Shown piece after piece: positions 1-64,000 of a DNA stretch of 64,000 nucleotides. The translations under genes were made by a program, and so were the position numbers. The notes under the pieces were generated by a model that did not search any database, had not been told where the DNA came from, and saw only the letters and a program-made list of their open reading frames with translations. The stretch comes from Clostridium sp. BJN0001. Its GTDB lineage: Bacteria; Bacillota; Clostridia; Clostridiales; Clostridiaceae. The stretch is taken from the NCBI RefSeq assembly GCF_022869825.1, contig NZ_CP094971.1, positions 621,501 to 685,500 on the forward strand. The letters are read 5' to 3'. Positions within the stretch are counted from its first letter, which is position 1, and every line of letters starts with the position of its first letter.

Positions 1-2
1 CT

Positions 3-263
3 TTAGCAGTTATGTTTGTTGAAGAAAGAGAAAAATATGGTATATGGACAGATAAATATATATATATGGCGATAAATATGCACTGGGAAATGCATAAATT
101 TGAACTTCCTGTAATTCCTGAAGGAAAGAAATGGTATATATTATGTAATACGGCGTGTTGCGATGGAAAAGATATTTTTGATGAATCTTCTAATATACTT
201 ATTGAAAATCAAAGTGAGATTGTAGTAAATCCTAGAAGTATCATCATTGTAATTGGTAAATAG
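3..263 (+). CDS. Glycogen debranching/isoamylase-type enzyme, C-terminal fragment
   Basis: The reading frame is open to the left edge, so this is only the last 86 or so residues of a longer gene. The visible part contains NMHWEMHKFELPVIP followed by KKWYILCNTACCDGKDIF. This resembles the C-terminal beta-sandwich of GlgX/isoamylase-type alpha-amylase family enzymes, where a 'N-MHWE-H-FELP-LP-G--W' run is typical. The catalytic barrel lies outside the window, so substrate and exact subfamily cannot be told. The likely role is removal of alpha-1,6 branches from glycogen or related glucans in the cytoplasm. The next gene starts 39 bases downstream on the same strand with its own ribosome site. 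Confidence 0.6.
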   Translation, partial: LAVMFVEEREKYGIWTDKYIYMAINMHWEMHKFELPVIPEGKKWYILCNTACCDGKDIFDESSNILIENQSEIVVNPRSIIIVIGK

Positions 264-302
264 AGAATTTTAAAATTAAATATTTATGAGAGGGGGATAT
301 CT

Positions 303-719
303 ATGAAATGGCTGAAAAAAGAAGCTACAATAAATAATTTAAACGAAATGATTGATTTCATATTGGATAATTTAAAAGTTGATACAAATATTTCATATCA
401 TATGGAGATGCAGATAAGACTGCTTTGTGAAGAAGCATTTGTTAATATTATAAATCATGCATATCCTTCTAAAAATGGTATTATAATAGCTGGCTATGAA
501 TTTGATAAAAAAAATAATTATATAACAGTAAAGATGTGCGATTATGGAATTGAATTTAATCCTATAAATGAAAAAAATCCTGATATTACATGTGATATAA
601 TGCAGCGTGATGTTGGAGGACTTGGAATATTTTTGCTTAAAGAGATTTCTGATTCTATTGGCTATGAGAGAAAAAAGGATATGAACATTTTAACTATAAG
701 AAAATACTGTATGGTATAG
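303..719 (+). CDS. RsbW-like serine-protein kinase / anti-sigma factor (HATPase_c_2)
   Basis: This 138-residue protein has the size and motifs of RsbW/SpoIIAB-type GHKL kinases. The N-box is CEEAFVNIINHAYP (about residues 40-53), the G1 box is CDYGIEFNP (about 79-87) and the G2 region is VGGLGIFLLKEI (about 102-113). Known relatives bind a sigma factor or phosphorylate an STAS-domain antagonist. The gene starts with ATG after AGGGGG at 291-297. It sits directly upstream of a SpoIIE/RsbU-type phosphatase, the usual opposing enzyme. No STAS antagonist or sigma gene is visible beside it, so the target is unknown. The ATPase fold is secure; the partner is inference. Confidence 0.85.
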   Translation: MKWLKKEATINNLNEMIDFILDNLKVDTNISYHMEMQIRLLCEEAFVNIINHAYPSKNGIIIAGYEFDKKNNYITVKMCDYGIEFNPINEKNPDITCDIMQRDVGGLGIFLLKEISDSIGYERKKDMNILTIRKYCMV

Positions 720-762
720 GACTAGCACTTTTTATATTTATTGAAAGGCAGTAAATAGTAAT

Positions 763-2706
763 ATGAATTATTCGTTGATACTTAAAAAAGAGGAAATAAA
801 AAGAATATTTTTTAGCGCATTTATAGTATTTATATTTTCGATAATAGGACTATATATAAAAAATTTTTTTAGTAGCATCATAGATTTTAGAGCATATGAA
901 GTTATTACGCCTGTTCTTGGACTATATTTTGGTCCAAGCGGCGCAATAGGTTCATCAATAGCTGGTCTAATTTTTGATTATATCTATTCAGATGGAAATA
1001 TTCTATTAATTTTATCTAAATTTATTTTAAACTTTTTCTATGCATATACTCCATATAAGCTGTGGTATACGTTTACGAAAAATGAAGAATGTAGGATACC
1101 AAATCTTAATGACACACATTCTATAATAAAGTTTGGATATATCCTTTTTGTAGGTTCACTTGCATATAGGATAAGCCAAAATTCAATATATTCTCTAAGC
1201 ACTAATGAAAAAAGTATAGATATAAAGATTCTATTTCTTCAATTTTTAAATAATTACAATTTTGAAGTGATAGTAGGAGCACTTATTTTAATGTTTTTAT
1301 CATTAACGCTTATAAGACCGCATGTTCCAAGTAGACATACGAAAATTAAGAAAAATATAAATTATCAGTATATATTTTATCTGCTTTTTATTGTAGGAAT
1401 AGCGGGAATTGTGATTAATAAATTTAATATTTATAATAATGTTTTAAATATAGGAATTGTTATACTCACATATTTACTTATATTAATATTTCTTCTGTGT
1501 CCAATAAGTAATGGGAAAAATATAATAAATATTGAACAGGCTAAAGGGATAAGATCAATTCATGGTAAGGTTACATTAACATTTTTATTTTTGGGGATTA
1601 TTGTTATTGTTATTATGGATATTATTTCTAACATAGCACTTTATTCATGTAGAAATATTAATACATATGTAAAGGTATATGCAGTTATAGGTGTATTCAG
1701 TTCACTCGTTATATTTTTTATAATAGAAGTTATTAAGTTTGTTGAAAAGAGAATAACAAAACCTATAAAGATTTTATTTGATATTGTTGCTGATTTTGTA
1801 CAAAATAGGCGTGAGTATACTGATGAAGATATGAATTATCTTCGTGAAAAGTGTTTTTCAATAAATACAGGCGATGAGATAGAGCAGCTTGCAATTGAAT
1901 TTAATAGAATGATGAATGAGATTAGAAACAATATAAATGAACTTGAAAAGGTAACTGCAAGTATTCAAAAGGAAGCTACAGAACTTGAAGTTGCAAAGAA
2001 AATACAGACATCAGCACTTCCAGGCGTTTTTCAGAAAAAAGATAGGTTTGAATTATATGCTAATATAAGCCCTGCACTTAAAGTAAGTGGAGATTTTTAT
2101 GATTATTTTCTTATTAATGAGAATGAACTTATTTTTCTTGTTGCTGATGTATCGGGTAAAGGAATTCCAGCAGCACTTTTTATGATGAAAGCAAAATCTA
2201 CAGTAAAAAATAGTTTTTCGTTAAATAAAAGTCTTTCAGATATAACTGAAAAAATAAATAATGAATTATCTAAAAACAATAAGATGTCAATGTTTGTGAC
2301 AGCATTTATAGCAAAAATAAATTTAGAAACAGGAGTTATGACATATGTAAATGCAGGACATACCCCTCCTCTTTTAAAGAAGAAAGATATGGGTTACGAT
2401 TTTCTTAATGTAGAAACAAACTGTATACTTGCTATTATGCCAGATAAAAAATATGAAGAGCAGAAAATCCAGCTTAAAAAGAATGATACATTATTTATAT
2501 ATACAGATGGAATTACAGAAGCTATAGATATAAATGGAGATTTATATGGAGCAAACAGGCTCAAAGAGTTTTTTAATTCATCTATAGGAGAAAAGATGTC
2601 AAATCAGAATATAGCAAATAAAGTAAGAGAAGATGTAAGTAAATTTTCAAAAGGACAAAAGCAGAAAGATGATATGACAATGCTTATATTTAAGTATTTG
2701 GGTTAA
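763..2706 (+). CDS. Membrane-bound RsbU/SpoIIE-type PP2C phosphatase with HAMP linker
   Basis: A 647-residue protein with three parts. Residues 1 to about 330 hold many hydrophobic segments, including a YFGPSGAIGSSIAG stretch that looks like an integral-membrane sensor. A HAMP linker follows at about 325-400 (starting RITKPIKILFD), then a short coiled coil. A SpoIIE-type phosphatase domain fills about 415-647. Metal-site motifs are visible: VSGDFYDYF, VADVSGKGIPAALF, IYTDGITEAID and QKDDMTMLIF. Such enzymes remove phosphate from STAS-domain antagonists in partner-switching modules, which fits the RsbW-like gene 43 bases upstream. The ribosome site (AAAGG near 743-747) is further than ideal from the ATG, so the exact start is less certain. 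The sensed signal is unknown. Confidence 0.87.
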   Translation: MNYSLILKKEEIKRIFFSAFIVFIFSIIGLYIKNFFSSIIDFRAYEVITPVLGLYFGPSGAIGSSIAGLIFDYIYSDGNILLILSKFILNFFYAYTPYKLWYTFTKNEECRIPNLNDTHSIIKFGYILFVGSLAYRISQNSIYSLSTNEKSIDIKILFLQFLNNYNFEVIVGALILMFLSLTLIRPHVPSRHTKIKKNINYQYIFYLLFIVGIAGIVINKFNIYNNVLNIGIVILTYLLILIFLLCPISNGKNIINIEQAKGIRSIHGKVTLTFLFLGIIVIVIMDIISNIALYSCRNINTYVKVYAVIGVFSSLVIFFIIEVIKFVEKRITKPIKILFDIVADFVQNRREYTDEDMNYLREKCFSINTGDEIEQLAIEFNRMMNEIRNNINELEKVTASIQKEATELEVAKKIQTSALPGVFQKKDRFELYANISPALKVSGDFYDYFLINENELIFLVADVSGKGIPAALFMMKAKSTVKNSFSLNKSLSDITEKINNELSKNNKMSMFVTAFIAKINLETGVMTYVNAGHTPPLLKKKDMGYDFLNVETNCILAIMPDKKYEEQKIQLKKNDTLFIYTDGITEAIDINGDLYGANRLKEFFNSSIGEKMSNQNIANKVREDVSKFSKGQKQKDDMTMLIFKYLG

Positions 2707-2707
2707 C

Positions 2708-2736
2708 TTGTTATGCGTGAATATTTATGATAAAAT
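2708..2736 (+). promoter_or_regulatory. Sigma-A promoter for the agmatine pathway genes
   Basis: TTGTTA at 2708-2713, a 17-bp spacer, and TAAAAT at 2731-2736 preceded by TG (extended -10). It begins within two bases of the phosphatase stop codon, lies about 40 bases before the agmatine deiminase start, and would drive the aguA-aguB-pepV unit. Confidence 0.6.
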
Positions 2737-2777
2737 TAGCCTAAAATATTACTGAAAATGTAAGAAAGGATGAAATT

Positions 2778-3875
2778 ATGAAAATACTTAAATCTAATCC
2801 TGCAGAAGATGGATTTTTTATGCCAGCAGAGTTTTCAAAACATAAGGAAACTTTGATGATATGGCCAGAAAGACGTGATTCATGGCAGTATGGTGCTTAT
2901 GAAGCGAGAAAAGCGTTTAGAGAAGTTATTTTAAATATTTCAAAACATGAAAAAGTAACAGTTTGCGTAAGCGAAAGTCAATATGAAAATGCAAGAGCAT
3001 ATCTTTCACCTGAGGTAAGATTAGTTGAGATGTCAAGTAACGATTCTTGGGCGAGAGATTATGCTCCTACTTTTGTTAAAAATAAAGATGGGAAAGTAAG
3101 AGGAATTAATTGGTATTTTAATGCATGGGGCGGTCTTTATGACGGGCTTTATTTTCCGTGGGATAAAGATAATAAAATGGCATTAAAATTATGTGATCTT
3201 TATGATAAAGATGTTTATGATGCTCAGGATTTTGTTCTTGAAGGAGGCTCAATACATGTTGATGGTGAAGGAACGTGTATTGTAACTGAAAGCTGTCTTT
3301 TAAGTAAAGGAAGAAATCCTAATATGAGTAAAGATGAGATTGAAAAAAAGCTTAAAAGTTATCTTGGAGTTTCAAAAGTAATATGGCTTAAGCATGGTAT
3401 TTATAATGATGAAACAAATGAGCATGTTGATAATATATGTGCGTTTGTAAAACCTGCAGAGGTTGTTCTTGCATGGACAGATGATAAAAACGATCCTCAA
3501 TATAATATGTCTAAAAGCTGTCTTGAAATTCTTGAAAATGAAACAGATGCAAAGGGAAGAAAAATAAAAGTACATAAGCTTTATCAGCCTTCTCCTGTAT
3601 ACGTAACAAAAGAGGAATGTGAAGGACTTGATACTATGGATGGACTTCCTGTAAGGCAGGTTAATGAAAGGCTTGCTGCATCTTATGTTAATTTTTATAT
3701 ATGTAATGGAGCTATAATAATGCCGGGGTTTAATGATCCTATGGACATAAAAGCGAAAAAGACACTTCAAAGCATTTTTAAAGATAGAGAAGTTTATCAA
3801 GTTTATGCTAGAAATATTTTAATAGGCGGCGGAAATATCCACTGCATTACGCAGCAGATTCCATCTTACGATTAA
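2778..3875 (+). CDS. aguA: Agmatine deiminase
   Basis: A 365-residue member of the peptidyl-arginine-deiminase fold. It hydrolyses agmatine to N-carbamoylputrescine and ammonia. Family landmarks are all present: the N-terminal DGFFMPAEF and MIWPERRDSWQYGA, the NDSWARDYAPTF substrate-binding run (about residues 91-102), DEHVDN-like sequence at about 217, and the C-terminal GGGNIHCITQQ with the catalytic cysteine (about residue 357). Length matches the family. It lies 10 bases before N-carbamoylputrescine amidase, the next enzyme of the pathway, so the two are surely co-transcribed. Arginine decarboxylase, which makes agmatine, is encoded 3.4 kb downstream. Confidence 0.96.
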   Translation: MKILKSNPAEDGFFMPAEFSKHKETLMIWPERRDSWQYGAYEARKAFREVILNISKHEKVTVCVSESQYENARAYLSPEVRLVEMSSNDSWARDYAPTFVKNKDGKVRGINWYFNAWGGLYDGLYFPWDKDNKMALKLCDLYDKDVYDAQDFVLEGGSIHVDGEGTCIVTESCLLSKGRNPNMSKDEIEKKLKSYLGVSKVIWLKHGIYNDETNEHVDNICAFVKPAEVVLAWTDDKNDPQYNMSKSCLEILENETDAKGRKIKVHKLYQPSPVYVTKEECEGLDTMDGLPVRQVNERLAASYVNFYICNGAIIMPGFNDPMDIKAKKTLQSIFKDREVYQVYARNILIGGGNIHCITQQIPSYD

Positions 3876-3884
3876 TAAAAAAGG

Positions 3885-4784
3885 ATGAAGAAAAATATGA
3901 GAAATGTAAAAATTGCCGCAGTTCAGATGAGCTGCTCAAAAGATAGAGATGAAAATATAAAAAAAGCAGAAGAATTTGTTAGAAAAGCAGCTAAAGATGG
4001 TGCAAATATTATTCTCTTACCTGAACTTTTTGAAAATATGTATTTTTGTCAGGAAAGAAATTATGATTATTATAACTTAGCAGAAGAAACTATGAAAAAT
4101 AAGGCAGTACAAAGATTTATGGAAGTTGCAAAAGAGCTTGATGTTGTTATACCAGTAAGCTTTTATGAAAAGTCAATGAATAATACATTTAATACTGTTG
4201 CTATAATAGATGCTGATGGAAAGCTTCTTGGAACATATAGAAAAACACATATACCAGATGACCATTTTTATCAAGAAAAGTTTTATTTTACTCCTGGAGA
4301 CACAGGATTTAAGGTATTTTGTACAAAGTATGGTAAAATAGGAGTAGGGATATGCTGGGATCAGTGGTTCCCTGAATCTGCAAGGTGCATGGCACTTTTA
4401 GGCGCAGAAATACTTTTATACCCAACAGCAATTGGGAAAGAACCTATACTCGAAGTAGATAGTATGATGCACTGGAGAAGATGTATGGTGGGCCACGCAG
4501 CTTCAAATATAATACCTCTTGCAGCAGCAAATAGAGTAGGCTATGAAGAAGTAAAACCTTCTAAGGACAATAATTATCAAAAATCATCATTAACATTTTA
4601 CGGTTCATCTTTTATAGCAGATGAGACAGGTGAAGTTGTTAAATCTTTAGGAAGGGAAGAGGAGGGATATATAGTTTCACAGTTTGATCTTGATGCGGTT
4701 TATGAAATGCGAATGAGCTGGGGAGTATTTAGAGATAGAAGACCAGAATATTATAAGATAATTTCTAGTAAAATATCTGATTAA
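3885..4784 (+). CDS. aguB: N-carbamoylputrescine amidase
   Basis: A 299-residue nitrilase-superfamily hydrolase converting N-carbamoylputrescine to putrescine, CO2 and ammonia. The Glu-Lys-Cys triad is visible: glutamate in LLPELFEN (about residue 47), lysine in TYRKTHIPDDHF (about 120), cysteine in GVGICWDQWFPE (about 157). The H-DDHFYQEKFYFTPGD stretch is typical of the AguB branch and separates it from omega-amidases. It follows aguA by 10 bases. A second ATG (MRNVKIAAVQ) four codons in could be the real start; both are near a weak GGATG-like site. It completes the arginine-agmatine-putrescine route. Confidence 0.95.
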   Translation: MKKNMRNVKIAAVQMSCSKDRDENIKKAEEFVRKAAKDGANIILLPELFENMYFCQERNYDYYNLAEETMKNKAVQRFMEVAKELDVVIPVSFYEKSMNNTFNTVAIIDADGKLLGTYRKTHIPDDHFYQEKFYFTPGDTGFKVFCTKYGKIGVGICWDQWFPESARCMALLGAEILLYPTAIGKEPILEVDSMMHWRRCMVGHAASNIIPLAAANRVGYEEVKPSKDNNYQKSSLTFYGSSFIADETGEVVKSLGREEEGYIVSQFDLDAVYEMRMSWGVFRDRRPEYYKIISSKISD

Positions 4785-4810
4785 ATTAAAAATGGAAGGA
4801 CAAGATTTCT

Positions 4811-6217
4811 ATGTATAAAGAAAAAATAGAAGAATATTTTAAGAAAAATGAAAAAAATATGATAGAGGACATCTGCACTTTAGTTAAAATTAATAGTGAA
4901 AAAGGTCCTAAAGAGGAAAATATGCCATTTGGAAAAGGTCCTTTTATGGCACTTAAAAAAGCACTTGAAATCGCAGAAAAAATGGGATTCAAAACAAAAA
5001 ACTACGATAACTATGTAGGAACAGTTGACTTAAATGATAGTGAAAAATCACTTGATATGTTAGCACATTTAGACGTAGTACCTGTTGTAGAAGACGGCTG
5101 GACAGTAACAAAGCCATTTGATCCTATAGTTAAAGATGGAAAACTTTATGGAAGAGGAACTTCAGATGATAAAGGACCTGCAATAGCTGCATTATATGCA
5201 ATGAAAGCTATTAAGGATTTAAATATACCTGTATCAAAAAATGTAAGACTTATATTAGGAACAGACGAAGAATGTGGAAGTTCTGATATTGCTCATTATT
5301 ATAAGGTTGAAAAGGAAGCTCCTATGACTTTCTCACCAGATGCAGAGTTTCCTATAATAAATATAGAAAAAGGAAGATTAAGCAATACTTTTAGAGCTAA
5401 ATATAAAGAAGATATTAAGACTCCAAGAATAGTTAAGTTTACTTCTGGTACAAAGTCAAATGTAGTTCCTGGAAAAGCTTATGCTTTAGTTGATGGATTC
5501 TCAATGGAAGAAGTTCAAAAGTATGCAAAAGAATGTGAAGATAAAATAAAGATTAAATTTAATCTTTCTGAAAAAGATGGAAAAATAGAAATAAATGCAA
5601 AAGGAATAGATGCCCATGCGTCAACTCCTGAAAAAGGAAATAATGCACTTACAGGAATGCTTACACTTTTAACTTCAATGCCATTTCACAAAAGTGAAGG
5701 ATTTGAAAAGTTATGTGGAGCAGCTAAATTATTCCCTCATGGAGATTATTTAGGTGAAAAATGTGGAGCTAAGATGGAAGATGAAATTTCTGGCTTCCTT
5801 ACAATGACACTTGATGTATTTTCATTTGATTCTACAGGATTTGAAGGAACTTTTGATTCAAGAGCACCAATCTGTGCAGATGATGAAAATCTTACAAAGG
5901 TACTTGTAGAAAATATGAAAGATGTAGGAATCGTAATGGACGATGATAAAATGGTACCTGCACATCATGTAAGCTCTGATTCTGATTTTGTAAGAACACT
6001 TCTTAAATGTTATGAAGAGTATTCAGGACAAAAGGGAGAATGTTTAGCAATAGGAGGAGGAACATACGTCCATGAATTAAAAAATGGAGTTGCTTTTGGA
6101 TGTGTTATGCCTGGAACTGATACAAATATGCATGGAAATAATGAATTTGCAGTTGTAGAAGAACTTCTTTTAAGTGCAAAGATGTTTACTCAGGCTATTG
6201 CTGATTTATGCAAATAG
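4811..6217 (+). CDS. pepV: M20 family dipeptidase, PepV type
   Basis: A 468-residue zinc aminopeptidase/dipeptidase. Metal-binding motifs of the M20 family are seen: MLAHLDVVPV (about residues 84-93), GRGTSDDKGPAIAALYA (about 116-132) and LGTDEECGSSD (about 153-163). The lid region has NVVPGKA and DAHASTPEKGNNA. The C-terminal SSDSDFVRT and GGGTYVHEL fit PepV. Known PepV enzymes split dipeptides in the cytoplasm. It follows aguB by 26 bases and is closed by a strong terminator, so it seems co-transcribed with aguAB. Why a dipeptidase sits inside a polyamine locus is not clear from the sequence. Confidence 0.9.
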   Translation: MYKEKIEEYFKKNEKNMIEDICTLVKINSEKGPKEENMPFGKGPFMALKKALEIAEKMGFKTKNYDNYVGTVDLNDSEKSLDMLAHLDVVPVVEDGWTVTKPFDPIVKDGKLYGRGTSDDKGPAIAALYAMKAIKDLNIPVSKNVRLILGTDEECGSSDIAHYYKVEKEAPMTFSPDAEFPIINIEKGRLSNTFRAKYKEDIKTPRIVKFTSGTKSNVVPGKAYALVDGFSMEEVQKYAKECEDKIKIKFNLSEKDGKIEINAKGIDAHASTPEKGNNALTGMLTLLTSMPFHKSEGFEKLCGAAKLFPHGDYLGEKCGAKMEDEISGFLTMTLDVFSFDSTGFEGTFDSRAPICADDENLTKVLVENMKDVGIVMDDDKMVPAHHVSSDSDFVRTLLKCYEEYSGQKGECLAIGGGTYVHELKNGVAFGCVMPGTDTNMHGNNEFAVVEELLLSAKMFTQAIADLCK

Positions 6218-6266
6218 TATGTACTTTATACTAAATATTTATTAATAAATAAACTAATTATAAGTA

Positions 6267-6294
6267 AAAAAAACAGCGAAAGCTGTTTTTTTTT
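6267..6294 (+). terminator. Rho-independent terminator after pepV
   Basis: Perfect 7-bp stem AAACAGC / GCTGTTT around a GAAA tetraloop, followed by nine T. It separates the aguAB-pepV unit from speD. Confidence 0.88.
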
Positions 6295-6434
6295 ATTCCA
6301 AAATAATAATTATTAAAATACTACTGTTATTTTTCCTAATAGTATAGTAAAATGTATTAGAATTAGTTAAAAGTAAACTGTGAGTTAAGTATTTGTAAGA
6401 TTTTATTTAATACTATTATTATAGAAAGGCTGTG

Positions 6435-7250
6435 ATGTTAAGGGTGGAGAACAAGCTTAAGCTGTATGGCTTTAATAATCTCACTAAGACTCTTAGTTTT
6501 AATATTTATGATGTCTGTTATGCGAAAAGTGAACGGGAACAGAAGGATTATATTGCATATATAGATGAACAGTATAATTCTGAAAGACTGACGAAAATAT
6601 TATGTAAAGTTACCAGTATTATTGGTGCACATGTTCTTAATATATCAAAGCAGGATTATGATCCTCAAGGAGCGAGTGTTACAATTCTTGTATCTGAGAA
6701 GAATCTTGAAAAAGGCGAGATAGATAAGTCATGCAATCTTGGCAAATTTGACATAGCATCTAAAAGAGATACTGTGCTTGCTCATCTTGATAAGAGCCAT
6801 GTTACAGTGCATACTTATCCTGAGTATCATCCTGATAATTCAATTGCAACTTTTAGAGTTGACATAGATGTATCAACATGTGGAGAAATATCACCTCTTA
6901 ATGTTTTAAATTATCTTATTGGAAGCTTTGATTCTGATATAATAACAATCGATTACAGAGTAAGGGGCTTTACAAGAGATGTTAATGGTAAGAAACTTTT
7001 TATGGATCATAAGATAACATCAATACAGGATTATATTGATAATGATACACTCAGAAAATATGATGCCATGGATATAAACGTTTATCAGGCGAATATTTTT
7101 CATACAAAGATGCTTATTAAAGAGATTGAACTTCAAAATTATCTTTTTAATACAGATGTGTATGAACTTTTGCCTAAAACACGGCTTGCAATTACAGACA
7201 GCCTTAGAAAAGAAATGATTGAAATATTTAGTGGGACAAATATTTATTAG
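6435..7250 (+). CDS. speD: S-adenosylmethionine decarboxylase proenzyme, long E. coli-type
   Basis: The protein tracks the E. coli-type AdoMet decarboxylase along its whole length: [34 protein letters not shown], then [12 protein letters not shown]. In this family the proenzyme cleaves itself before the serine of KSH (about residue 116 here) to form the pyruvoyl group. [17 protein letters not shown] and [15 protein letters not shown] follow. It makes decarboxylated AdoMet, the aminopropyl donor for SpeE. This is the roughly 270-residue class, not the roughly 120-residue class found in Bacillus. A GTG at 6432 is also in frame, but the ATG at 6435 has better spacing from GAAAGG at 6424-6429. 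speA follows immediately. Confidence 0.95.
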
Positions 7251-7268
7251 GAGGTGGAAGAAAGACAA

Positions 7269-8726
7269 ATGGAAAAAAAATTAGATCACTCAAAAGCACC
7301 TATTTATGAAGCACTTATGAGATATAAAGCGGCAAGGATTGTACCATTTGATGTACCAGGCCATAAGCAAGGACGTGGAAATCCTATGCTTAAAGAATTT
7401 TTAGGAGAGAAATGTCTTTGTGTAGACGTAAACTCTATGAAACCGCTCGACAACTTATGTCATCCTGTAGGTGTAATTAAAGAGGCAGAAGAGCTTGCAG
7501 CAGATGCTTTTTCAGCTAAACATGCTTTTTTTATGATAAATGGAACAACATCTGCAGTACAGGCAATGATTATGAGCGTCTGTAAAGAAGGCGATAAAAT
7601 AATAATGCCGAGAAATGTTCATAGAAGTGCTATTAATTCTCTTATAATAAGCGGAGCTGTACCTGTATATATAAATCCAGGAGTAAATAAAAAGCTTGGA
7701 ATTTCTCTTGGAATGTCGGCTTACGATGTAAAAAAAGCAATTGAAGAGAATAAAGATGCAAAAGCTATTTTAGTAAACAATCCTACATATTATGGAATAT
7801 GCTCAGATTTAAAAGAGATAACTAAAATAGCTCATGAAAATGGTATGTACGTATTAGTTGATGAAGCACATGGAGCTCATTTTTATTTTGGTGATGATAT
7901 GCCGCCATCTGCTATGGAGTGTGGTGCTGATATGTCAGCTGTAAGTATGCATAAAACAGGTGGATCTCTTACTCAAAGTTCTATTCTTCTTTTAAATTGT
8001 GATATAAGTGAAGGGTACGTAAGACAGATAATAAATCTTACTCAGACTACAAGTGCTTCATACCTTCTTATGTCATCATTAGACCTCGCACGAAGAGACC
8101 TTGTTATGAACGGAAAAGAAATTTTTAAAAGAGTAAAGAAGCTTGTTTCATATGCGAGAGATGAGATAAATAAGATAGGTGGATTTTACGCATATTCACG
8201 TGAACTTATTGATAAAAATGAAGTGTATGATTTTGATGATACAAAGCTTTCAATCTATACAGGAGATATAGGACTTGCAGGAATTGAAGTATATGATATT
8301 TTAAGAGATGAATATGGAATACAGATAGAATTTGGAGATATAGGAAATATTCTTGCGATAATCTCTGTAGGAGATAGGCAGCAGTCTATAGAGAGGCTTA
8401 TATCAGCACTTTATGATATAAAAAGAACATATAAAAAAGATAAAAATGATATGTTTGAGGATGAGTATATACCTCCTCATGTTTCTCTTGCACCTAAAAA
8501 AGCATTTTATTCAGATAAAGAGATGATAGAATTAGAAAAGTGCAGAGGCAGAGTATGTGCTGAATTTGTAATGTGCTATCCGCCTGGAATTCCTATTCTT
8601 GCACCGGGTGAGAGAATAACGGAAAAAATAATTGAATATATAGAATATGCAAAGAAAAAGGGATGTTTTCTCACAGGAACAGAAGATATAAATGTAGATA
8701 ATATAAATGTTGTAAAGGAAGTGTAG
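7269..8726 (+). CDS. speA: Arginine decarboxylase (Orn/Lys/Arg decarboxylase family, Bacillus SpeA type)
   Basis: A PLP enzyme of the aspartate-aminotransferase fold. Early motifs are FDVPGHKQGRG and NGTTSAVQAMI. The aspartate pairing with PLP is in LVDEAHGAHF (about residue 200). The Schiff-base lysine is in SMHKTGGSLTQSS (about 225). The C-terminal domain has YPPGIPILAPGE. The family also includes lysine and ornithine decarboxylases. Arginine is inferred because the product agmatine is used by aguAB nearby and because length and sequence fit the Bacillus SpeA branch. An in-frame GTG at 7254 overlaps the AGGAGG at 7249-7254 and so cannot use it; ATG 7269 is preferred although its spacing is long. 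The stop is three bases before speE. Confidence 0.9.
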   Translation: MEKKLDHSKAPIYEALMRYKAARIVPFDVPGHKQGRGNPMLKEFLGEKCLCVDVNSMKPLDNLCHPVGVIKEAEELAADAFSAKHAFFMINGTTSAVQAMIMSVCKEGDKIIMPRNVHRSAINSLIISGAVPVYINPGVNKKLGISLGMSAYDVKKAIEENKDAKAILVNNPTYYGICSDLKEITKIAHENGMYVLVDEAHGAHFYFGDDMPPSAMECGADMSAVSMHKTGGSLTQSSILLLNCDISEGYVRQIINLTQTTSASYLLMSSLDLARRDLVMNGKEIFKRVKKLVSYARDEINKIGGFYAYSRELIDKNEVYDFDDTKLSIYTGDIGLAGIEVYDILRDEYGIQIEFGDIGNILAIISVGDRQQSIERLISALYDIKRTYKKDKNDMFEDEYIPPHVSLAPKKAFYSDKEMIELEKCRGRVCAEFVMCYPPGIPILAPGERITEKIIEYIEYAKKKGCFLTGTEDINVDNINVVKEV

Positions 8727-8729
8727 AAT

Positions 8730-9587
8730 ATGGAATTGTGGTATACAGAAGAGCATACAGACAATGTAAGATTTTCACTTAAAGTAAAAAAACAGATTTA
8801 TAGTGATAAAAGTGAATTTCAAAAAATAGATATATTAGACACAGAAGAATTTGGAAAGATACTAACTCTTGATGGGCTTATGATGGTTACAGAAAAAGAT
8901 GAATTTATATATCATGATATGATAGTCCATGTACCTATGGCAGTAAATCCAAATATTAAGAATGTACTTGTTATAGGAGCAGGAGATGGTGGCGCAATAA
9001 GAGAGCTTACAAGATACGAAACTATAGAAAATATAGATATGGTTGAAATAGATAAAAAAGTTGTTGAAGTGTGCAAAAAGTATCTCCCTCAGACAGCATG
9101 TAAATTAGATGATAAAAGAGTGAACATTTATTATGAAGATGGATTAAGATTTGTTAGAAAAAAAGAAAATGAATATGATCTTATAATAGTAGATTCAACA
9201 GATCCATTTGGACCAGGAGAAGGACTATTTACAAGAGAGTTTTATGGAAATTGTCATAATGCTCTAAAAGATGATGGAATACTTGTAAATCAGCATGAAA
9301 GTCCTTTTTATGATTATTATAGGGATTCAATGGCATCAGCACATGATAAAATATCAAAAATATTTAAAATACACAGAGTCTATCAGGCTCATATACCTAC
9401 TTATCCATCAGGTCATTGGCTTTTTGGATTTGGATCAAAGAAATACGATCCTGTTTCTGATTTAAAAAGTGATTTATGGAATAAATTAAACATAAAAACA
9501 AAATACTATAATACAGAGCTTCATGTAGGTGCTTTTGCATTACCAACATATGTAAAAGAGCTGCTTGAGAAAAATAAAAATAATTAA
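8730..9587 (+). CDS. speE: Spermidine synthase (putrescine aminopropyltransferase)
   Basis: A 285-residue aminopropyltransferase. It begins with the typical MELWYTEEHTDNVRFS and has LDGLMMVTEKDEFIYHDM. The Rossmann loop for decarboxylated AdoMet is VIGAGDGGAIREL (about residues 81-93), followed by VEIDKKVVE. The catalytic aspartate region is VDSTDPFGPGEGLF (about 155-168), then YPSGHWLFGFGSK. It transfers the aminopropyl group from decarboxylated AdoMet to putrescine. It is sandwiched between speA (3 bases) and the carboxynorspermidine synthase gene (21 bases), so both triamine pathways appear to share one transcript. Whether it acts on putrescine or on a longer polyamine cannot be told by eye. 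Confidence 0.94.
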   Translation: MELWYTEEHTDNVRFSLKVKKQIYSDKSEFQKIDILDTEEFGKILTLDGLMMVTEKDEFIYHDMIVHVPMAVNPNIKNVLVIGAGDGGAIRELTRYETIENIDMVEIDKKVVEVCKKYLPQTACKLDDKRVNIYYEDGLRFVRKKENEYDLIIVDSTDPFGPGEGLFTREFYGNCHNALKDDGILVNQHESPFYDYYRDSMASAHDKISKIFKIHRVYQAHIPTYPSGHWLFGFGSKKYDPVSDLKSDLWNKLNIKTKYYNTELHVGAFALPTYVKELLEKNKNN

Positions 9588-9608
9588 GTTAGTATGGAGG
9601 AATGAAAA

Positions 9609-10808
9609 ATGGGAAGAGCTTTAATAATTGGTGCTGGAGGAGTAGCAAGTGTTGCAATCCACAAATGCTGCCAAAATTCTGATGTTTTTGAGGAGATATG
9701 TATAGCAAGTAGAACATTATCTAAATGTGATGCATTAAAAAAGAAACTTGAAGGCGGAAAGACTAAAATTCAAACTGCTAAAGTAGATGCAAATAATGTA
9801 GAGGAATTAGTAGCATTAATTAAGAAATTTAAGCCAGATGTTGTTTTAAATCTTGCGCTTCCATATCAGGATTTAACAATCATGGATGCATGCTTAGAGT
9901 GTAAAGTTAATTATGTTGATACAGCAAATTATGAACCTGAAGATACAGCAAAATTTGAATATAAATGGCAGTGGGCATATAAAGAAAAATTTGAGAAAGC
10001 TGGCATAACAGCACTTCTTGGAAGTGGATTTGATCCTGGAGTTACAGGAGTATTTAGTGCATATGCACAGAAACATTATTTTGATGAAATAAATTATATA
10101 GATATTGTTGATGCAAATGCTGGAGATCATGGATATCCATTTGCAACTAATTTCAACCCTGAAATTAATATAAGAGAAGTTACAGCAAAGGGAAGCTACT
10201 TAGAAGACGGAAAGTGGGTTGAAACAGAGCCATTAGAATTAAAGAGAGTTTACGATCTTCCAGAAATAGGACCTAAAGATATTTATCTTCTTCATCATGA
10301 AGAGCTTGAATCATTAGGACTTAATATAAAAGGAATTAAGAGAATAAGATTCTGGATGACATTCTCTGAGAATTATTTAACTCATTTAAAAGTTCTTGAA
10401 AATGTAGGAATGACATCAATTAAGCCAATAGATTTTGAAGGACAGAAAATAGTTCCACTTCAGTTCTTAAAGGCAGTTTTACCAGATCCTGCATCACTAG
10501 GTCCTAGAACAAAAGGAAAAACAAATATAGGATGTATTTTTCAGGGAGTTAAAGACGGAAAACCTAGAACTTATTATATTTATAATGTTTGTGATCATCA
10601 AGAATGTTATAAAGAAGTAGGCTCACAGGCAATTTCTTATACAACAGGAGTTCCAGCAATGATAGGAACAAGTCTTCTTATGAAAGGCGTGTGGAATAAG
10701 CCTGGCGTTCATAATATAGAAGAATTTGATCCAGATCCATTCATGGAAGAGCTTACAAAATTCGGTCTACCATGGAAAGAAGACTTTAAACCAGTATTAA
10801 TAAAATAG
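9609..10808 (+). CDS. Carboxynorspermidine/carboxyspermidine synthase (CASDH, saccharopine dehydrogenase-like)
   Basis: A 399-residue reductase of the LYS9-like family. It has an N-terminal nucleotide-binding loop LIIGAGGVASVAIHKC (about residues 5-20), then NLALPYQDLTIMDAC, NYVDTANYE and GSGFDPGVTGVF. Members known as CASDH condense L-aspartate semialdehyde with putrescine or diaminopropane using NADPH. The products are carboxyspermidine or carboxynorspermidine. Saccharopine dehydrogenase is the alternative reading, but the decarboxylase NspC encoded 12 bases downstream makes the polyamine role much more likely. It starts with ATG after GGAGG at 9596-9600. Confidence 0.93.
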   Translation: MGRALIIGAGGVASVAIHKCCQNSDVFEEICIASRTLSKCDALKKKLEGGKTKIQTAKVDANNVEELVALIKKFKPDVVLNLALPYQDLTIMDACLECKVNYVDTANYEPEDTAKFEYKWQWAYKEKFEKAGITALLGSGFDPGVTGVFSAYAQKHYFDEINYIDIVDANAGDHGYPFATNFNPEINIREVTAKGSYLEDGKWVETEPLELKRVYDLPEIGPKDIYLLHHEELESLGLNIKGIKRIRFWMTFSENYLTHLKVLENVGMTSIKPIDFEGQKIVPLQFLKAVLPDPASLGPRTKGKTNIGCIFQGVKDGKPRTYYIYNVCDHQECYKEVGSQAISYTTGVPAMIGTSLLMKGVWNKPGVHNIEEFDPDPFMEELTKFGLPWKEDFKPVLIK

Positions 10809-10820
10809 GATGGTAAATGA

Positions 10821-11960
10821 ATGATTAATTTTGATTTAGAAAAACTTCCATCACCTTGTTATGTAGTTGATGAAAAACTTTTAAAAGAAAATCTTGAAAA
10901 ATTAAAATATGTTGAAGATAAGGGAGGATGTAAAATCATACTTGCACTTAAAGCTTTTTCAATGTATGAAACATTCCCTATTATATCAAAATATCTCTAT
11001 GGAGTTACTGCAAGTTCATTATTTGAAGCAAGACTTGGCGCTGAAGAGATGGGAAAAGAAGTGCATATTTTTTCTCCTGCATATAGAGAAGATGAATTTG
11101 ATGAAATTTTAAAATATGCAGATCATATTGATTTTAATTCATTCAGTCAATGGGATAAATATAAAAATAAAGTAAAGAGCGTAAAGTCTAAGAAAATAGA
11201 ATGTGGAATAAGAATTAATCCAGAATATTCAGAGATAGAAACAGATATGTATAATCCATGTTTTGAAAATTCAAGATTAGGAGTTACTTTAGATAATTTT
11301 GACGAAAATGATCTTGAAGGGATAGATGGACTTCATTTTCATACTATGTGTGAGCAAAATTCAGATACTCTTTTAAGAACTATAAAAGTTGTAGATAAAA
11401 AATTTGGAAAGTACATATCTAAAATGAAGTGGATAAACTTTGGCGGTGGTCATCACATTACAAGAAGTGACTATGATTTAGAAAAGTTAATAGAAGCTAT
11501 AAAGTTTATAAAAGATAAATATAAAGTAGATGTATATTTAGAACCAGGTGAAGCTGTTGCGTTAAATGCAGGATTTTTAGTATGCACTGTTTTAGACACT
11601 ATAAAAAATGGAATGAATCTTGCAATAGTAGACACATCTGCAGCATGTCATATGCCAGATGTTCTTGAAATGCCATATAGACCTAATATAATAGGCAGCG
11701 GTAAAAAAGATGAACTAAAATTTACGTATAGGCTTGGCGGACCAACATGTCTTGCAGGTGATGTAATTGGAGATTATTCATTTAATGAACCTCTAAAGGC
11801 AGGAGATAAGCTTGTATTCTGCGATATGGCAATATACACTATGGTTAAGAATAATACATTTAATGGAATTAATCTTCCATCTATAGTTTATAATACAGAG
11901 AAAAATGGACCTAAGGTTATAAAGACATTTGGATATGAGGACTTTAAGAGAAGAATTTGA
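10821..11960 (+). CDS. nspC: Carboxynorspermidine/carboxyspermidine decarboxylase
   Basis: A 379-residue PLP decarboxylase of the alanine-racemase fold. Its start, LPSPCYVVDEKLLKENL, is typical. The PLP lysine is in IILALKAFSMYE (about residue 43). HFHTMCEQ (about 173-180), NFGGGHHITR (about 212-221) and YLEPGEAVAL (about 240-249) form the cofactor site. The C-terminal GPTCLAGDVIGDYSF carries the second-subunit cysteine. It removes CO2 from carboxyspermidine to give spermidine, or from carboxynorspermidine to give norspermidine. It is the last gene of the speD-speA-speE-CASDH-nspC run. A structured repeat begins right after its stop codon. Confidence 0.95.
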   Translation: MINFDLEKLPSPCYVVDEKLLKENLEKLKYVEDKGGCKIILALKAFSMYETFPIISKYLYGVTASSLFEARLGAEEMGKEVHIFSPAYREDEFDEILKYADHIDFNSFSQWDKYKNKVKSVKSKKIECGIRINPEYSEIETDMYNPCFENSRLGVTLDNFDENDLEGIDGLHFHTMCEQNSDTLLRTIKVVDKKFGKYISKMKWINFGGGHHITRSDYDLEKLIEAIKFIKDKYKVDVYLEPGEAVALNAGFLVCTVLDTIKNGMNLAIVDTSAACHMPDVLEMPYRPNIIGSGKKDELKFTYRLGGPTCLAGDVIGDYSFNEPLKAGDKLVFCDMAIYTMVKNNTFNGINLPSIVYNTEKNGPKVIKTFGYEDFKRRI

Positions 11961-12219
11961 TAAATGACAAAGAACAAATGACAAATGACAAATCAGGATG
12001 TTTCTGCTCAAAATCGCAGAAACCCAAAATTTATTTAGCTTTCGCTTCAGGCGAAAGCTTTAGTATTTTGCGAGAATCGCAAAATACTATACAATGAAAT
12101 TCCTGCGGAATTTCCACCTCATTTGTCATTTGTCCTTTAACAATTTGTCCTTTGGTATTGGTTTCCACCTACTTTGTCATTTGTCATTTGAAAGTTTGTC
12201 CTTTGCACTGTCCTTTGTA
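11961..12219. repeat. Intergenic hairpin-chain repeat, copy A
   Basis: The stretch between nspC and the convergent methyltransferase is wholly repeat. Left flank: 7-bp units of AAATGAC/AAAGAAC type. The core has four hairpins. Hp1 is 12000-12023 (GTTTCTGC / GCAGAAAC). Hp2 is 12037-12059 (AGCTTTCGC / GCGAAAGCT). Hp3 is 12061-12089, a perfect 12-bp stem TAGTATTTTGCG / CGCAAAATACTA. Hp4 is 12096-12114 (GAAATTCC / GGAATTTC). Right flank: units of TTTGTCA/TTTGTCC type, inverted relative to the left, with the phrase TTTCCACCT repeated. Three other copies occur in this window. No coding capacity is credible. Confidence 0.9.
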
Positions 12220-12786
12220 TTAACGTTTGTTTAATTTTAAAGATACGTTAAATCTGCAAGGATTGTAAAACCCAGGAGTTATGTTGTACTCTTTAAAGTC
12301 TTCTTTTTTATATAAAAGATGTGTATCTCTGTGAGATGTTATAGGAAGATCTCCTATAAATATTGCGTCTTTTGCTATTCTTTTCATTTCAGCTATAGCT
12401 TGTTTTGCATAATCCATGTTTGGGAAGTAATGAAAAGCACCAAAACAGAATACTTTATCAAAACTATTGTCTTTAAATATTAAGTCATTAGCTTCTCCCT
12501 GAATAACCGAATTATGTAGAATTTCTATATGTCTTTTGACGAGTGTAGATGAATAATCAACTCCTACATAAAATCCACATTTTAAATATTGAGCAATGCC
12601 ACCTGCACCACAGGCAACTTCAAGAACTCTATCAGTTGGTTTTATATCAATTTCTTTTGTTATTTTTTCGCATATCTCACTAACATCTGCACATGTATCT
12701 TCATATCCATCAAGCTCTGTTAGATCATTTGTGTTACCTCTTCCTTTTCGTTCCCATACTTCTTTCCAATACGACATATCTTCCAT
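12220..12786 (-). CDS. Class I SAM-dependent methyltransferase
   Basis: A 188-residue protein with the usual SAM-binding order. Motif I is VLEVACGAGGIAQYL (about residues 53-67), then VGVDYSSTLVKRH. An acidic post-motif lies in GEANDLIFKDNSFDKVFCFGAFHYFPN (shown here by its key FDKVFCFGAFHYF part, about 107-119). It belongs to the broad ubiE/type 11 group, which acts on many small molecules, so the substrate cannot be named. AGGAGG at 12795-12800 fits the ATG at 12786. It runs towards nspC and ends in the edge of repeat copy A; its upstream region holds a GTTCA repeat cluster. It is a single gene, divergent from the sensor kinase. Confidence 0.8.
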   Translation of the reverse strand: MEDMSYWKEVWERKGRGNTNDLTELDGYEDTCADVSEICEKITKEIDIKPTDRVLEVACGAGGIAQYLKCGFYVGVDYSSTLVKRHIEILHNSVIQGEANDLIFKDNSFDKVFCFGAFHYFPNMDYAKQAIAEMKRIAKDAIFIGDLPITSHRDTHLLYKKEDFKEYNITPGFYNPCRFNVSLKLNKR

Positions 12787-12811
12787 ATCATAAGCCTCCT
12801 AAAAACAATTC

Positions 12812-12870
12812 GTTCAATATTTGAACTAAGTACATATTACTATTGTTCAGCGTTCAGTTCAATTTGTTCA
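12812..12870. promoter_or_regulatory. GTTCA palindrome and direct-repeat cluster
   Basis: A perfect inverted repeat GTTCAA-TAT-TTGAAC lies at 12812-12826, within the leader of the leftward methyltransferase. Four direct GTTCA copies follow at 12845, 12852, 12857 and 12866. Clustering of one pentamer in 60 bp between divergent genes suggests an operator for an unknown regulator. Confidence 0.45.
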
Positions 12871-12908
12871 TTAAAGGATATAAAATTTGAGTTTTATTAA
12901 ATAAAAAA

Positions 12909-12946
12909 TTGAAAACAATACTTATATGACTTATAATAATAAGTAT
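12909..12946 (+). promoter_or_regulatory. Promoter of the sensor kinase gene with embedded inverted repeat
   Basis: TTGAAA at 12909-12914, 17-bp spacer, TATAAT at 12932-12937: a near-consensus sigma-A promoter. An 8-bp inverted repeat, ATACTTAT at 12918-12925 and ATAAGTAT at 12939-12946, brackets the -10 box and may be an operator. The start codon is 45 bases further on. Confidence 0.65.
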
Positions 12947-12990
12947 GTAATACGTAAAGGTATATTATGTAAAAAAAATTAAAAGAGGGT

Positions 12991-14220
12991 ATGAATTCCG
13001 TGCATTTTGGTGGGTATATACTAGACATATTTAATATAGTTATATTTGTAATTACAACAGATTATTGTTTGGAAAAGAAATTTAATACAAATAGACTAAG
13101 AATAATATCTATAATTCTATTTTTGTCTCTTTTTAGTGTAATGAATAGATTCTTTATAACTAATACATATATAAGTGTATTTATTTTGCATTTTATATAC
13201 ATATCTATTTTGATATTCATGCAAAAAGAAACGAGGCTTCTTGGAAGTATTATACTCAGCATATTATATGTTGCATGTCAGTTAAATAAAATTCTTATAG
13301 ACAATTTACTACTTCTTTTTGATGTAGATTTAATATTATCTAATAATATTATTATATTTGAAACTATATTATTTGATATAATGATATTTCTAATGAAAAA
13401 TAAATTCCTACAGGTTACAGCTAATATTAAAAATAAGGAATATGATAATTTTACATATGTGGTATCGATATTGGTAGATTTTATACTCTGCCTTAATATT
13501 CATCAGCAGAGACAAATAAGTAGACTTAGCACAAATATATTAATTGGAGGATTATTTGTATTTTCAATTGTAATGATATTTCATTTCTTAAAAATACAAT
13601 TTAACAGTTATAGGATAAGTGTTTTAAATACTGAGCTTCAGAGAAAAAATGATGAACTTAGAAAAATAAAACATGATTATGGTTCTCAGATTTCTTGTAT
13701 ATATGGTCTTTATTTAATGAAAAGATATGATGATATAGGAGACGCACTTAAAAGAATAATAGAAGATAAAGATAAACTTATTAATATTGAAACTAATGTT
13801 AATAAATATAGTATGATTTTTGCAACATCACTAAGAGATGCTGAAAAAGAAAAAGGAATAAATGTAATAGTAGAAGATACAATTGATTATAAGAAAGTGA
13901 AAGTTCCATATATATATATTCACAGAGTAATAAGTAATATAGTAAGTAATGCAGTACGTGCTATGGGCGGAAAAGGAATTATAAGAGCATCTGCATATAA
14001 TTTATCTGATAAAAACATTATAGAAATAGAAAATAATGGGCCTAAAATACCTGATGATGTATTAGAAAAAATATTTAAAAAAGGTTTTACTACAAAGAAG
14101 GCAAAATCCACTGAACATGGGTATGGACTTAACATAGTAAAAGATCTTTTAAGGGCATATGGTGGAAAAATTAAAGTAGATAGTAATGAAAAAAGAACGA
14201 TATTTAAAATAATATTTTGA
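12991..14220 (+). CDS. GHKL-type membrane sensor histidine kinase (AgrC-like), orphan
   Basis: A 409-residue protein. Residues 1 to about 205 form six or seven hydrophobic segments, as in AgrC/ComD-type peptide receptors. The phosphoacceptor region is LRKIKHDYGSQISCIYGLY (about 225-243), with His in KHDY. The ATPase domain has an N-box NIVSNAVRAMGGKG (about 315-328) and G boxes IENNGPKIPDD and EHGYGLNIVKDLL. This is the quorum-peptide or antimicrobial-peptide receptor class of kinase. No response regulator, peptide precursor or AgrB-like protease is seen nearby, so it is an orphan or pairs in trans. Upstream is a near-consensus promoter with an inverted repeat. Confidence 0.85.
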   Translation: MNSVHFGGYILDIFNIVIFVITTDYCLEKKFNTNRLRIISIILFLSLFSVMNRFFITNTYISVFILHFIYISILIFMQKETRLLGSIILSILYVACQLNKILIDNLLLLFDVDLILSNNIIIFETILFDIMIFLMKNKFLQVTANIKNKEYDNFTYVVSILVDFILCLNIHQQRQISRLSTNILIGGLFVFSIVMIFHFLKIQFNSYRISVLNTELQRKNDELRKIKHDYGSQISCIYGLYLMKRYDDIGDALKRIIEDKDKLINIETNVNKYSMIFATSLRDAEKEKGINVIVEDTIDYKKVKVPYIYIHRVISNIVSNAVRAMGGKGIIRASAYNLSDKNIIEIENNGPKIPDDVLEKIFKKGFTTKKAKSTEHGYGLNIVKDLLRAYGGKIKVDSNEKRTIFKIIF

Positions 14221-14321
14221 TAGTTTAATTTAAATAAAAAAAATATTTCAAAAATTCTCAAAAATAGTGTACTATTATATTTGAAGTAATAAATTAATTA
14301 AGATTTAAGGGGTGCTAACAA

Positions 14322-15212
14322 ATGTATAAAATTATGAATAAACAGGAGCTTTCGAGCAATATCTTTTTAATGGATATTAAAGCCGAAAGAGTAGCAAAAG
14401 CAGCAAAGCCAGGTCAGTTTATTATCGTAAAAAATACTGAAAAAGGTGAAAGAGTACCTTTAACAGTTGCAGATATTGATAAGGAAAAAGGAACTATAAC
14501 AATTGTATTTCAAACAGTTGGAAAGAGCACTAAAGAACTTTCAAATTTTGAAGCTAATCAATCTGTCTGTGATTTTGTAGGTCCACTTGGTACACCTTCT
14601 GAATTTATTGAAGAAGATATAGAAGAACTTAAAAAGAAAAAATATATCTTCATAGCTGGTGGAGTTGGAGCTGCGCCTGTATATCCTCAAGTAAAATGGA
14701 TGAAAGAACATTCAATTGATGTAGATGTAATTTTGGGAAGCAGAACAAAAGATTTAATTATTTTTGAAGATAAGCTAAGGGCAGTTTCTAAAAATCTTTA
14801 TGTAGCAACTGATGATGGAAGCTACGGATTTAATGGAAGAGTTACTGACTGTTTAACTGATTTAGTAAAAAATCAAGGAAAGAAATATGATCATGCAGTA
14901 GTAATAGGACCTATGATAATGATGAAATTCATGGCACAGCTTACTAAAAAGTTAGAAATACCAACAACTGTAAGTTTAAATACTATAATGGTAGATGGAA
15001 CTGGAATGTGTGGAGCATGCAGAGTAAATGTTGGAGGGGAAATTAAGTTTGCATGTGTTGATGGACCAGAATTTGACGGACATTTAGTTGATTTTGATCA
15101 AGCAATGAGAAGACAGACAATGTATAAAACTGAAGAGGGAAGAGCAATGTTAAAAGCAGAAGAAGGAGACACTCATAAAAATGGTGGCTGCGGATGCGGA
15201 GGTAATAAGTAA
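14322..15212 (+). CDS. nfnA: NADH-dependent ferredoxin:NADP+ oxidoreductase, small subunit NfnA
   Basis: A 296-residue ferredoxin-NADP reductase-like protein. FAD-binding residues lie in ERVPLTVADIDKEKGTI. The NAD-binding loop is FIAGGVGAAPVYPQVKW (about residues 110-126). The C-terminal cysteines in GTGMCGACRVNVGGEIKFAC (about 227-246) hold a [2Fe-2S] cluster as in NfnA and dihydroorotate dehydrogenase PyrK. The last residues are Cys/Gly rich (GGCGCGG). It overlaps the next gene by one base, the standard nfnA-nfnB order. NfnAB bifurcates electrons between NADPH, NAD+ and ferredoxin in the cytoplasm of clostridia. It is often annotated as sulfide dehydrogenase or as a dihydroorotate dehydrogenase-like protein. 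Confidence 0.92.
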   Translation: MYKIMNKQELSSNIFLMDIKAERVAKAAKPGQFIIVKNTEKGERVPLTVADIDKEKGTITIVFQTVGKSTKELSNFEANQSVCDFVGPLGTPSEFIEEDIEELKKKKYIFIAGGVGAAPVYPQVKWMKEHSIDVDVILGSRTKDLIIFEDKLRAVSKNLYVATDDGSYGFNGRVTDCLTDLVKNQGKKYDHAVVIGPMIMMKFMAQLTKKLEIPTTVSLNTIMVDGTGMCGACRVNVGGEIKFACVDGPEFDGHLVDFDQAMRRQTMYKTEEGRAMLKAEEGDTHKNGGCGCGGNK

Positions 15213-16600
15213 TGAATAATGATAGAATGAAAAAAGTACCAGTAAGGGAACAAGATCCAAAAGTAAGAGCTACAAATTTCGAAGAAGTTTGTTTAGGATA
15301 TAATGAAGAGGAAGCTGTAAAAGAAGCATCAAGATGTTTAACATGTAAGAATCCACAATGCGTTAAAGGATGTCCTGTATCAATTCAGATACCAGATTTT
15401 ATAGCTTATGTAAAAGAAGGAAAATTTGAAGAAGCAGCAAAAGAAATTGCTAAGTATAGTGCACTTCCTGCAGTATGTGGAAGAGTATGTCCACAGGAAA
15501 AGCAGTGTGAAGGAAAATGTGTACTTGGAATAAAAGGAGAAGCTGTTTCAATTGGAAAGCTTGAAAGATTCGTAGCAGATTATGCAGCTGAGCATAATGT
15601 TGATTTAAGCGAAACTGAACCTAAAAATGGAATGAAAGTTGCAGTTATAGGTTCTGGTCCATCAGGACTTACATGTGCAGGAGACTTAGCTAAAAAGGGA
15701 TATGATGTAACAATCTTTGAAGCACTTCATAAAGCAGGTGGAGTTCTTGAATATGGTATACCAGAATTCAGACTTCCAAAAGAAAAAGTTGTTAAAAAAC
15801 AAGTTGAAAACATAAAGAAACTTGGAGTAAAGATTGAAACTAACGTTATAATAGGAAGAACAATTACAGTTGATGAATTATTTGAAACAGAAGGATTTAA
15901 AGCTGTATTTATAGGTTCAGGTGCAGGTCTTCCAAGATTCATGGGAATAGATGGAGAAAATGCTAACGGAGTATATTCTGCTAATGAATTCTTAACAAGA
16001 GTAAACTTAATGAAAGCAGCACTTGACGATTATGACACACCTGTTAAAGTCGGAAAGAAGGTTGCAGTAGTAGGTGGAGGAAATGTTGCTATGGATGCTG
16101 CAAGAACAGCATTAAGACTTGGCTCAGAAAGTCATATAGTATACAGAAGAGGAGAAGAGGAACTTCCAGCAAGAAAAGAAGAAGTACATCATGCGAAGCA
16201 GGAAGGAATAATCTTTGATCTTTTAGTAAATCCTACTGAAATCTTAACTGATGAAAATGGATGGGTTAAAGGAATGAAATGCGTTAAAATGCAATTAGGT
16301 CAGCCTGATGCATCTGGAAGAAGAAGACCAGAAGCTATAGAAGGATCTGAATTTGTTATGGATGTAGACACAGTTATAATGTCACTTGGAACATCTCCAA
16401 ATCCTTTAATTTCTTCAACAACAGAAGGACTTGAAATAAACAAGAGAAGATGTATAATAGCTGAAGAAGAAACAGGCCTTACAACAAAAGAAGCTGTTTA
16501 TGCAGGCGGAGACGCAGTTACAGGAGCAGCTACTGTAATACTAGCTATGGGTGCAGGAAAGAAAGCTGCTAAAGCTATTGATGAGTATTTAAAAAAGTAG
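15212..16600 (+). CDS. nfnB: NfnB, large subunit (glutamate synthase small-subunit-like)
   Basis: A 462-residue flavoprotein. The N-terminal cysteines in CLTCKNPQCVKGCP (about residues 42-55) and CGRVCPQEKQCEGKC (about 93-107) bind [4Fe-4S] clusters. The first FAD loop is VAVIGSGPSGLTCAG (about 144-158) and the NADPH loop is VAVVGGGNVAMDAARTA (about 286-302). The C-terminal GGDAVTGAATVILAMGAGKKAA completes the FAD site. Such proteins are widely labelled 'homotetrameric NADPH glutamate synthase, GltA', but direct pairing with NfnA indicates the bifurcating transhydrogenase. It would make NADPH from NADH and reduced ferredoxin, which fits NADPH use by GdhA and CASDH. Confidence 0.92.
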   Translation: MNNDRMKKVPVREQDPKVRATNFEEVCLGYNEEEAVKEASRCLTCKNPQCVKGCPVSIQIPDFIAYVKEGKFEEAAKEIAKYSALPAVCGRVCPQEKQCEGKCVLGIKGEAVSIGKLERFVADYAAEHNVDLSETEPKNGMKVAVIGSGPSGLTCAGDLAKKGYDVTIFEALHKAGGVLEYGIPEFRLPKEKVVKKQVENIKKLGVKIETNVIIGRTITVDELFETEGFKAVFIGSGAGLPRFMGIDGENANGVYSANEFLTRVNLMKAALDDYDTPVKVGKKVAVVGGGNVAMDAARTALRLGSESHIVYRRGEEELPARKEEVHHAKQEGIIFDLLVNPTEILTDENGWVKGMKCVKMQLGQPDASGRRRPEAIEGSEFVMDVDTVIMSLGTSPNPLISSTTEGLEINKRRCIIAEEETGLTTKEAVYAGGDAVTGAATVILAMGAGKKAAKAIDEYLKK

Positions 16601-16687
16601 GATTATTATATTAAAAACTTTTATAATAAAGATTAGAACATAAAAACATGAAGAAAATAAGTAATTAATAAAAAGCAGAATTATTAA

Positions 16688-16718
16688 TTGACAAAGAAGA
16701 ATATATAAGCGATACTAT
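16688..16718 (+). promoter_or_regulatory. Promoter upstream of a compact hairpin (possible leader or small RNA)
   Basis: TTGACA at 16688-16693 (consensus -35). The -10 is GATACT at 16711-16716 with a 17-bp spacer, or TACTAT at 16713-16718 with 19 bp. A start near 16724 would give about 65-70 nt of RNA before the terminator hairpin that follows. Confidence 0.5.
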
Positions 16719-16744
16719 AAACAAGAAAAGCGAATACAGTTTAA

Positions 16745-16793
16745 ATAAAAGGCGAAGATGTCAAAAAAGATATTTTTGCCTTTTATTTTTTTT
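16745..16793 (+). terminator. Intrinsic terminator between nfnB and the ABC transporter genes
   Basis: A 9-bp perfect stem, ATAAAAGGC at 16745-16753 and GCCTTTTAT at 16778-16786, with a 24-nt A-rich loop, then a T-run. It may end the nfnAB transcript, the short transcript from the 16688 promoter, or act as an attenuator for the genes downstream. Confidence 0.75.
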
Positions 16794-16897
16794 ATTTTAA
16801 ATATATAAGGGCGTGTATTTAAAATTGGTGAAGCTTTATATCTTATAAGACATATAATTACTTATTTGTAAAAAATATAAAAAAGGGGGCGATTTTT

Positions 16898-17680
16898 ATG
16901 TCAATATTTTTAATGAAAGAAACATATGATGAAGAGTTTAATGATAAGGTTAAGCCGATACTTTTTACTAGAAATATAGCAAAAAGTTATAAGAAACTTG
17001 AAGTTATTAAAAATATAAATCTTGATATAAAAAAGGGTGAGGTTGTTGTAATAATTGGTCCATCGGGATCTGGTAAAAGTACACTTATAAGATGCATGAA
17101 TGGTCTTGAAAAGATAAAAAAAGGGGATATATTTTTTAAAGGACATTCAATAATATATGGGGATAAGGATATTAATAAATTTAGAATGAAAGTTGGTATG
17201 GTATTTCAGCATTTTAATTTATTTCCACATCTTACAGTTATGCAGAATATTACTTTGGGCCCAATAAAGCTTAAGAAAATGTCAAAAAGTGAAGCTTTAA
17301 AAAAGGGCTGTGAACTTTTAAAAGAAGTAGGACTTGAAGATAAAAAAGATGAATATCCTGAAAAATTATCAGGAGGTCAGAAACAGAGAATAGCAATATG
17401 TAGGGCGCTTGCTATGGAACCGGATATGCTTTTATTTGATGAACCAACGTCAGCACTTGATCCTGAAATGGTAGGTGAGGTGCTTCTAGTTATAAAAAGG
17501 CTTGCAGAAAAAGGAATGACAATGGTTATTGTTACACATGAAATGGGGTTCGCAAAAGAAGTAGCAGATAGGGTTGTTTTTATGGATGGTGGATATATAT
17601 TAGAAAATGGTTCGCCAGAGCAGGTTTTTGAAAATAGCAGCAATGAGAGAGTAAAAAAGTTTTTAAGCAGAATTATATAA
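16898..17680 (+). CDS. Polar amino acid ABC transporter, ATP-binding protein (GlnQ/HisP type)
   Basis: A 260-residue ATPase. Walker A is GPSGSGKST (about residues 52-60), then [18 protein letters not shown] with the Q-loop. The signature is [19 protein letters not shown] (about 153-171). Walker B is [15 protein letters not shown] and the switch histidine is in VTHEMGFA. The FQHFNLFPH and ALDPEMV sequences mark the polar-amino-acid uptake family. About 24 extra residues precede the usual start; GGGGG precedes the ATG at 16898, supporting it. It forms an operon with the permease and binding protein, and the substrate is hinted only by the downstream catabolic genes. Confidence 0.93.
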
Positions 17681-17694
17681 TTATTTTTTACGCA

Positions 17695-17714
17695 GTATAC
17701 GGTATACAGTATAC
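17695..17714. repeat. Three tandem GTATAC units with 7-bp period
   Basis: GTATAC occurs at 17695, 17702 and 17709, giving a 7-bp periodic array with a degenerate fourth unit (GCATATA) at 17716. It lies in the 57-bp gap between ATPase and permease genes. The period matches the AAAGGAC/AAATGAC and TCAATTG arrays elsewhere in the window although the sequence differs. Confidence 0.7.
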
Positions 17715-17737
17715 AGCATATAAAAAGGGGGAATATT

Positions 17738-18427
17738 ATGTCACAGTTATTTGAAATTGCAGTAACGTATAAAGCAATACTTATTGAAGGATTTAAAATT
17801 ACTATTTTAATGTCAGTTCTTACTATAATATTTGGTTTTATATTTGGAATAGTTATGACATTTATGAAGATTTCAAAATTCAAATTATTGAATATAATAG
17901 CAAATATTTATGTTGAAATTATACGAGGAACACCAGTACTTGTCCAAATTGCAATAATATTTTATGGTCTTCCTATGATGGGGATAAGAGTTCCAGAAAT
18001 AAGATTTGGTGATGTTGATATAAGCAGAGTTGTTTCAGGCGTTATAGCATTAACGATTAATACTGCAGCATACATATGTGAGATTATAAGAAGCGGTATT
18101 GAATCAATTGATAAAGGCCAGATGGAAGCATCAAGGTCAATAGGTTTTTCAGCATCATCATCAATGATTCTGATTATTCTTCCTCAGGCTATAAAAAATA
18201 TACTTCCTGCAATGGGAAATGAATTTATAACAATAATAAAAACCACATCGCAGGTTTCGATTATAGGTGTATCAGAACTTATGTATGCAGCTGATACAAT
18301 AAGAGGCACATCATTTAGGCCTATGGAGCCTTTAATAATTATAGCAGTAATATATTTTGTTATTACATTTACTATTTCAATTTTTATAAAACTTCTTGAA
18401 AGAAGAATGGGAAAGAGTACACGATAA
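17738..18427 (+). CDS. Polar amino acid ABC transporter permease
   Basis: A 229-residue inner-membrane protein with about five hydrophobic segments. The His/Glu/Gln permease-family landmarks are VEIIRGTPVLVQIAIIFYG (about residues 60-78), INTAAYICEIIRSGIESI and the EAA loop KGQMEASRSIGFS (about 126-138). It ends with QAIKNILPAMGNEFITIIK typical sequence and a basic tail. It forms the membrane channel for an amino acid with the ATPase upstream and the lipoprotein downstream. A 7-bp periodic repeat lies just before its GGGGGA ribosome site. Confidence 0.93.
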   Translation: MSQLFEIAVTYKAILIEGFKITILMSVLTIIFGFIFGIVMTFMKISKFKLLNIIANIYVEIIRGTPVLVQIAIIFYGLPMMGIRVPEIRFGDVDISRVVSGVIALTINTAAYICEIIRSGIESIDKGQMEASRSIGFSASSSMILIILPQAIKNILPAMGNEFITIIKTTSQVSIIGVSELMYAADTIRGTSFRPMEPLIIIAVIYFVITFTISIFIKLLERRMGKSTR

Positions 18428-18474
18428 AAATTTTAATAAAATAAATAATTAAAGATGAAAAGGAGAGATTAACT

Positions 18475-19335
18475 ATGAAAGTAAAAGGAATTAAAAAAAT
18501 TATCTCATTGTCACTTTGCATTATATGTGCATTTGGTATGGTTGGTTGTGGTACATCAGGGGAGAAGACGTCATCGTCATCTTCTTCAGCATCAGAAAGT
18601 TCAAGCCTTTTAAGTCAGATTAAATCAAAAGGTAAGATAGTTGTAGGTACTTCATCAGGTACAGGATATGTTCCATATACATTCACAGATCCTAAAACAA
18701 ATAAGATTGTAGGTATTGATATTGAACTTGCAAATGCTATTGCAAAAGAAATAGGAGTTGATCTTGAAATTCAGGACATGACTTTTAGTGCAGTATTAGC
18801 TTCGATACCAACAAATAAGATTGATATTGCAATTGCTGGAATATGTGAAACAGAAGAGAGAAAGAAATCGGTTGATTTCTCAGATATATATTTAAATTCA
18901 GAACAGAAAATTCTAATAAGAAAAGAAGATAAAGATAAACTAAAAACACTTAATGATTTTAAAGGAAAAAGTGTTGGAGCACAGAAAGCAACAAGTCAAG
19001 AAAAACTTGCAAATTCTGAAATTACAGATGCAAATGTTTTAGCAATAGAAAAAGTTCCAGATGTTATTCTTGAACTTAAAAACAAGAAGATTGATGGTCT
19101 CGTAATTGAAGGTGTTGTTGCTCAGCAGTATATGCTTGTAAATGATGATTTAACATTAAGTGATGCTGAATTTAAGGATAAGTTAAAACCAACAGCTATG
19201 GCTTTTTCTAAAGGAAATGATGACTTTAAAGAAATTGTAAACAAAGTTATAAAAGAAAACATGGATAATGGAAATATAGATAAATGGATAAAACAATATA
19301 GTGAACTCGCAGCTAATAACGCTAAGGGTAAATAA
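18475..19335 (+). CDS. Amino acid ABC transporter substrate-binding lipoprotein
   Basis: A 286-residue family 3 solute-binding protein. Lys residues and a hydrophobic run precede the lipobox FGMVGC, with lipid-bearing Cys25, then a Ser-rich linker. The binding domain starts about residue 45 (KGKIVVGTSSGTGYVPYTF), with KIVGIDIELANAIAKEIGVD and IAIAGICETEERKKSVDFSD. This matches the polar amino acid class. The usual ligand arginine in this class (an R after the T-E motif) falls in TEERKKSV, so an alpha-amino or omega-amino acid ligand is likely. It is the third gene of the transporter operon and precedes the GntR regulator by 37 bases. Confidence 0.93.
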   Translation: MKVKGIKKIISLSLCIICAFGMVGCGTSGEKTSSSSSSASESSSLLSQIKSKGKIVVGTSSGTGYVPYTFTDPKTNKIVGIDIELANAIAKEIGVDLEIQDMTFSAVLASIPTNKIDIAIAGICETEERKKSVDFSDIYLNSEQKILIRKEDKDKLKTLNDFKGKSVGAQKATSQEKLANSEITDANVLAIEKVPDVILELKNKKIDGLVIEGVVAQQYMLVNDDLTLSDAEFKDKLKPTAMAFSKGNDDFKEIVNKVIKENMDNGNIDKWIKQYSELAANNAKGK

Positions 19336-19372
19336 AACTAAAAAACTTAATTGATTTGGAGTGATAAACAAC

Positions 19373-20026
19373 ATGGTAAGTCTTGGGAAAATTAAAAAAG
19401 GAGCTACACTGAAAGAACAGTCATATAAGATAATAAAAGATGCAATTATGAAAAATGAAATTAAATCTGGAGAAGTACTTGCAGAACAGCAGCTTGCTGA
19501 AAAACTAAGCATAAGCAGAACACCTATAAGAGAAGCTTTAAATAGGCTTGTTTATGAAAATATAGCTAAGGTTAATTCAAATAACAGTATAGTTGTAGCA
19601 GATATTACAACAGATGAGATAGAAGATATTACAAAGGTAAGAACAGTATTAGAGACACTTTCAATAACTCTTCTTAAAGGAAAAATGGATGATAAAAAAT
19701 TTGAAGAATTAAATAGCCTTATTAATGAGCATATTGATGCATTAAAAAATAATTATATGGAGAAAGTTCTTGAATGTGATTTCTGCTTTCATGTAAAGCT
19801 TGCAGAATTTACAGAAAATAAATTCTTACTTTCAACTATTGAATCAGCAAATCTTATTATAAGACGGTTTCTAATTTTATCAGGTACTCTTGAAAAATAT
19901 TCAAGACTTGCCGCAAAAGAACATGAAGATGTTTATAAAGAGCTTAAAAAAGGAAATTATGATATTGCACAGAGTAAGATGAATACTCATCTTACAAATG
20001 TTAATAAAAGAATGTTAAATAAGTAG
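19373..20026 (+). CDS. GntR-family transcriptional regulator, FadR/FCD subgroup
   Basis: About 217 residues. The N-terminal winged helix has LKEQSYKIIKDAIMKNEI, then LAEQQLAEKLSISRTPIREA (about residues 31-50), the classic GntR recognition helix. The C-terminal all-helical FCD domain contains FCFHVKLAEFTEN with metal-binding His and a late EHEDVYKEL and MNTHL. FCD regulators bind organic acids or amino acids. ATG 19373 is preferred over the GTG at 19361 because GGAG at 19358-19361 overlaps the latter. Its place between a transporter and catabolic enzymes suggests it controls that whole block, with an amino acid or its breakdown product as inducer. Confidence 0.87.
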   Translation: MVSLGKIKKGATLKEQSYKIIKDAIMKNEIKSGEVLAEQQLAEKLSISRTPIREALNRLVYENIAKVNSNNSIVVADITTDEIEDITKVRTVLETLSITLLKGKMDDKKFEELNSLINEHIDALKNNYMEKVLECDFCFHVKLAEFTENKFLLSTIESANLIIRRFLILSGTLEKYSRLAAKEHEDVYKELKKGNYDIAQSKMNTHLTNVNKRMLNK

Positions 20027-20038
20027 CAGGTGATAAAA

Positions 20039-21676
20039 ATGTTTGATGAAATTTTAAATCTTACAAAAAAACTTGTAAGTATAAAAAGTGTTAATGGAAC
20101 AAGTGGAGAAAAAGATATTGGATGTTTTATAGAGCAATATTTAAGAAACATACCTTATTTTAAAGAACATAAAGACAGAGTAATAGTATCTGGATTAAAA
20201 AATGATAAACTAGGTAGAAGAAATGTTATTGCAGTACTTATAGGAGAAAAAGAAAAATCAGATAAAGGTATTTTGCTTCATGGTCATACAGATACAGTAG
20301 ATGTTAAAGATTATCATAATCTTGAGAAGTACGCATTTTCAAGCGATGAACTCATGAAAAAACTTCACGAGATTGAGCTTCCTTTAGAAGTAAAAGAAGA
20401 TTTAGAATCTAATGATTACTTGTTTGGAAGAGGAGCTTGTGATATGAAAGGCGGAGACGCTGTATTCCTAGTTCTTTTAAAAAATCTTTCAGAAAAAGTT
20501 AAAGATTTAAAAGGAAATATAGTTGTATCATTTAATCCTGTTGAGGAAAATCTTCATACTGGAATGATAGAATCAAGAGAGGTTTTAGAAGAAATATCAG
20601 ATAAGTACAAGTTTAAATATATATTTGCAATAAATAATGACTATATATGTCCATTATATAAAAATGATACAACAAGATATGTATACACAGGATCTGTTGG
20701 AAAAATATTACCATGTTTTTATATAATGGGAAAAGAAACTCATGTGGGACAGTGCTTTGAAGGTGTTGATGCATCTCTTATTGCATCTGAGATCGTAAAA
20801 AAGATAGATCTTAATCCAGAGTTTTCTGAAAAGTATAATGGAGAATATACACTTCCACCATCTGTTTTGAAAATAAAAGATTTAAAGAAAGAATATAATG
20901 TTCAGACTTCATTTGATAGTTTTTTATATTTTAATTATTTTATTCATAATAAATCAATAATTGAAATTATGAATACATTAAAAAAAGCAACAAAAGAATC
21001 TATAGCTGAAGTTAAATCAACTATAAATGATAGGTATAAAAAATATTGCATGCTTTCAAATACAGATTATAGTGAAATTAATTTTGATAGTAAGGTTTTA
21101 TCATATGAAGAATTATTAAAAATGGCAGAAGAAAAATATGATGGAAATTTGGAAGAATATATAGATAAAGAAACAGAAAAACTTTTAGAAGAAAATTTGG
21201 ATAAAAGAGAAATATCATTAGAAATTGTAAAAAAATTATGCAGTATTTCACAAATAAAAAAAGTTACAGTTGTAATATTTTTTGCAGCACCATATTGTCC
21301 ACATAATACATTAAAGTCTGAAGAAGAAAAAGAAGAAAAACTTTATAAAGAATTAAGCAAAGTTATCGATGAATTTTCAAAAGAAACGAATGAAAAATAT
21401 AAAATGTGTCAGTTCTTCCCAAGTTTAAGTGATAGCAGTTATCTTAAGATAGATGATGATTATGAATCTATTGAAAGTCTTATAAACAATTTCCCTGAAT
21501 ATAAAAAAATATATAATTTACCATTAAAAGAAATTAAAAAGTTTAATGTTCCTGGAATAAATTTTGGATGCTTTGGAAAAGACGCTCACAAATGGACTGA
21601 AAGAGTTTATATGCCTTATTCATTTAATATATTACCAAGACTAATTTTAAAAACATTAGATTATTTTTTGAATTAA
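20039..21676 (+). CDS. M20 family metallohydrolase, RocB-like
   Basis: About 545 residues, longer than ordinary M20 peptidases and similar in size to RocB of arginine-utilising Bacillus. Metal-site motifs are LLHGHTDTVDV (about residues 79-89), FGRGACDMKGGDAVF (about 132-146) and FNPVEENLHTG (about 164-174). A long helical insertion lies in the middle, and the C-terminal NVPGINFGCFGKDAHKWTERVY carries the last ligand. RocB's own reaction has not been settled. Hydrolysis of an acylated or peptide-linked amino acid would fit the genes after it. ATG 20039 follows AGCAGG at 20025-20030; the upstream in-frame GTG is less likely. Confidence 0.82.
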   Translation: MFDEILNLTKKLVSIKSVNGTSGEKDIGCFIEQYLRNIPYFKEHKDRVIVSGLKNDKLGRRNVIAVLIGEKEKSDKGILLHGHTDTVDVKDYHNLEKYAFSSDELMKKLHEIELPLEVKEDLESNDYLFGRGACDMKGGDAVFLVLLKNLSEKVKDLKGNIVVSFNPVEENLHTGMIESREVLEEISDKYKFKYIFAINNDYICPLYKNDTTRYVYTGSVGKILPCFYIMGKETHVGQCFEGVDASLIASEIVKKIDLNPEFSEKYNGEYTLPPSVLKIKDLKKEYNVQTSFDSFLYFNYFIHNKSIIEIMNTLKKATKESIAEVKSTINDRYKKYCMLSNTDYSEINFDSKVLSYEELLKMAEEKYDGNLEEYIDKETEKLLEENLDKREISLEIVKKLCSISQIKKVTVVIFFAAPYCPHNTLKSEEEKEEKLYKELSKVIDEFSKETNEKYKMCQFFPSLSDSSYLKIDDDYESIESLINNFPEYKKIYNLPLKEIKKFNVPGINFGCFGKDAHKWTERVYMPYSFNILPRLILKTLDYFLN

Positions 21677-21698
21677 ATATATTTTAGGAGGAAATTAT

Positions 21699-22799
21699 AT
21701 GAAATATTCAATTAAGATTCCTGTAAATGTATTTCAGGAATCGGAATGTATAAAAAATCATAAAGAAATATTTAAAGAATGTGGGAAAAAAGCATTTATT
21801 GTAACAGGAAAACATTCAGCTAGAGCCTGTGGAGCACTTAACGATATTGAGGAAGTTTTGAAAATTCAAGATATAGAATATGAAATTTTTGATGAAATAG
21901 AAAATAATCCTTCTTTAGAAACTGTTTCAAGAGCATCAGATAGGGCAAAGAAATTTGGAGCAGATTTTGTAATAGGAATAGGCGGAGGATCTCCACTTGA
22001 TGCATCAAAAGCAATAGCAGTAATTGCAGCAGGCAATATAGAGCCTATTGAAATATTTAAGATGGAGTTTAAAAAAGCACTTCCAATAATTGCAATTCCA
22101 ACAACATCAGGAACAGGAAGTGAAGTTACTCCATATAGTGTGCTCTTAAGAAAAGATTTAAAGACTAAAGTAAGCTTTGGAAACAAGTATACTTTTGCAA
22201 AATATGCGTTGCTTGATTCTAAGTATACAGAGTCTTTAAGGATAGATACAACAATAGATACAGCAATCGATGCCTTTACACATTCTTTTGAAGGATATTT
22301 AAGCAATCGTGCAACGCCTATTACAGATGCTTTTGCAATAGAGGGAATTAAAAATTTTGCAGATTCTATTAAGCAATTAAAATCTTATTATATAAGTGAA
22401 GATATAAGAGAAAAACTTATGTATGCATCTATGATAGGAGGAATAGTAATTGCACATACTGGTGTTACTATTGTTCATGGAATGGGCTATTGCTATACAT
22501 ATTTTAAAGGCATTGCTCATGGAAAAGCAAATGGATTTTTAACTAAAAATTATATTGACTATATATACGATGTTAAAAAAGAAAAAATTGATAATGTATT
22601 AAATATTTTAGGATGCAAAGACGTTCTTGAGTTTGAGTCTCTTATTGAAAAACTTATTGGCAAAGCACCTAAAATTACAGATGAAGAAATAGAAATGTAT
22701 ACATCTCTTACAATGCTTCAAACTGGGAGCATAAAAAATACAGCAAGAGAATTAAGTAAAAACGATATAAAATCACTATGGGCTAGTATGAATAAATAG
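21699..22799 (+). CDS. Iron-containing alcohol dehydrogenase (group III)
   Basis: A 366-residue dehydrogenase. The NAD(P)-binding GIGGGSPLDASKAIA (about residues 93-107) and AIPTTSGTGSEVTPYSVL (about 130-147) are present. Iron ligands fit the family pattern: D and H in TIDAFTHSFEGYLS (about 190-203), and histidines in VHGMGYCYTYFKGIAHGKANG (about 259-279; key residues HG and AHG). It would interconvert an aldehyde and alcohol with NAD(P)H. Next to a class III aminotransferase it plausibly reduces an omega-semialdehyde (for example succinic or glutaric semialdehyde) to an omega-hydroxy acid. That substrate is inference. Confidence 0.87.
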   Translation: MKYSIKIPVNVFQESECIKNHKEIFKECGKKAFIVTGKHSARACGALNDIEEVLKIQDIEYEIFDEIENNPSLETVSRASDRAKKFGADFVIGIGGGSPLDASKAIAVIAAGNIEPIEIFKMEFKKALPIIAIPTTSGTGSEVTPYSVLLRKDLKTKVSFGNKYTFAKYALLDSKYTESLRIDTTIDTAIDAFTHSFEGYLSNRATPITDAFAIEGIKNFADSIKQLKSYYISEDIREKLMYASMIGGIVIAHTGVTIVHGMGYCYTYFKGIAHGKANGFLTKNYIDYIYDVKKEKIDNVLNILGCKDVLEFESLIEKLIGKAPKITDEEIEMYTSLTMLQTGSIKNTARELSKNDIKSLWASMNK

Positions 22800-22815
22800 A
22801 AGGGAAGTAATAAAA

Positions 22816-24099
22816 ATGGAAAGTCTATATGAAAGATGTATGAAAGTAATGCCTCCAACTGCTAAAAGAGCAACAACACTTGGAGTCATAAAAGGTGAAG
22901 GAATATATTTATATACAGATGATGGAAGAAAAATAATTGATTTTGCAAGTGGTGTTGCAGTATGCAACATAGGACATAATCATCCAAAAGTTGTAGAAGC
23001 TGCTAAAGCACAGATAGACAAGCTTATACATGGTGGACATAATGTAGTATATTATGAATCATATGTTAAACTTGCAGAAAAACTTGTAGAACTTACAGGA
23101 TCTGATACAATGGCATATTTTAGTAATTCAGGCGCGGAAGTTAATGAAGGAGCTTTAAAACTTGCAAAGTTTGTAACTAAAAGACCTGCGATTATTTCTT
23201 TTAAAGGAGGATTTCATGGAAGAACTCTTGCAGCAGCATCTATAACAGCTTCAAGTTCACAATATAGAAAAAATTATGAGGGAATGCTCCCAAGTGTTTA
23301 TTTTTTGGAATATCCTAATCTTTATCGTACACCATATGAGATTAAAGATGGGGAAGATTGTCCAGAACAATATTTTAAGCAATTTGATGAATTATTCCAC
23401 GATCTTGTAGATCCATATTCAGTAGCAGCTATTATTATGGAACCTGTTCAAGGTGAGGGAGGATATATAGCTGCACCAAAAAGTTTTCTTGAGTATGTAA
23501 GAAAAATATGTACTAAATATGGTATAATGTTAATATTTGATGAAGTTCAGACTGGTTTTGGACGTACAGGAAAATTATTTGCATGGCAAAATTTTAATAT
23601 AAAACCTGATATTTTTACATGTGCAAAAGGAATAGCTTCAGGCTTTCCATTAGGAGCTATAATTGCTAAAAAAGAAATTATGGAGAAATGGATACCTGGT
23701 GCACATGGTGGTACATTTGGAGGAAATCCTGTTTCTTGCGCAGCTTCTCTTGCAACTATTGATGTTCTTAACGATGGAGCAATTGAAAATGCAGCAAAGA
23801 TGGGAGAATATCTTAATAAAAAGCTTATGAAACTTAAAGAAAAATATACATTTATAGGTGATGTAAGAGGAATTGGTCTTATGCAGGCTCTTGAATTTGT
23901 AAAAGATAGAGATACTAAAGAACCAGATATGGAACTTACGGTAAAAATTAAAGAAAAAGCACTTGAAAAAGGACTTTTACTTTTAACATGTGGAACTTAT
24001 AAAAATGTAATAAGATTTATTGCACCTACAATTGTAAAGAAAGAAGAGATGGATGAAGCTCTTAAAATATTTGAGGAAACGTTAATGGAGATTAAGTAG
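22816..24099 (+). CDS. Class III aminotransferase, 4-aminobutyrate/omega-amino acid type
   Basis: A 427-residue PLP aminotransferase. Cofactor motifs are SNSGAEVNEGALKLAK (about residues 101-116), FKGGFHGRTLAAASIT (about 131-146) and MEPVQGEGGYIA. The PLP aspartate is in LIFDEVQTGFGRTG (about 236-249). The Schiff-base lysine is in CAKGIASGFPLGA (about 271-283), and HGGTFGGNPVSCAA closes the site. The pattern matches GabT-like enzymes that move the terminal amino group of GABA, 5-aminovalerate, beta-alanine or putrescine to 2-oxoglutarate. It follows the iron alcohol dehydrogenase by 16 bases, supporting amino acid to hydroxy acid fermentation. The exact substrate is not readable. Confidence 0.88.
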   Translation: MESLYERCMKVMPPTAKRATTLGVIKGEGIYLYTDDGRKIIDFASGVAVCNIGHNHPKVVEAAKAQIDKLIHGGHNVVYYESYVKLAEKLVELTGSDTMAYFSNSGAEVNEGALKLAKFVTKRPAIISFKGGFHGRTLAAASITASSSQYRKNYEGMLPSVYFLEYPNLYRTPYEIKDGEDCPEQYFKQFDELFHDLVDPYSVAAIIMEPVQGEGGYIAAPKSFLEYVRKICTKYGIMLIFDEVQTGFGRTGKLFAWQNFNIKPDIFTCAKGIASGFPLGAIIAKKEIMEKWIPGAHGGTFGGNPVSCAASLATIDVLNDGAIENAAKMGEYLNKKLMKLKEKYTFIGDVRGIGLMQALEFVKDRDTKEPDMELTVKIKEKALEKGLLLLTCGTYKNVIRFIAPTIVKKEEMDEALKIFEETLMEIK

Positions 24100-24104
24100 A
24101 TTTT

Positions 24105-25043
24105 ATGGAATCTTATAAAATAGTATTATCACAAGTTGAAATAATGTTTATTCTTATTGCTGTAGGCTTTATATTAGTTAAGAAAAGGCTAATATCAAAG
24201 TCTTCAGTTTCAGATATATCAAATATATTATTATATATTGTAGTTCCTTCGCTTATGATAAAAGCATATGGGAGGGAAAATAATAAAGAAGAATCATTAT
24301 ATCTTATAATATCATTTATTTTAGCAATACTTTTTCATATAGTAGCAATACTTATTTCAAATATAATGATAAAAAAATCTAAGAATGTAGATTATAAAAT
24401 TGATAGGCTTGCAGTAGTTTATTCTAATTGTGGATTTATGGCTTTTCCAATTTTATCTGCAATTTCTGGAGATAAAGGAATATTTTACGGCTCAGCTTTT
24501 GTTGCTGTATTTAATGTGTTTTTATGGACACATGGTATAAAAATAATTACAGAAGGTAGTAGATTTAATTTAAAAAAAGCAGTATTAAATCCTGGATGTA
24601 TAGCGGTTTTATTAGGAATTATAACATATGCTTTTCAAATAAAATATCCAGTAGTTATAAATGACTCTATTGACTTTTTTGCAGGTTTAAATACCCCGCT
24701 TGCAATGATAGTTGTAGGTTCTATGTTATCAGATGTAAAATTAAAAGAGTTTTTTAATTTTAAAATAATGTTTGTTACATTTATAAGAAATTTATTTGCA
24801 CCAGCTGTATTTATAGCTTTAATATTGCTTCTTAAACTAATAAATATTAAAGGCAGCATGATAGATGTATGTATAGCATCAATTTTATGTGCATCATGTC
24901 CAGCAGCTGCTTCAATTACATTAGTACCATCATCTTTTGGAATAGATGCACAGCATGGTGCTAAAATAATTTCTTTTTCAACCATATGTTCAATTGTGAC
25001 TCTTCCAGTCATAACAGCAGGGATAAAAATATTATTAAAATAA
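24105..25043 (+). CDS. AEC-family permease (auxin efflux carrier-like)
   Basis: A 312-residue integral membrane protein with about ten hydrophobic segments. AEC features include an N-terminal IVLSQVEIMFILIAVGFILV, a midpoint break at about residue 160 (LNPGCIAVLLGII), LAMIVVGSMLSD and a C-terminal SCPAAASITLVPSSFG. Known members carry malate and other organic acids. It begins 5 bases after the aminotransferase stop. It is the last gene of the block, so it may export the hydroxy-acid product or import a precursor. Its stop is only three bases from the convergent ABC-F gene, with no terminator hairpin between them. Confidence 0.85.
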   Translation: MESYKIVLSQVEIMFILIAVGFILVKKRLISKSSVSDISNILLYIVVPSLMIKAYGRENNKEESLYLIISFILAILFHIVAILISNIMIKKSKNVDYKIDRLAVVYSNCGFMAFPILSAISGDKGIFYGSAFVAVFNVFLWTHGIKIITEGSRFNLKKAVLNPGCIAVLLGIITYAFQIKYPVVINDSIDFFAGLNTPLAMIVVGSMLSDVKLKEFFNFKIMFVTFIRNLFAPAVFIALILLLKLINIKGSMIDVCIASILCASCPAAASITLVPSSFGIDAQHGAKIISFSTICSIVTLPVITAGIKILLK

Positions 25044-25046
25044 TTT

Positions 25047-26966
25047 CTATTCCTGCATTTCTTCCCATTTTTCATAGAGACTATCTATTTTATCCTGTAG
25101 AGTTTTTATTTCTTTATTTACTCGTTCACTTTCAGCAGGGTTTGAATAGACTTCTTCTTTGCATAAGTCTTCTTCAAGTTTTTTAAGATTTTCTTCATTT
25201 ACTGCTATATTTGTTTCAATATCATTAAGCTCTTTTTTTCTTTCTTTTTCTTGATTTTTAATAGCTCTTTTCTTTTTCTTTTCTTCGTTTATTTGTGTTT
25301 TTGTCTTACCTGATTTTATCTCTTCGTAAGTATCATATCTGTTAGGATTTTTTTTCTTTTCCATATAATATGAATAGTTTCCTAGATATTCAGAAACGCC
25401 GTTTTCTTTAAGTTCTAAGATTTTATGAATTACTTTGTTTAAGAAATATCTATCATGCGATATTACGATAAGAGAACCATTATATGATAAAATAGCATCT
25501 TCAAGAGCTTCTCTTGATGGAATATCAAGATGGTTTGTAGGCTCATCTAATAAAAGAAGATTTGGTTTTGAAAGCATAAGCTTTAAAAGATTAATTCTGC
25601 ATCTTTCACCACCACTTAATTTATCTATTGTTTTAAAGACATCATCGCCGAAAAATAAGAATGCAGCAAGTGCATTTCTAACTTCACGTGTAACCATGTC
25701 AGGGAAGTCATCCCACACTTCATCGATTATTGTCTTATCAAGATGAAGATCTGATTGCTCCTGATCGTAGTAGCCTACAGATACATTTTTCCCTAAAACT
25801 TTTACTCCAGAGTCAGGCTTTATTTTATCCATTATTATTTTAAATAAAGTAGTTTTTCCTCTTCCATTTTCTCCGATAAGTGCAATTTTCTCGCCACGTT
25901 TTAATTCAAAAGATAGATTAGAGAAGAGCTTTTTATCTGAAAAACTTTTTGAAAGATCTTCTATATGAAGTACATCAAATCCGCTCTGAGTCTGTGCTTC
26001 AAATTTTATTTTAGATGCATCTTTTTCTTCATCAGGTGCATCTATTCTTTCTATTTTGTCTAAAGCTTTCTCTCTGCTTTCAGCTCTTTTTATACTTTTT
26101 TCTCTATTAAAAGATCTAAATCTTTCGATGATTTCTTCCTGTCTTTTGATTTCAGCTTGCTGATGTTTAAATGCTTTTAATTTTGAATCATGCTCTTTTT
26201 TCATAAGTTCAAGTGATTTTGTATATGGAGCATTATATAAATTAATATGTCCATTTATAACTTGAAATGTTCTATTTGTTACAGAATCAAGGAAAAATCT
26301 GTCATGGGATATAGCAACAACAGTTCCTTTGTAGTTTTTAAGATATTCTTCAAGCCATTCTATCGCATCAAGATCTAAGTGGTTTGTAGGCTCATCTAAA
26401 AGAAGAATTTCTGGCTTTAATAAAAGAAGTTTACATAAAGCAACTCTTGTTTTTTGACCACCACTTAATGTCTGTATTGATTTTTCAAAATCTTCTTCAG
26501 AAAAACCAAGTCCTTTAAGAACACGTGAAATTTCTCCTTTATATGTATAGCCGCCTCTGTTTTGATAAAGATCTTGATATGTACCATAATCTTTTATTAC
26601 TTTTTCATGAAAAGCAGCATTTTCTTCATTGTATGGTTCATTCATTTTAACTTCAAGATCTGATATTTTCTTTTCAATTCTTATAAGATCATCGAATACA
26701 AGAAACATTTCATCATAAATACAATTTTCAGAATCAAGGTTTAAATGCTGTGATAAATATCCAAGAGTTTTATTTCTATCTATGAATACTTCACCACCGT
26801 CTTGACTTATCTTTTTTGAAATTATTTTAAAAAGTGTAGTTTTACCTTCACCATTTGCACCTATTATTCCTACTTTATCGCCTTCATTTATAGAAAATGT
26901 TATATCTTCTAATATCGTATCGATACCATAACTTTTGCTGATATCTTTGCAACTTAAAACAATCAT
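25047..26966 (-). CDS. ABC-F family ATPase (YdiF-like)
   Basis: A 639-residue protein with two ABC domains and no membrane segments. First domain: Walker A GANGEGKTT (about residues 36-44), signature LSGGQKTR, Walker B LLLDEPTNHLDLDAIEWLE. Second domain: GENGRGKTT (about 363-371), LSGGERCR, LLLDEPTNHLDIPSREALE. Between them is the charged P-site tetracoil linker (about 240-300), and at the C terminus a long coiled coil (about 560-639). ABC-F proteins act on the ribosome. The C-terminal coil resembles YdiF/YkpA-like housekeeping members more than antibiotic-resistance ones, though resistance cannot be excluded. GGAGG lies 10 bases before the ATG. Confidence 0.9.
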   Translation of the reverse strand: MIVLSCKDISKSYGIDTILEDITFSINEGDKVGIIGANGEGKTTLFKIISKKISQDGGEVFIDRNKTLGYLSQHLNLDSENCIYDEMFLVFDDLIRIEKKISDLEVKMNEPYNEENAAFHEKVIKDYGTYQDLYQNRGGYTYKGEISRVLKGLGFSEEDFEKSIQTLSGGQKTRVALCKLLLLKPEILLLDEPTNHLDLDAIEWLEEYLKNYKGTVVAISHDRFFLDSVTNRTFQVINGHINLYNAPYTKSLELMKKEHDSKLKAFKHQQAEIKRQEEIIERFRSFNREKSIKRAESREKALDKIERIDAPDEEKDASKIKFEAQTQSGFDVLHIEDLSKSFSDKKLFSNLSFELKRGEKIALIGENGRGKTTLFKIIMDKIKPDSGVKVLGKNVSVGYYDQEQSDLHLDKTIIDEVWDDFPDMVTREVRNALAAFLFFGDDVFKTIDKLSGGERCRINLLKLMLSKPNLLLLDEPTNHLDIPSREALEDAILSYNGSLIVISHDRYFLNKVIHKILELKENGVSEYLGNYSYYMEKKKNPNRYDTYEEIKSGKTKTQINEEKKKKRAIKNQEKERKKELNDIETNIAVNEENLKKLEEDLCKEEVYSNPAESERVNKEIKTLQDKIDSLYEKWEEMQE

Positions 26967-27047
26967 TCTATTTCGTCCTCCATTTAACTATAAGCATAGA
27001 TACTATTATTATACTATTTTAAACTATAAATAACAAAGATAAAGAAA

Positions 27048-27091
27048 AAGCAAGAAAATTATATAATCTTAAAATATAATTTTCTTGCTTT
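27048..27091 (-). terminator. Terminator of the DUF4397 gene
   Basis: A long inverted repeat, AAGCAAGAAAATTATAT and its near-exact complement ATATAATTTTCTTGCTT, separated by a short loop. Read on the minus strand it is followed by CTTTTTCTTT. It lies 20 bases past the DUF4397 stop and upstream of the ABC-F gene. Confidence 0.75.
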
Positions 27092-27110
27092 ATTATATAA
27101 GAATTTGTTT

Positions 27111-27725
27111 TTAAATTATGAAATTGCCATCATTTAGAAGAACATATCCAATTCTAGGCATTCTGTTAAAAAGACCGACTATATAAATTGTAATAAAATC
27201 TTTCTTTTTAAGATTTATATCAGATATATATCTTACAAATGAGCTATTTGAAGATGAAACCATAAAATTATATATTCCAGCTGAAAGAGGATAATAATCA
27301 GTAGTTTCAAGGTAAGATGTATCTTCAAATAAAGTTATTCCATCAGGAAGCGATAAAGTCAAAATTGGAGCATTTTTAGAAAAGTTCATAAATCTTACAT
27401 GAGCAAGGAGTGGATTTTTATTTAAGCTTGTATCATCTAGTAAGAAAAATGAAACTTTATCATCTTCATAAGCAATTACAATTGTAGTTACTGAATTTTG
27501 CAGAAGACTTATGTTCTCAGTAAGAAGAGGAGAATCAAACTGACTGCTTTTATAAAGTTGAAATTTATAAAAACCGGGAGTAAATTCAATATAATCAGTT
27601 ACTTTTGGGAAAGAAAGATTATTAAATATTTCTTTCCCGTTTGCATATATATCAACATTAAAATCAGATGGAAGAGCATTTAAAAATCTTATATTTGAGT
27701 TTGAATTAAATTCTCTAAATAACAT
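27111..27725 (-). CDS. Protein with two DUF4397 repeats, no signal peptide
   Basis: A 204-residue protein made of two similar halves. Each half begins with an 'IRF-N' or 'VRFMN' strand: NIRFLNALPSDFNVDIYANG at about 11-30 and HVRFMNFSKNAPILTLSLPDG at about 109-129 (core HVRFMNFSKN). Each continues with a 'T-Y--L-PG-Y-F-V' run (EFTPGFYKFQLY, PLSAGIYNFMVS). This is the DUF4397 beta-sandwich pattern. Most DUF4397 proteins are secreted; this one has neither signal peptide nor anchor. The unknown gene just upstream is likely co-transcribed (8-base gap). Function is unknown; a spore- or envelope-associated structural role is only a guess. Confidence 0.75.
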   Translation of the reverse strand: MLFREFNSNSNIRFLNALPSDFNVDIYANGKEIFNNLSFPKVTDYIEFTPGFYKFQLYKSSQFDSPLLTENISLLQNSVTTIVIAYEDDKVSFFLLDDTSLNKNPLLAHVRFMNFSKNAPILTLSLPDGITLFEDTSYLETTDYYPLSAGIYNFMVSSSNSSFVRYISDINLKKKDFITIYIVGLFNRMPRIGYVLLNDGNFII

Positions 27726-27733
27726 TTTTTCAC

Positions 27734-28159
27734 CTACTTGTTATCGTAATAATCTAATGATAATTTTATGATTTTTTGAAGAAGTATTTTTGTAATTGGA
27801 TATGGAATTTTATATGAAGAAAATGTTGCAATTATGTTTGGTTCATTTTTTTCTAGTGATTTTAAAATTAAATTTGATTGGATAAATGTTTTACTTCTAG
27901 TATTAGAAGTAAGCTCATCAACATCGAAATTTAAATTCATTAATACATCAGAAGGTGAAGGAATTCTGTTTTCTTCAACAGTATTTGGACAAGGTGTAAT
28001 GCTATTATAATAGCAATGCATCTCTGATTCGTTAGTTTCTGACGGAAATTTATTATCATCTTCACTATAAGGTCTATTAAATGAAGGTGGTACAAATCTA
28101 ATGTTATTTTCTTTATTATTTATAATTACTTCATTCATATATTTTTGATCAGGTTTCAT
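27734..28159 (-). CDS. Hypothetical protein, 141 aa, proline/asparagine-rich N-terminus
   Basis: I do not recognise a family. The start is MKPDQKYMNEV at 28159, chosen because AGGAGG lies just upstream (28168-28173 on the complement). An upstream in-frame ATG lacks a ribosome site. The first half is polar and low-complexity (PPSFNRPYSEDDNKFP, NSITPCPNTVEENRIPSP). The second half, from about residue 75, looks folded and mixed helix/strand, with ILKSLEKNEPNIIATFSSYK and a C-terminal amphipathic helix. It has no signal peptide or membrane segment. It precedes the DUF4397 gene by 8 bases, so the two probably act together. The IS110 element lies directly upstream. Confidence 0.6.
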   Translation of the reverse strand: MKPDQKYMNEVIINNKENNIRFVPPSFNRPYSEDDNKFPSETNESEMHCYYNSITPCPNTVEENRIPSPSDVLMNLNFDVDELTSNTRSKTFIQSNLILKSLEKNEPNIIATFSSYKIPYPITKILLQKIIKLSLDYYDNK

Positions 28160-28369
28160 TATTATAATCCTCCTTGTATAATCTAGTTGTAACATTTGAT
28201 AGAAAACCATTTAGTCTACTAACGAACATTACATTTCTAATTATTCTTAATATTCTTATTTATTACTCTGCCTACGCCCCGATAGGGAATATGCATTTCA
28301 TACTTAAAATAGTTTTTTATTTAAATTCCAAAAGGAATCTAACCAAATTTAATATAGTTTAGTATAATA

Positions 28370-28560
28370 CTCCTGAATAGAAGATAGATGTATCCCTCCT
28401 GGGAGGTTTATTTAGAACCTATACCCGTAAGTTAGCGTATCATTCCATCAGGTAGAATTCTATGTTTAGCTGGTTGGGTTTCCCTTTGGGAATTACCCGT
28501 GTCACAAACAAGGTTATAAGCTATCTGATAGATTGGAAGTTCTATTCTATCTCAAATTTA
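28370..28560 (+). ncRNA. Candidate bridge RNA of the IS110 element
   Basis: About 190 nt between a TATAAT at 28363-28368 and the transposase ribosome site. It is more GC-rich than the surroundings and has clear hairpins. One is CCTC-CTGG-GAGG at 28395-28406. Another is a nested stem at 28476-28498 (GGGT..ACCC outside, TTCCC..GGGAA inside, TTT loop). CTAT-CTG-ATAG lies at 28521-28531. IS110-group elements (non-coding end upstream of the gene) are known to encode a bridge RNA here with target- and donor-binding loops. Loop assignment was not possible without knowing the element ends. Confidence 0.5.
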
Positions 28561-28580
28561 ATTTAAAGGAGATATATACA

Positions 28581-29882
28581 ATGTCTAAATTTTTTAATAG
28601 TCCTGTAGTTGGAATTGATGTTTCAGCTGATTTTTCATATGCTGCAATACTCGCACCTAATGGTGATGTTTATAAAAAATCATTTAAGATAAAGCATGAC
28701 GTAAGCGGCTTCAATTACTTAGTTAATGAAATAAAAAAAGTGGAAGAAGAGTTTAACATGAAAACTGGCATTTTCATGGAGTCCACTGGTGTGTACCACT
28801 TATCTCTTTTCCACTATCTTAATAATAATTTTGATAACACATTTGTTATCAATCCACTCGTTACTAAGTGTAACAAAAATGTGGATATAAGAAAAGTGAA
28901 AAATGATAAAAAAGATGCTTTATCTATTGCGAACATAGGAAAATTTCAAAATATTAAGTTATCTACGCCAAATGATCTTGATATTTTTCTTTTGAAAAAT
29001 ATCGTGCGAGAATACTATAAGCTTACAGATACATGTTCTATTTATAAAAAGAAGTTATCTGCTGATTTGAGAGTTATCTTTCCAAATTACAATACTGTAT
29101 TTTCAGATTCCACATCTAATACATCACTTGAAATTTTAAGTAACTATCCAACTCCAAAATCAATAATAGATGCCTCAAAAGAAGATATACTAAAAATTCT
29201 TGTTGAAAAATCTAAAAAAGGTTTAACTTGGTCTGAAAACATCTATTCAAAGTTAATTGCTGTTGCAAAAGAAGCTGCGACTATTGGCGTTCCGCTAAGC
29301 GGTTTGTCTGTTAAAATATCTAGTTCTTTGGCATTAATAAAAGCTTTTGAAGAACAAATAGATAACTTATTAAATGAAATCAACACACTGATTGAATCAT
29401 CTGAATTTCCTGAATCTATCAGAAATAATATTGAATTAATAAATTCAATTCCAGGAATAGGACGCTTAACAGCTATTACTTTAATAGCTGAAATAGGTGA
29501 TATTAACGGCTTTATTAAGCCTAAACATCTTGTAGCTTTCTTTGGTATAGACAGTTCTATTAATCAGTCTGGTAAATTTCAAGGTGACCAATGCAAAATA
29601 TCCAAACGTGGAACTCGAATCGGTCGAAGAGCATTGTATGCTGTAGCTCTTGCCTCAATTAGGCGTAATCGTAATGGAATCCCTATAAACAAAGTTTTAT
29701 TGGAATACTATCAAGTTAATCTAAAAGGCAAAAAAGCTAAAGTTGCTTTGGTTGCTATAATGCACAAAATATTGAATTATATTTTTGCTGTTCTTCGAGA
29801 TCAAACGCCCTTTGAACAAAGAGATCCTAAACTACATAAACAAATGTTTTTAGAAAATAAGCATCTACATAAGGTAGCTTAA
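28581..29882 (+). CDS. IS110-family transposase (DEDD recombinase)
   Basis: A 433-residue transposase. The N-terminal RuvC-like domain shows the acidic residues of the DEDD set: VVGIDVSADFSYAAI (about residues 8-22), FMESTGVYH (about 66-74) and VRKVKNDKKDALSIAN-like sequence (here DIRKVKNDKKDALSIANIG, about 98-116). The C-terminal transposase_20 domain has INSIPGIGRLTAITLIAEIG, HLVAFFGIDSSINQSG and KISKRGTRIGRRALY, where a serine acts in catalysis in the family. ATG 28581 follows AAAGGAGAT at 28565-28573; the upstream in-frame ATG at 28533 lacks a site. The gene appears intact and so may be active. Confidence 0.93.
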   Translation: MSKFFNSPVVGIDVSADFSYAAILAPNGDVYKKSFKIKHDVSGFNYLVNEIKKVEEEFNMKTGIFMESTGVYHLSLFHYLNNNFDNTFVINPLVTKCNKNVDIRKVKNDKKDALSIANIGKFQNIKLSTPNDLDIFLLKNIVREYYKLTDTCSIYKKKLSADLRVIFPNYNTVFSDSTSNTSLEILSNYPTPKSIIDASKEDILKILVEKSKKGLTWSENIYSKLIAVAKEAATIGVPLSGLSVKISSSLALIKAFEEQIDNLLNEINTLIESSEFPESIRNNIELINSIPGIGRLTAITLIAEIGDINGFIKPKHLVAFFGIDSSINQSGKFQGDQCKISKRGTRIGRRALYAVALASIRRNRNGIPINKVLLEYYQVNLKGKKAKVALVAIMHKILNYIFAVLRDQTPFEQRDPKLHKQMFLENKHLHKVA

Positions 29883-30109
29883 TTTATTTCCTGTTTTTGT
29901 AATCGTTCGTGTTTTTGAACGGTTTGTTTGCTATGCACTTTTTTAGAATTAATATTTTTTAGAAATTTACTTGACTATTATTAGCTGGTCTATTTTTTCT
30001 GCTACTTTTATTTATATGTTTAAAAAATAAAAATAGTACAGCTACACTTAATAAAGAGTATTAACAATAAATATCATATAGGAATAAGATATATTGGAGG
30101 AGATGTGTG

Positions 30110-31429
30110 ATGAATATAAAGGATAATAATAAAATAAGAAACCTGTTCGCAGGAGTAAATACGAAAGTTTGTGATTATAAGGGGAAATATATAGATTGCA
30201 TAAATTTTGATAATGCTGCAACTACTCCTCCTTTTATTCTTGAACTAAAGTATATCGAGGATATGTGTGAATATTATGCTTCTATAGGAAGAGGAACAGG
30301 ACAGAAGGCAGAATTATCTACTAAAATGTATCAAGAGTCAAAAAAATATCTTTTGAATTTTTTTAATATAAAAGATAAAGATAAATATATGGTTATATAT
30401 GTTAAAAATACTACTGAAGGAATAAACAAATTATCAAAAATATTAAAAAGAAAAAAAGATGAAATTGTACTATTATCTAGAATGGAACATCATTCAAATG
30501 ATCTCCCCTGGAGAAAAACTGGTAAGGTTGATTACATTGAAGTGGATAAAGATGGAAGATTAAAAATAGATGAAATTGAAACCCTGCTGAAAAAGCATAA
30601 AGGGAAAGTCAAATATGTCTCGCTTACGGGAGCTTCTAATGTTACGGGATATGTGAATGACATAAATAAAATAGCTAAAATTGTGCATAAGTATAATGCT
30701 AAAATTATAGTAGATGGTGCGCAGATAGTATCACATCGAAAGGTTATTATTCAGAAAAAATATGATGACGAGCAGATAGATTTTTTAGTTTTTTCTGCTC
30801 ATAAAGTCTATGCACCTTTTGGAACAGGTGTCATAATTGGACTTAAAGAAGAACTAAATAAAGTAGAATCAGATTATTATGGTGGAGGTACAGTTGAACT
30901 TGTTTTAGATAATCACGATTTTTCACTATCTGGATATGAAAGACATGAGGCTGGTACACAAAATCTTATGGGGGCAATGTCTCTTATAAAATCAATGGAT
31001 ATTCTTGAATATATAGGCTATGATTTTATAAAAAATCATGAGAGTATTCTTCTAAAAAGAGCACTTGATGGGCTAAAAAGTATTCCCCGGGTAATACTTT
31101 ATGGCGATTGTGATAAAATTGACGACAGACTTGGAATATTAACATTTAATATTGATGGAATTTATCATAGAGATGTTTCAGAATATCTTTCAAAAGTGTA
31201 TGGGCTTCAAGTAAGGCATGGATGGTTCTGTGCACACCCGTATTGCAGAAGACTTATGAATATTTCAGAAAGTAAAGCTTCTGAATATTTATATGATAAA
31301 AATAAAAAGATGTATGGAATGATAAGACTTAGTTTTGCACCATACAATACAGAAGAAGAAATAGATGTTTTTTTAAATGCTGTTGAAGATATTTCAAAAA
31401 ATAATTTTTCACTATACGTTTATAAGTAA
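30110..31429 (+). CDS. Class V aminotransferase-fold PLP enzyme, SufS-like cysteine desulfurase
   Basis: A 439-residue protein. The start has NFDNAATTPP (about residues 36-45). Histidine stacking on PLP is in SRMEHHSNDLPWR (about 122-134). The PLP aspartate is in IIVDGAQIVSHR (about 201-212). The Schiff-base lysine is in FLVFSAHKVYAPFGTG (about 225-240). RHGWFCAHPYCRRLM (about 363-377) lines up with the active-site cysteine loop of group II desulfurases. RLSFAPYNTEEEID ends the fold. It may release sulfur from cysteine, or be another class V enzyme. No Fe-S scaffold gene is adjacent. ATG 30110 follows GGAGG at 30096-30100. It sits beside the IS110 element. Confidence 0.75.
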   Translation: MNIKDNNKIRNLFAGVNTKVCDYKGKYIDCINFDNAATTPPFILELKYIEDMCEYYASIGRGTGQKAELSTKMYQESKKYLLNFFNIKDKDKYMVIYVKNTTEGINKLSKILKRKKDEIVLLSRMEHHSNDLPWRKTGKVDYIEVDKDGRLKIDEIETLLKKHKGKVKYVSLTGASNVTGYVNDINKIAKIVHKYNAKIIVDGAQIVSHRKVIIQKKYDDEQIDFLVFSAHKVYAPFGTGVIIGLKEELNKVESDYYGGGTVELVLDNHDFSLSGYERHEAGTQNLMGAMSLIKSMDILEYIGYDFIKNHESILLKRALDGLKSIPRVILYGDCDKIDDRLGILTFNIDGIYHRDVSEYLSKVYGLQVRHGWFCAHPYCRRLMNISESKASEYLYDKNKKMYGMIRLSFAPYNTEEEIDVFLNAVEDISKNNFSLYVYK

Positions 31430-31461
31430 ATGAAATTCTATTTTGAAGAGGATTAAAATGA

Positions 31462-31489
31462 GGTGTTACACTTTATTTTGTGAAACACC
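31462..31489. terminator. Hairpin between convergent SufS-like and phosphofructokinase genes
   Basis: Inverted repeat GGTGTTACAC / GTGAAACACC with one mismatch and an 8-nt T-rich loop, in the 130-bp gap between convergent genes. No strong T-run follows on either strand, so termination is plausible but not certain. Confidence 0.45.
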
Positions 31490-31559
31490 CCATGATTATA
31501 ATTTAAATTCTTTAATTACAAAATGGAATTATAAGTGCTTGTCCTCTTAAGACTTAAAT

Positions 31560-32783
31560 TTATCTATTATGAAATACTTTATATTTTGGAAGACCTTCAT
31601 TATTTAATTTAGCATTTACATTTCCTTTAATAAGAGGAATGAAGTAATCTTCTGCTTCTTTTGAAATATTATTCTGATCTTTATTTATCCATTCTTTAGG
31701 GAAGTAGCGTATCTTATTTGCTACTTTATCTGCATCTATTAAAGAATATGATGCTTTATATGGATTTTCAGATTCTCGTACTATAGAAACCATTTTCCCA
31801 GATTCATTATTGTTAGCTGCTAAAAGAGCATTATATCCTGCATCAAAAGATTCATTAATATCTGTAAGTGATGCTGAGTGCATAGAACATCTTTGAAGTA
31901 TTCCAAGTTCAAGAACTTTTACTCTTGAAGTTATTTCTGATTCTAATATAAGTGTTTTTAAATAATTTCCGACACCACCAAGCTGTATATGTCCAAATTT
32001 ATCATGAGATGTACATTCAGTTTCAGAAACAAAATGACTATTTTTGTATTTTATACCTTCTGAAGCTACTATGTATACTTTATTCTGTTTTTCAAATTTT
32101 TCTTTAACATCTGAAATAAACTTATCTTTATCAAATACTGCTTCTGGAAGATAGATAAAATCTGCAACTTTTTTATTATTTATTTTAGCAATACATGCTG
32201 AAGCAGCAAGCCATCCTGCATCTCTTCCCATTGTCTCTAAAATAAATATTCCGTTATTTATGTAAACTGATGCGTCTAAATATGTTTCAAGTGTAGATGT
32301 AGCTATGAATTTTGCTGCACTTGAAAATCCTGGTGTATGATCTGTATACATTAAATCATTATCTATTGTTTTTGGAATTCCAATAAAATTAATATGTATA
32401 TTTTTTTCTGATGCGTACTTAGAGAGCTTGGCTATTGTATCCATTGAATCATTTCCGCCTATGTAGAAAAATGATGTTATATCATATTTCCTTAATATAT
32501 TTATAAGCTTTTTATACTCTTCATCAGATTCTTCTATATTTTTTAATTTGTATCTGCATGATCCCAGCCCTGAAGATGGTGTGAATTTAAATGTATCTAT
32601 ATCTTCTTTTGAAATAGAAGAAAGGTCTATAATATCTTCATTTAAAATACCTTCAACTCCATTTAAACCTGCATAAACTTTCTCAAATATATTTTTTTCG
32701 ATATTTGCATTTACAAGTCCAGCAACACTTGAGTTAATAACTGAAGTAGGACCTCCGGATTGAGCAACTATACAATTTGACAT
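31560..32783 (-). CDS. 6-phosphofructokinase, PPi-dependent type likely
   Basis: A 407-residue phosphofructokinase. It has the nucleotide/PPi loop AQSGGPTSVINSSVAG (about residues 7-22), GLGSCRYKL and FYIGGNDSMDTIAKL (about 104-118). The catalytic loop is IGIPKTIDNDLMYTDHTPGF (about 134-153), with MGRDAGWLAAS. ATP-dependent enzymes usually show GGDGS. Here an aspartate occupies the following position (NDS) and a lysine is present in PKTIDND; both are linked with use of pyrophosphate. It phosphorylates fructose 6-phosphate, reversibly if PPi is the donor. It is a single gene with a good ribosome site, convergent with the SufS-like gene and divergent from mntP. Confidence 0.88.
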   Translation of the reverse strand: MSNCIVAQSGGPTSVINSSVAGLVNANIEKNIFEKVYAGLNGVEGILNEDIIDLSSISKEDIDTFKFTPSSGLGSCRYKLKNIEESDEEYKKLINILRKYDITSFFYIGGNDSMDTIAKLSKYASEKNIHINFIGIPKTIDNDLMYTDHTPGFSSAAKFIATSTLETYLDASVYINNGIFILETMGRDAGWLAASACIAKINNKKVADFIYLPEAVFDKDKFISDVKEKFEKQNKVYIVASEGIKYKNSHFVSETECTSHDKFGHIQLGGVGNYLKTLILESEITSRVKVLELGILQRCSMHSASLTDINESFDAGYNALLAANNNESGKMVSIVRESENPYKASYSLIDADKVANKIRYFPKEWINKDQNNISKEAEDYFIPLIKGNVNAKLNNEGLPKYKVFHNR

Positions 32784-32917
32784 AAAAATCCTCCTTGATA
32801 TATATATGGTTATATGTGATATACAATTACGTATTTATAGTATTCTATAACAATATACAATAAAAGAGATAATTTATAAAGTGTTTTTTTTATATTAATA
32901 AAAATATTATTATAAAG

Positions 32918-32956
32918 GTTCTATTATTTTCTAAATATTTGTATTAATAATAGAAC
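32918..32956 (+). promoter_or_regulatory. 11-bp inverted repeat in the mntP leader
   Basis: GTTCTATTATT at 32918-32928 and AATAATAGAAC at 32946-32956 pair perfectly around a 17-nt loop, ending 21 bases before the start codon and just before the ribosome site. It could be an operator or an RNA hairpin. It does not look like the yybP-ykoY manganese riboswitch. Confidence 0.5.
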
Positions 32957-32976
32957 AATAAGTATCAGGAGTTTTT

Positions 32977-33528
32977 ATGGATATTAAAGATATTTTTATT
33001 ATAGCTCTAGCACTTTCAATGGATGCGTTTGGAGTTTCACTTGCCATAGGTTTAAATAAGTCAATTAAAAAAATGAATAAGATTAAGTTTATTTTATCTT
33101 TTGCTATATTTCAGTTCCTTTTTTCATATATAGGAGGGATAGCGGGACACCTTTTTGATATATATATAATGAATATACCATCTATTGTAGGAGGAATTGT
33201 GATTTTAATTGTTGGAATTTTTATGATAGTAGATGGATTTAAAGAAAAAGAAGATAAGATATTTATAAAAAGAGGAATGTTAATTATCTTAGGGATATCT
33301 GTAAGCATAGATGCACTTGTTATAGGCTTTACGGTACTTCATAAAATAGCAAGTAATGTTCTTTTATTAACTGACACAGTATTTATAGGACTTGTAACAT
33401 TATTTATGAGTACGGTAGCATTTTTCTTGTCAAGAAATCTTAGAAAGTTTAAGCTTATAAGCAGATATGCTGATTATTTTGGAGGGGGAGTACTTGTATT
33501 TTTTGCTTTAAAAATGATATTCTTTTAA
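32977..33528 (+). CDS. mntP: Manganese efflux pump family protein MntP
   Basis: A 183-residue membrane protein with six hydrophobic segments. The two family repeats begin ALALSMDAFGVSLAIGLNK (about residues 9-27) and ILGISVSIDALVIGFTVL (about 105-122); the aspartates in MDAF and IDAL are conserved. GG-AGHLFD and YADYFGGGVLVFFALKMIF also fit. Known MntP exports Mn2+. YtaF, a related sporulation protein, is the main alternative, but length and motifs favour MntP. It is followed after 52 bases by a Fur-family regulator and metal-transport genes, so this is a small metal-homeostasis region. Confidence 0.85.
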   Translation: MDIKDIFIIALALSMDAFGVSLAIGLNKSIKKMNKIKFILSFAIFQFLFSYIGGIAGHLFDIYIMNIPSIVGGIVILIVGIFMIVDGFKEKEDKIFIKRGMLIILGISVSIDALVIGFTVLHKIASNVLLLTDTVFIGLVTLFMSTVAFFLSRNLRKFKLISRYADYFGGGVLVFFALKMIFF

Positions 33529-33538
33529 ATATTTATGC

Positions 33539-33544
33539 TATAAT
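33539..33544 (+). promoter_or_regulatory. Extended -10 promoter for the Fur-family gene
   Basis: TATAAT at 33539-33544 preceded by TG one base upstream (extended -10). No good -35 is seen. It lies 37 bases before the start codon, so the regulator probably has its own promoter separate from mntP. Confidence 0.5.
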
Positions 33545-33580
33545 TGTTTTAGTTTTTTATGTGAGGAGATAATTAATGTT

Positions 33581-34003
33581 ATGGAGCCCGTTAAAATCTT
33601 AAAGTCGAAGCAGATTAAGGTTACAAAAGCTAGAAAAGAAGTTTTAAATCTTCTTTTTGAATCAGATAAGAGCATGTCTGCAGAAAGCATTTATAGCATA
33701 TTTACGTATAAAAATATAAATATAAATTTAAGCACAGTTTATAGAACTTTAGAACTATTTGAGAAAAAATCTATTATTGAAAAGATTATGCTCCAAGATG
33801 GAGTTTCTGCATATAAACTTATAAAAAATGCCCATAGGCATTATCTACAATGTGATATATGTCACAAAAAAGTAGAAATTCCGTGCCCTATGAGCCAGAT
33901 AGAAGAAATGGTTGAAGACGAAACTGGATTTACACTTACAGAGCATGAACTTATTCTTAAAGGAATATGTAGCGACTGTAAGAAGAAAAAAGAAAAATTC
34001 TAA
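33581..34003 (+). CDS. Fur-family metalloregulator, probably Zur
   Basis: A 140-residue repressor. A winged-helix domain covers residues 1 to about 85, with KVTKARKEVLNLLF and INLSTVYRTLELFEKKSII (recognition helix). The dimer domain has NAHRHYLQCDICHKKVEI (about 86-103) and ICSDCKK (about 130-136). The two CxxC pairs form the structural zinc site of Fur/Zur/PerR. Which metal it senses cannot be read directly. Its tail-to-tail neighbours are a ZnuBC-type transporter, and the stop codons overlap, so zinc is the best inference. GAGGAG at 33563-33568 precedes the ATG. Confidence 0.88.
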   Translation: MEPVKILKSKQIKVTKARKEVLNLLFESDKSMSAESIYSIFTYKNININLSTVYRTLELFEKKSIIEKIMLQDGVSAYKLIKNAHRHYLQCDICHKKVEIPCPMSQIEEMVEDETGFTLTEHELILKGICSDCKKKKEKF

Positions 34004-34800
34004 TCTTCAATACCTAAAAATTTTCTTATTATAAGAACGATTAAAAGGAGAATTACAGATATAAGTGCAATTGTTCCTCCTGGAGCGCTATTTATATAAT
34101 AAGAAAGAACAAGACCAGATATTACATCAAAAAATCCAAATATAATGGAAAGAATAAGTGTTTTATTAAATCCTTTTTTTAGCTGCATAGCTGTTGCAAC
34201 AGGGATTACTATTATTGATGACACTACAAGTATTCCCATTATTTTAAGTGACATTGAGATTGTAGATGCAACAAGTATTGTAAAAATATAATTTATAAGA
34301 CTAACATTTATTCCTGATGTCTTTGCCGAATTTTCATCAAATGTTACATAAATGAGTTTATTGTATAAAAGTATAAGCAATATTATACATATAGTTGAAA
34401 CTATAGCCATTATTATAAGCTCACTTTTATTTACTGTAAGAATGCTTCCAAAAAGGTATGAATCTACTTTTGCGGAAGCTTTTCCGCTGCTTATAAGTAT
34501 AATTGCAATACCAAGACTTAAAGTAAGGACTATAGACATAACAAGTTCTGCATATTTTTTATAATAATTTCGCAGTACTTCAATTACTAATGCACAAGCT
34601 GTAGTAAATATAAATGCAGTAAATAGAGGACTTAATCCAAATACAAGTCCTATTGCAATTCCTGCAAATGATGCATGTGATAAAGTATCACCAATCATAG
34701 AATATCGTCTAAGTACAATGAAAATACCTATAAAAGGACACAAAATAGAAATAAATATTCCAGCTATAAATGCGTTCTGCATAAATGATAATTCTAACAT
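34000..34800 (-). CDS. znuB: Zinc/manganese ABC transporter permease (ZnuB type)
   Basis: A 266-residue membrane protein of the ABC-3 family with about eight hydrophobic segments. The start is MQNAFIAGIFISILCPFIGIF-like (core AFIAGIFISILCPFIG). RRYSMIGDTLSHASFAGIAIG (about residues 31-51; core MIGDTLSHASFAG) is the cytoplasmic-loop signature of zinc/manganese permeases. A central KIMGILVVSSIIVIPVATA and a C-terminal SYYINSAPGGTIAL follow. It overlaps the ATPase gene by 7 bases and so is translationally coupled. The ATG follows GGGGG on the minus strand. The metal (Zn or Mn) is not certain. Confidence 0.9.
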   Translation of the reverse strand: MLELSFMQNAFIAGIFISILCPFIGIFIVLRRYSMIGDTLSHASFAGIAIGLVFGLSPLFTAFIFTTACALVIEVLRNYYKKYAELVMSIVLTLSLGIAIILISSGKASAKVDSYLFGSILTVNKSELIIMAIVSTICIILLILLYNKLIYVTFDENSAKTSGINVSLINYIFTILVASTISMSLKIMGILVVSSIIVIPVATAMQLKKGFNKTLILSIIFGFFDVISGLVLSYYINSAPGGTIALISVILLLIVLIIRKFLGIED

Positions 34801-35453
34801 AGAGAATCCCCCTTGAGCATTTTTTCATAATCGTCTTTTTTATAAAGCGAAAGAACAGAATTCTTAATTGTTAAAATATGAGTTGAATATTTTAATGCTA
34901 TTTTTTTATTATGTTCTACAGAAATTATTGTTTTCTTATATTTTTTATTTAAAGTTTGAAGAATTTTATACATTTCTTTCTGATTTTTTTCATCAACTCC
35001 TGTTGAGGGTTCATCAAGTAGTATTAATTCTGGATCGCCAATTAAAGCTTTTGCAATAAATACACGCTGCATTTGACCACCTGATAATTTCCCTATGAGA
35101 TTATTTTTAAATTCTGTCATAGATACTTTTTTTAGTGCATCGTCTATTACTTTTTCACTTTTTATATGAAAAATTTTTGCGTGGCATTTTAAAAGCTCAT
35201 TAACTGTAATTGGAAATTCTGTATTAAAATTATCAAGTCTTTGTGCAACGTATGCAATTTTTTTTGTATTCACTGTAATTTTTCCAAAGTCAGGTTTTAA
35301 AATACCTAATATAAGTTTAATAATTGTGCTTTTACAGCTTCCATTTTCACCTAAAAATGATAGATACACTCCATCTGGTATATTAATATTTATATTGTTA
35401 AGTAATCTTTGTCCTTTACAATAAGAAAAGGACAAATTTTCTATTTTAATCAA
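34794..35453 (-). CDS. znuC: Zinc/manganese ABC transporter ATP-binding protein (ZnuC type)
   Basis: A 219-residue ATPase: Walker A GENGSCKST (about residues 35-43), signature LSGGQMQRVFIAKAL (about 129-143), Walker B LILLDEPSTGVDEKNQ, switch SVEHNKKIAL. The glycine before KST in Walker A is replaced by cysteine (GSCKST), which is unusual but spares the K-S-T residues. A TTG at 35453 is chosen as start because GAGGAG lies 9 bases upstream; the earlier TTG at 35462 is too close. It pairs with ZnuB. No zinc-binding lipoprotein gene is next to it. Confidence 0.88.
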   Translation of the reverse strand: MIKIENLSFSYCKGQRLLNNININIPDGVYLSFLGENGSCKSTIIKLILGILKPDFGKITVNTKKIAYVAQRLDNFNTEFPITVNELLKCHAKIFHIKSEKVIDDALKKVSMTEFKNNLIGKLSGGQMQRVFIAKALIGDPELILLDEPSTGVDEKNQKEMYKILQTLNKKYKKTIISVEHNKKIALKYSTHILTIKNSVLSLYKKDDYEKMLKGDSLC

Positions 35454-35519
35454 AAAAATCAACTCCTCACAAACACTTTATTATTATACACTTGTCTGCA
35501 AATGAGTTGCAAGTTAATA

Positions 35520-35954
35520 TTATTTATTAAAATAATTGGTACTAGTATATATTTTTTCTAAAGTCCATATATTGTGGTCATCTTTTATAAAACTTGATAT
35601 TACTATTTTTCTTTTGTGAGGCGGTTTTTTATCAAGACCTGTTATTTTAACAATAGCCCTATTTTCAGAAGACTGAACAAGTGAAATTTTTTCTATAAAA
35701 GAAAATTTATCTTCAGAGTATATACCATGTGTAAAATTATATTCAATTGAATATGAAAGATCTCTACATTCAAAATTATTATATATGTTATAAGATATAT
35801 ATAATGAAGAAATAATAATAGATGAAAGGAGAAGAGTTATATAAATTCTTATGTTTATTTTTCTATTTACTTTTTTTAAGTGTTTAAAATGTGTTTTTTT
35901 TCCTGAAGTAATAGATTGGTCTAATGACTTTTTTAAAGCTAAATTAGATGACAT
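35520..35954 (-). CDS. Hypothetical single-pass membrane protein
   Basis: A 144-residue protein of no family I recognise. The start MSSNLALKKSL at 35954 follows GGAGG at 35963-35967. Residues 1 to about 35 are basic (KKTHFKHLKKVNRK). One membrane helix follows, RIYITLLLSSIIISSLYISY (about 36-55). About 85 residues then lie outside, containing SIEYNFTHGIYSEDKFSF and an ITGLDKKPPHKRKIVISSF strand pair. The topology is type II (cytoplasmic N-terminus). It is a single gene in the same direction as znuCB but 66 bases upstream with its own ribosome site, so a link with metal uptake is not shown. Confidence 0.6.
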   Translation of the reverse strand: MSSNLALKKSLDQSITSGKKTHFKHLKKVNRKINIRIYITLLLSSIIISSLYISYNIYNNFECRDLSYSIEYNFTHGIYSEDKFSFIEKISLVQSSENRAIVKITGLDKKPPHKRKIVISSFIKDDHNIWTLEKIYTSTNYFNK

Positions 35955-36020
35955 AAATAAGACCTCCATAAAATAAGATATATATAATTTTACCATAAAA
36001 TGTAAATAATGAATATTAAA

Positions 36021-36049
36021 TTTTAATTTTTATACTAATCTGATATAAT
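36021..36049 (+). promoter_or_regulatory. Promoter before the 134-aa gene
   Basis: TATAAT at 36044-36049 with TG one base upstream (extended -10), and TTTTAA at 36021-36026 with 17-bp spacing. The start codon is 37 bases downstream. It probably drives the small acidic gene and pepF. Confidence 0.55.
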
Positions 36050-36085
36050 TAATTTAAAGATTTATTTTAGAAAAGAGGTAGTTAA

Positions 36086-36490
36086 ATGGATTTTTCAAGT
36101 TTGGTTTTAATGGAAAAAGATAAAGAAACAGGATATGTGAAAGCAGAAAAGGGAAGTTTTGAGGTTGATGAAAAAGCTTTATATATAAAAAAACTATATT
36201 TATTAGATGAAACAGTATATGTTTACTTTGATACGAATAAAGATGTTGAAGAATGGGAATATTCTGCAATATACGATTTATTTGATGAGAAGAGTTTTTT
36301 AGACGCAGGATTTGAATTAGAAGAGATGACAGAAGAATATAATCCAACATACATAGCAAAATTTAAATATGAAGATGACTATGAATTAACAAAGGAAAAA
36401 CTTTATCAGTGCATAGATTTAATTTATAATGCATTTAATAAAGTATTCTATGATATTAAAGGAAAAGAAGAAGAATATAAAAATTTATAA
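36086..36490 (+). CDS. Small acidic uncharacterised protein, 134 aa
   Basis: A cytoplasmic, acidic protein with regular alternating strands in the first half (LVLMEKDKETGYVKAEKGSF, ALYIKKLYLLDETVYVYFDT). Helices in the second half (YELTKEKLYQCIDLIYNAFNKVF) follow. It resembles a small Clostridia-restricted unknown family; I have a weak memory of DUF6762 for this type but cannot confirm it. It follows AGAGGTAG at 36075-36082 and lies 25 bases before pepF, likely on the same transcript. No motif suggests a reaction. Confidence 0.65.
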   Translation: MDFSSLVLMEKDKETGYVKAEKGSFEVDEKALYIKKLYLLDETVYVYFDTNKDVEEWEYSAIYDLFDEKSFLDAGFELEEMTEEYNPTYIAKFKYEDDYELTKEKLYQCIDLIYNAFNKVFYDIKGKEEEYKNL

Positions 36491-36515
36491 GGTATAAGGT
36501 AAGGTGACTTTTATA

Positions 36516-38309
36516 ATGATAGAAGTAAGAAAAAGAGAAGACATAAATGAGAAATATAAATGGAGAGTAGACAAAATATATAAAAATATCGATGAGTGGG
36601 AAAAAGACTTTAAGCTTTTAAAAGAAAAAGCACCATCTCTTAAAGATTTTGTAGGAAAGCTTAAAGATGTAGATAAGCTTTTAGAATATTTAAAGTTAGA
36701 TGAAAAATATTCAAGACTTGCTGAAAAGCTATACGTATATGCGCATTTAAGATCTGATGAAGATACATCAAATAATACTTTTCAGTCTCTTATGAGCAAG
36801 ATAGATATTTATATGGCTGAATTTTCAAGCTACACATCATTTTTTGTTCCAGAGATATTATCTTTTGAGGATGGATTTATTGAAAAAGAAATAGAAGAAA
36901 ATGAAGAGCTTAAGAAGTATGATTTTCTTTTAAAAGATATATTAAAGGAAAAGCCTCATATTTTATCAAAAGAAATGGAAGAACTTCTTGCAACTGCTTC
37001 TGATTGCTTAGATGCACCAGATGCAATCCACAATGTATTAACTAATGCAGATATGCATTTTGGAAAGATAAAAAATGAAGAAGAAAAAGAAGTAGAACTT
37101 ACTGAAGGAAACTATTCATCATTTATTAAAAGTAAGGACAGAAGAGTAAGAAAAGATGTATTTGATACATTATTTTCTGAATATAAAAAGTTTGAAAATA
37201 CTTTAGCAACATCTCTTACATGTTCAGTTAAAAACTTTAATATGCATAGCAGAGTTAGAAAATATAATAGCCCTATAGAAGCTTCACTAAATCCTAACAA
37301 TATACCAGTTGAAGTTTATAAAAATTCTATAAAGGTTATAAATGATAATTTAGATAGTTTAAAGAGATATGTTCAGATAAAGAAGAAACTTTTAGGACTT
37401 GATGAGATTCATATGTATGATCTTTATGTACCAGTAATAGATACACCTAAGGAAAATATTGAATTTAATGAAGCTGTAAATATTGTTTTAGATGCTTTAA
37501 AGCCTTTAGGAAACGAATATTTATCAATATTCAAAAAAGGAATTGAAGACGGCTGGATAGACATTTATGAAAATAAGGGTAAAAAAGGAGGAGCATACTC
37601 ATGGGGTGTATATGATACAATGCCATATGTTCTTCTAAATTACAACAATGAATTAAATGATGTTTCTACACTTGCACATGAAATGGGTCACTCAATCCAT
37701 TCATATTATTCAAGAAAAGAGCAGCCTTATATTTATTCTGGCTATACACTTTTCTGTGCAGAAGTTGCATCAACTACTAATGAGTCTATACTTGTTCGTT
37801 ATTTAACTTCAAAACAGGAAGATAAAAATAAGAGACTTTATTTAATGAATCAAGAGCTTGAGCAGATAAGAACAACAGTATTTAGACAGATAATGTTTGC
37901 AGAATTTGAACTTTATATCCATGATAAGATTGCTGAAGGAACTCCTCTTACAGCACAGGATTATGATAAAATATGGCATGACTTAAATGTTAAATATTTT
38001 GGCGATGATATAATAGTTGATGATTTAATTGATGTAGAATGGTCAAGAATTCCTCATTTCTATTCTGATTTTTATGTATATCAGTATGCAACAGGCTATG
38101 CAGCAGCATCAGCATTTGCAAAATCAGTAATAAACGGAGAAAAGGATGCAGTTTCTAAATATAAAGGATTCTTAAAATCAGGTGGAAGTGATTATCCTAT
38201 AGAAATTTTGAAAAAAGCAGGTGTTGATATGACAAAAGATGCACCTATGAAAGCTGTTATATCAAGATTTAATGAACTTCTTTCTATGATAGAGAAGGAA
38301 ATACAGTAA
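36516..38309 (+). CDS. pepF: Oligoendopeptidase F (M3 family)
   Basis: About 597 residues. The zinc motif is STLAHEMGHSIHSYYS (about residues 385-400; HEMGH) with the third ligand in FCAEVASTTNE. Family landmarks KKGGAYSWGVYDTMPYVLLN, VDVEWSRIPHFYSDFYVYQY-like sequence (core WSRIPHFYSDFYVYQY) and GYAAASAFAKSV are all present. It degrades peptides of roughly 7-17 residues in the cytoplasm. The ATG at 36516 (MIEVRKRED) is chosen over GTG 36504 because AAGG at 36501-36504 overlaps the latter. Repeat copies B and C follow its stop. Confidence 0.94.
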   Translation: MIEVRKREDINEKYKWRVDKIYKNIDEWEKDFKLLKEKAPSLKDFVGKLKDVDKLLEYLKLDEKYSRLAEKLYVYAHLRSDEDTSNNTFQSLMSKIDIYMAEFSSYTSFFVPEILSFEDGFIEKEIEENEELKKYDFLLKDILKEKPHILSKEMEELLATASDCLDAPDAIHNVLTNADMHFGKIKNEEEKEVELTEGNYSSFIKSKDRRVRKDVFDTLFSEYKKFENTLATSLTCSVKNFNMHSRVRKYNSPIEASLNPNNIPVEVYKNSIKVINDNLDSLKRYVQIKKKLLGLDEIHMYDLYVPVIDTPKENIEFNEAVNIVLDALKPLGNEYLSIFKKGIEDGWIDIYENKGKKGGAYSWGVYDTMPYVLLNYNNELNDVSTLAHEMGHSIHSYYSRKEQPYIYSGYTLFCAEVASTTNESILVRYLTSKQEDKNKRLYLMNQELEQIRTTVFRQIMFAEFELYIHDKIAEGTPLTAQDYDKIWHDLNVKYFGDDIIVDDLIDVEWSRIPHFYSDFYVYQYATGYAAASAFAKSVINGEKDAVSKYKGFLKSGGSDYPIEILKKAGVDMTKDAPMKAVISRFNELLSMIEKEIQ

Positions 38310-38321
38310 AAAGGATATACT

Positions 38322-38456
38322 AAAGGACAAAGGACAAAGGACAAAGGACAAATGACAAATGACAAATGGGGAAGTTTCTGCTCAAAATCGCAGAAACCCC
38401 AAAATTTATGAGCTTTCGCTCTTTTTAGCGAAAGCTTTAGTTTTTTGCGAGAATAT
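38322..38456. repeat. Hairpin-chain repeat, copy B (truncated)
   Basis: It begins with four AAAGGAC-type and three AAATGAC-type 7-bp units (38322-38366). Hp1 follows at 38374-38397 (GTTTCTGC / GCAGAAAC). Hp2 is at 38411-38436 with the same AGCTTTCGCT stem but a different loop. Then comes only the left arm of hp3 (TTTTTTGCGAGAAT). It stops there and copy C follows at once. Confidence 0.88.
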
Positions 38457-38474
38457 GAATCTAAATGACATACC

Positions 38475-38736
38475 AAAGGACAAATCACAAATGACAAAGA
38501 TGGTTGTTTCTGCTCAAAATCGCAGAAACGTAGAATTTATTTAGATTTCGCTTCAGGCGAAACCTTTAAGTTTTTTGCGAGAATCGCAAAAAACCATATA
38601 ATGAAATTCTGGAAGAATTTCCACCTAAATTATCAATTATCCATTATTAATTCTCAATTGGATTGGAATTTCCACCTAAATCATCAATTATAAATTAATT
38701 TGTCAATTGTCCATTGTCAATTGTCAATTAAAAAAG
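38475..38736. repeat. Hairpin-chain repeat, copy C
   Basis: A full-length copy just before the rhomboid gene. Hp1 is at 38506-38529. A weaker hp2 has changed flanks. Hp3 is at 38571-38594 (GTTTTTTGCG / CGCAAAAAAC). Hp4 is at 38603-38621 (GAAATTC / GAATTTC) with a changed loop. The right flank uses a different 7-bp unit, TCAATTA/TCCATTA/TCAATTG, twice separated by TTTCCACCTAAAT. The array ends about 12 bases before the rhomboid start codon, so it overlaps that gene's leader. Confidence 0.88.
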
Positions 38737-38747
38737 GGGGGTGTTTT

Positions 38748-39725
38748 ATGAAAAGTTTTGAAAAAGTATTTTTTAACAGACTTATAAATTCGAATAAATT
38801 TTATATAAAAGAATATTATAGTAAGATTTTAGAAAAGAACTGTTATGTAGCAATAAAAGATGTAGAGGGAGGGCTCTATGTTGTTATCGTTTCGGATGAT
38901 AAAAGCGAATCTGTAGCTGTATCTGAAGCGTTAGAATTTATGAAATCATATAAGAAGAAGTTTATTTTAAATGCAGTAATTCTTACAGATCATGATTATG
39001 TGTATATAGAAAATGATAAAGTAAGAAGACTTGTTATTAATTCTGAAAATGGCAATATTATATCATGCGATAGTAATTGTGAGCCATTAAGAAAGATATT
39101 AAATTCTATAATTTCTAAAAAGTATAATAAAAAAAAGAATAGTGCTTTTAAATATAATATTACATGGACAATAATTATTATTAACATAATGTTATTTTTA
39201 CTGACGGTTATTAAGTCTAAAAGCATATTAGATATAAATGCATCTGTACTTTTGAGCTACGGTGCATTAAATAGAATAAGGGTTTTTTATTATAATGAGT
39301 ATTATAGGCTTATTACATGTGCATTTTTACATAGAGGACTTATTCATATTACAGTTAATATGTATTCTCTCTACATAATAGGACCGCAAATAGAAAGATT
39401 ATTTGGAAAAGTTAAATACGTAATTCTATATTTATTAACAGCAGTAAGCGCATCATTTTTAGGACTTATTTTAAATAATAATAATTATCAGGTGTCAATA
39501 GGGGCATCAGGTGCAATATTTGGAATTTTAGGATCAATGCTTTCTGTGGTTATAATAGAGCGTAATCGAGTGAATAAAGCAGTTATTATGAATATAATAG
39601 TAATTATAGCTTTAAACTTATTTATAGGATTTAATGCATCAAATATAGATAATTTTGCACATATAGGAGGACTTATAGGAGGAGTAATATTAGGCTTCAT
39701 TTTATATAAAAGAAGAAAAATATAA
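38748..39725 (+). CDS. Rhomboid-family intramembrane serine protease
   Basis: A 325-residue protein. Residues 1 to about 135 are a soluble domain of unknown type. About seven hydrophobic segments follow. The catalytic serine lies in SIGASGAIFGILGSM (about residues 249-263; GASG) and the histidine in NFAHIGGLIGGVILG (about 302-316). The membrane N-side motif RVFYYNEYYRLITCAFLHRG matches the L1 region (core YYRLITCAFLHRG). It cuts other membrane proteins. ATG 38748 follows GGGGGG; the longer in-frame start at 38700 would be coded by the 7-bp repeat and is rejected. Confidence 0.9.
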   Translation: MKSFEKVFFNRLINSNKFYIKEYYSKILEKNCYVAIKDVEGGLYVVIVSDDKSESVAVSEALEFMKSYKKKFILNAVILTDHDYVYIENDKVRRLVINSENGNIISCDSNCEPLRKILNSIISKKYNKKKNSAFKYNITWTIIIINIMLFLLTVIKSKSILDINASVLLSYGALNRIRVFYYNEYYRLITCAFLHRGLIHITVNMYSLYIIGPQIERLFGKVKYVILYLLTAVSASFLGLILNNNNYQVSIGASGAIFGILGSMLSVVIIERNRVNKAVIMNIIVIIALNLFIGFNASNIDNFAHIGGLIGGVILGFILYKRRKI

Positions 39726-39743
39726 AAATTTATATATGTATAT

Positions 39744-39805
39744 AATAATTGCATTTTTATTTTATAATTTATTTTGTTATAAAAATAGAAATGCAATTAT
39801 TTTAT
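39744..39805 (+). terminator. Long hairpin terminator after the rhomboid gene
   Basis: AATAATTGCATTT at 39744-39756 pairs exactly with AAATGCAATTATT at 39789-39801. The inner bases also pair largely, and TTTT follows. The remainder of the gap to gdhA (39806-40027) is AT-rich without a clear promoter or riboswitch. Confidence 0.75.
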
Positions 39806-39904
39806 GAAAAATAATCAAAAGAATAATAAATAAAGATATATATTTATTAAATTAATAAAAAATATATGCTTAAATAATTAAAACGTTAAAATGAAACTAA
39901 ATAA

Positions 39905-41374
<1,470 letters not shown>

Positions 41375-41401
41375 TAAGCATTTACTTAAAATAGAATTAA
41401 A

Positions 41402-41439
41402 AAAGGTCTTATATCCATAAGGATATGAGACTTTTTTTA
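41402..41439 (+). terminator. Terminator after gdhA
   Basis: Stem AAAGGTCTTATATCC / GGATATGAGACTTT with an ATAA loop and one bulge, followed by seven T. Confidence 0.85.
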
Positions 41440-41474
41440 TAAGTATTATTTAAGTATAGTCTGTAAAATTATGT

Positions 41475-41480
41475 TATAAT
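41475..41480 (+). promoter_or_regulatory. Extended -10 promoter for the first FapA-like gene
   Basis: TGTTATAAT (41472-41480) is a consensus extended -10; no good -35. The start codon is 35 bases downstream after AAGGGG. Confidence 0.55.
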
Positions 41481-41514
41481 GTGTATATAGTAGAGTATTA
41501 AAGGGGTGGAAAAT

Positions 41515-43482
41515 ATGACTGAAACATTTATTGGAAAGACACTTGAAGAATGTCTTTTAAAAGCAGAAAAAAAGCTTAATACGCCTAGAAAAAATTTTAC
41601 ATACAAAATAGATATAAAAAGAAAACTTTTTAAAAAAATCATAAAGATTATAGTAGATTATGAAAAAGAAGAAAAAGATTTAAAAGGTGGAAAAATTTTT
41701 TCAAAGAAAATTGAACAGGAAGATAGTGTAGATGATATAAAATCAGGCATTGAGGTAAAAGATCAAATAATAACTATATTTGGAGATATAGATGATGAAA
41801 AGTCATTTGTTATAAAATCACCTCAAAATGGAAAATTATATATAAATGGAAATCTATGCGACAAAAGCAAAAAGTATTCGATTACAAGACTTGATGAAAT
41901 AAAATATGAATCTGAAATTACAGAACCTAAAAGAAATATGAGCATAAGATTAAGCGATGATAGAATGAAAGCTTATATAAAAATTGAATATTTTTTAGGG
42001 TATATATATAAACTTCAAGATGCAAAAAGCGGAAGACATTTGGCATTAAAATCTGAAAAATGTGTAAACAAAGATAGTAATAAATATACATATGATGAAA
42101 TAGAAAAATATCTTAAAGATAATGGAATTGTATTTGGAATAATAAAAGATGATTTTAACAAAATTGCTTATGATGGAGCAGATGATGTTTTAATTGCACA
42201 AGGAATTGAAAAAATGGATGATATACCATCTAAACTTGAATATACATTTAATATTAATGAAAATGATGATCTTACTGCTCCAAGTATAAAAAATACGAAT
42301 GGAAGAATAGATTATAAAAATCTTCACAGCATACAAAATGTTGAAAAAGGAGATCTTTTAGCAAAAGTAAAAGAGAGAATTGAAGGACATGATGGTCAGG
42401 ATGTATATGGACATGTAATTAAGAAAAAAACAATAAAAAACAGACCTGTAAAAGTTGGAGAAGGCTGTGAAATTAATGGTGATAAGGTTTTTGCTACAAG
42501 AAAAGGAAGAAGAAATGTAAAAAACGGAGTATTGACTGTTAACAATATGTATATGGTTACTGAAGTTAATATGAAGACTGGAAATATTAATTTTGTTGGT
42601 GATGTTCAGATTTATGGAAATGTTACAGAAGGTATGCAGGTAAAATCAGGAAACACAACTACAATAGGAAAAAATGTTGAATCTGCGACTATCGTATCAG
42701 AAGGAGATATTGTAATTAATGGAAATGTATTAAATTCAATAGTTCTTGCTGGAGCATATGATATGGAAAAGAAAAATTATATAAATACTTTAAAAGAGTA
42801 TAAAATAATAATAGATAATATGACTGATGCTGCAAGAAAACTCACACAATACTCAAAAGATAAAAATGTGGGAAGAGTTATAAAATTATTAATAGAAAAA
42901 AGATACAAAAATATACCACGTTTATCACTTAACATAGTTACGTATAATATACATGAGGGTATTGTTGATAGTGAACTTATGAATATCATAAGAAATAGGA
43001 TAGTTGGAATAAATGCACTTAAAATAAGAAGGATTGGTGAACTTATTGAACTTTCAAAACTTCTTCAAAATGAAATAGATTTTAACGATGATGTAATAAT
43101 AAATCTTAATACTAAGGTGGGTTATTCGCAAAATTCGACTATTAAATCAACAGGTGATATAGTAGTTACAGGTGGAGGACAGTTTGTATCAAAGCTTATT
43201 GCATTTAATGATGTAAAATTCACTATGAAAGATGCAGTATCAAGAGGAGGAGTTATTTCTGCTGGAGGAAATGTAGAACTTAAAACTGTAGGAAGTAGTG
43301 CTGGAGTTATTACAAAAATTGAAGCATCAAAAGATTCTATAATAACTGCTGATGTTGCTTATCCTAATACAATTTTTTCATTTGATGGAAAGTCTTTAAG
43401 ACTTGATGAAGCTTCCAGAAATGTAAAAGCTTATATGTCAAAAGATGGGAAAATTATAATAGAGAAATTAAAACTTGAATAA
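41515..43482 (+). CDS. DUF342/FapA-family protein, paralogue 1
   Basis: A 655-residue protein. The first 50 residues (FIGKTLEECLLKAEKKLNTP, then RKLFKKIIKI) look like a Jag-N domain. The centre and C-terminus hold the DUF342 beta-helix with many short glycine-turn repeats, for example TGNINFVGDVQIYGNVTEGM (about residues 355-374) and GGVISAGGNVELKTVGSSAG. A coiled segment lies at about 425-520. FapA-like proteins are polymer-like and have been linked to flagellar or surface assembly, but their molecular role is not firmly known. A second paralogue with the same layout lies at 61394-63337. It is a single gene, with ATG 41515 chosen over GTG 41506. Confidence 0.82.
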   Translation: MTETFIGKTLEECLLKAEKKLNTPRKNFTYKIDIKRKLFKKIIKIIVDYEKEEKDLKGGKIFSKKIEQEDSVDDIKSGIEVKDQIITIFGDIDDEKSFVIKSPQNGKLYINGNLCDKSKKYSITRLDEIKYESEITEPKRNMSIRLSDDRMKAYIKIEYFLGYIYKLQDAKSGRHLALKSEKCVNKDSNKYTYDEIEKYLKDNGIVFGIIKDDFNKIAYDGADDVLIAQGIEKMDDIPSKLEYTFNINENDDLTAPSIKNTNGRIDYKNLHSIQNVEKGDLLAKVKERIEGHDGQDVYGHVIKKKTIKNRPVKVGEGCEINGDKVFATRKGRRNVKNGVLTVNNMYMVTEVNMKTGNINFVGDVQIYGNVTEGMQVKSGNTTTIGKNVESATIVSEGDIVINGNVLNSIVLAGAYDMEKKNYINTLKEYKIIIDNMTDAARKLTQYSKDKNVGRVIKLLIEKRYKNIPRLSLNIVTYNIHEGIVDSELMNIIRNRIVGINALKIRRIGELIELSKLLQNEIDFNDDVIINLNTKVGYSQNSTIKSTGDIVVTGGGQFVSKLIAFNDVKFTMKDAVSRGGVISAGGNVELKTVGSSAGVITKIEASKDSIITADVAYPNTIFSFDGKSLRLDEASRNVKAYMSKDGKIIIEKLKLE

Positions 43483-43609
43483 TATTAATCTAAATTTAAG
43501 AAATATATCCTTGATTTTTATCAAAATTTGAAATATCATTAATTAGGTATGATTATTAATACTTAAAAAAATGAATAAGATTGTTCATAAAAATATAGGA
43601 GTGGATGTA

Positions 43610-45001
43610 ATGGGAAAATACATTTATACCATAACTGCTATTTTTCAGATATTTGTTTTTGGATTATCATTATATTATTTAGTATTAGGCTTTTTTGGAT
43701 TTTATAGAAAAAATGAAAAAAAAGACTATAATCCTAAAAATAGATTTGCACTGCTTATTGCAGCACATAATGAAGAGGTAGTAGTTGGAAGCCTTATAGA
43801 GAGTATGCAGAAATTGAATTATCCGAAAGAGTTATATGATATATATGTTATAGCAGATAATTGTGATGATAAGACAGCAGAAGTTTCTCGAGAATATGGG
43901 GTAAATGTCTGTGAAAGATTTGTAGCAGACAAAAAAGGTAAAGGATATGCACTTGAATGGATGTTTTCTAAGCTATTTAAGATGGATAAAAAATACGATG
44001 CTATAGCCATTTTCGATGCAGATAATCTTGTACATAAAGACTTTTTAAAGGAAATGGACTCAAAATTAAAGCAGGGATATAAAGTTGTACAAGGCTATAT
44101 AGATAGTAAAAACCCTGATGATTCTTGGATCGCAACAGCGTATTCAATTGCTTTTTGGACTCAAAATAGAATGTTCCAGCTTGCAAGAGCTAATGTAGGA
44201 CTTTCAAATCAAATTGGAGGAACTGGTTTTGCAATTGAGACTGAAACATTAAAGGAACTTGGATGGGGCGCAACATGTCTAACTGAAGATCTTGAATTTA
44301 CATGTAAATTTGTTTTAAATGGTGGAAAAGTTGGCTGGGCACATGATGCTATAATTTATGATGAAAAGCCTTTAAAACTTGCTCAATCATGGACACAAAG
44401 AAAGAGATGGATGCAAGGATTTACAGATGTTGCATCAAGATATTTTTTCAAACTTTTAAAAAAATCAATTGTAAAGAGAAAATTCTTTATGTTTGATTGT
44501 GCATTATATGTTTTGCAGCCATTTATAACACTAATGCTTGCAGTTTCAGCTATTTTAACAATTGTGCAGCTAAATAGTGCACATGGTCTTAATATATTTG
44601 TAATAAATTACTTGTTTAGTGATGCTGGGTGGAAAGCATTTGCATTATTACAATTTTTAATTACACCTTTAATACTTGTTGTTGAAAAGAAGATTTCTAT
44701 TCCTATGTTTATAATAATGGGTTTATATTCGAGCAATGTATTTTTAATACCATATCTTGCTCAGATTATAAATGAGCCAGAATTTTATTGGTTTTATGTA
44801 ATTGGATTTAATCTTTTATTCCTTGTAATTACTTTAGTATTTCTTGGAAAGAAAAATCTTATGTTATTCTTTAGATTCCTTCTTTATGGATTCTATACAT
44901 TAACATGGATTCCAATAACAATTCAAGGCATACTTAATAAAAACAATAAAGACTGGAATCACACAAAGCATATTAGAAATATAGAAATATGTGATGTCTA
45001 A
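43610..45001 (+). CDS. Membrane glycosyltransferase, family 2 (processive type)
   Basis: A 463-residue protein. An N-terminal membrane helix (about 5-30) leads into a GT-A domain with LLIAAHNEEVVVGSLIESM (about 45-63), IADNCDDKT and the metal-binding IAIFDADNLVHKDFL (about 131-145). TCLTEDLEFTCK carries the acceptor-site aspartate. QRKRWMQGF (about 262-270) is the QxxRW motif of processive enzymes such as chitin, cellulose or poly-GlcNAc synthases. Four or five C-terminal membrane helices follow. It makes or extends a surface polysaccharide; which one is unknown. No partner genes are adjacent. The start is chosen by AGGAGTGG at 43597-43604. Confidence 0.87.
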   Translation: MGKYIYTITAIFQIFVFGLSLYYLVLGFFGFYRKNEKKDYNPKNRFALLIAAHNEEVVVGSLIESMQKLNYPKELYDIYVIADNCDDKTAEVSREYGVNVCERFVADKKGKGYALEWMFSKLFKMDKKYDAIAIFDADNLVHKDFLKEMDSKLKQGYKVVQGYIDSKNPDDSWIATAYSIAFWTQNRMFQLARANVGLSNQIGGTGFAIETETLKELGWGATCLTEDLEFTCKFVLNGGKVGWAHDAIIYDEKPLKLAQSWTQRKRWMQGFTDVASRYFFKLLKKSIVKRKFFMFDCALYVLQPFITLMLAVSAILTIVQLNSAHGLNIFVINYLFSDAGWKAFALLQFLITPLILVVEKKISIPMFIIMGLYSSNVFLIPYLAQIINEPEFYWFYVIGFNLLFLVITLVFLGKKNLMLFFRFLLYGFYTLTWIPITIQGILNKNNKDWNHTKHIRNIEICDV

Positions 45002-45038
45002 AAATATTTGAATTATAATTATATAAAATAGTTAATAT

Positions 45039-45075
45039 ACTGGTGAATGTTTTAGTACTTTCACCAGTTTTATTT
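45039..45075 (+). terminator. Terminator after the glycosyltransferase gene
   Basis: ACTGGTGAA at 45039-45047 pairs with TTCACCAGT at 45060-45068; a T-rich run follows. Confidence 0.85.
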
Positions 45076-45093
45076 TTAATTTGGATTTTATGA

Positions 45094-45099
45094 TATAAT
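45094..45099 (+). promoter_or_regulatory. Extended -10 promoter for parE
   Basis: TGATATAAT (45091-45099) is an extended -10; -35 is weak (TATTTT near 45071). The parE start lies 46 bases further on after AGGAGG. Confidence 0.5.
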
Positions 45100-45144
45100 G
45101 AATATTTGAAATAGAAAGACAAAATAGATTATAGGAGGAAAAGT

Positions 45145-47094
45145 ATGGAAGAAAGACAAAATGTATCATACGACGTAACGTCACTTACATCTTTAGAAAA
45201 ACTTGAACCGGTTAGAGTAAGACCAGGAATGTATATAGGTTCAACAGGCAGCAAAGGGCTTCATCATTGTATATGGGAAATTATAGACAATTCTATAGAT
45301 GAAATAACAAATGGATATGGAGACAGAATAAAAATAATATTAAATGCAGATAAAAGCGTTACGGTTATAGATAATGGAAGAGGAATTCCTACAGGTATAC
45401 ATCCTATAAAGAAAAAAACAGGAGTTGAGATGGTATTTACTGAACTTCATACTGGTGGAAAATTTAATAATAAAAATTATAAGACATCAGGAGGTCTTCA
45501 TGGAGTAGGTGCTGCGGTTGTAAATGCACTTTCTACATGGCTTGAAGTTGAAGTTGAGCAAAATGGCAATGTATATAAACAAAGATTTGAATATGCGTAT
45601 GATAAAAAGCTTAAAAAGAAGATGCCAGGTACTAAGGTTACAGAACTAGAAGTTATAGGAAAGTCTAAAAGTACAGGCACAAAAGTTACATTTAAACCTG
45701 ATTCTAAAGTTTTTTCTACTACTGACTTTAAATTTGATGTAATAGATGAAAGACTTCAGGAACTTGCATTTCAAAATAAGGGAATGTATCTTGAACTTAT
45801 TGATAGAAGAAAAGATGAAGAAGTAAAAAAAGAATATTATTCTGAAAATGGACTTCTTGATTTTATTAAATATTTAAATGAAAGTAAAACTGTTCTTCAT
45901 CAGAAACCTATTTTATTTGATGGAGAAAGAGAGATTGGAAATATAAAGATGTATGGTGAAATCTGTGTACAATTTACAGATTCAACTACAGAATATATAT
46001 CAAGTTATGTAAATAATATTCCAACTACAGAAGCTGGAACTCATGAAACTGGATTTAAGACAGGAATGACAAGAGCATTTAAAGAAGGTGCAAAAAAGCT
46101 TTCTTTAGTAAAAGAAAAAGATAAGGATTTTGAAGGCGATGACCTTCGTGAAGGAATGACAGCTATAGTCAGAATAAAAATTACAAATCCTATATTTGAA
46201 GGGCAGACAAAGACAAAACTTGGAAACTCTGAAGCATATACTATGATGAATGATCTTGTATATACAAAATTTTTAGAGTGGATTGAAGACAATAAAGAAG
46301 TTGCTACAATAATAATAAATAATGCACTAGAAGCAGCAAAAAGGCGAGACAAAATAAAAAAAATAAATGATGCTGAACGAAAAAAGGTTGGAAAAGGAAC
46401 TTCACCTCTTGCTGGAAAAGTTGCAGTATGTACATTAAAGGATAATGAAGTAAATGAATTTATAGTAGTTGAGGGAGATTCTGCCGGAGGCTCAGCAAAA
46501 CAGGCAAGAGACAGAAGATTTCAGACAATAATGCCTTCAAAAGGTAAAATAATGAATACTGAAAAACAAAAACTTGAAAATGTACTTGCATCTGAAGAAC
46601 TTAAAATATTTAATACAGCAATAGGAACTGGAACTTTAGATAATTATAAAGAAAAAGATTTAAAGTATGACAAGATAATAATAATGAGCGATGCTGATGT
46701 CGATGGTTATCATATAAGGACTTTATGGATGACATACATTTATAGATATATGAGACCACTTATTACAAATGGACATTTATTTTTAGCACAGCCTCCTTTA
46801 TATAGAGTTTATAAGAAGTCAAAGGGCAAAGACATAGTAAAGTATGCCTATAGTGATGATGATCTTCATGAAGCTAAGAAGAAAGTTGGAAAGGGAAGTT
46901 TAATTCAAAGATATAAAGGTCTTGGAGAGATGAATCCTGATCAGCTTTGGGAAACAACTCTAAATCCAGAAACAAGAACACTTCTTAAAGTAAATATAGA
47001 AGATGCTGCAAAAGCAGAGAGAATGGTTTCTCTTCTTATGGGTGATGTTGTTGAACCTAGAAAGAAGTATATGTATAAGTATGGAGAATTTTAA
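45145..47094 (+). CDS. parE: DNA topoisomerase IV subunit B (type IIA, ParE-like)
   Basis: A 649-residue GyrB/ParE protein. The ATPase domain has VRVRPGMYIGSTGSKGLHH, the N-box EIIDNSIDEI (about residues 46-55) and GGLHGVGAAVVNAL (about 115-128). The Toprim domain has VEGDSAGGSAKQARDR (about 441-456) and IIMSDADVDGYHIRTLW (about 511-527), then QRYKGLGEMNPDQLW. It supplies ATP-driven strand passage for untangling daughter chromosomes. Gyrase B is the alternative. The following subunit A gene is not in the usual gyrBA context near recF/dnaA, and the short C-terminus plus its larger A subunit favour topoisomerase IV. Confidence 0.85.
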   Translation: MEERQNVSYDVTSLTSLEKLEPVRVRPGMYIGSTGSKGLHHCIWEIIDNSIDEITNGYGDRIKIILNADKSVTVIDNGRGIPTGIHPIKKKTGVEMVFTELHTGGKFNNKNYKTSGGLHGVGAAVVNALSTWLEVEVEQNGNVYKQRFEYAYDKKLKKKMPGTKVTELEVIGKSKSTGTKVTFKPDSKVFSTTDFKFDVIDERLQELAFQNKGMYLELIDRRKDEEVKKEYYSENGLLDFIKYLNESKTVLHQKPILFDGEREIGNIKMYGEICVQFTDSTTEYISSYVNNIPTTEAGTHETGFKTGMTRAFKEGAKKLSLVKEKDKDFEGDDLREGMTAIVRIKITNPIFEGQTKTKLGNSEAYTMMNDLVYTKFLEWIEDNKEVATIIINNALEAAKRRDKIKKINDAERKKVGKGTSPLAGKVAVCTLKDNEVNEFIVVEGDSAGGSAKQARDRRFQTIMPSKGKIMNTEKQKLENVLASEELKIFNTAIGTGTLDNYKEKDLKYDKIIIMSDADVDGYHIRTLWMTYIYRYMRPLITNGHLFLAQPPLYRVYKKSKGKDIVKYAYSDDDLHEAKKKVGKGSLIQRYKGLGEMNPDQLWETTLNPETRTLLKVNIEDAAKAERMVSLLMGDVVEPRKKYMYKYGEF

Positions 47095-47137
47095 TAAGAT
47101 TTAATAAATAAAAATAAATAAGAAATGAAAGGAGTAT

Positions 47138-47200
47138 GTCAAAACTAGAAATACTGCAAAAATTTAAAAAAGTATTATAGATTTTACATAAGGTTTTGAC
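47138..47200 (+). promoter_or_regulatory. Nested stem-loop upstream of parC
   Basis: GTCAAAAC at 47138-47145 pairs with GTTTTGAC at 47193-47200, and inside it AATACT at 47150-47155 pairs with AGTATT at 47171-47176. The outer arm ends immediately before the parC ribosome site (AAAGGAT, 47201-47207). It could tune parC translation or stability. Confidence 0.45.
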
Positions 47201-47209
47201 AAAGGATAT

Positions 47210-50092
47210 ATGGCTAAGAAAAAGATAGTCGCAAAAATACCTAAAGATAATAACATAGTAGATGTTTCACTTGAAGATGCTATGCCTGAAAATTATCTTC
47301 CGTATGCAATAGAAGTTGCCAAAGACAGAGCACTTCCAGATGTAAGAGATGGACTTAAGCCTGTTCACAGAAGAATTTTATATGGAGCATATATGCTTAA
47401 GGCATTTCCAGATAAGCCGTATTATAAGTCAGCAAGAATAGTAGGAGATATTTTAGGTAAATATCATCCTCATGGAGATACTTCTGTTTATGATGCAATG
47501 GTAATTTTAGCACAGAATTTTACAACAAGAGTTCCTTTAATTGACGGTCATGGAAACTGGGGATCTATAGATGGAGATAGTGCAGCTGCTATGCGTTATA
47601 CTGAGGCAAGGCTCACAAAGGAAGCTTTATTAATGCTTCGTGATATAGATAAAGATACTGTTGATATGACACTTAACTATTCTGATTCAGAGCTTGAACC
47701 AGTAGTTTTGCCAAGCAGATATCCTAATTTATTAGTTAATGGAGCTTTTGGAATTGCTGTTGGACTTGCAACAAATATTCCTCCTCATAATCTTCATGAA
47801 GTTATAGATGGAACACTTAATTATATAGATAATAATGATATTACGACTAAAGAGCTTATGAAATACATAAAAGGACCTGATCTTCCAACTGGAGGAATTT
47901 TAATAGGTGAGGATTCAATACTCTCAGCGTATGAAACTGGAGAAGGAAAAATAGCTTATAGAGCAAAGACATCTATTGAAAAACTTGAAAATGGAAGATT
48001 CGGCATTGTAATTACTGAATTCCCATATAGGAGAAATAAGTCAAAAATTCTTCAAACTATTTCAGAAATGACAGCTGATAAGAGATATCAAAAGTCACTT
48101 GATTCAATATCAGATATTCGTGATGAATCAGATAGGGACGGAATAAGAGCAGTAATAGAATTTAAAAAGAATACTGATGAACAGATATGCGATAAAGTTT
48201 TAAAGTTTTTATTTAAAAAGACAGACCTTCAATGCAATTTAAGTGTAAATATGGTTGCGATAGCTGATGGAAAACCTCAAACAATGGGGCTTAAGACAAT
48301 AATTAAATATTATGTTGAGCATCAGAAAGACGTTATTAAAAGGAGAACTAAAAAAGAACTTCAAACGTGCAGGAAAAGATATAATATTGTTGAAGGTTTT
48401 ATCAAGGCAATATCGGTAATGGATGACATTATAAAGATTATAAGGGCGTCAAAGTCTAAAAAAGATGCCGAGGAAAATATCATAAATAAGTATGATTTTA
48501 CAGTAGATCAAGCAAATGCAATACTTGAACTTATGCTTTATAGACTTACTGGTCTTGAAATAGATACTCTTAAAAAAGAATATGAGTCATTAAAAAAGAA
48601 AATAAAAGCACTCGAAAAGATTTTAAGCAGTGAAAAAGAGCTTTTAAAAGTAATAAAGAAAGAGCTTTCACAAATTCAAGAAGAATATAAAGATGATAGA
48701 CGAACAAAAATCGTTAAAGATGATGATAAAGGAAAAATCGAGATAGAAGACATAATAGTTTCTGAAGATATAGTGATTTCTGTATCTAAAGATGGTTTTG
48801 TAAAGAGAATTCCGCTTAAAAATTATAATAAAGTAAATAAGGATAAGTCTGATATAGATTATAGAGAGGGAGATTATCTTAAATTTGTAGTTAAGTCAAA
48901 TACAGTATCAAATCTTTTATTCTTCACAGATAAAGGATCTATGTATCAGACAAAAGGAATAAATATACCAGAGATGAAGTGGAAAGAAAAGGGAGAAAAA
49001 CTTGACGGAATAATAAAGACTTTAAAACTCTCTAAAGAAAATATAATTGGTGTAATTTCTACTGATGTATTATCAGAAGATATGGTAGTTAAGTTTATAA
49101 CTAGAAATGGATTTATGAAAGAGAGCAGCCTTAATATGTTTGCTACTAATTATTCAAAAATTCAGGCTATAAAATTAAAAGATGATGATATTCTTATTTC
49201 CGTAATTTTAAAAGAAGATGATAAAGAATATAATTTCTTAAAGATAAATACACTAAGTGGACTTGAATTTACAGCAGATGTTCCTAAGATTCCTATTACT
49301 GCTAGAAATATAATGCCGCAGAAAGTATTTAATTTTGGAAGTTATGATTATATAAATACAGTAGAATATGTTAGCACTATGGATTATTTTGAAATGAATT
49401 TAGGAATAACTGAAAAGGGAATATTAAAATCATATTCAAAAATTAAAAACAGTCCTTTAAAGACAAAAATAACTTCTTCAGATGAATTGCTTATTTTTAC
49501 AAGTAAAGGAATAATCCACAAAATAAAAGCATTTATGTTAAAAAATGTGATTAATTCAGAAATATCTGTGGAAAAGTTTATTGGAAAACTTTTACGTGAT
49601 GAAAAGATAATAAGAATATGTACTGCTGATTCTAAGCTATATAGTAAAGGAAATTCATTTTATATTTTTACTAAAAATGGTATAGTAAAAGAGACATATA
49701 TAGATGAATTTAAAGATAACTTTGAAAATGCTGTATTTATTAAATTTAAATCTGATGATGATGAGGTTGTATCTGTAGATATAGGAAGAGAAAAGACAGG
49801 ATATGTTCTTATCTTTACTTCTAAAGCAATGGCTATAAGATTTCCATGTGAAAATTTAAGCCCTATGGGAAAAGGAGCATCAGGTGTAACTGGAATAAGT
49901 TTAAGAGATGAAGACGAAGTTATAAATGCAGTATTTGTTTCAGAAAATAAAAAAGCAGAGATTGCATTATCATCTAAAGAAAAAAAAGAAATAATGCTTT
50001 TTGATATAAAACTTCAAAATAGAGCAGGAATAGGAAGCAGTATAATGCTTTTGAATTTAGATGATAAGGTGAAAAATATTACAATAAATTAG
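47210..50092 (+). CDS. parC: DNA topoisomerase IV subunit A (type IIA, ParC-like)
   Basis: A 960-residue protein, long for ParC. The breakage-reunion domain has [18 protein letters not shown] (about residues 42-59), [19 protein letters not shown] and the active-site tyrosine in [12 protein letters not shown] (about 120-131). The GyrA-box-like linker is followed by a tower/coiled-coil region (about 380-490), and beta-pinwheel blades fill the C-terminal half (for example [27 protein letters not shown]). No GyrA box (QRRGGKG) is seen, which supports topoisomerase IV. It pairs with parE 115 bases upstream. A nested hairpin abuts its ribosome site. Confidence 0.86.
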
Positions 50093-50114
50093 TTTTTTTA
50101 GGGAGGAATTTACT

Positions 50115-50666
50115 GTGAAAAAAGTATGTGTTTTGTTAGCAGAAGGATTTGAAGAGGTTGAAGCTCTTACTGTATCAGATGTAATGAGAAGAGCAGGAAT
50201 AAGTTGCGATTTAGTTTCAATAAGTGATAAAAAAGAAACTGTTTCAGCTCATAATGTAAAGATAATCGCAGATAAAATTTTTGATGAAAATAATATGGAT
50301 TATGATTTAATTGTTCTTCCAGGAGGACTTCCAGGGGCTACAAATTTAGCAGATGATAAGAGAGTTATTAAATTATTAAAAAAGCAGAATGAAGAAAATA
50401 AATTTATAGGAGCAATATGCGCAGCACCTCTTATACTTGGAAGAGCTGATCTTACAGAAGGAAAGATAATGACATCTTATCCAGGCTTTTCAAAATATAT
50501 GAAAGGATGCACATATGTAGAAGATAAGAAAGTTTGTGTAGATAAAAATATTATAACAAGCAGAGGACCTGCAACTGCACTTCCTTTTGCATACAAGCTT
50601 CTTGAAGTTTTAGGATATGAAAAAGAATCAGAGGAAATTTCAAAAGGAATGCTTTATAGGAGTTAA
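50115..50666 (+). CDS. DJ-1/PfpI family protein (YajL/ThiJ-like)
   Basis: A 183-residue protein with the DJ-1 fold. VCVLLAEGFEEVEALTVSDVM (about residues 4-24; core LAEGFEEVEA) carries the conserved glutamate. The nucleophilic cysteine is in FIGAICAAPLILGRA (about 96-110). SRGPATALPFAYKLLEVL ends the fold. Relatives are chaperones, glyoxalase-like or deglycase-like; the exact activity is disputed even for well-studied members. It follows parC by 22 bases and precedes recJ by two, so it appears to be in an operon with recJ and murG. Confidence 0.88.
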   Translation: MKKVCVLLAEGFEEVEALTVSDVMRRAGISCDLVSISDKKETVSAHNVKIIADKIFDENNMDYDLIVLPGGLPGATNLADDKRVIKLLKKQNEENKFIGAICAAPLILGRADLTEGKIMTSYPGFSKYMKGCTYVEDKKVCVDKNIITSRGPATALPFAYKLLEVLGYEKESEEISKGMLYRS

Positions 50667-50668
50667 TA

Positions 50669-52444
50669 ATGAAAAGTAGATGGCTTGTTAGAAATGTTAA
50701 AGCAGATTTTAAAAAAGTAGCAGCAAGGTATAATATATCAGAAGTTGTAGCAAGAATTTTATTTAATAGAGGAATATATAAAGATAGCATGATAAAAAGC
50801 TTTCTAAATCCAACTTATAAAAATTTAAATAATCCTGATTCTATAATAGATATAAAAAAAGGTGTATCTATTATAGAAGAAAAGATAAAAACAGGGAAAA
50901 AAATACGAATAGTTGGAGATTATGATGTTGATGGAGTTATGAGCGTTTATATATTATATACAGCACTTAAAAAGTGCAGAGCAAAGGATGTTGATTATGA
51001 AATTCCTGATAGAATTAAAGATGGGTATGGAATAAATAAAAACATTATTGATGATGCTTTAAGGGATGATGTAGATACAATTCTTACATGTGATAATGGA
51101 ATATCTGCAACTGAAGAAATAAAATATGCTAAAGATAATAAAATGACTGTAATAGTAACTGATCATCATGATATTCCATTTTCATTAGATGAGGATGGAG
51201 AAAAAATATATACTGTGCCAAAAGCTGATGCTATAATAAATCCCAAAATAAAAGAATCACGCTATCCTTTTAGAGCATTATGTGGAGCTTCAGTTGCATT
51301 TAAATTTGTTCAGCTTTTATTTGAAAAATTTAATATAGATAAAAAAGAAATATTAAATTATATAGAGTTTTTATCAATTGCTACTGTATGCGATGTAATG
51401 GAACTTATCTTAGAAAATAGAATATTCGTAAAAAATGGACTTTCAAAAATTTCAGATACAAAAAACGTTGGACTAAGATGTCTTATGGCAGAATGTGATA
51501 TTTTAGATAAAAAGATAAATACATATCATATAGGGTTTGTCTTAGGCCCATGTATAAATGCATCAGGAAGGCTTGAATCTGCTAAAATTGCTTTGGATTT
51601 ATTTCTTGAAAAAGATTTAAAGAAGGCTCAAAATATTGCAAAAGAACTTGTCTCTTTAAATAAAGAGAGAAAAGATATGACGTCTTCCGGAGTAGATAAA
51701 GCAGTAAAAATAATTGAAGAAAATAATATGGACAAAGATAAGGTACTTGTAGTTTATGTAGATAATATACATGAAAGCTTAGCAGGTATAATTGCTGGAA
51801 GGATAAAGGAAAAATATAATCTTCCAACCATTATACTTACTGATGGAAAAGACAAGGTTAAAGGTTCTGCACGTTCAATAGATGAATATAATATGTTTGA
51901 AGAATTGTCTAAATGTAAAGAGCTTTTAAGCAGTTTTGGTGGACACAAAATGGCAGCAGGACTTTCACTAGATAAAGAAAATATAGATAAATTAAGAGAA
52001 GAATTAAATAAAAATACATCTCTTACAGATAAAGACGTGGTAAAGAAAATTGTAATAGATGAAAATCTTCCACTTGAAAATATAAACTATAAACTTATAA
52101 ATGAAATAAAATCATTAGAACCTTTTGGAATGGGAAACTCTAAACCTTTATTTGGGGTAAAAGGAGTTAATGTTATAAACATGCATGTTTTTGGGAAAGA
52201 TAAAAATGTAATAAAACTTAAAATAAAGATGAAAAATGGACTTTATATAGATGCTATTCATTTTGGAGATGTAAAAGACTTTGAAAAAGTCATTGAGGAG
52301 TCTTTTGGGAAAGAAGAACTTAATAAATTATATAATGGTTTTATAAATGACGTATATTTAGATCTTGTTTATTATCCTACAATTAATGAATATAATGGGA
52401 ATAGTTCAGTACAGATAATAATTGATGACTATAGGGGGAATTAA
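50669..52444 (+). CDS. recJ: Single-stranded-DNA exonuclease RecJ
   Basis: A 591-residue DHH-family nuclease. Motif I is [16 protein letters not shown] (about residues 83-98), motif [12 protein letters not shown], motif [11 protein letters not shown] (about 161-168), and motif IV has [13 protein letters not shown]. The DHHA1 domain has [17 protein letters not shown] and [13 protein letters not shown] (about 420-432). It degrades single-stranded DNA 5' to 3' in repair. It begins two bases after the DJ-1 gene and ends two bases before murG, which shows tight co-transcription. Length matches the family. Confidence 0.93.
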
Positions 52445-52446
52445 AT

Positions 52447-53517
52447 TTGGCAAAGCATAAAATAATTATGACAGGTGGAGGAACAGCAGGACACGTTACT
52501 CCAAATCTTGCACTTATACCAGAACTTAAAAAATCAGGTTTTGAAATCAAGTATATAGGAAGTAAAAAAGGTATAGAAAAAGAAATAATAAGAAAAAATA
52601 ACATTCCTTATTATGGTATATCTTCTGGAAAGCTTAGAAGATATTTAGATTTAAAGAATTTTACAGATCCATTTAAAGTTTTTAAAGGATTTTTGGAAGC
52701 TTTAAGGATTTTATCTAAGGAAAAACCAGATGTTGTATTTTCAAAGGGGGGCTTTGTTTCTGTTCCTGTAGTTATGGCAGCATCTATCAAAAAAATTCCT
52801 GTTGTAGCTCATGAATCTGATATAACACCAGGCCTTGCAAATAAATTATCAGCACCTTTTTGTACAAAGCTTTGTGTTACATTTAGAGAAAGCTTAAAAT
52901 ATATTAAAGGAAATAAAGGCGTTCTTACAGGAAGTCCTATAAGAAGTGAAATCATGCAAGGAAACAGAGAAAAAGGTAAAAAAATATGCAAATTTACTGA
53001 TAATAAAGAAATAATTTTTATAATGGGTGGAAGCCTTGGATCAAAAATTATAAATACTCAGATAAGAAATAATCTTAATACTTTTTTAAAAGATTTCAAT
53101 ATAATTCATATTTGCGGAAAAGGAAATGAAGATGAATTATTAAAAAAAACTAAAGGATATGCACAATTTGAATATGTATCAGAGGAGCTTAAAGATTTAA
53201 TTGCAGCAGCAGATTATATAATATCTCGTTCGGGTTCAAATTCTATTTTTGAATTTTTAGCTTTAAAAAAGCCAGCACTTTTAATTCCTTTATCTAAAAA
53301 TGCAAGCAGGGGAGATCAAATCCTAAATGCAAAATCATTTGTAAAAGAAGGTTATTCTTTAATGATTGAAGAAGAAGAGCTCTCTAAAGATTCATTGATG
53401 AATAAATTAAAAGAACTTAAAAATAGGAAAAATGAACTTATCAAAAATATGGAAAATAGCGATTCAAAAAACGGTGTAAAAAATGTAGTAAAGGTTATAA
53501 AAGAGAGTATAAAATAG
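52447..53517 (+). CDS. murG: UDP-GlcNAc:undecaprenyl-PP-MurNAc-pentapeptide GlcNAc transferase MurG
   Basis: A 356-residue GT28 enzyme of peptidoglycan synthesis. The N-terminal loop is [16 protein letters not shown] (about residues 8-23), with [15 protein letters not shown] (about 98-112) and [13 protein letters not shown]. The donor-site part has [12 protein letters not shown] (about 195-206), [14 protein letters not shown] (about 260-273) and the region [17 protein letters not shown]. It adds GlcNAc to lipid I at the inner membrane face to give lipid II. It starts with TTG (52447) after GGGGG at 52434-52438. It is not within a division-wall cluster here, being downstream of recJ. Confidence 0.93.
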
Positions 53518-53581
53518 AATAGTCAGAATAATCAAACTACACAAATAGAGCACTTTGACGAAAAATTATCATCAAGAAATA

Positions 53582-53609
53582 TTGCAAAAAAAAATAGTTG
53601 ATATATAAT
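53582..53609 (+). promoter_or_regulatory. Promoter for the flavodoxin gene
   Basis: TTGCAA at 53582-53587, 16-bp spacer, TATAAT at 53604-53609. It lies about 70 bases upstream of the flavodoxin start. Confidence 0.6.
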
Positions 53610-53681
53610 AAATATGTAAGTCATTTTTATTATAAAAAAGTAAGTTAATTATTTAACGAAAGAATGAGGGTTTATTTGCAG

Positions 53682-54113
53682 ATGAAAAAAGTAAATATTA
53701 TTTATTGGAGCCTTGGAGGCAATGTTGAGTTTTTAGCAAATAAAATAGCAGAAACAGCAGAAAAGTTTGGCGCAAAAATAAATACTCTGCAGGTTACGGA
53801 TGCATCATTAAACGATGTCATAGAAGCGGATGCTTTAGCATTTGGTTGCCCAGCATATGATTCTATGAATATTGAAAAAAAAGATATGCTTCCATTTATC
53901 GAAAGTCTTAATAAGCTTAAAAAAGAGCAGACAGCCAAAGACTGTATTTTGTTTGGAACATGTGGCTGGATAGAGACGACATTTATGGATATATGGAAAG
54001 AAAAGATGCAAAAGATCGGTTTTAATGTTTTAGATACTGTTGTGATTAAAGAATCACCAGGAAAAGGAAGCATTGAATTAATTGAAAAACTCGGTGAAAG
54101 ACTTGCAAAATAA
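53682..54113 (+). CDS. Flavodoxin
   Basis: A 143-residue flavodoxin. The phosphate loop is in IIYWSLGGNVEFLANKIAE (about residues 5-23), where the usual T/S-G-T/N-T is SLGGN. FGCPAYDSMN (about 62-71) forms the 60s FMN loop and LFGTCGWI (about 93-100) the 90s loop. It carries single electrons in the cytoplasm. It lies 100 bases before pyruvate:ferredoxin oxidoreductase, so it may accept electrons from it, particularly under iron limitation. An in-frame TTG at 53676 with GAGGG upstream is an alternative start. Confidence 0.87.
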   Translation: MKKVNIIYWSLGGNVEFLANKIAETAEKFGAKINTLQVTDASLNDVIEADALAFGCPAYDSMNIEKKDMLPFIESLNKLKKEQTAKDCILFGTCGWIETTFMDIWKEKMQKIGFNVLDTVVIKESPGKGSIELIEKLGERLAK

Positions 54114-54213
54114 AATTAGTTTATTAGGTAGTCAAGAGACTTACTTATATAAAAATAAAATATTCTAAATTATAAAGCTTTAATTTTTAATTTTAGAAAG
54201 AGGGGTCAACGCG

Positions 54214-57200
54214 ATGAGAAAAATGAAAACTATGGATGGTAATACTGCAGCAGCTCATATTTCATATGCATTTACAGAAGTTGCAGCAATTTACCCAATT
54301 ACTCCATCATCACCAATGGCTGAACATGTTGATGAATGGGTAGCACAAGGTAGAAAAAATATTTTCGGACAGCCTGTTAAGGTAATGGAAATGCAGTCAG
54401 AAGCAGGAGCTTCAGGTGCAGTTCATGGATCATTACAAGGAGGAGCTCTTACAACTACATATACAGCTTCTCAGGGATTATTATTAATGATTCCTAATAT
54501 GTATAAAATTGCTGGTGAATTATTACCAGGAGTATTCCACGTATCAGCTAGAGCATTAGCAACATCTTCATTAAATATATTTGGAGATCATCAGGATGTC
54601 ATGGCAACAAGACAAACTGGATTCGCAATGCTTGCAGAAGGATCAGTTCAGGAAGTTATGGATCTTTCAGCAGTTGCACATTTAGCTGCAATCAAGTCAA
54701 GAGTTCCATTCCTTAATTTCTTTGATGGTTTCAGAACTTCTCATGAAATTCAAAAGATAGAAGTACTTGAATATGATGAATTAGCTAAGTTACTTGATTG
54801 GGATGCAGTAAAGGCTTTCAAAGAAAGATCTTTAAATCCAGATCATCCAGTAACAAGAGGTACTGCACAGAATGCTGATATCTACTTCCAGGAAAGAGAA
54901 GCAGTTAACAAGTTCTATGATGCAGTTCCAGATATGGTTGAAAACTATATGGCAGAAATCACTAAATTAACAGGAAGAGAATATCACTGCTTCGACTACT
55001 ATGGTGCAAAAGATGCAGATAGAGTAGTTATTGCAATGGGTTCTGTAACAGATGTCTGTGAAGAAACTGTTGATTACTTAAATGCACATGGACAAAAAGT
55101 CGGTGTTGTTAAAGTAAGACTTTATAGACCATTCTCAATTGAAAAATTATTAAAAGCAGTTCCAAAGACAGTTAAGAAGATTGCTGTTTTAGATAAGACT
55201 AAAGAAGTTGGTGCTGCTGGAGAACCATTATACTTAGATGTAAGAAATGCTTACTTCGATGTTAAGGATGCTCCAGAAGTTTATGGTGGAAGATTCGGAT
55301 TAGGTTCTAAGGATCCAAACCCAGGTCATATCGCTGCAGTTTATGCAAACCTTGCAGAAGATAAGCCAAAGAACGGATTTACAATTGGAATCACTGATGA
55401 TGTAACAAATACTTCACTTGAAGTTACTGAAGATATCGATGCTACTCCAGAAGGAACTACAGCATGTAAGTTCTGGGGACTTGGATCAGATGGTACTGTT
55501 GGAGCAAACAAGAGTGCTATTAAGATTATCGGAGACCACACAGACATGTATGCTCAGGGATATTTCTTCTATGATTCTAAAAAATCAGGTGGTATAACAG
55601 TATCTCACTTAAGATTTGGTAAGAGACCTATTAAGTCACCATACTTAATAAACAAAGCAGATTTCGTATCTTGCTCACAACAAGCTTACCTTTACAAATA
55701 TAATGTATTAGAGGGATTAAAGAAAGGATCTACTTTCTTACTTAATACTATTTGGAGTCCAGAAGAAGTTGAAGAAAAATTACCAGCTTCTTATAAGAGA
55801 TTTATGGCAGCTAACGATATTAAGTTCTATACAATTAATGCCGTTAAGATTGCTCAGGAAATCGGACTTGGTGGAAGAACTAATATGATAATGCAGTCTG
55901 CATTCTTCAAATTAGCTAATATAATTCCATTAGATGATTCTGTTAAATACTTAAAACAAGCCGTTGTTACTTCTTATGGAAGAAAAGGTGAAAAGGTAGT
56001 TAACATGAACAATGCTGCTATTGATAAGGGAATCGAATCAATAGTTAAGATCGAAGTTAAGGATTCTTGGAAAGATGCTAAGGATGCACCTAAGGCTCCA
56101 ATTAAGCATGCTTCAGAATTCGTTAAAAACGTAGTTGTTCCAATGAACAGATTAGAGGGAGATAACCTTCCTGTATCTTCATTCAATGGAATGGAAGACG
56201 GTACATTCGAAGCAGGAACTGCAGCATTCGAAAAGAGAGGAATCGCAGTTAATGTTCCAGAATGGAATAAAGATAAATGTATCCAATGTAACCAGTGTTC
56301 AATGGTATGTCCACATGCTACAATTAGACCAATTCTTCTTAATGAAGATGAAAAAGCTAAGGCTCCAAAGAATACTAAGATCGTTGATGCTAAGGCAATT
56401 AAATCAGACGAAAAATTATACTTCTCTATGGGTGTTACACCTCTTGACTGTTGTGGATGCGGAAGCTGTGCTGAAATATGTCCAGTAGATGCTTTAACAA
56501 TGAAGCCACAGGATACTCAGCATGATCAGATGGAAGTATGGGATTACTTAATCAATGATGTAACTGCTAAGAAGAACCCAATGAACAAGGCAACTGTTAA
56601 AGGAAGTCAGTTTGAACAACCATTACTTGAGTTCTCAGGAGCTTGCGCAGGTTGTGGAGAAACTCCTTACGCTAAGACTGTAACTCAGTTATTTGGAGAC
56701 AGAATGATGGTAGCAAATGCTACAGGATGTTCTTCAATCTGGGGTGGTTCAGCACCTTCAACTCCTTACACAGTTAACAAAGAAGGACACGGTCCAGCAT
56801 GGGCAAACTCATTATTTGAGGATAATGCTGAATTTGGACTTGGAATGTTCTTAGGAGTTCATACTAACAGAGAAAGAGTAGCTGAAACAGTTAAAGCTGC
56901 TATAGAAGCTAATGATCCAGCTAAGGCTGAATTACAAGATTGGTTAGATAACATGAACGAAGGCGAAGGTTCTAGAGATAGAGCTGAAAAGCTTACTGCT
57001 GCTCTTGAAAAATCAGGAACAGATCTTGCTAAGGAAATCTTAAAAGATAAAGACTTCTTCGTTAAGAGATCTCAATGGATCTTCGGAGGAGATGGATGGG
57101 CTTACGACATCGGATACGGTGGAGTTGACCATGTTCTTGCAACAAACGAAGATGTTAATATCTTAGTTATGGATACAGAAGTTTACTCAAATACAGGTGG

Positions 57201-57717
57201 TCAGTCATCTAAGTCTACTCCAACTGCTGCAATTGCAAAATTCGCTGCAAGTGGTAAGAAGACTAAGAAGAAGGATCTTGGTATGATGGCTATGAGCTAT
57301 GGCTATGTATATGTAGCTCAGATCAACATGGGAGCTGATAAGAACCAGGTTATAAAGGCTATGAAGGAAGCAGAAGCTTACCATGGTCCATCATTAATCA
57401 TCGCTTATGCACCATGTATCAATCATGGTATCAGAATCGGAATGGGTAAGAGTATGATCGAAGCTAAGAAGGCAGTTGAATGCGGATATTGGCAGATGTA
57501 CAGATTCAACCCAGAATTAAGAGAAGAAGGAAAGAATCCATTTGTATTAGATTCTAAAGCACCTGATTATAGCAAATTCAAGGACTTCTTATTAGGTGAA
57601 GTTAGATACGCTTCACTTGCTAAGGGATTCCCAGAAGCTGCAGAAGCATTATATTCTAAGACTCAGAAAGATGCTCAAGAAAGATATGAAGGATACAAGA
57701 AACTTTCTGAACAGTAA
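54214..57717 (+). CDS. nifJ: Pyruvate:ferredoxin (flavodoxin) oxidoreductase
   Basis: A 1167-residue single-chain enzyme oxidising pyruvate to acetyl-CoA and CO2 while reducing ferredoxin or flavodoxin. Domain I has AAIYPITPSSPMAEHVDEW (about residues 24-42). Two ferredoxin motifs, CIQCNQCSMVCP (about 689-700) and CCGCGSCAEICP (about 744-755), bind [4Fe-4S]. The proximal cluster cysteines start in CAGCGETPY (about 811). The thiamine-PP site is GGDGWAYDIGYGGVDH (about 958-973) with EVYSNTGGQSSKSTPT. Codons ending in C (ATC, TTC, AAC) are clearly more frequent than in neighbours, as for a very highly expressed gene. AGAGGGG precedes the ATG. Confidence 0.97.
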   Translation: MRKMKTMDGNTAAAHISYAFTEVAAIYPITPSSPMAEHVDEWVAQGRKNIFGQPVKVMEMQSEAGASGAVHGSLQGGALTTTYTASQGLLLMIPNMYKIAGELLPGVFHVSARALATSSLNIFGDHQDVMATRQTGFAMLAEGSVQEVMDLSAVAHLAAIKSRVPFLNFFDGFRTSHEIQKIEVLEYDELAKLLDWDAVKAFKERSLNPDHPVTRGTAQNADIYFQEREAVNKFYDAVPDMVENYMAEITKLTGREYHCFDYYGAKDADRVVIAMGSVTDVCEETVDYLNAHGQKVGVVKVRLYRPFSIEKLLKAVPKTVKKIAVLDKTKEVGAAGEPLYLDVRNAYFDVKDAPEVYGGRFGLGSKDPNPGHIAAVYANLAEDKPKNGFTIGITDDVTNTSLEVTEDIDATPEGTTACKFWGLGSDGTVGANKSAIKIIGDHTDMYAQGYFFYDSKKSGGITVSHLRFGKRPIKSPYLINKADFVSCSQQAYLYKYNVLEGLKKGSTFLLNTIWSPEEVEEKLPASYKRFMAANDIKFYTINAVKIAQEIGLGGRTNMIMQSAFFKLANIIPLDDSVKYLKQAVVTSYGRKGEKVVNMNNAAIDKGIESIVKIEVKDSWKDAKDAPKAPIKHASEFVKNVVVPMNRLEGDNLPVSSFNGMEDGTFEAGTAAFEKRGIAVNVPEWNKDKCIQCNQCSMVCPHATIRPILLNEDEKAKAPKNTKIVDAKAIKSDEKLYFSMGVTPLDCCGCGSCAEICPVDALTMKPQDTQHDQMEVWDYLINDVTAKKNPMNKATVKGSQFEQPLLEFSGACAGCGETPYAKTVTQLFGDRMMVANATGCSSIWGGSAPSTPYTVNKEGHGPAWANSLFEDNAEFGLGMFLGVHTNRERVAETVKAAIEANDPAKAELQDWLDNMNEGEGSRDRAEKLTAALEKSGTDLAKEILKDKDFFVKRSQWIFGGDGWAYDIGYGGVDHVLATNEDVNILVMDTEVYSNTGGQSSKSTPTAAIAKFAASGKKTKKKDLGMMAMSYGYVYVAQINMGADKNQVIKAMKEAEAYHGPSLIIAYAPCINHGIRIGMGKSMIEAKKAVECGYWQMYRFNPELREEGKNPFVLDSKAPDYSKFKDFLLGEVRYASLAKGFPEAAEALYSKTQKDAQERYEGYKKLSEQ

Positions 57718-57743
57718 AATTAAATTTATAATTTAATTTATAT

Positions 57744-57798
57744 AAAGAACTTGTTAGTCAGTAGTTTTTAACTGCTGGCTGCAGGTTCTTTTTTTTAT
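57744..57798 (+). terminator. Terminator after nifJ
   Basis: AAGAAC / GTTCTT at the base with AGTCAGTAG / CTGCTGGCT pairing above it, followed by eight T. Confidence 0.82.
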
Positions 57799-57870
57799 TT
57801 CGAAAAAAAGTTGTTTTAAAATCCGTTAATAAAGGGTAGAATATAAATATAAAAGTTTTGGAGGTAATAT

Positions 57871-58206
57871 ATGGACAAAGATAAAGATTTAGAAAAATGT
57901 AATTGCACAGAAGAAAGTGAAGAATGCAGCTGCAATTGCAATCATGATGAAAAACATGAATGCAATTGTGGATGTGAAGAAGAAAAAGAGCAAGAATTTG
58001 TTATTGATCTTGAAGATGAAAATGGGGAAAAGCTTACATGTAAAGTTGTAGACGCATTTAAATTTGAAGGCAATGAATATATGCTTGTTCAAAATCCAAA
58101 AGAAAATACTACATACCTTTTTAAAGTCGCAGATGAGGATCTTATAGTTCCTGATGAAGACGAGTTTAATAAAGTTGTGCATTATTATGAGAACGAAATG
58201 AAATAA
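57871..58206 (+). CDS. DUF1292 protein with Cys/His-rich N-terminal extension
   Basis: A 111-residue protein in two parts. Residues 1 to about 42 are extremely rich in Cys, His and acidic residues (CNCTEESEECSCNCNHDEKH, then ECNCGC), a likely metal-binding tail. Residues about 45-111 are a DUF1292 domain: FVIDLEDENGEKLTCKVVD, then YMLVQNPKENTTYLFKVAD and a late EDEFNKVVHYYENE. DUF1292 (YrzB-like) proteins are small, common in Firmicutes and of unknown function. A promoter-like TTTTAA / 17 bp / TAGAAT at 57814-57842 and GGAGG precede it, and its own terminator follows, so it is a single-gene unit. Confidence 0.82.
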   Translation: MDKDKDLEKCNCTEESEECSCNCNHDEKHECNCGCEEEKEQEFVIDLEDENGEKLTCKVVDAFKFEGNEYMLVQNPKENTTYLFKVADEDLIVPDEDEFNKVVHYYENEMK

Positions 58207-58217
58207 ATTTTAAATTG

Positions 58218-58253
58218 AGGGTATTGCATAAAATAAAGTGCAGTACCCTTTTT
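58218..58253 (+). terminator. Terminator after the DUF1292 gene
   Basis: AGGGTATTGCA at 58218-58228 pairs with TGCAGTACCCT at 58239-58249 (one mismatch), followed by a T-run. Confidence 0.85.
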
Positions 58254-58299
58254 GTAAAAATTGATAATGTGCAAATTAAGAATTAACAAATTGAATGTT

Positions 58300-58541
58300 A
58301 AAGGACAAAGGACAAAGGACAAATGACAAATGTGGATGTTTCTGCTAGGTCGCAGAAACCAAAATATATGAGCTTCCGCTTCAGGCGAAAGCTTTAGTTT
58401 TTTGCGAGAATCGCAAAAAACCATACAATGAAATTCCTGCGGAATTTCCACCTCATTTGTCATTTGTCATTTAACTATTTGTCATTTGCATAGGATTTTC
58501 ACCTCATTTGTCATTTGCCCTTTTAAAGTTTGTCGTTTGGA
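58300..58541. repeat. Hairpin-chain repeat, copy D
   Basis: A full-length copy. The left flank is AAAGGAC x3 then AAATGAC units. Hp1 is at 58338-58359 with the same stem but a loop of TAGGTC. Hp2 is at 58370-58393 with one mismatch. Hp3 is at 58397-58421 (GTTTTTTGCG / CGCAAAAAAC). Hp4 is at 58430-58448. The right flank is of TTTGTCA units with two TTTCCACCT/TTTTCACCT phrases. It fills most of the gap between the DUF1292 gene and the aminotransferase gene. 58542-58677 holds no clear signal besides AGGAGG. Confidence 0.9.
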
Positions 58542-58677
58542 CTAATTTTTTGTAATTAAATATACAAATTTATTATCATTAGTTATATAATATATGATAA
58601 GGCGCAATTTAAAAAAGAGGCGTTTTTATAAAATAAAGATTAAAATTTATATAAAGTATTTAGGAGGAAAAAAAGTA

Positions 58678-59871
58678 ATGCAACTCTCAAAGAAAGCCGA
58701 AAATATTAATCCATCAATTACACTTGCAATTACTGCTAAAGCAAATGAACTTAAAAGTAGTGGGGTAGATGTAGCAAGTTTTGGTGCAGGAGAACCTGAT
58801 TTTAATACTCCGCAGAATATAATAGATGCAGCGGTAAAGGCAATGAATGAAGGAAAAACAAAATACGCTCCAACAGGTGGAATTGCTGAACTTAAAAAAA
58901 CTATATGCGAGAAATTTAAAAAGGACAATAACCTTGAATATCAGCAGAATCAAATAATCGTTTCAACTGGTGCAAAACAATGTCTTGCAGATACATTCAT
59001 GGCAATATTAAATCCAAAAGATGAAGTGCTTATTCCAACACCATATTGGGTAAGTTATCCAGAACTTGTTAAACTTGCTGATGGAGTACCTGTTATAGTA
59101 AATACATCAGAAGCTAATAGTTTTAAATATACATTAGAGGATTTAGAAAAAAGTGTATCTGACAAAACAAAAGCTATTTTAATTAATAGCCCTAATAATC
59201 CTACAGGAACTGTATATTCTAAAGATGAACTTCAGATGATTGCAGATTTTGCTAAAAAACATGATTTATTAATAGTTGCAGATGAAATATATGAAAAACT
59301 TATATATGATGAAGAAAAACATATAAGCATAGCTTCATTAAATGAAGATTCATATAAGAGAACTATTGTAATAAATGGTGTTTCAAAGACTTATGCAATG
59401 ACAGGATGGAGAATTGGATATGCAGCAGCAGATTCAAAAATAATAAAATTAATGACAAGCATTCAGAGTCACATGACATCCGGAGCAAATACAATAGCTC
59501 AATATGCAGCACTTGCAGCATTAAACGGACCTGAAGATGATTTAAAAAGGATGGTTGCTGAATTTGATAGAAGAAGACGTTTTATGATTGATAAATTATT
59601 AAAATTAAATGAGATTTCAATAATAAAACCTAATGGTGCTTTTTATATCATGGTTAATATAAAAGCATACCTAAATACTAAATTTAAAGATTATAACATA
59701 AATACATCTGTAGATTTTGCAAAAGTACTTTTAGAAGAAGAAAAAGTTGCAGTTGTTCCAGGTGCAGGTTTTGGTAATGATGATTATATAAGATTATCAT
59801 ATGCAGCTTCAATGGAAACAATAGTAAAAGGAATAGAAAGAATATCTGTATTTTTAAGCAAAATAAAGTAA
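58678..59871 (+). CDS. Class I pyridoxal-phosphate aminotransferase (aspartate aminotransferase type)
   Basis: A 397-residue enzyme. It has FGAGEPDFNTPQNIIDAA (about residues 31-48), KTKYAPTGGIAELKKTI, then the NSPNNPTGTVYSKDEL loop (about 173-188). The PLP aspartate and tyrosine are in IVADEIYEKLIYD (about 203-215). The Schiff-base lysine is in NGVSKTYAMTGWRIGYAA (about 235-252). This is the Bacillus/Thermus AspB branch (Ib), which transfers amino groups between aspartate and 2-oxoglutarate. ATG 58678 follows AGGAGG; the longer reading from 58594 is unlikely. Repeat copy D lies upstream. Confidence 0.92.
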   Translation: MQLSKKAENINPSITLAITAKANELKSSGVDVASFGAGEPDFNTPQNIIDAAVKAMNEGKTKYAPTGGIAELKKTICEKFKKDNNLEYQQNQIIVSTGAKQCLADTFMAILNPKDEVLIPTPYWVSYPELVKLADGVPVIVNTSEANSFKYTLEDLEKSVSDKTKAILINSPNNPTGTVYSKDELQMIADFAKKHDLLIVADEIYEKLIYDEEKHISIASLNEDSYKRTIVINGVSKTYAMTGWRIGYAAADSKIIKLMTSIQSHMTSGANTIAQYAALAALNGPEDDLKRMVAEFDRRRRFMIDKLLKLNEISIIKPNGAFYIMVNIKAYLNTKFKDYNINTSVDFAKVLLEEEKVAVVPGAGFGNDDYIRLSYAASMETIVKGIERISVFLSKIK

Positions 59872-59912
59872 AGTTTATATTTTAGAAAGAATATAATGGA
59901 GAAGAGAATATA

Positions 59913-60557
59913 TTGAAGAAGATTGCTATATTTGATGTTGACTATACAATAATAAAAAAAGAATCATTAATGCAGCTTATTTTATACATCTTTAAAAAAA
60001 ATAAGACTAAATATTTAAAAAATTTGATAATTGGTGCTTTTTCAGGAATCTTATACTTATTTAAGATATATGATGAAAGAAAAGTAAAAGAGAAAACATT
60101 ATCTTTTTTAAAAGGAATTAAAAAACAAAAAATAGAAAAATTAAGTAGAGAATTTTTTAAAGATGTATTAAAAAATATATTATATAAAGATGCACTTAAT
60201 ATGATAAGAAAATTAAAAAAAGAGGGCTATGAAATTTATCTTATTACTGCATCTCCTGAATTTTATATGAATCAATTTTATAATATTAATGAAGTTGATA
60301 AAGTAATAGGAACTAAATTTTCATATACAGATAAGGATGAATTTACTGGGAAAATGGAAGGAAACAATTGTAAAGGTGAAGAAAAAGTATTAAGACTTAT
60401 TACATATTTAACAGAAAATAATATATGTGTAGATTTTAGAAAGTCTTATATGTTTTCAGATTCCCTATCAGATAAACCGCTTCTTGATATGACGGGAAAT
60501 TCATATTTGATAAACTTTAACAGAAAAAGTTACTTTAATGTGTTAAAATGGAAATGA
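59913..60557 (+). CDS. HAD-superfamily hydrolase, subfamily IB
   Basis: A 214-residue hydrolase. Motif I is IAIFDVDYTIIKKES (about residues 4-18), with DxD nucleophile and acid. Motif II is YLITASPEFYM (about 108-118). A lysine is in NNCKGEEKVLRL, and motif III is YMFSDSLSDKPLLDM (about 186-200). HAD-IB enzymes include phosphoserine phosphatase and lipid phosphatases. The helical cap with several basic residues is compatible with either, so no substrate is named. It starts with TTG (59913) after GGAGAAGAG. It lies between two aminotransferase genes; a role in serine or amino-sugar metabolism is only possible, not shown. Confidence 0.82.
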   Translation: MKKIAIFDVDYTIIKKESLMQLILYIFKKNKTKYLKNLIIGAFSGILYLFKIYDERKVKEKTLSFLKGIKKQKIEKLSREFFKDVLKNILYKDALNMIRKLKKEGYEIYLITASPEFYMNQFYNINEVDKVIGTKFSYTDKDEFTGKMEGNNCKGEEKVLRLITYLTENNICVDFRKSYMFSDSLSDKPLLDMTGNSYLINFNRKSYFNVLKWK

Positions 60558-60589
60558 AAAAGTTTTTATAAAAAGGAGATGCTTTTTAA

Positions 60590-61324
60590 ATGAAGAGCAA
60601 GGTAGTATATGAAGTAATAAGAATAATCAATAAAAAGCCATTGTTTTTAGAGAGCCATATAAAAAGGATGGAAAATTCTTTTAAACTTATAAATATGGAA
60701 TTCCCAATGGAATATGAGAAAATTAAGAAAAAAATATTTGATAAAATCGATGCAGAAAATTTAGATAATGAAAATATAAAACTTACTTATGATGTATCAG
60801 AAAAAAAATTAGATATTTTTAAAATAGATCATTATTATCCTTCAGATGATATGTATAAAAATGGAGTAAAAACCATTCTATATTTTGGAGAAAGAGAAAA
60901 TCCTAATGCTAAGATAATAAATCAAAATTTTAGAGATAAAGTTACAAAAGAGATAGAAAAAAATAATGCATTTGAAGCTGTTCTTATTGACAGAAATGGA
61001 TATATAACAGAAGGCAGCAAATCAAATATGTTCATGATAAAAGGAGAGAAAATCTTAACATCACCTGTAAAAGCAGTTCTTCCAGGAGTTACAAGAGATG
61101 AAATAATTAAGGCTGTTAAAAAAGCAGGTTTAAATGTTAAGGAAGTAGAATATAGTTATAAAGATATAGAAAAACTTGATGCTATGTTCATTTCAGGGAC
61201 ATCACCTAAAGTTCTTCCAATAAATGAATTAGGAGATAAAAAATTTGATGTGAATAATTCTGTCTTAAGAAAAGTCATAAAAGCATATGATAATGCAATA
61301 AATACTTATTTGTCCAATAATTAG
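60590..61324 (+). CDS. Class IV aminotransferase (PabC/IlvE/D-amino acid type)
   Basis: A 244-residue fold-type IV PLP enzyme. The N-terminal arginine region is LFLESHIKRMENSFKLI (about residues 17-33). The Schiff-base lysine is expected in NQNFRDKVTKEIEKNN (about 106-121; RDKV). The cofactor glutamate is in EAVLIDRNGYITEGSKSNMF (about 123-142). A late ISGTSPKVLPINEL matches the phosphate loop. Members are aminodeoxychorismate lyase, branched-chain or D-amino acid aminotransferases, which cannot be separated by eye. The short length fits PabC or D-amino acid aminotransferase best. It follows the HAD gene by 32 bases. Confidence 0.82.
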   Translation: MKSKVVYEVIRIINKKPLFLESHIKRMENSFKLINMEFPMEYEKIKKKIFDKIDAENLDNENIKLTYDVSEKKLDIFKIDHYYPSDDMYKNGVKTILYFGERENPNAKIINQNFRDKVTKEIEKNNAFEAVLIDRNGYITEGSKSNMFMIKGEKILTSPVKAVLPGVTRDEIIKAVKKAGLNVKEVEYSYKDIEKLDAMFISGTSPKVLPINELGDKKFDVNNSVLRKVIKAYDNAINTYLSNN

Positions 61325-61393
61325 AATATTTAATTTAAAAATAACAGGGTGTGTGGTATACTAAAATTAAGTTAATTTTTGGGGGAGGATAAT

Positions 61394-63337
61394 ATGTCAC
61401 TTATATTTAAAGGGAAAACAGTAAACGAATGTTTAAATAAAGCTTCAGCTCAACTTAATATAAGTACGAATGATTTAAAATATAAAGTTCTAAAAGAAGA
61501 AAAGTTATTTTTTAAAAAAAGTGCAGAGATAGAGATTATAGAAGATGAGCATGTAAATACTAAAGAAAATAATGTAAAGATTATCAATAAAGAAAAGTAT
61601 GGAATTACAGTTAAAAATGGACAAATAATTGTAAAAAATGATCCAAATAAGGGGAATGAGTTTTTCAAAATAAAACCATGTGAAAATTTAAAACTCTTTA
61701 TAAATGATAAAGAATGTGATAATCAGACTGAAGTTACAGGCAGCGATAATATAAGATATGAAATTGAAGATTCACTAGAAGAAAAGATTTCAAAAAAAGT
61801 TTCAGTTGAGAAAAACAATATGGGAGCTTATCTCACGTTAAATTATATTCCATCAAAAACGTATAAACTGAAAGATACATCATATTCAAAAGATCTCGTA
61901 CTTGAACTTATTATTACTGAAAAAAAATATCCTAAAAAGTATGATAATAAAGAAATTGAAGAGTTTTTAAATAAAAGTGGCATAAAAAATGGAATATTAA
62001 AAGATAAAATTTCAGGTATTGCCCATTCTAAAGATTACACTTTTAATCATGTTTTAGTTGCAAAAGGCACACCCAAGATAGATGATGAACCTATAAAAGT
62101 AAAAATGATCCATGAAGATAGAAATATTATAAATGATATTGCAGATAATGAAAAAATAGATTTTAAAGGAATCCATAAGATTGGAATAGTAAAAAAAGGT
62201 GACATAGTGGCTGAAAAGGTACACGGAAAAGAAGGTTCTGATGGATTCGATGTTTATGGAAATGTAATAAAGAGGAAACCTGCAACAGATATAAAAATGG
62301 TAGCAGGTCCTGGAACAAAACTTGAAGAAGATAAGATAATTGCAATATTTGAAGGAAGACCAGAAAGAAGTGGAAATGTATTTTCTGTAAAAAAGATATA
62401 CGAAGTTCAAAATGTTGATTTAAAGACAGGGAATATTGATTTTATAGGTGATGTAAATATACTTGGAAATGTAAGTATAGGAATGAGTGTTAAAGCTGAT
62501 AGTAATGTAAAGCTTTATGGAAATGCAGATTCATGTAAAATTGAAGCTGGAGGGAAAGTAGAAATACTTGGAAGCCTTCTTAATTCTACTGTGAATTCAG
62601 GAATAAATGATGTTTATAATAAAAATTATTTGGACAACCTCTCTATACTTTATAAGGCAGTTGAGGAGATTATTTTATCGCTAAAACAGATAAGAGAAAC
62701 AAATATGTTTAAGGATAAAAGAGTAGGCGAAATTGTAAAGGTATTAATAGAAACAAAACTAAAGAAATTACCTGATATATGTAAAAAGATTATTGAGTAT
62801 AATATTCATAAACATGATAATCAAAATGTAATTTCTATTTTTGCTTATAATAAACTTATTGGAAATGGACCACTTAAAATAGAGAGTGGAACAGAACTTG
62901 TTCAATTTAATAGTAAGATTCAAAAAGAGATTGATAGAATAAAAGAACTTGCATTTAATCCGTCAGACATAGATCTTTCATATATTCAAGCGTGCAATAT
63001 AAATTCTTCTGGAAATGTTAATATTACAGGAAAAGGACAATATGTATCTAATATAACATCACTTTATGATATTAATTTTATTCAGAATGGTTCTGTATGC
63101 AGAGGTGGAGTTTTAAAAGCTGGTGGACAAATAAATCTTAAAACTGTAGGAAGTGTTGCTGGAGTTTTAACAAGACTTATAGTTCCTAAAGATGGTAGAA
63201 TTAAAGCTGAAGTTGCGTATAATAATACGGAATTTTGTTTTGGAGAAAAAAGAATGGTACTAGATGTTTCCTCAAAAAATCTTGAGGCATATCTAGATAA
63301 AACAGGTGATATTCAAATCGATAAATTATTACTATGA
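61394..63337 (+). CDS. DUF342/FapA-family protein, paralogue 2
   Basis: A 647-residue relative of the protein at 41515-43482, with the same order of parts. A Jag-N-like start (IFKGKTVNECLNKASAQL, then EEKLFFKKSAEIEI) is followed by DUF342 repeats such as TGNIDFIGDVNILGNVSIGM (about residues 348-367) and RGGVLKAGGQINLKTVGSVAG. A coiled stretch lies between. In clostridia such genes often neighbour chemotaxis and flagellar genes. Here cheW follows by 14 bases and cheD after that, which supports a link to motility or surface assembly. ATG 61394 follows GGGGGAGGA. Confidence 0.83.
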   Translation: MSLIFKGKTVNECLNKASAQLNISTNDLKYKVLKEEKLFFKKSAEIEIIEDEHVNTKENNVKIINKEKYGITVKNGQIIVKNDPNKGNEFFKIKPCENLKLFINDKECDNQTEVTGSDNIRYEIEDSLEEKISKKVSVEKNNMGAYLTLNYIPSKTYKLKDTSYSKDLVLELIITEKKYPKKYDNKEIEEFLNKSGIKNGILKDKISGIAHSKDYTFNHVLVAKGTPKIDDEPIKVKMIHEDRNIINDIADNEKIDFKGIHKIGIVKKGDIVAEKVHGKEGSDGFDVYGNVIKRKPATDIKMVAGPGTKLEEDKIIAIFEGRPERSGNVFSVKKIYEVQNVDLKTGNIDFIGDVNILGNVSIGMSVKADSNVKLYGNADSCKIEAGGKVEILGSLLNSTVNSGINDVYNKNYLDNLSILYKAVEEIILSLKQIRETNMFKDKRVGEIVKVLIETKLKKLPDICKKIIEYNIHKHDNQNVISIFAYNKLIGNGPLKIESGTELVQFNSKIQKEIDRIKELAFNPSDIDLSYIQACNINSSGNVNITGKGQYVSNITSLYDINFIQNGSVCRGGVLKAGGQINLKTVGSVAGVLTRLIVPKDGRIKAEVAYNNTEFCFGEKRMVLDVSSKNLEAYLDKTGDIQIDKLLL

Positions 63338-63351
63338 AGGTGAAATAGGTA

Positions 63352-63840
63352 ATGGAGAATACAAATATGAAGATTTTAATTTTTAATTTAAATAAGGAGT
63401 ACTATGCAACAGATATACAAAATGTTGAAAGAATACTAGGATATGAAACTCCGACAGAGCTACCTAATGCTCCTTACTTTGTAGAAGGAGTAATAAATCA
63501 GGAAGACAGTATACTTCCTATAATAGATATTTCTAAGGAATTTAAATTATCAACAGATATGCATGAGAAAAATTGTGCAAAAAAAATAATAGTAGTTAAA
63601 AGAGAAAAAAAGAAATTTGGAATAGTGGTTAACAATGTTTCTGAAGTTAAAGATGTCGATGAAAAATTAATTGAAGATGCACCTGAAATTACAAAAAATT
63701 CAAAAAGGGAATATATAAAGGGACTTATAAGGTTTGATAAAAAGATAGTAATATTACTTGACTTAGAAAAACTTCTCTCAAGTGGAGATGAGGATAAAAT
63801 CTTTAAAGGGGGAAGAGATGAATCAATTGGGAGAGGTTAA
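63352..63840 (+). CDS. cheW: CheW-like chemotaxis coupling protein
   Basis: A 162-residue CheW-domain protein. It has ILIFNLNKEYYATDIQNVERIL (about residues 8-29; core EYYATDIQNVERIL), TELPNAPYFVEGVINQEDSI (about 36-55) and LPIIDISKEF. The second half has KKIIVVKREKKKFGIVVN, VSEVKDVDEKLIEDAP and YIKGLIRFDKKIVILLDLEKLL. It bridges receptors and the CheA kinase. A charged tail GGRDESIGRG extends past the domain because the next gene overlaps it. It lies between the FapA-like gene and cheD and shares their transcript. A ParW/CheV-type variant cannot be ruled out. Confidence 0.9.
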   Translation: MENTNMKILIFNLNKEYYATDIQNVERILGYETPTELPNAPYFVEGVINQEDSILPIIDISKEFKLSTDMHEKNCAKKIIVVKREKKKFGIVVNNVSEVKDVDEKLIEDAPEITKNSKREYIKGLIRFDKKIVILLDLEKLLSSGDEDKIFKGGRDESIGRG

Positions 63841-64000
63841 AGTTGGAATTGCAGATTTAAATATAGTGCTTGCACCTGATGTTATAATGACAATCGGATT
63901 AGGATCATGTGTAGGTATAGCTTTATATGATGGAATAAAAAAGATTGCAGGTTTATCTCATATAATGTTACCAGATAGTACTCAGTTTAAAAATGTAAAA
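63818..64000 (+). CDS. cheD: CheD chemoreceptor glutamine deamidase, N-terminal fragment
   Basis: The gene runs off the right edge; 61 codons are visible. It starts with ATG at 63818 after AAAGGGGG and overlaps the end of cheW by 23 bases in another frame. MNQLGEVKVGIADLNIVLAP leads to MTIGLGSCVGIALYDGI with the catalytic cysteine (residue 31) and GLSHIMLPDS with the catalytic histidine (residue 48). These are the defining CheD residues. The enzyme deamidates glutamines of chemoreceptors and in Gram-positives works with CheC. The overlap suggests translational coupling to cheW. Confidence 0.9.
   Translation, partial: MNQLGEVKVGIADLNIVLAPDVIMTIGLGSCVGIALYDGIKKIAGLSHIMLPDSTQFKNVK

Follow-up and report, generated by a model that had tools for sequence, protein, structure and literature searches.

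A hybrid polyamine operon in Clostridium sp. BJN0001 that lacks an agmatinase gene and probably uses AguA and AguB instead

The coexistence of the CASDH/CASDC (NspC) and AdoMet decarboxylase/aminopropyltransferase routes in one bacterium is already published (PMC10413350, PMC11999265), and is not new in kind. The closest described system is the operon of Clostridium leptum, one of the Bacillota reported to carry both routes, which encodes a SAM decarboxylase, an arginine decarboxylase, a spermidine synthase homologue, CASDH, CASDC and, inside the operon, an agmatine ureohydrolase (PMC10413350, PMC11999265). The C. leptum CASDH and CASDC are reported to make spermidine, chiefly via N1-aminopropylagmatine, and SpeE to make spermine (PMC11999265). 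The cluster of Streptococcus pneumoniae is described as containing a short arginine decarboxylase, speE, CASDH, nspC and agmatine deiminase (PMC10413350, PMC7531197, PMC7990898), and a ureohydrolase activity is also mentioned for this operon (PMC10413350). The carboxyaminopropylagmatine pathway (CAPADH/CAPADC; Synechocystis, as cited in PMC11999265) likewise extends agmatine from aspartate semialdehyde by CASDH/CASDC homologues, and the AIH/NCPAH/CASDH/CASDC route of Bacteroides thetaiotaomicron combines AguA/AguB with CASDH/CASDC (PMC10135574).

The locus described here lies in a 64,000-nt stretch of the Clostridium sp. BJN0001 chromosome, analysed as a whole and referred to below as the window. 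It shares the five core genes of the C. leptum operon but differs in its ureohydrolase, which is absent from the window genome, and in the presence of aguA-aguB upstream. Unlike the S. pneumoniae cluster, which has no annotated speD, it carries a full decarboxylated AdoMet module; because S. pneumoniae has speE without an annotated speD, the two modules do not necessarily act together. The Bacteroides route differs in having no spermine module, as judged from our control genome, Bacteroides ihuae, in which CASDH and AguA were matched, but neither PF00491 nor SpeE. We interpret the locus as a hybrid polyamine operon of the C. leptum kind without speB, in which AguA/AguB serve instead (probability about 0.65). 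What is unusual is the missing agmatinase gene in a known operon type, which raises the possibility of an unrecorded step in spermidine synthesis.

Table 1. Features of the polyamine locus, in window coordinates; functions are those predicted from relatives
Feature	Predicted identity	Position	Strand	Evidence
aguA	agmatine deiminase	2778..3875	+	TIGR03380 556 bits, cut-off 382
aguB	N-carbamoylputrescine amidase	3885..4784	+	TIGR03381 437 bits, cut-off 410
hairpin	between pepV and speD, arms ending in A/T runs	6266..6293	. (scan lists - strand)	consensus match
speD	S-adenosylmethionine decarboxylase (E. coli class)	6435..7250	+	TIGR03331 432 bits, cut-off 256
speA	short aspartate-aminotransferase-fold decarboxylase, likely arginine decarboxylase	7254..8726	+	PF01276 258 bits
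speE	aminopropyltransferase (probable spermine synthase)	8730..9587	+	PRK00811 405 bits, cut-off 260; also TIGR00417
CASDH / CAPADH	aspartate-semialdehyde-dependent carboxyaminopropyl transfer	9609..10808	+	alignments to PDB 8DEB, 4RL6
nspC / CASDC	PLP decarboxylase of carboxy intermediate	10821..11960	+	TIGR01047 532 bits, cut-off 409
hairpin	terminator-like, 3' of nspC	12037..12059	+	consensus match only

The preliminary description reported five consecutive same-strand genes, and the open reading frames and family profile matches confirmed this: speD, speA, speE, CASDH and nspC are intact and form one run (6435-11960) with gaps of 3, 3, 21 and 12 bases, in that order, so that profile matches to both routes fall within one genome. 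The mechanical speD reading frame begins at a GTG (6432), three bases before the ATG used here. Translated from that ATG, SpeD has a DKSH motif at residue 119, which we take to be the processing site. SpeA is a member of the Orn/Lys/Arg decarboxylase family in its short, 490-aa form, and its substrate is inferred to be arginine by analogy with the homologues of C. leptum (PMC11999265) and S. pneumoniae (PMC7531197), which are described as arginine decarboxylases. The CASDH product (residues 1-393) aligns with B. fragilis CASDH (PDB 8DEB) and has its catalytic HEE at residues 230-232; the other structure aligned, 4RL6, is an S. pneumoniae protein. Against the carboxynorspermidine synthase model NF043000 it scored 416 bits (E 2e-124), and the cut-off of 800 was reached in 0 of 79 related genomes.

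It could be supposed that one route survives as a decaying relic, but nothing was found in favour of this. All five genes are under purifying selection (dN 0.06-0.18 against dS of 0.9-1.7 or saturated, in comparison with three relatives), the catalytic motifs are present, and SpeE was found in all 24 of the genus genomes that have CASDH (48 examined, including the window's own). We therefore rejected decay, which is very improbable, in agreement with the preliminary description. The association of the genes is also not due to chance, since speE lies within the stretch taken around CASDH at 45 of 80 loci from other genomes.

The hairpin between pepV and speD may separate aguA-aguB-pepV from a speD-nspC unit, on the presumption that it is used on the + strand. 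Both hairpins are suggestive only, because the scan found four terminator-like sites where 3.2 were expected.

The same preliminary description spoke of two complete spermidine routes. The gene run is real, but it is incomplete as a pathway, because speB is absent and removal of the guanidine group needs aguA and aguB, which lie outside 6435-11960. No agmatinase-family gene (PF00491) was matched in the whole window genome, and comparison of SpeB against the window gave chance matches only (best E 2.3). In the carboxyaminopropylagmatine pathway spermidine is freed by a ureohydrolase, in contrast to the window genome, where PF00491 has no match. Upstream of the speD run, aguA and aguB adjoin each other (9 bases apart) and both score above curated cut-offs; the genome has a single AguA. 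AguB retains the Glu by which the Medicago enzyme binds the tail amine (GKEP versus GSEP; PMC4812014, numbering counted by hand). AguA and AguB together are the probable replacement for SpeB.

This substitution recurs among relatives. Among 80 CASDH loci, the commonest order (speD-speA-speE-speB-casdh-nspC, 24 loci) includes speB, which was identified by translation in loci and confirmed by PF00491 in genomes. Anaerosporobacter faecicola (L023) shares the window's arrangement, aguA-aguB ... speD-speA-speE-casdh-nspC. Among 69 genomes with CASDH and SpeE, 26 had AguA only, 42 a ureohydrolase (SpeB) only, one both and none neither, with ureohydrolases scored as strong at E<1e-70. The survey counted AguA rather than AguB; 35 of 37 AguA rows also had AguB within the same stretch. 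In the one genome with both (G027), the ureohydrolase is 31% identical to the operon SpeB. On the CASDH tree the SpeB/AguA state switches about 12 times, with 11 of the switches forced by well-supported branches, and the CASDH closest to the window's (91%) comes from a SpeB genome. This split and these switches suggest that AguA/AguB fulfil the requirement otherwise served by SpeB.

We searched for residues that track the SpeB/AguA state in CASDH, SpeE, NspC, SpeD and SpeA by ranking columns on frequency difference and taking the top five per protein into an independent-pairs test. Results were obtained for four of the top five in CASDH (three positions: 355, 399 and 55) and for five in each of the other proteins. 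A residue that decides the state would have to differ within every one of the 11 independent pairs. Within CASDH the strongest association was at residue 355, which differed in about 4, and no ranked column in the five proteins changed at every switch; power was low, and the test cannot show that nothing changed, because p 0.05 requires six informative pairs and every column had fewer. The AguA proteins of hybrid genomes fall into two deeply split types, and comparison of 20 positions revealed no special residue common to both. Glu215 (TNEH, where others have TNGH) occurs in 14 of 16 type-1 rows, being absent from L129 and from L097, the latter from a genome (G009) with AguA and SpeE but without CASDH. 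We considered Glu215 as a mark of triamine use, but it is not needed, as Gly stands there in each of the 21 type-2 rows, including 13 whose genomes encode both CASDH and SpeE.

Judging from relatives, SpeA would convert arginine to agmatine, CASDH and NspC would attach the first aminopropyl group, derived from aspartate semialdehyde, and account for most of the spermidine, and SpeD/SpeE would provide an aminopropyl group from decarboxylated AdoMet, mainly to carry spermidine to spermine. The guanidine group would be removed by AguA and then AguB, with agmatine, N1-aminopropylagmatine or both as substrates. If CASDH takes putrescine, then the SpeB/AguAB swap is ordinary; if it takes agmatine, as the C. 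leptum enzyme does, then AguA/AguB must strip N1-aminopropylagmatine via N-carbamoylspermidine, an activity not found in the literature searched.

The first of these orders, in which AguA/AguB turn agmatine to putrescine before chain extension, CASDH and SpeE act on putrescine or spermidine, and AguAB plainly replaces SpeB, has somewhat less than an even chance. It is consistent with the almost exclusive use of N-carbamoylputrescine by characterised AguB enzymes (PMC4812014), with a gate loop that shuts over agmatine in plant AguA (PMC6447857), and with the two AguA types sharing no special residue at the positions compared. Putrescine is a substrate of the C. leptum CASDH (kcat/Km 74 per M per s), but with a Km of 5 mM and no preference over diaminopropane (PMC10413350), and the C. 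leptum CASDH/CASDC pair is reported to exceed the Agrobacterium tumefaciens pair in N1-aminopropylagmatine output about 150-fold (PMC11999265). The active-site motif of the window CASDH, (H/Y)HEELES, also differs from GHDEVHS, the motif in four CASDHs from Alphaproteobacteria with relatives that use putrescine and spermidine; this comparison drew on 7 plasmid rows out of the 40 listed (110 records in all), and the split may fail for some Alphaproteobacteria because Qingshengfaniella, Chelatococcus and Pseudochrobactrum were left out. The CASDH match of Qingshengfaniella, an alphaproteobacterium, is 58% identical. Finally, loss of AguB (ncpah) in B. thetaiotaomicron depleted spermidine and led two unknown amines to accumulate, neither being N-carbamoylputrescine (PMC10135574). 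Isotope data from Bacteroides were read by their authors as agmatine-to-spermidine flux (PMC11812404); in our view they are confounded, because the 13C2 label could enter via the aspartate-derived aminopropyl group. Agmatine ureohydrolase is stated to be present in B. fragilis (PMC10413350).

We lean slightly, and tentatively, towards addition of the aminopropyl group onto agmatine before guanidine removal. More broadly, we speculate, at rather less than even odds, that in ADC-dependent bacteria with CASDH and AguA/AguB but no agmatinase (the window organism, perhaps Bacteroides), CASDH/NspC make N1-aminopropylagmatine, which AguA would convert to N-carbamoylspermidine and AguB to spermidine, so that free putrescine would not be required.

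By its N-terminal domain, SpeE is single in the window genome; the other SpeE domain gave a further match of 25 bits at another place. The window SpeE shares D86-G-G88 and E106 with published spermine synthases, but these are common to all 66 SpeEs compared and do not mark out spermidine synthases. The spermidine synthase of Thermotoga maritima also fits the motif, and we dropped it as proof of spermine synthesis. An assignment of spermidine to the CASDH route and a tetraamine to SpeE, as the preliminary description suggested, is supported by analogy, having been reported for C. leptum and proposed for related cases (PMC11999265). Of five aminopropyltransferases taken from genomes that have both routes, four were reported as spermine synthases, although such enzymes also gave some spermidine, and that of Sporomusa ovata gave spermidine with spermine undetectable (PMC11999265). 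This spermidine, together with two intact modules under purifying selection, would suit redundant routes alternated by methionine or NADPH supply. We consider such redundancy improbable: the single gene run would argue for joint expression, a search for riboswitch control found no Rfam family at gathering score in the window, and in the relatives tested one route serves spermidine and the other spermine (PMC11999265).

The dozen or so exchanges of SpeB for AguA/AguB, with no marking residue found elsewhere in the operon, are natural experiments, and suggest that AguA/AguB can do whatever SpeB does in the pathway. Whether N-carbamoylspermidine is an intermediate is a sharp, testable question. 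A triamine route could explain the unidentified amines of the B. thetaiotaomicron mutant, and the answer bears on which gut bacteria make spermine.

The operon comprises five intact, consecutive genes with gaps of 3–21 bases, as given in the preliminary description, and lies downstream of aguA, aguB and a dipeptidase gene. The window corresponds to positions 621501–685500 of a single 2,688,791-base contig, 99.98% complete. The limits of the operon transcript are an inference, since the scan returned four terminator-like sites against 3.2 expected; no Rfam family reached its gathering score in the window. Downstream, near the operon, is a gene pair resembling glutamate synthase that we take to be NfnAB-like; relatives of the operon's CASDH use NADPH. 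A second pair, further along, has a possible role in amine or GABA metabolism.

Features of the window in and around the polyamine operon (window coordinates)
Feature	Position	Strand	Description
phosphatase gene	763-2706		647-aa protein with SpoIIE-type phosphatase domain (PF07228), immediately 5' of aguA
aguA	2778-3875		upstream of operon
aguB	3885-4784		upstream of operon, after aguA
pepV	4811-6217		between aguB and speD; PepV-type dipeptidase, PRK07318 match
hairpin	6266-6293	-	terminator scan; after pepV, before speD
speD, speA, speE, CASDH, nspC	6435-11960		intact, consecutive; gaps 3, 3, 21, 12 bases; families clear
terminator-like hairpin			terminator scan; 3' of nspC
two adjoining genes	14322-16600		match PRK12778 halves (NAD-binding; NADPH-dependent glutamate synthase)
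two adjoining genes	21699-24099		iron alcohol dehydrogenase-like; aminotransferase near 4-aminobutyrate transaminases

Judged by sequence, both polyamine routes are kept in this genome. Compared with three relatives (G047, G021 and G022), the five genes have dN of 0.06–0.18 against dS of 0.9–1.7 or saturated. The catalytic His-Glu-Glu of CASDH (residues 230–232) is present in 68/68 aligned rows, and by our own mapping Glu190 corresponds to Glu188 of the Bacteroides fragilis enzyme, whose Ser144 is replaced by Thr in the window CASDH; the roles of the B. fragilis active-site residues are described in PMC10413350. SpeE is present in all 24 CASDH-bearing genomes of the genus (48 examined, the window's own included). 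With dN well under dS and the CASDH catalytic residues conserved, the earlier doubt that either route is a relic holds.

The operon is of a published kind. In PMC10413350, Clostridium leptum has an operon for SAM decarboxylase, arginine decarboxylase, spermidine synthase, agmatine ureohydrolase, CASDH and CASDC (the nspC product), read there as suggesting two spermidine paths. According to PMC11999265, Escherichia coli carrying C. leptum CASDH/CASDC formed N1-aminopropylagmatine as well as spermidine, with spermine absent; the C. leptum aminopropyltransferase was a specific spermine synthase. Four of five such enzymes from two-route genomes made spermine, the Sporomusa ovata enzyme making none. 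The initial suggestion that SpeE extends spermidine to a tetraamine is thus the published view for C. leptum, the closest tested relative, and may by analogy apply here. Unlike C. leptum, with its ureohydrolase inside the operon, the window has a real, intact hybrid operon in an agmatinase-free variant.

The proposed survey of gene order was made on the best 80 of 587 confirmed CASDH loci, a sample biased to near relatives. speE lay within the fetched stretch at 45 of these 80; the window's five-gene order occurred at 10, versus 24 with speD-speA-speE-speB-casdh-nspC, and an agmatinase often occupies the speE-CASDH gap in relatives. Among 69 loci (at least two of them duplicates), some have speB 3' of nspC or the aspartate semialdehyde module first, so the operon behaves as modules. 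Two loci (in G043 and G035) read speA-speE-casdh-nspC-aguA-aguB, with no speD found within the locus, an order that resembles the Streptococcus pneumoniae cluster.

The SpeB family (PF00491) had zero matches across the whole window genome, and the exchange of SpeB for AguA is near-exclusive and well supported. Among the 24 CASDH genomes of the genus, 13 have AguA only, 10 a strong ureohydrolase (E<1e-70) only, and one (G027) both, its ureohydrolase being 31% identical to operon SpeB; two more relatives (G072, G077) have ureohydrolase only. Hybrid genomes were defined by CASDH plus SpeE, irrespective of speD. All 14 genomes with speB-free hybrid loci carry AguA and no strong ureohydrolase, and those with speB-bearing loci show the reverse (18/18, then 13/13 more). 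Pooling gave 69 genomes (duplicates L001 = G034 and L011 = G012 removed; L033 excluded, its contig ending before speE; L006 kept despite a speE cut by the contig end): 26 AguA only, 42 ureohydrolase only, one both and none neither (Fisher p = 4e-18, kinship ignored). Weak ureohydrolase matches (<60 bits) occur in four of the 26 (G006, G042 and those of L032 and L044). One short fragment in G042, an AguA genome (G042:C137:4338-4502; 56 profile positions, in-frame stop), is possibly a decayed agmatinase. Across the genus, AguA occurs in 14/24 genomes with CASDH versus 1/24 without (p 9e-5); AguB lies in the same stretch for 35/37 AguA rows, the genome-wide counts covering AguA. On a 68-row CASDH tree the SpeB/AguA state has to change 12 times, and branches with good support force 11 of these changes; CASDH gene transfer could also produce such mixed states.

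We propose, with a probability of about 0.4, that AguA and AguB act on the triamine, which is testable. If the CASDHs here take agmatine, as in C. leptum, AguA would have to deiminate N1-aminopropylagmatine to N-carbamoylspermidine, from which AguB would free spermidine. The CASDH of the window shares 84.7% identity with the enzyme of Faecalispora, which we take to belong to the C. leptum group, and 42–43% with four alphaproteobacterial CASDHs, from which its active-site motif also differs (4 versus 19 hand-picked rows); both favour action on the triamine. So do the 5 mM Km of C. leptum CASDH for putrescine (PMC10413350) and the B. thetaiotaomicron ncpah (AguB) mutant, which, in PMC10135574, lost most spermidine and accumulated two unidentified amines, not N-carbamoylputrescine, although these could also come from CASDH acting on N-carbamoylputrescine. 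If the CASDHs take putrescine, the CASDH substrate according to the authors of both papers, the exchange is trivial. In PMC4812014 and PMC6447857, known AguB is described as narrow and plant AguA as gated, which fits that alternative; however, in AguA the tail amine of agmatine lies at the mouth of the channel, and AguB has a funnel-like entrance, so a longer tail may be accepted. Literature on carboxyaminopropylagmatine, aminopropylagmatine and carbamoylspermidine, with few subscription papers covered, yielded neither the exchange nor the triamine step; in the single paper that turned up for carbamoylspermidine and related terms, the word is an apparent slip for carboxyspermidine.

A deep split divides AguA into two types, with 16 rows in type 1, to which the window's belongs, and 21 in type 2. 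In the second, 13/21 rows come from genomes with CASDH and SpeE, and the other eight from genomes scored for CASDH alone. The Sporobacter termitidis genome (G087) has two AguA genes (L129, L128), one of each type. A single residue deciding the substrate should change at every independent switch, 11 in all. In CASDH the strongest association was at residue 355, which did so in about 4/11; ranked columns of SpeE, NspC, SpeD and SpeA changed in a few pairs at most. Power was low, as significance required six informative pairs and every column had fewer. As no ranked residue changed at every switch and both AguA types occur in hybrid genomes, AguA and AguB seem able to do for the operon what SpeB does.
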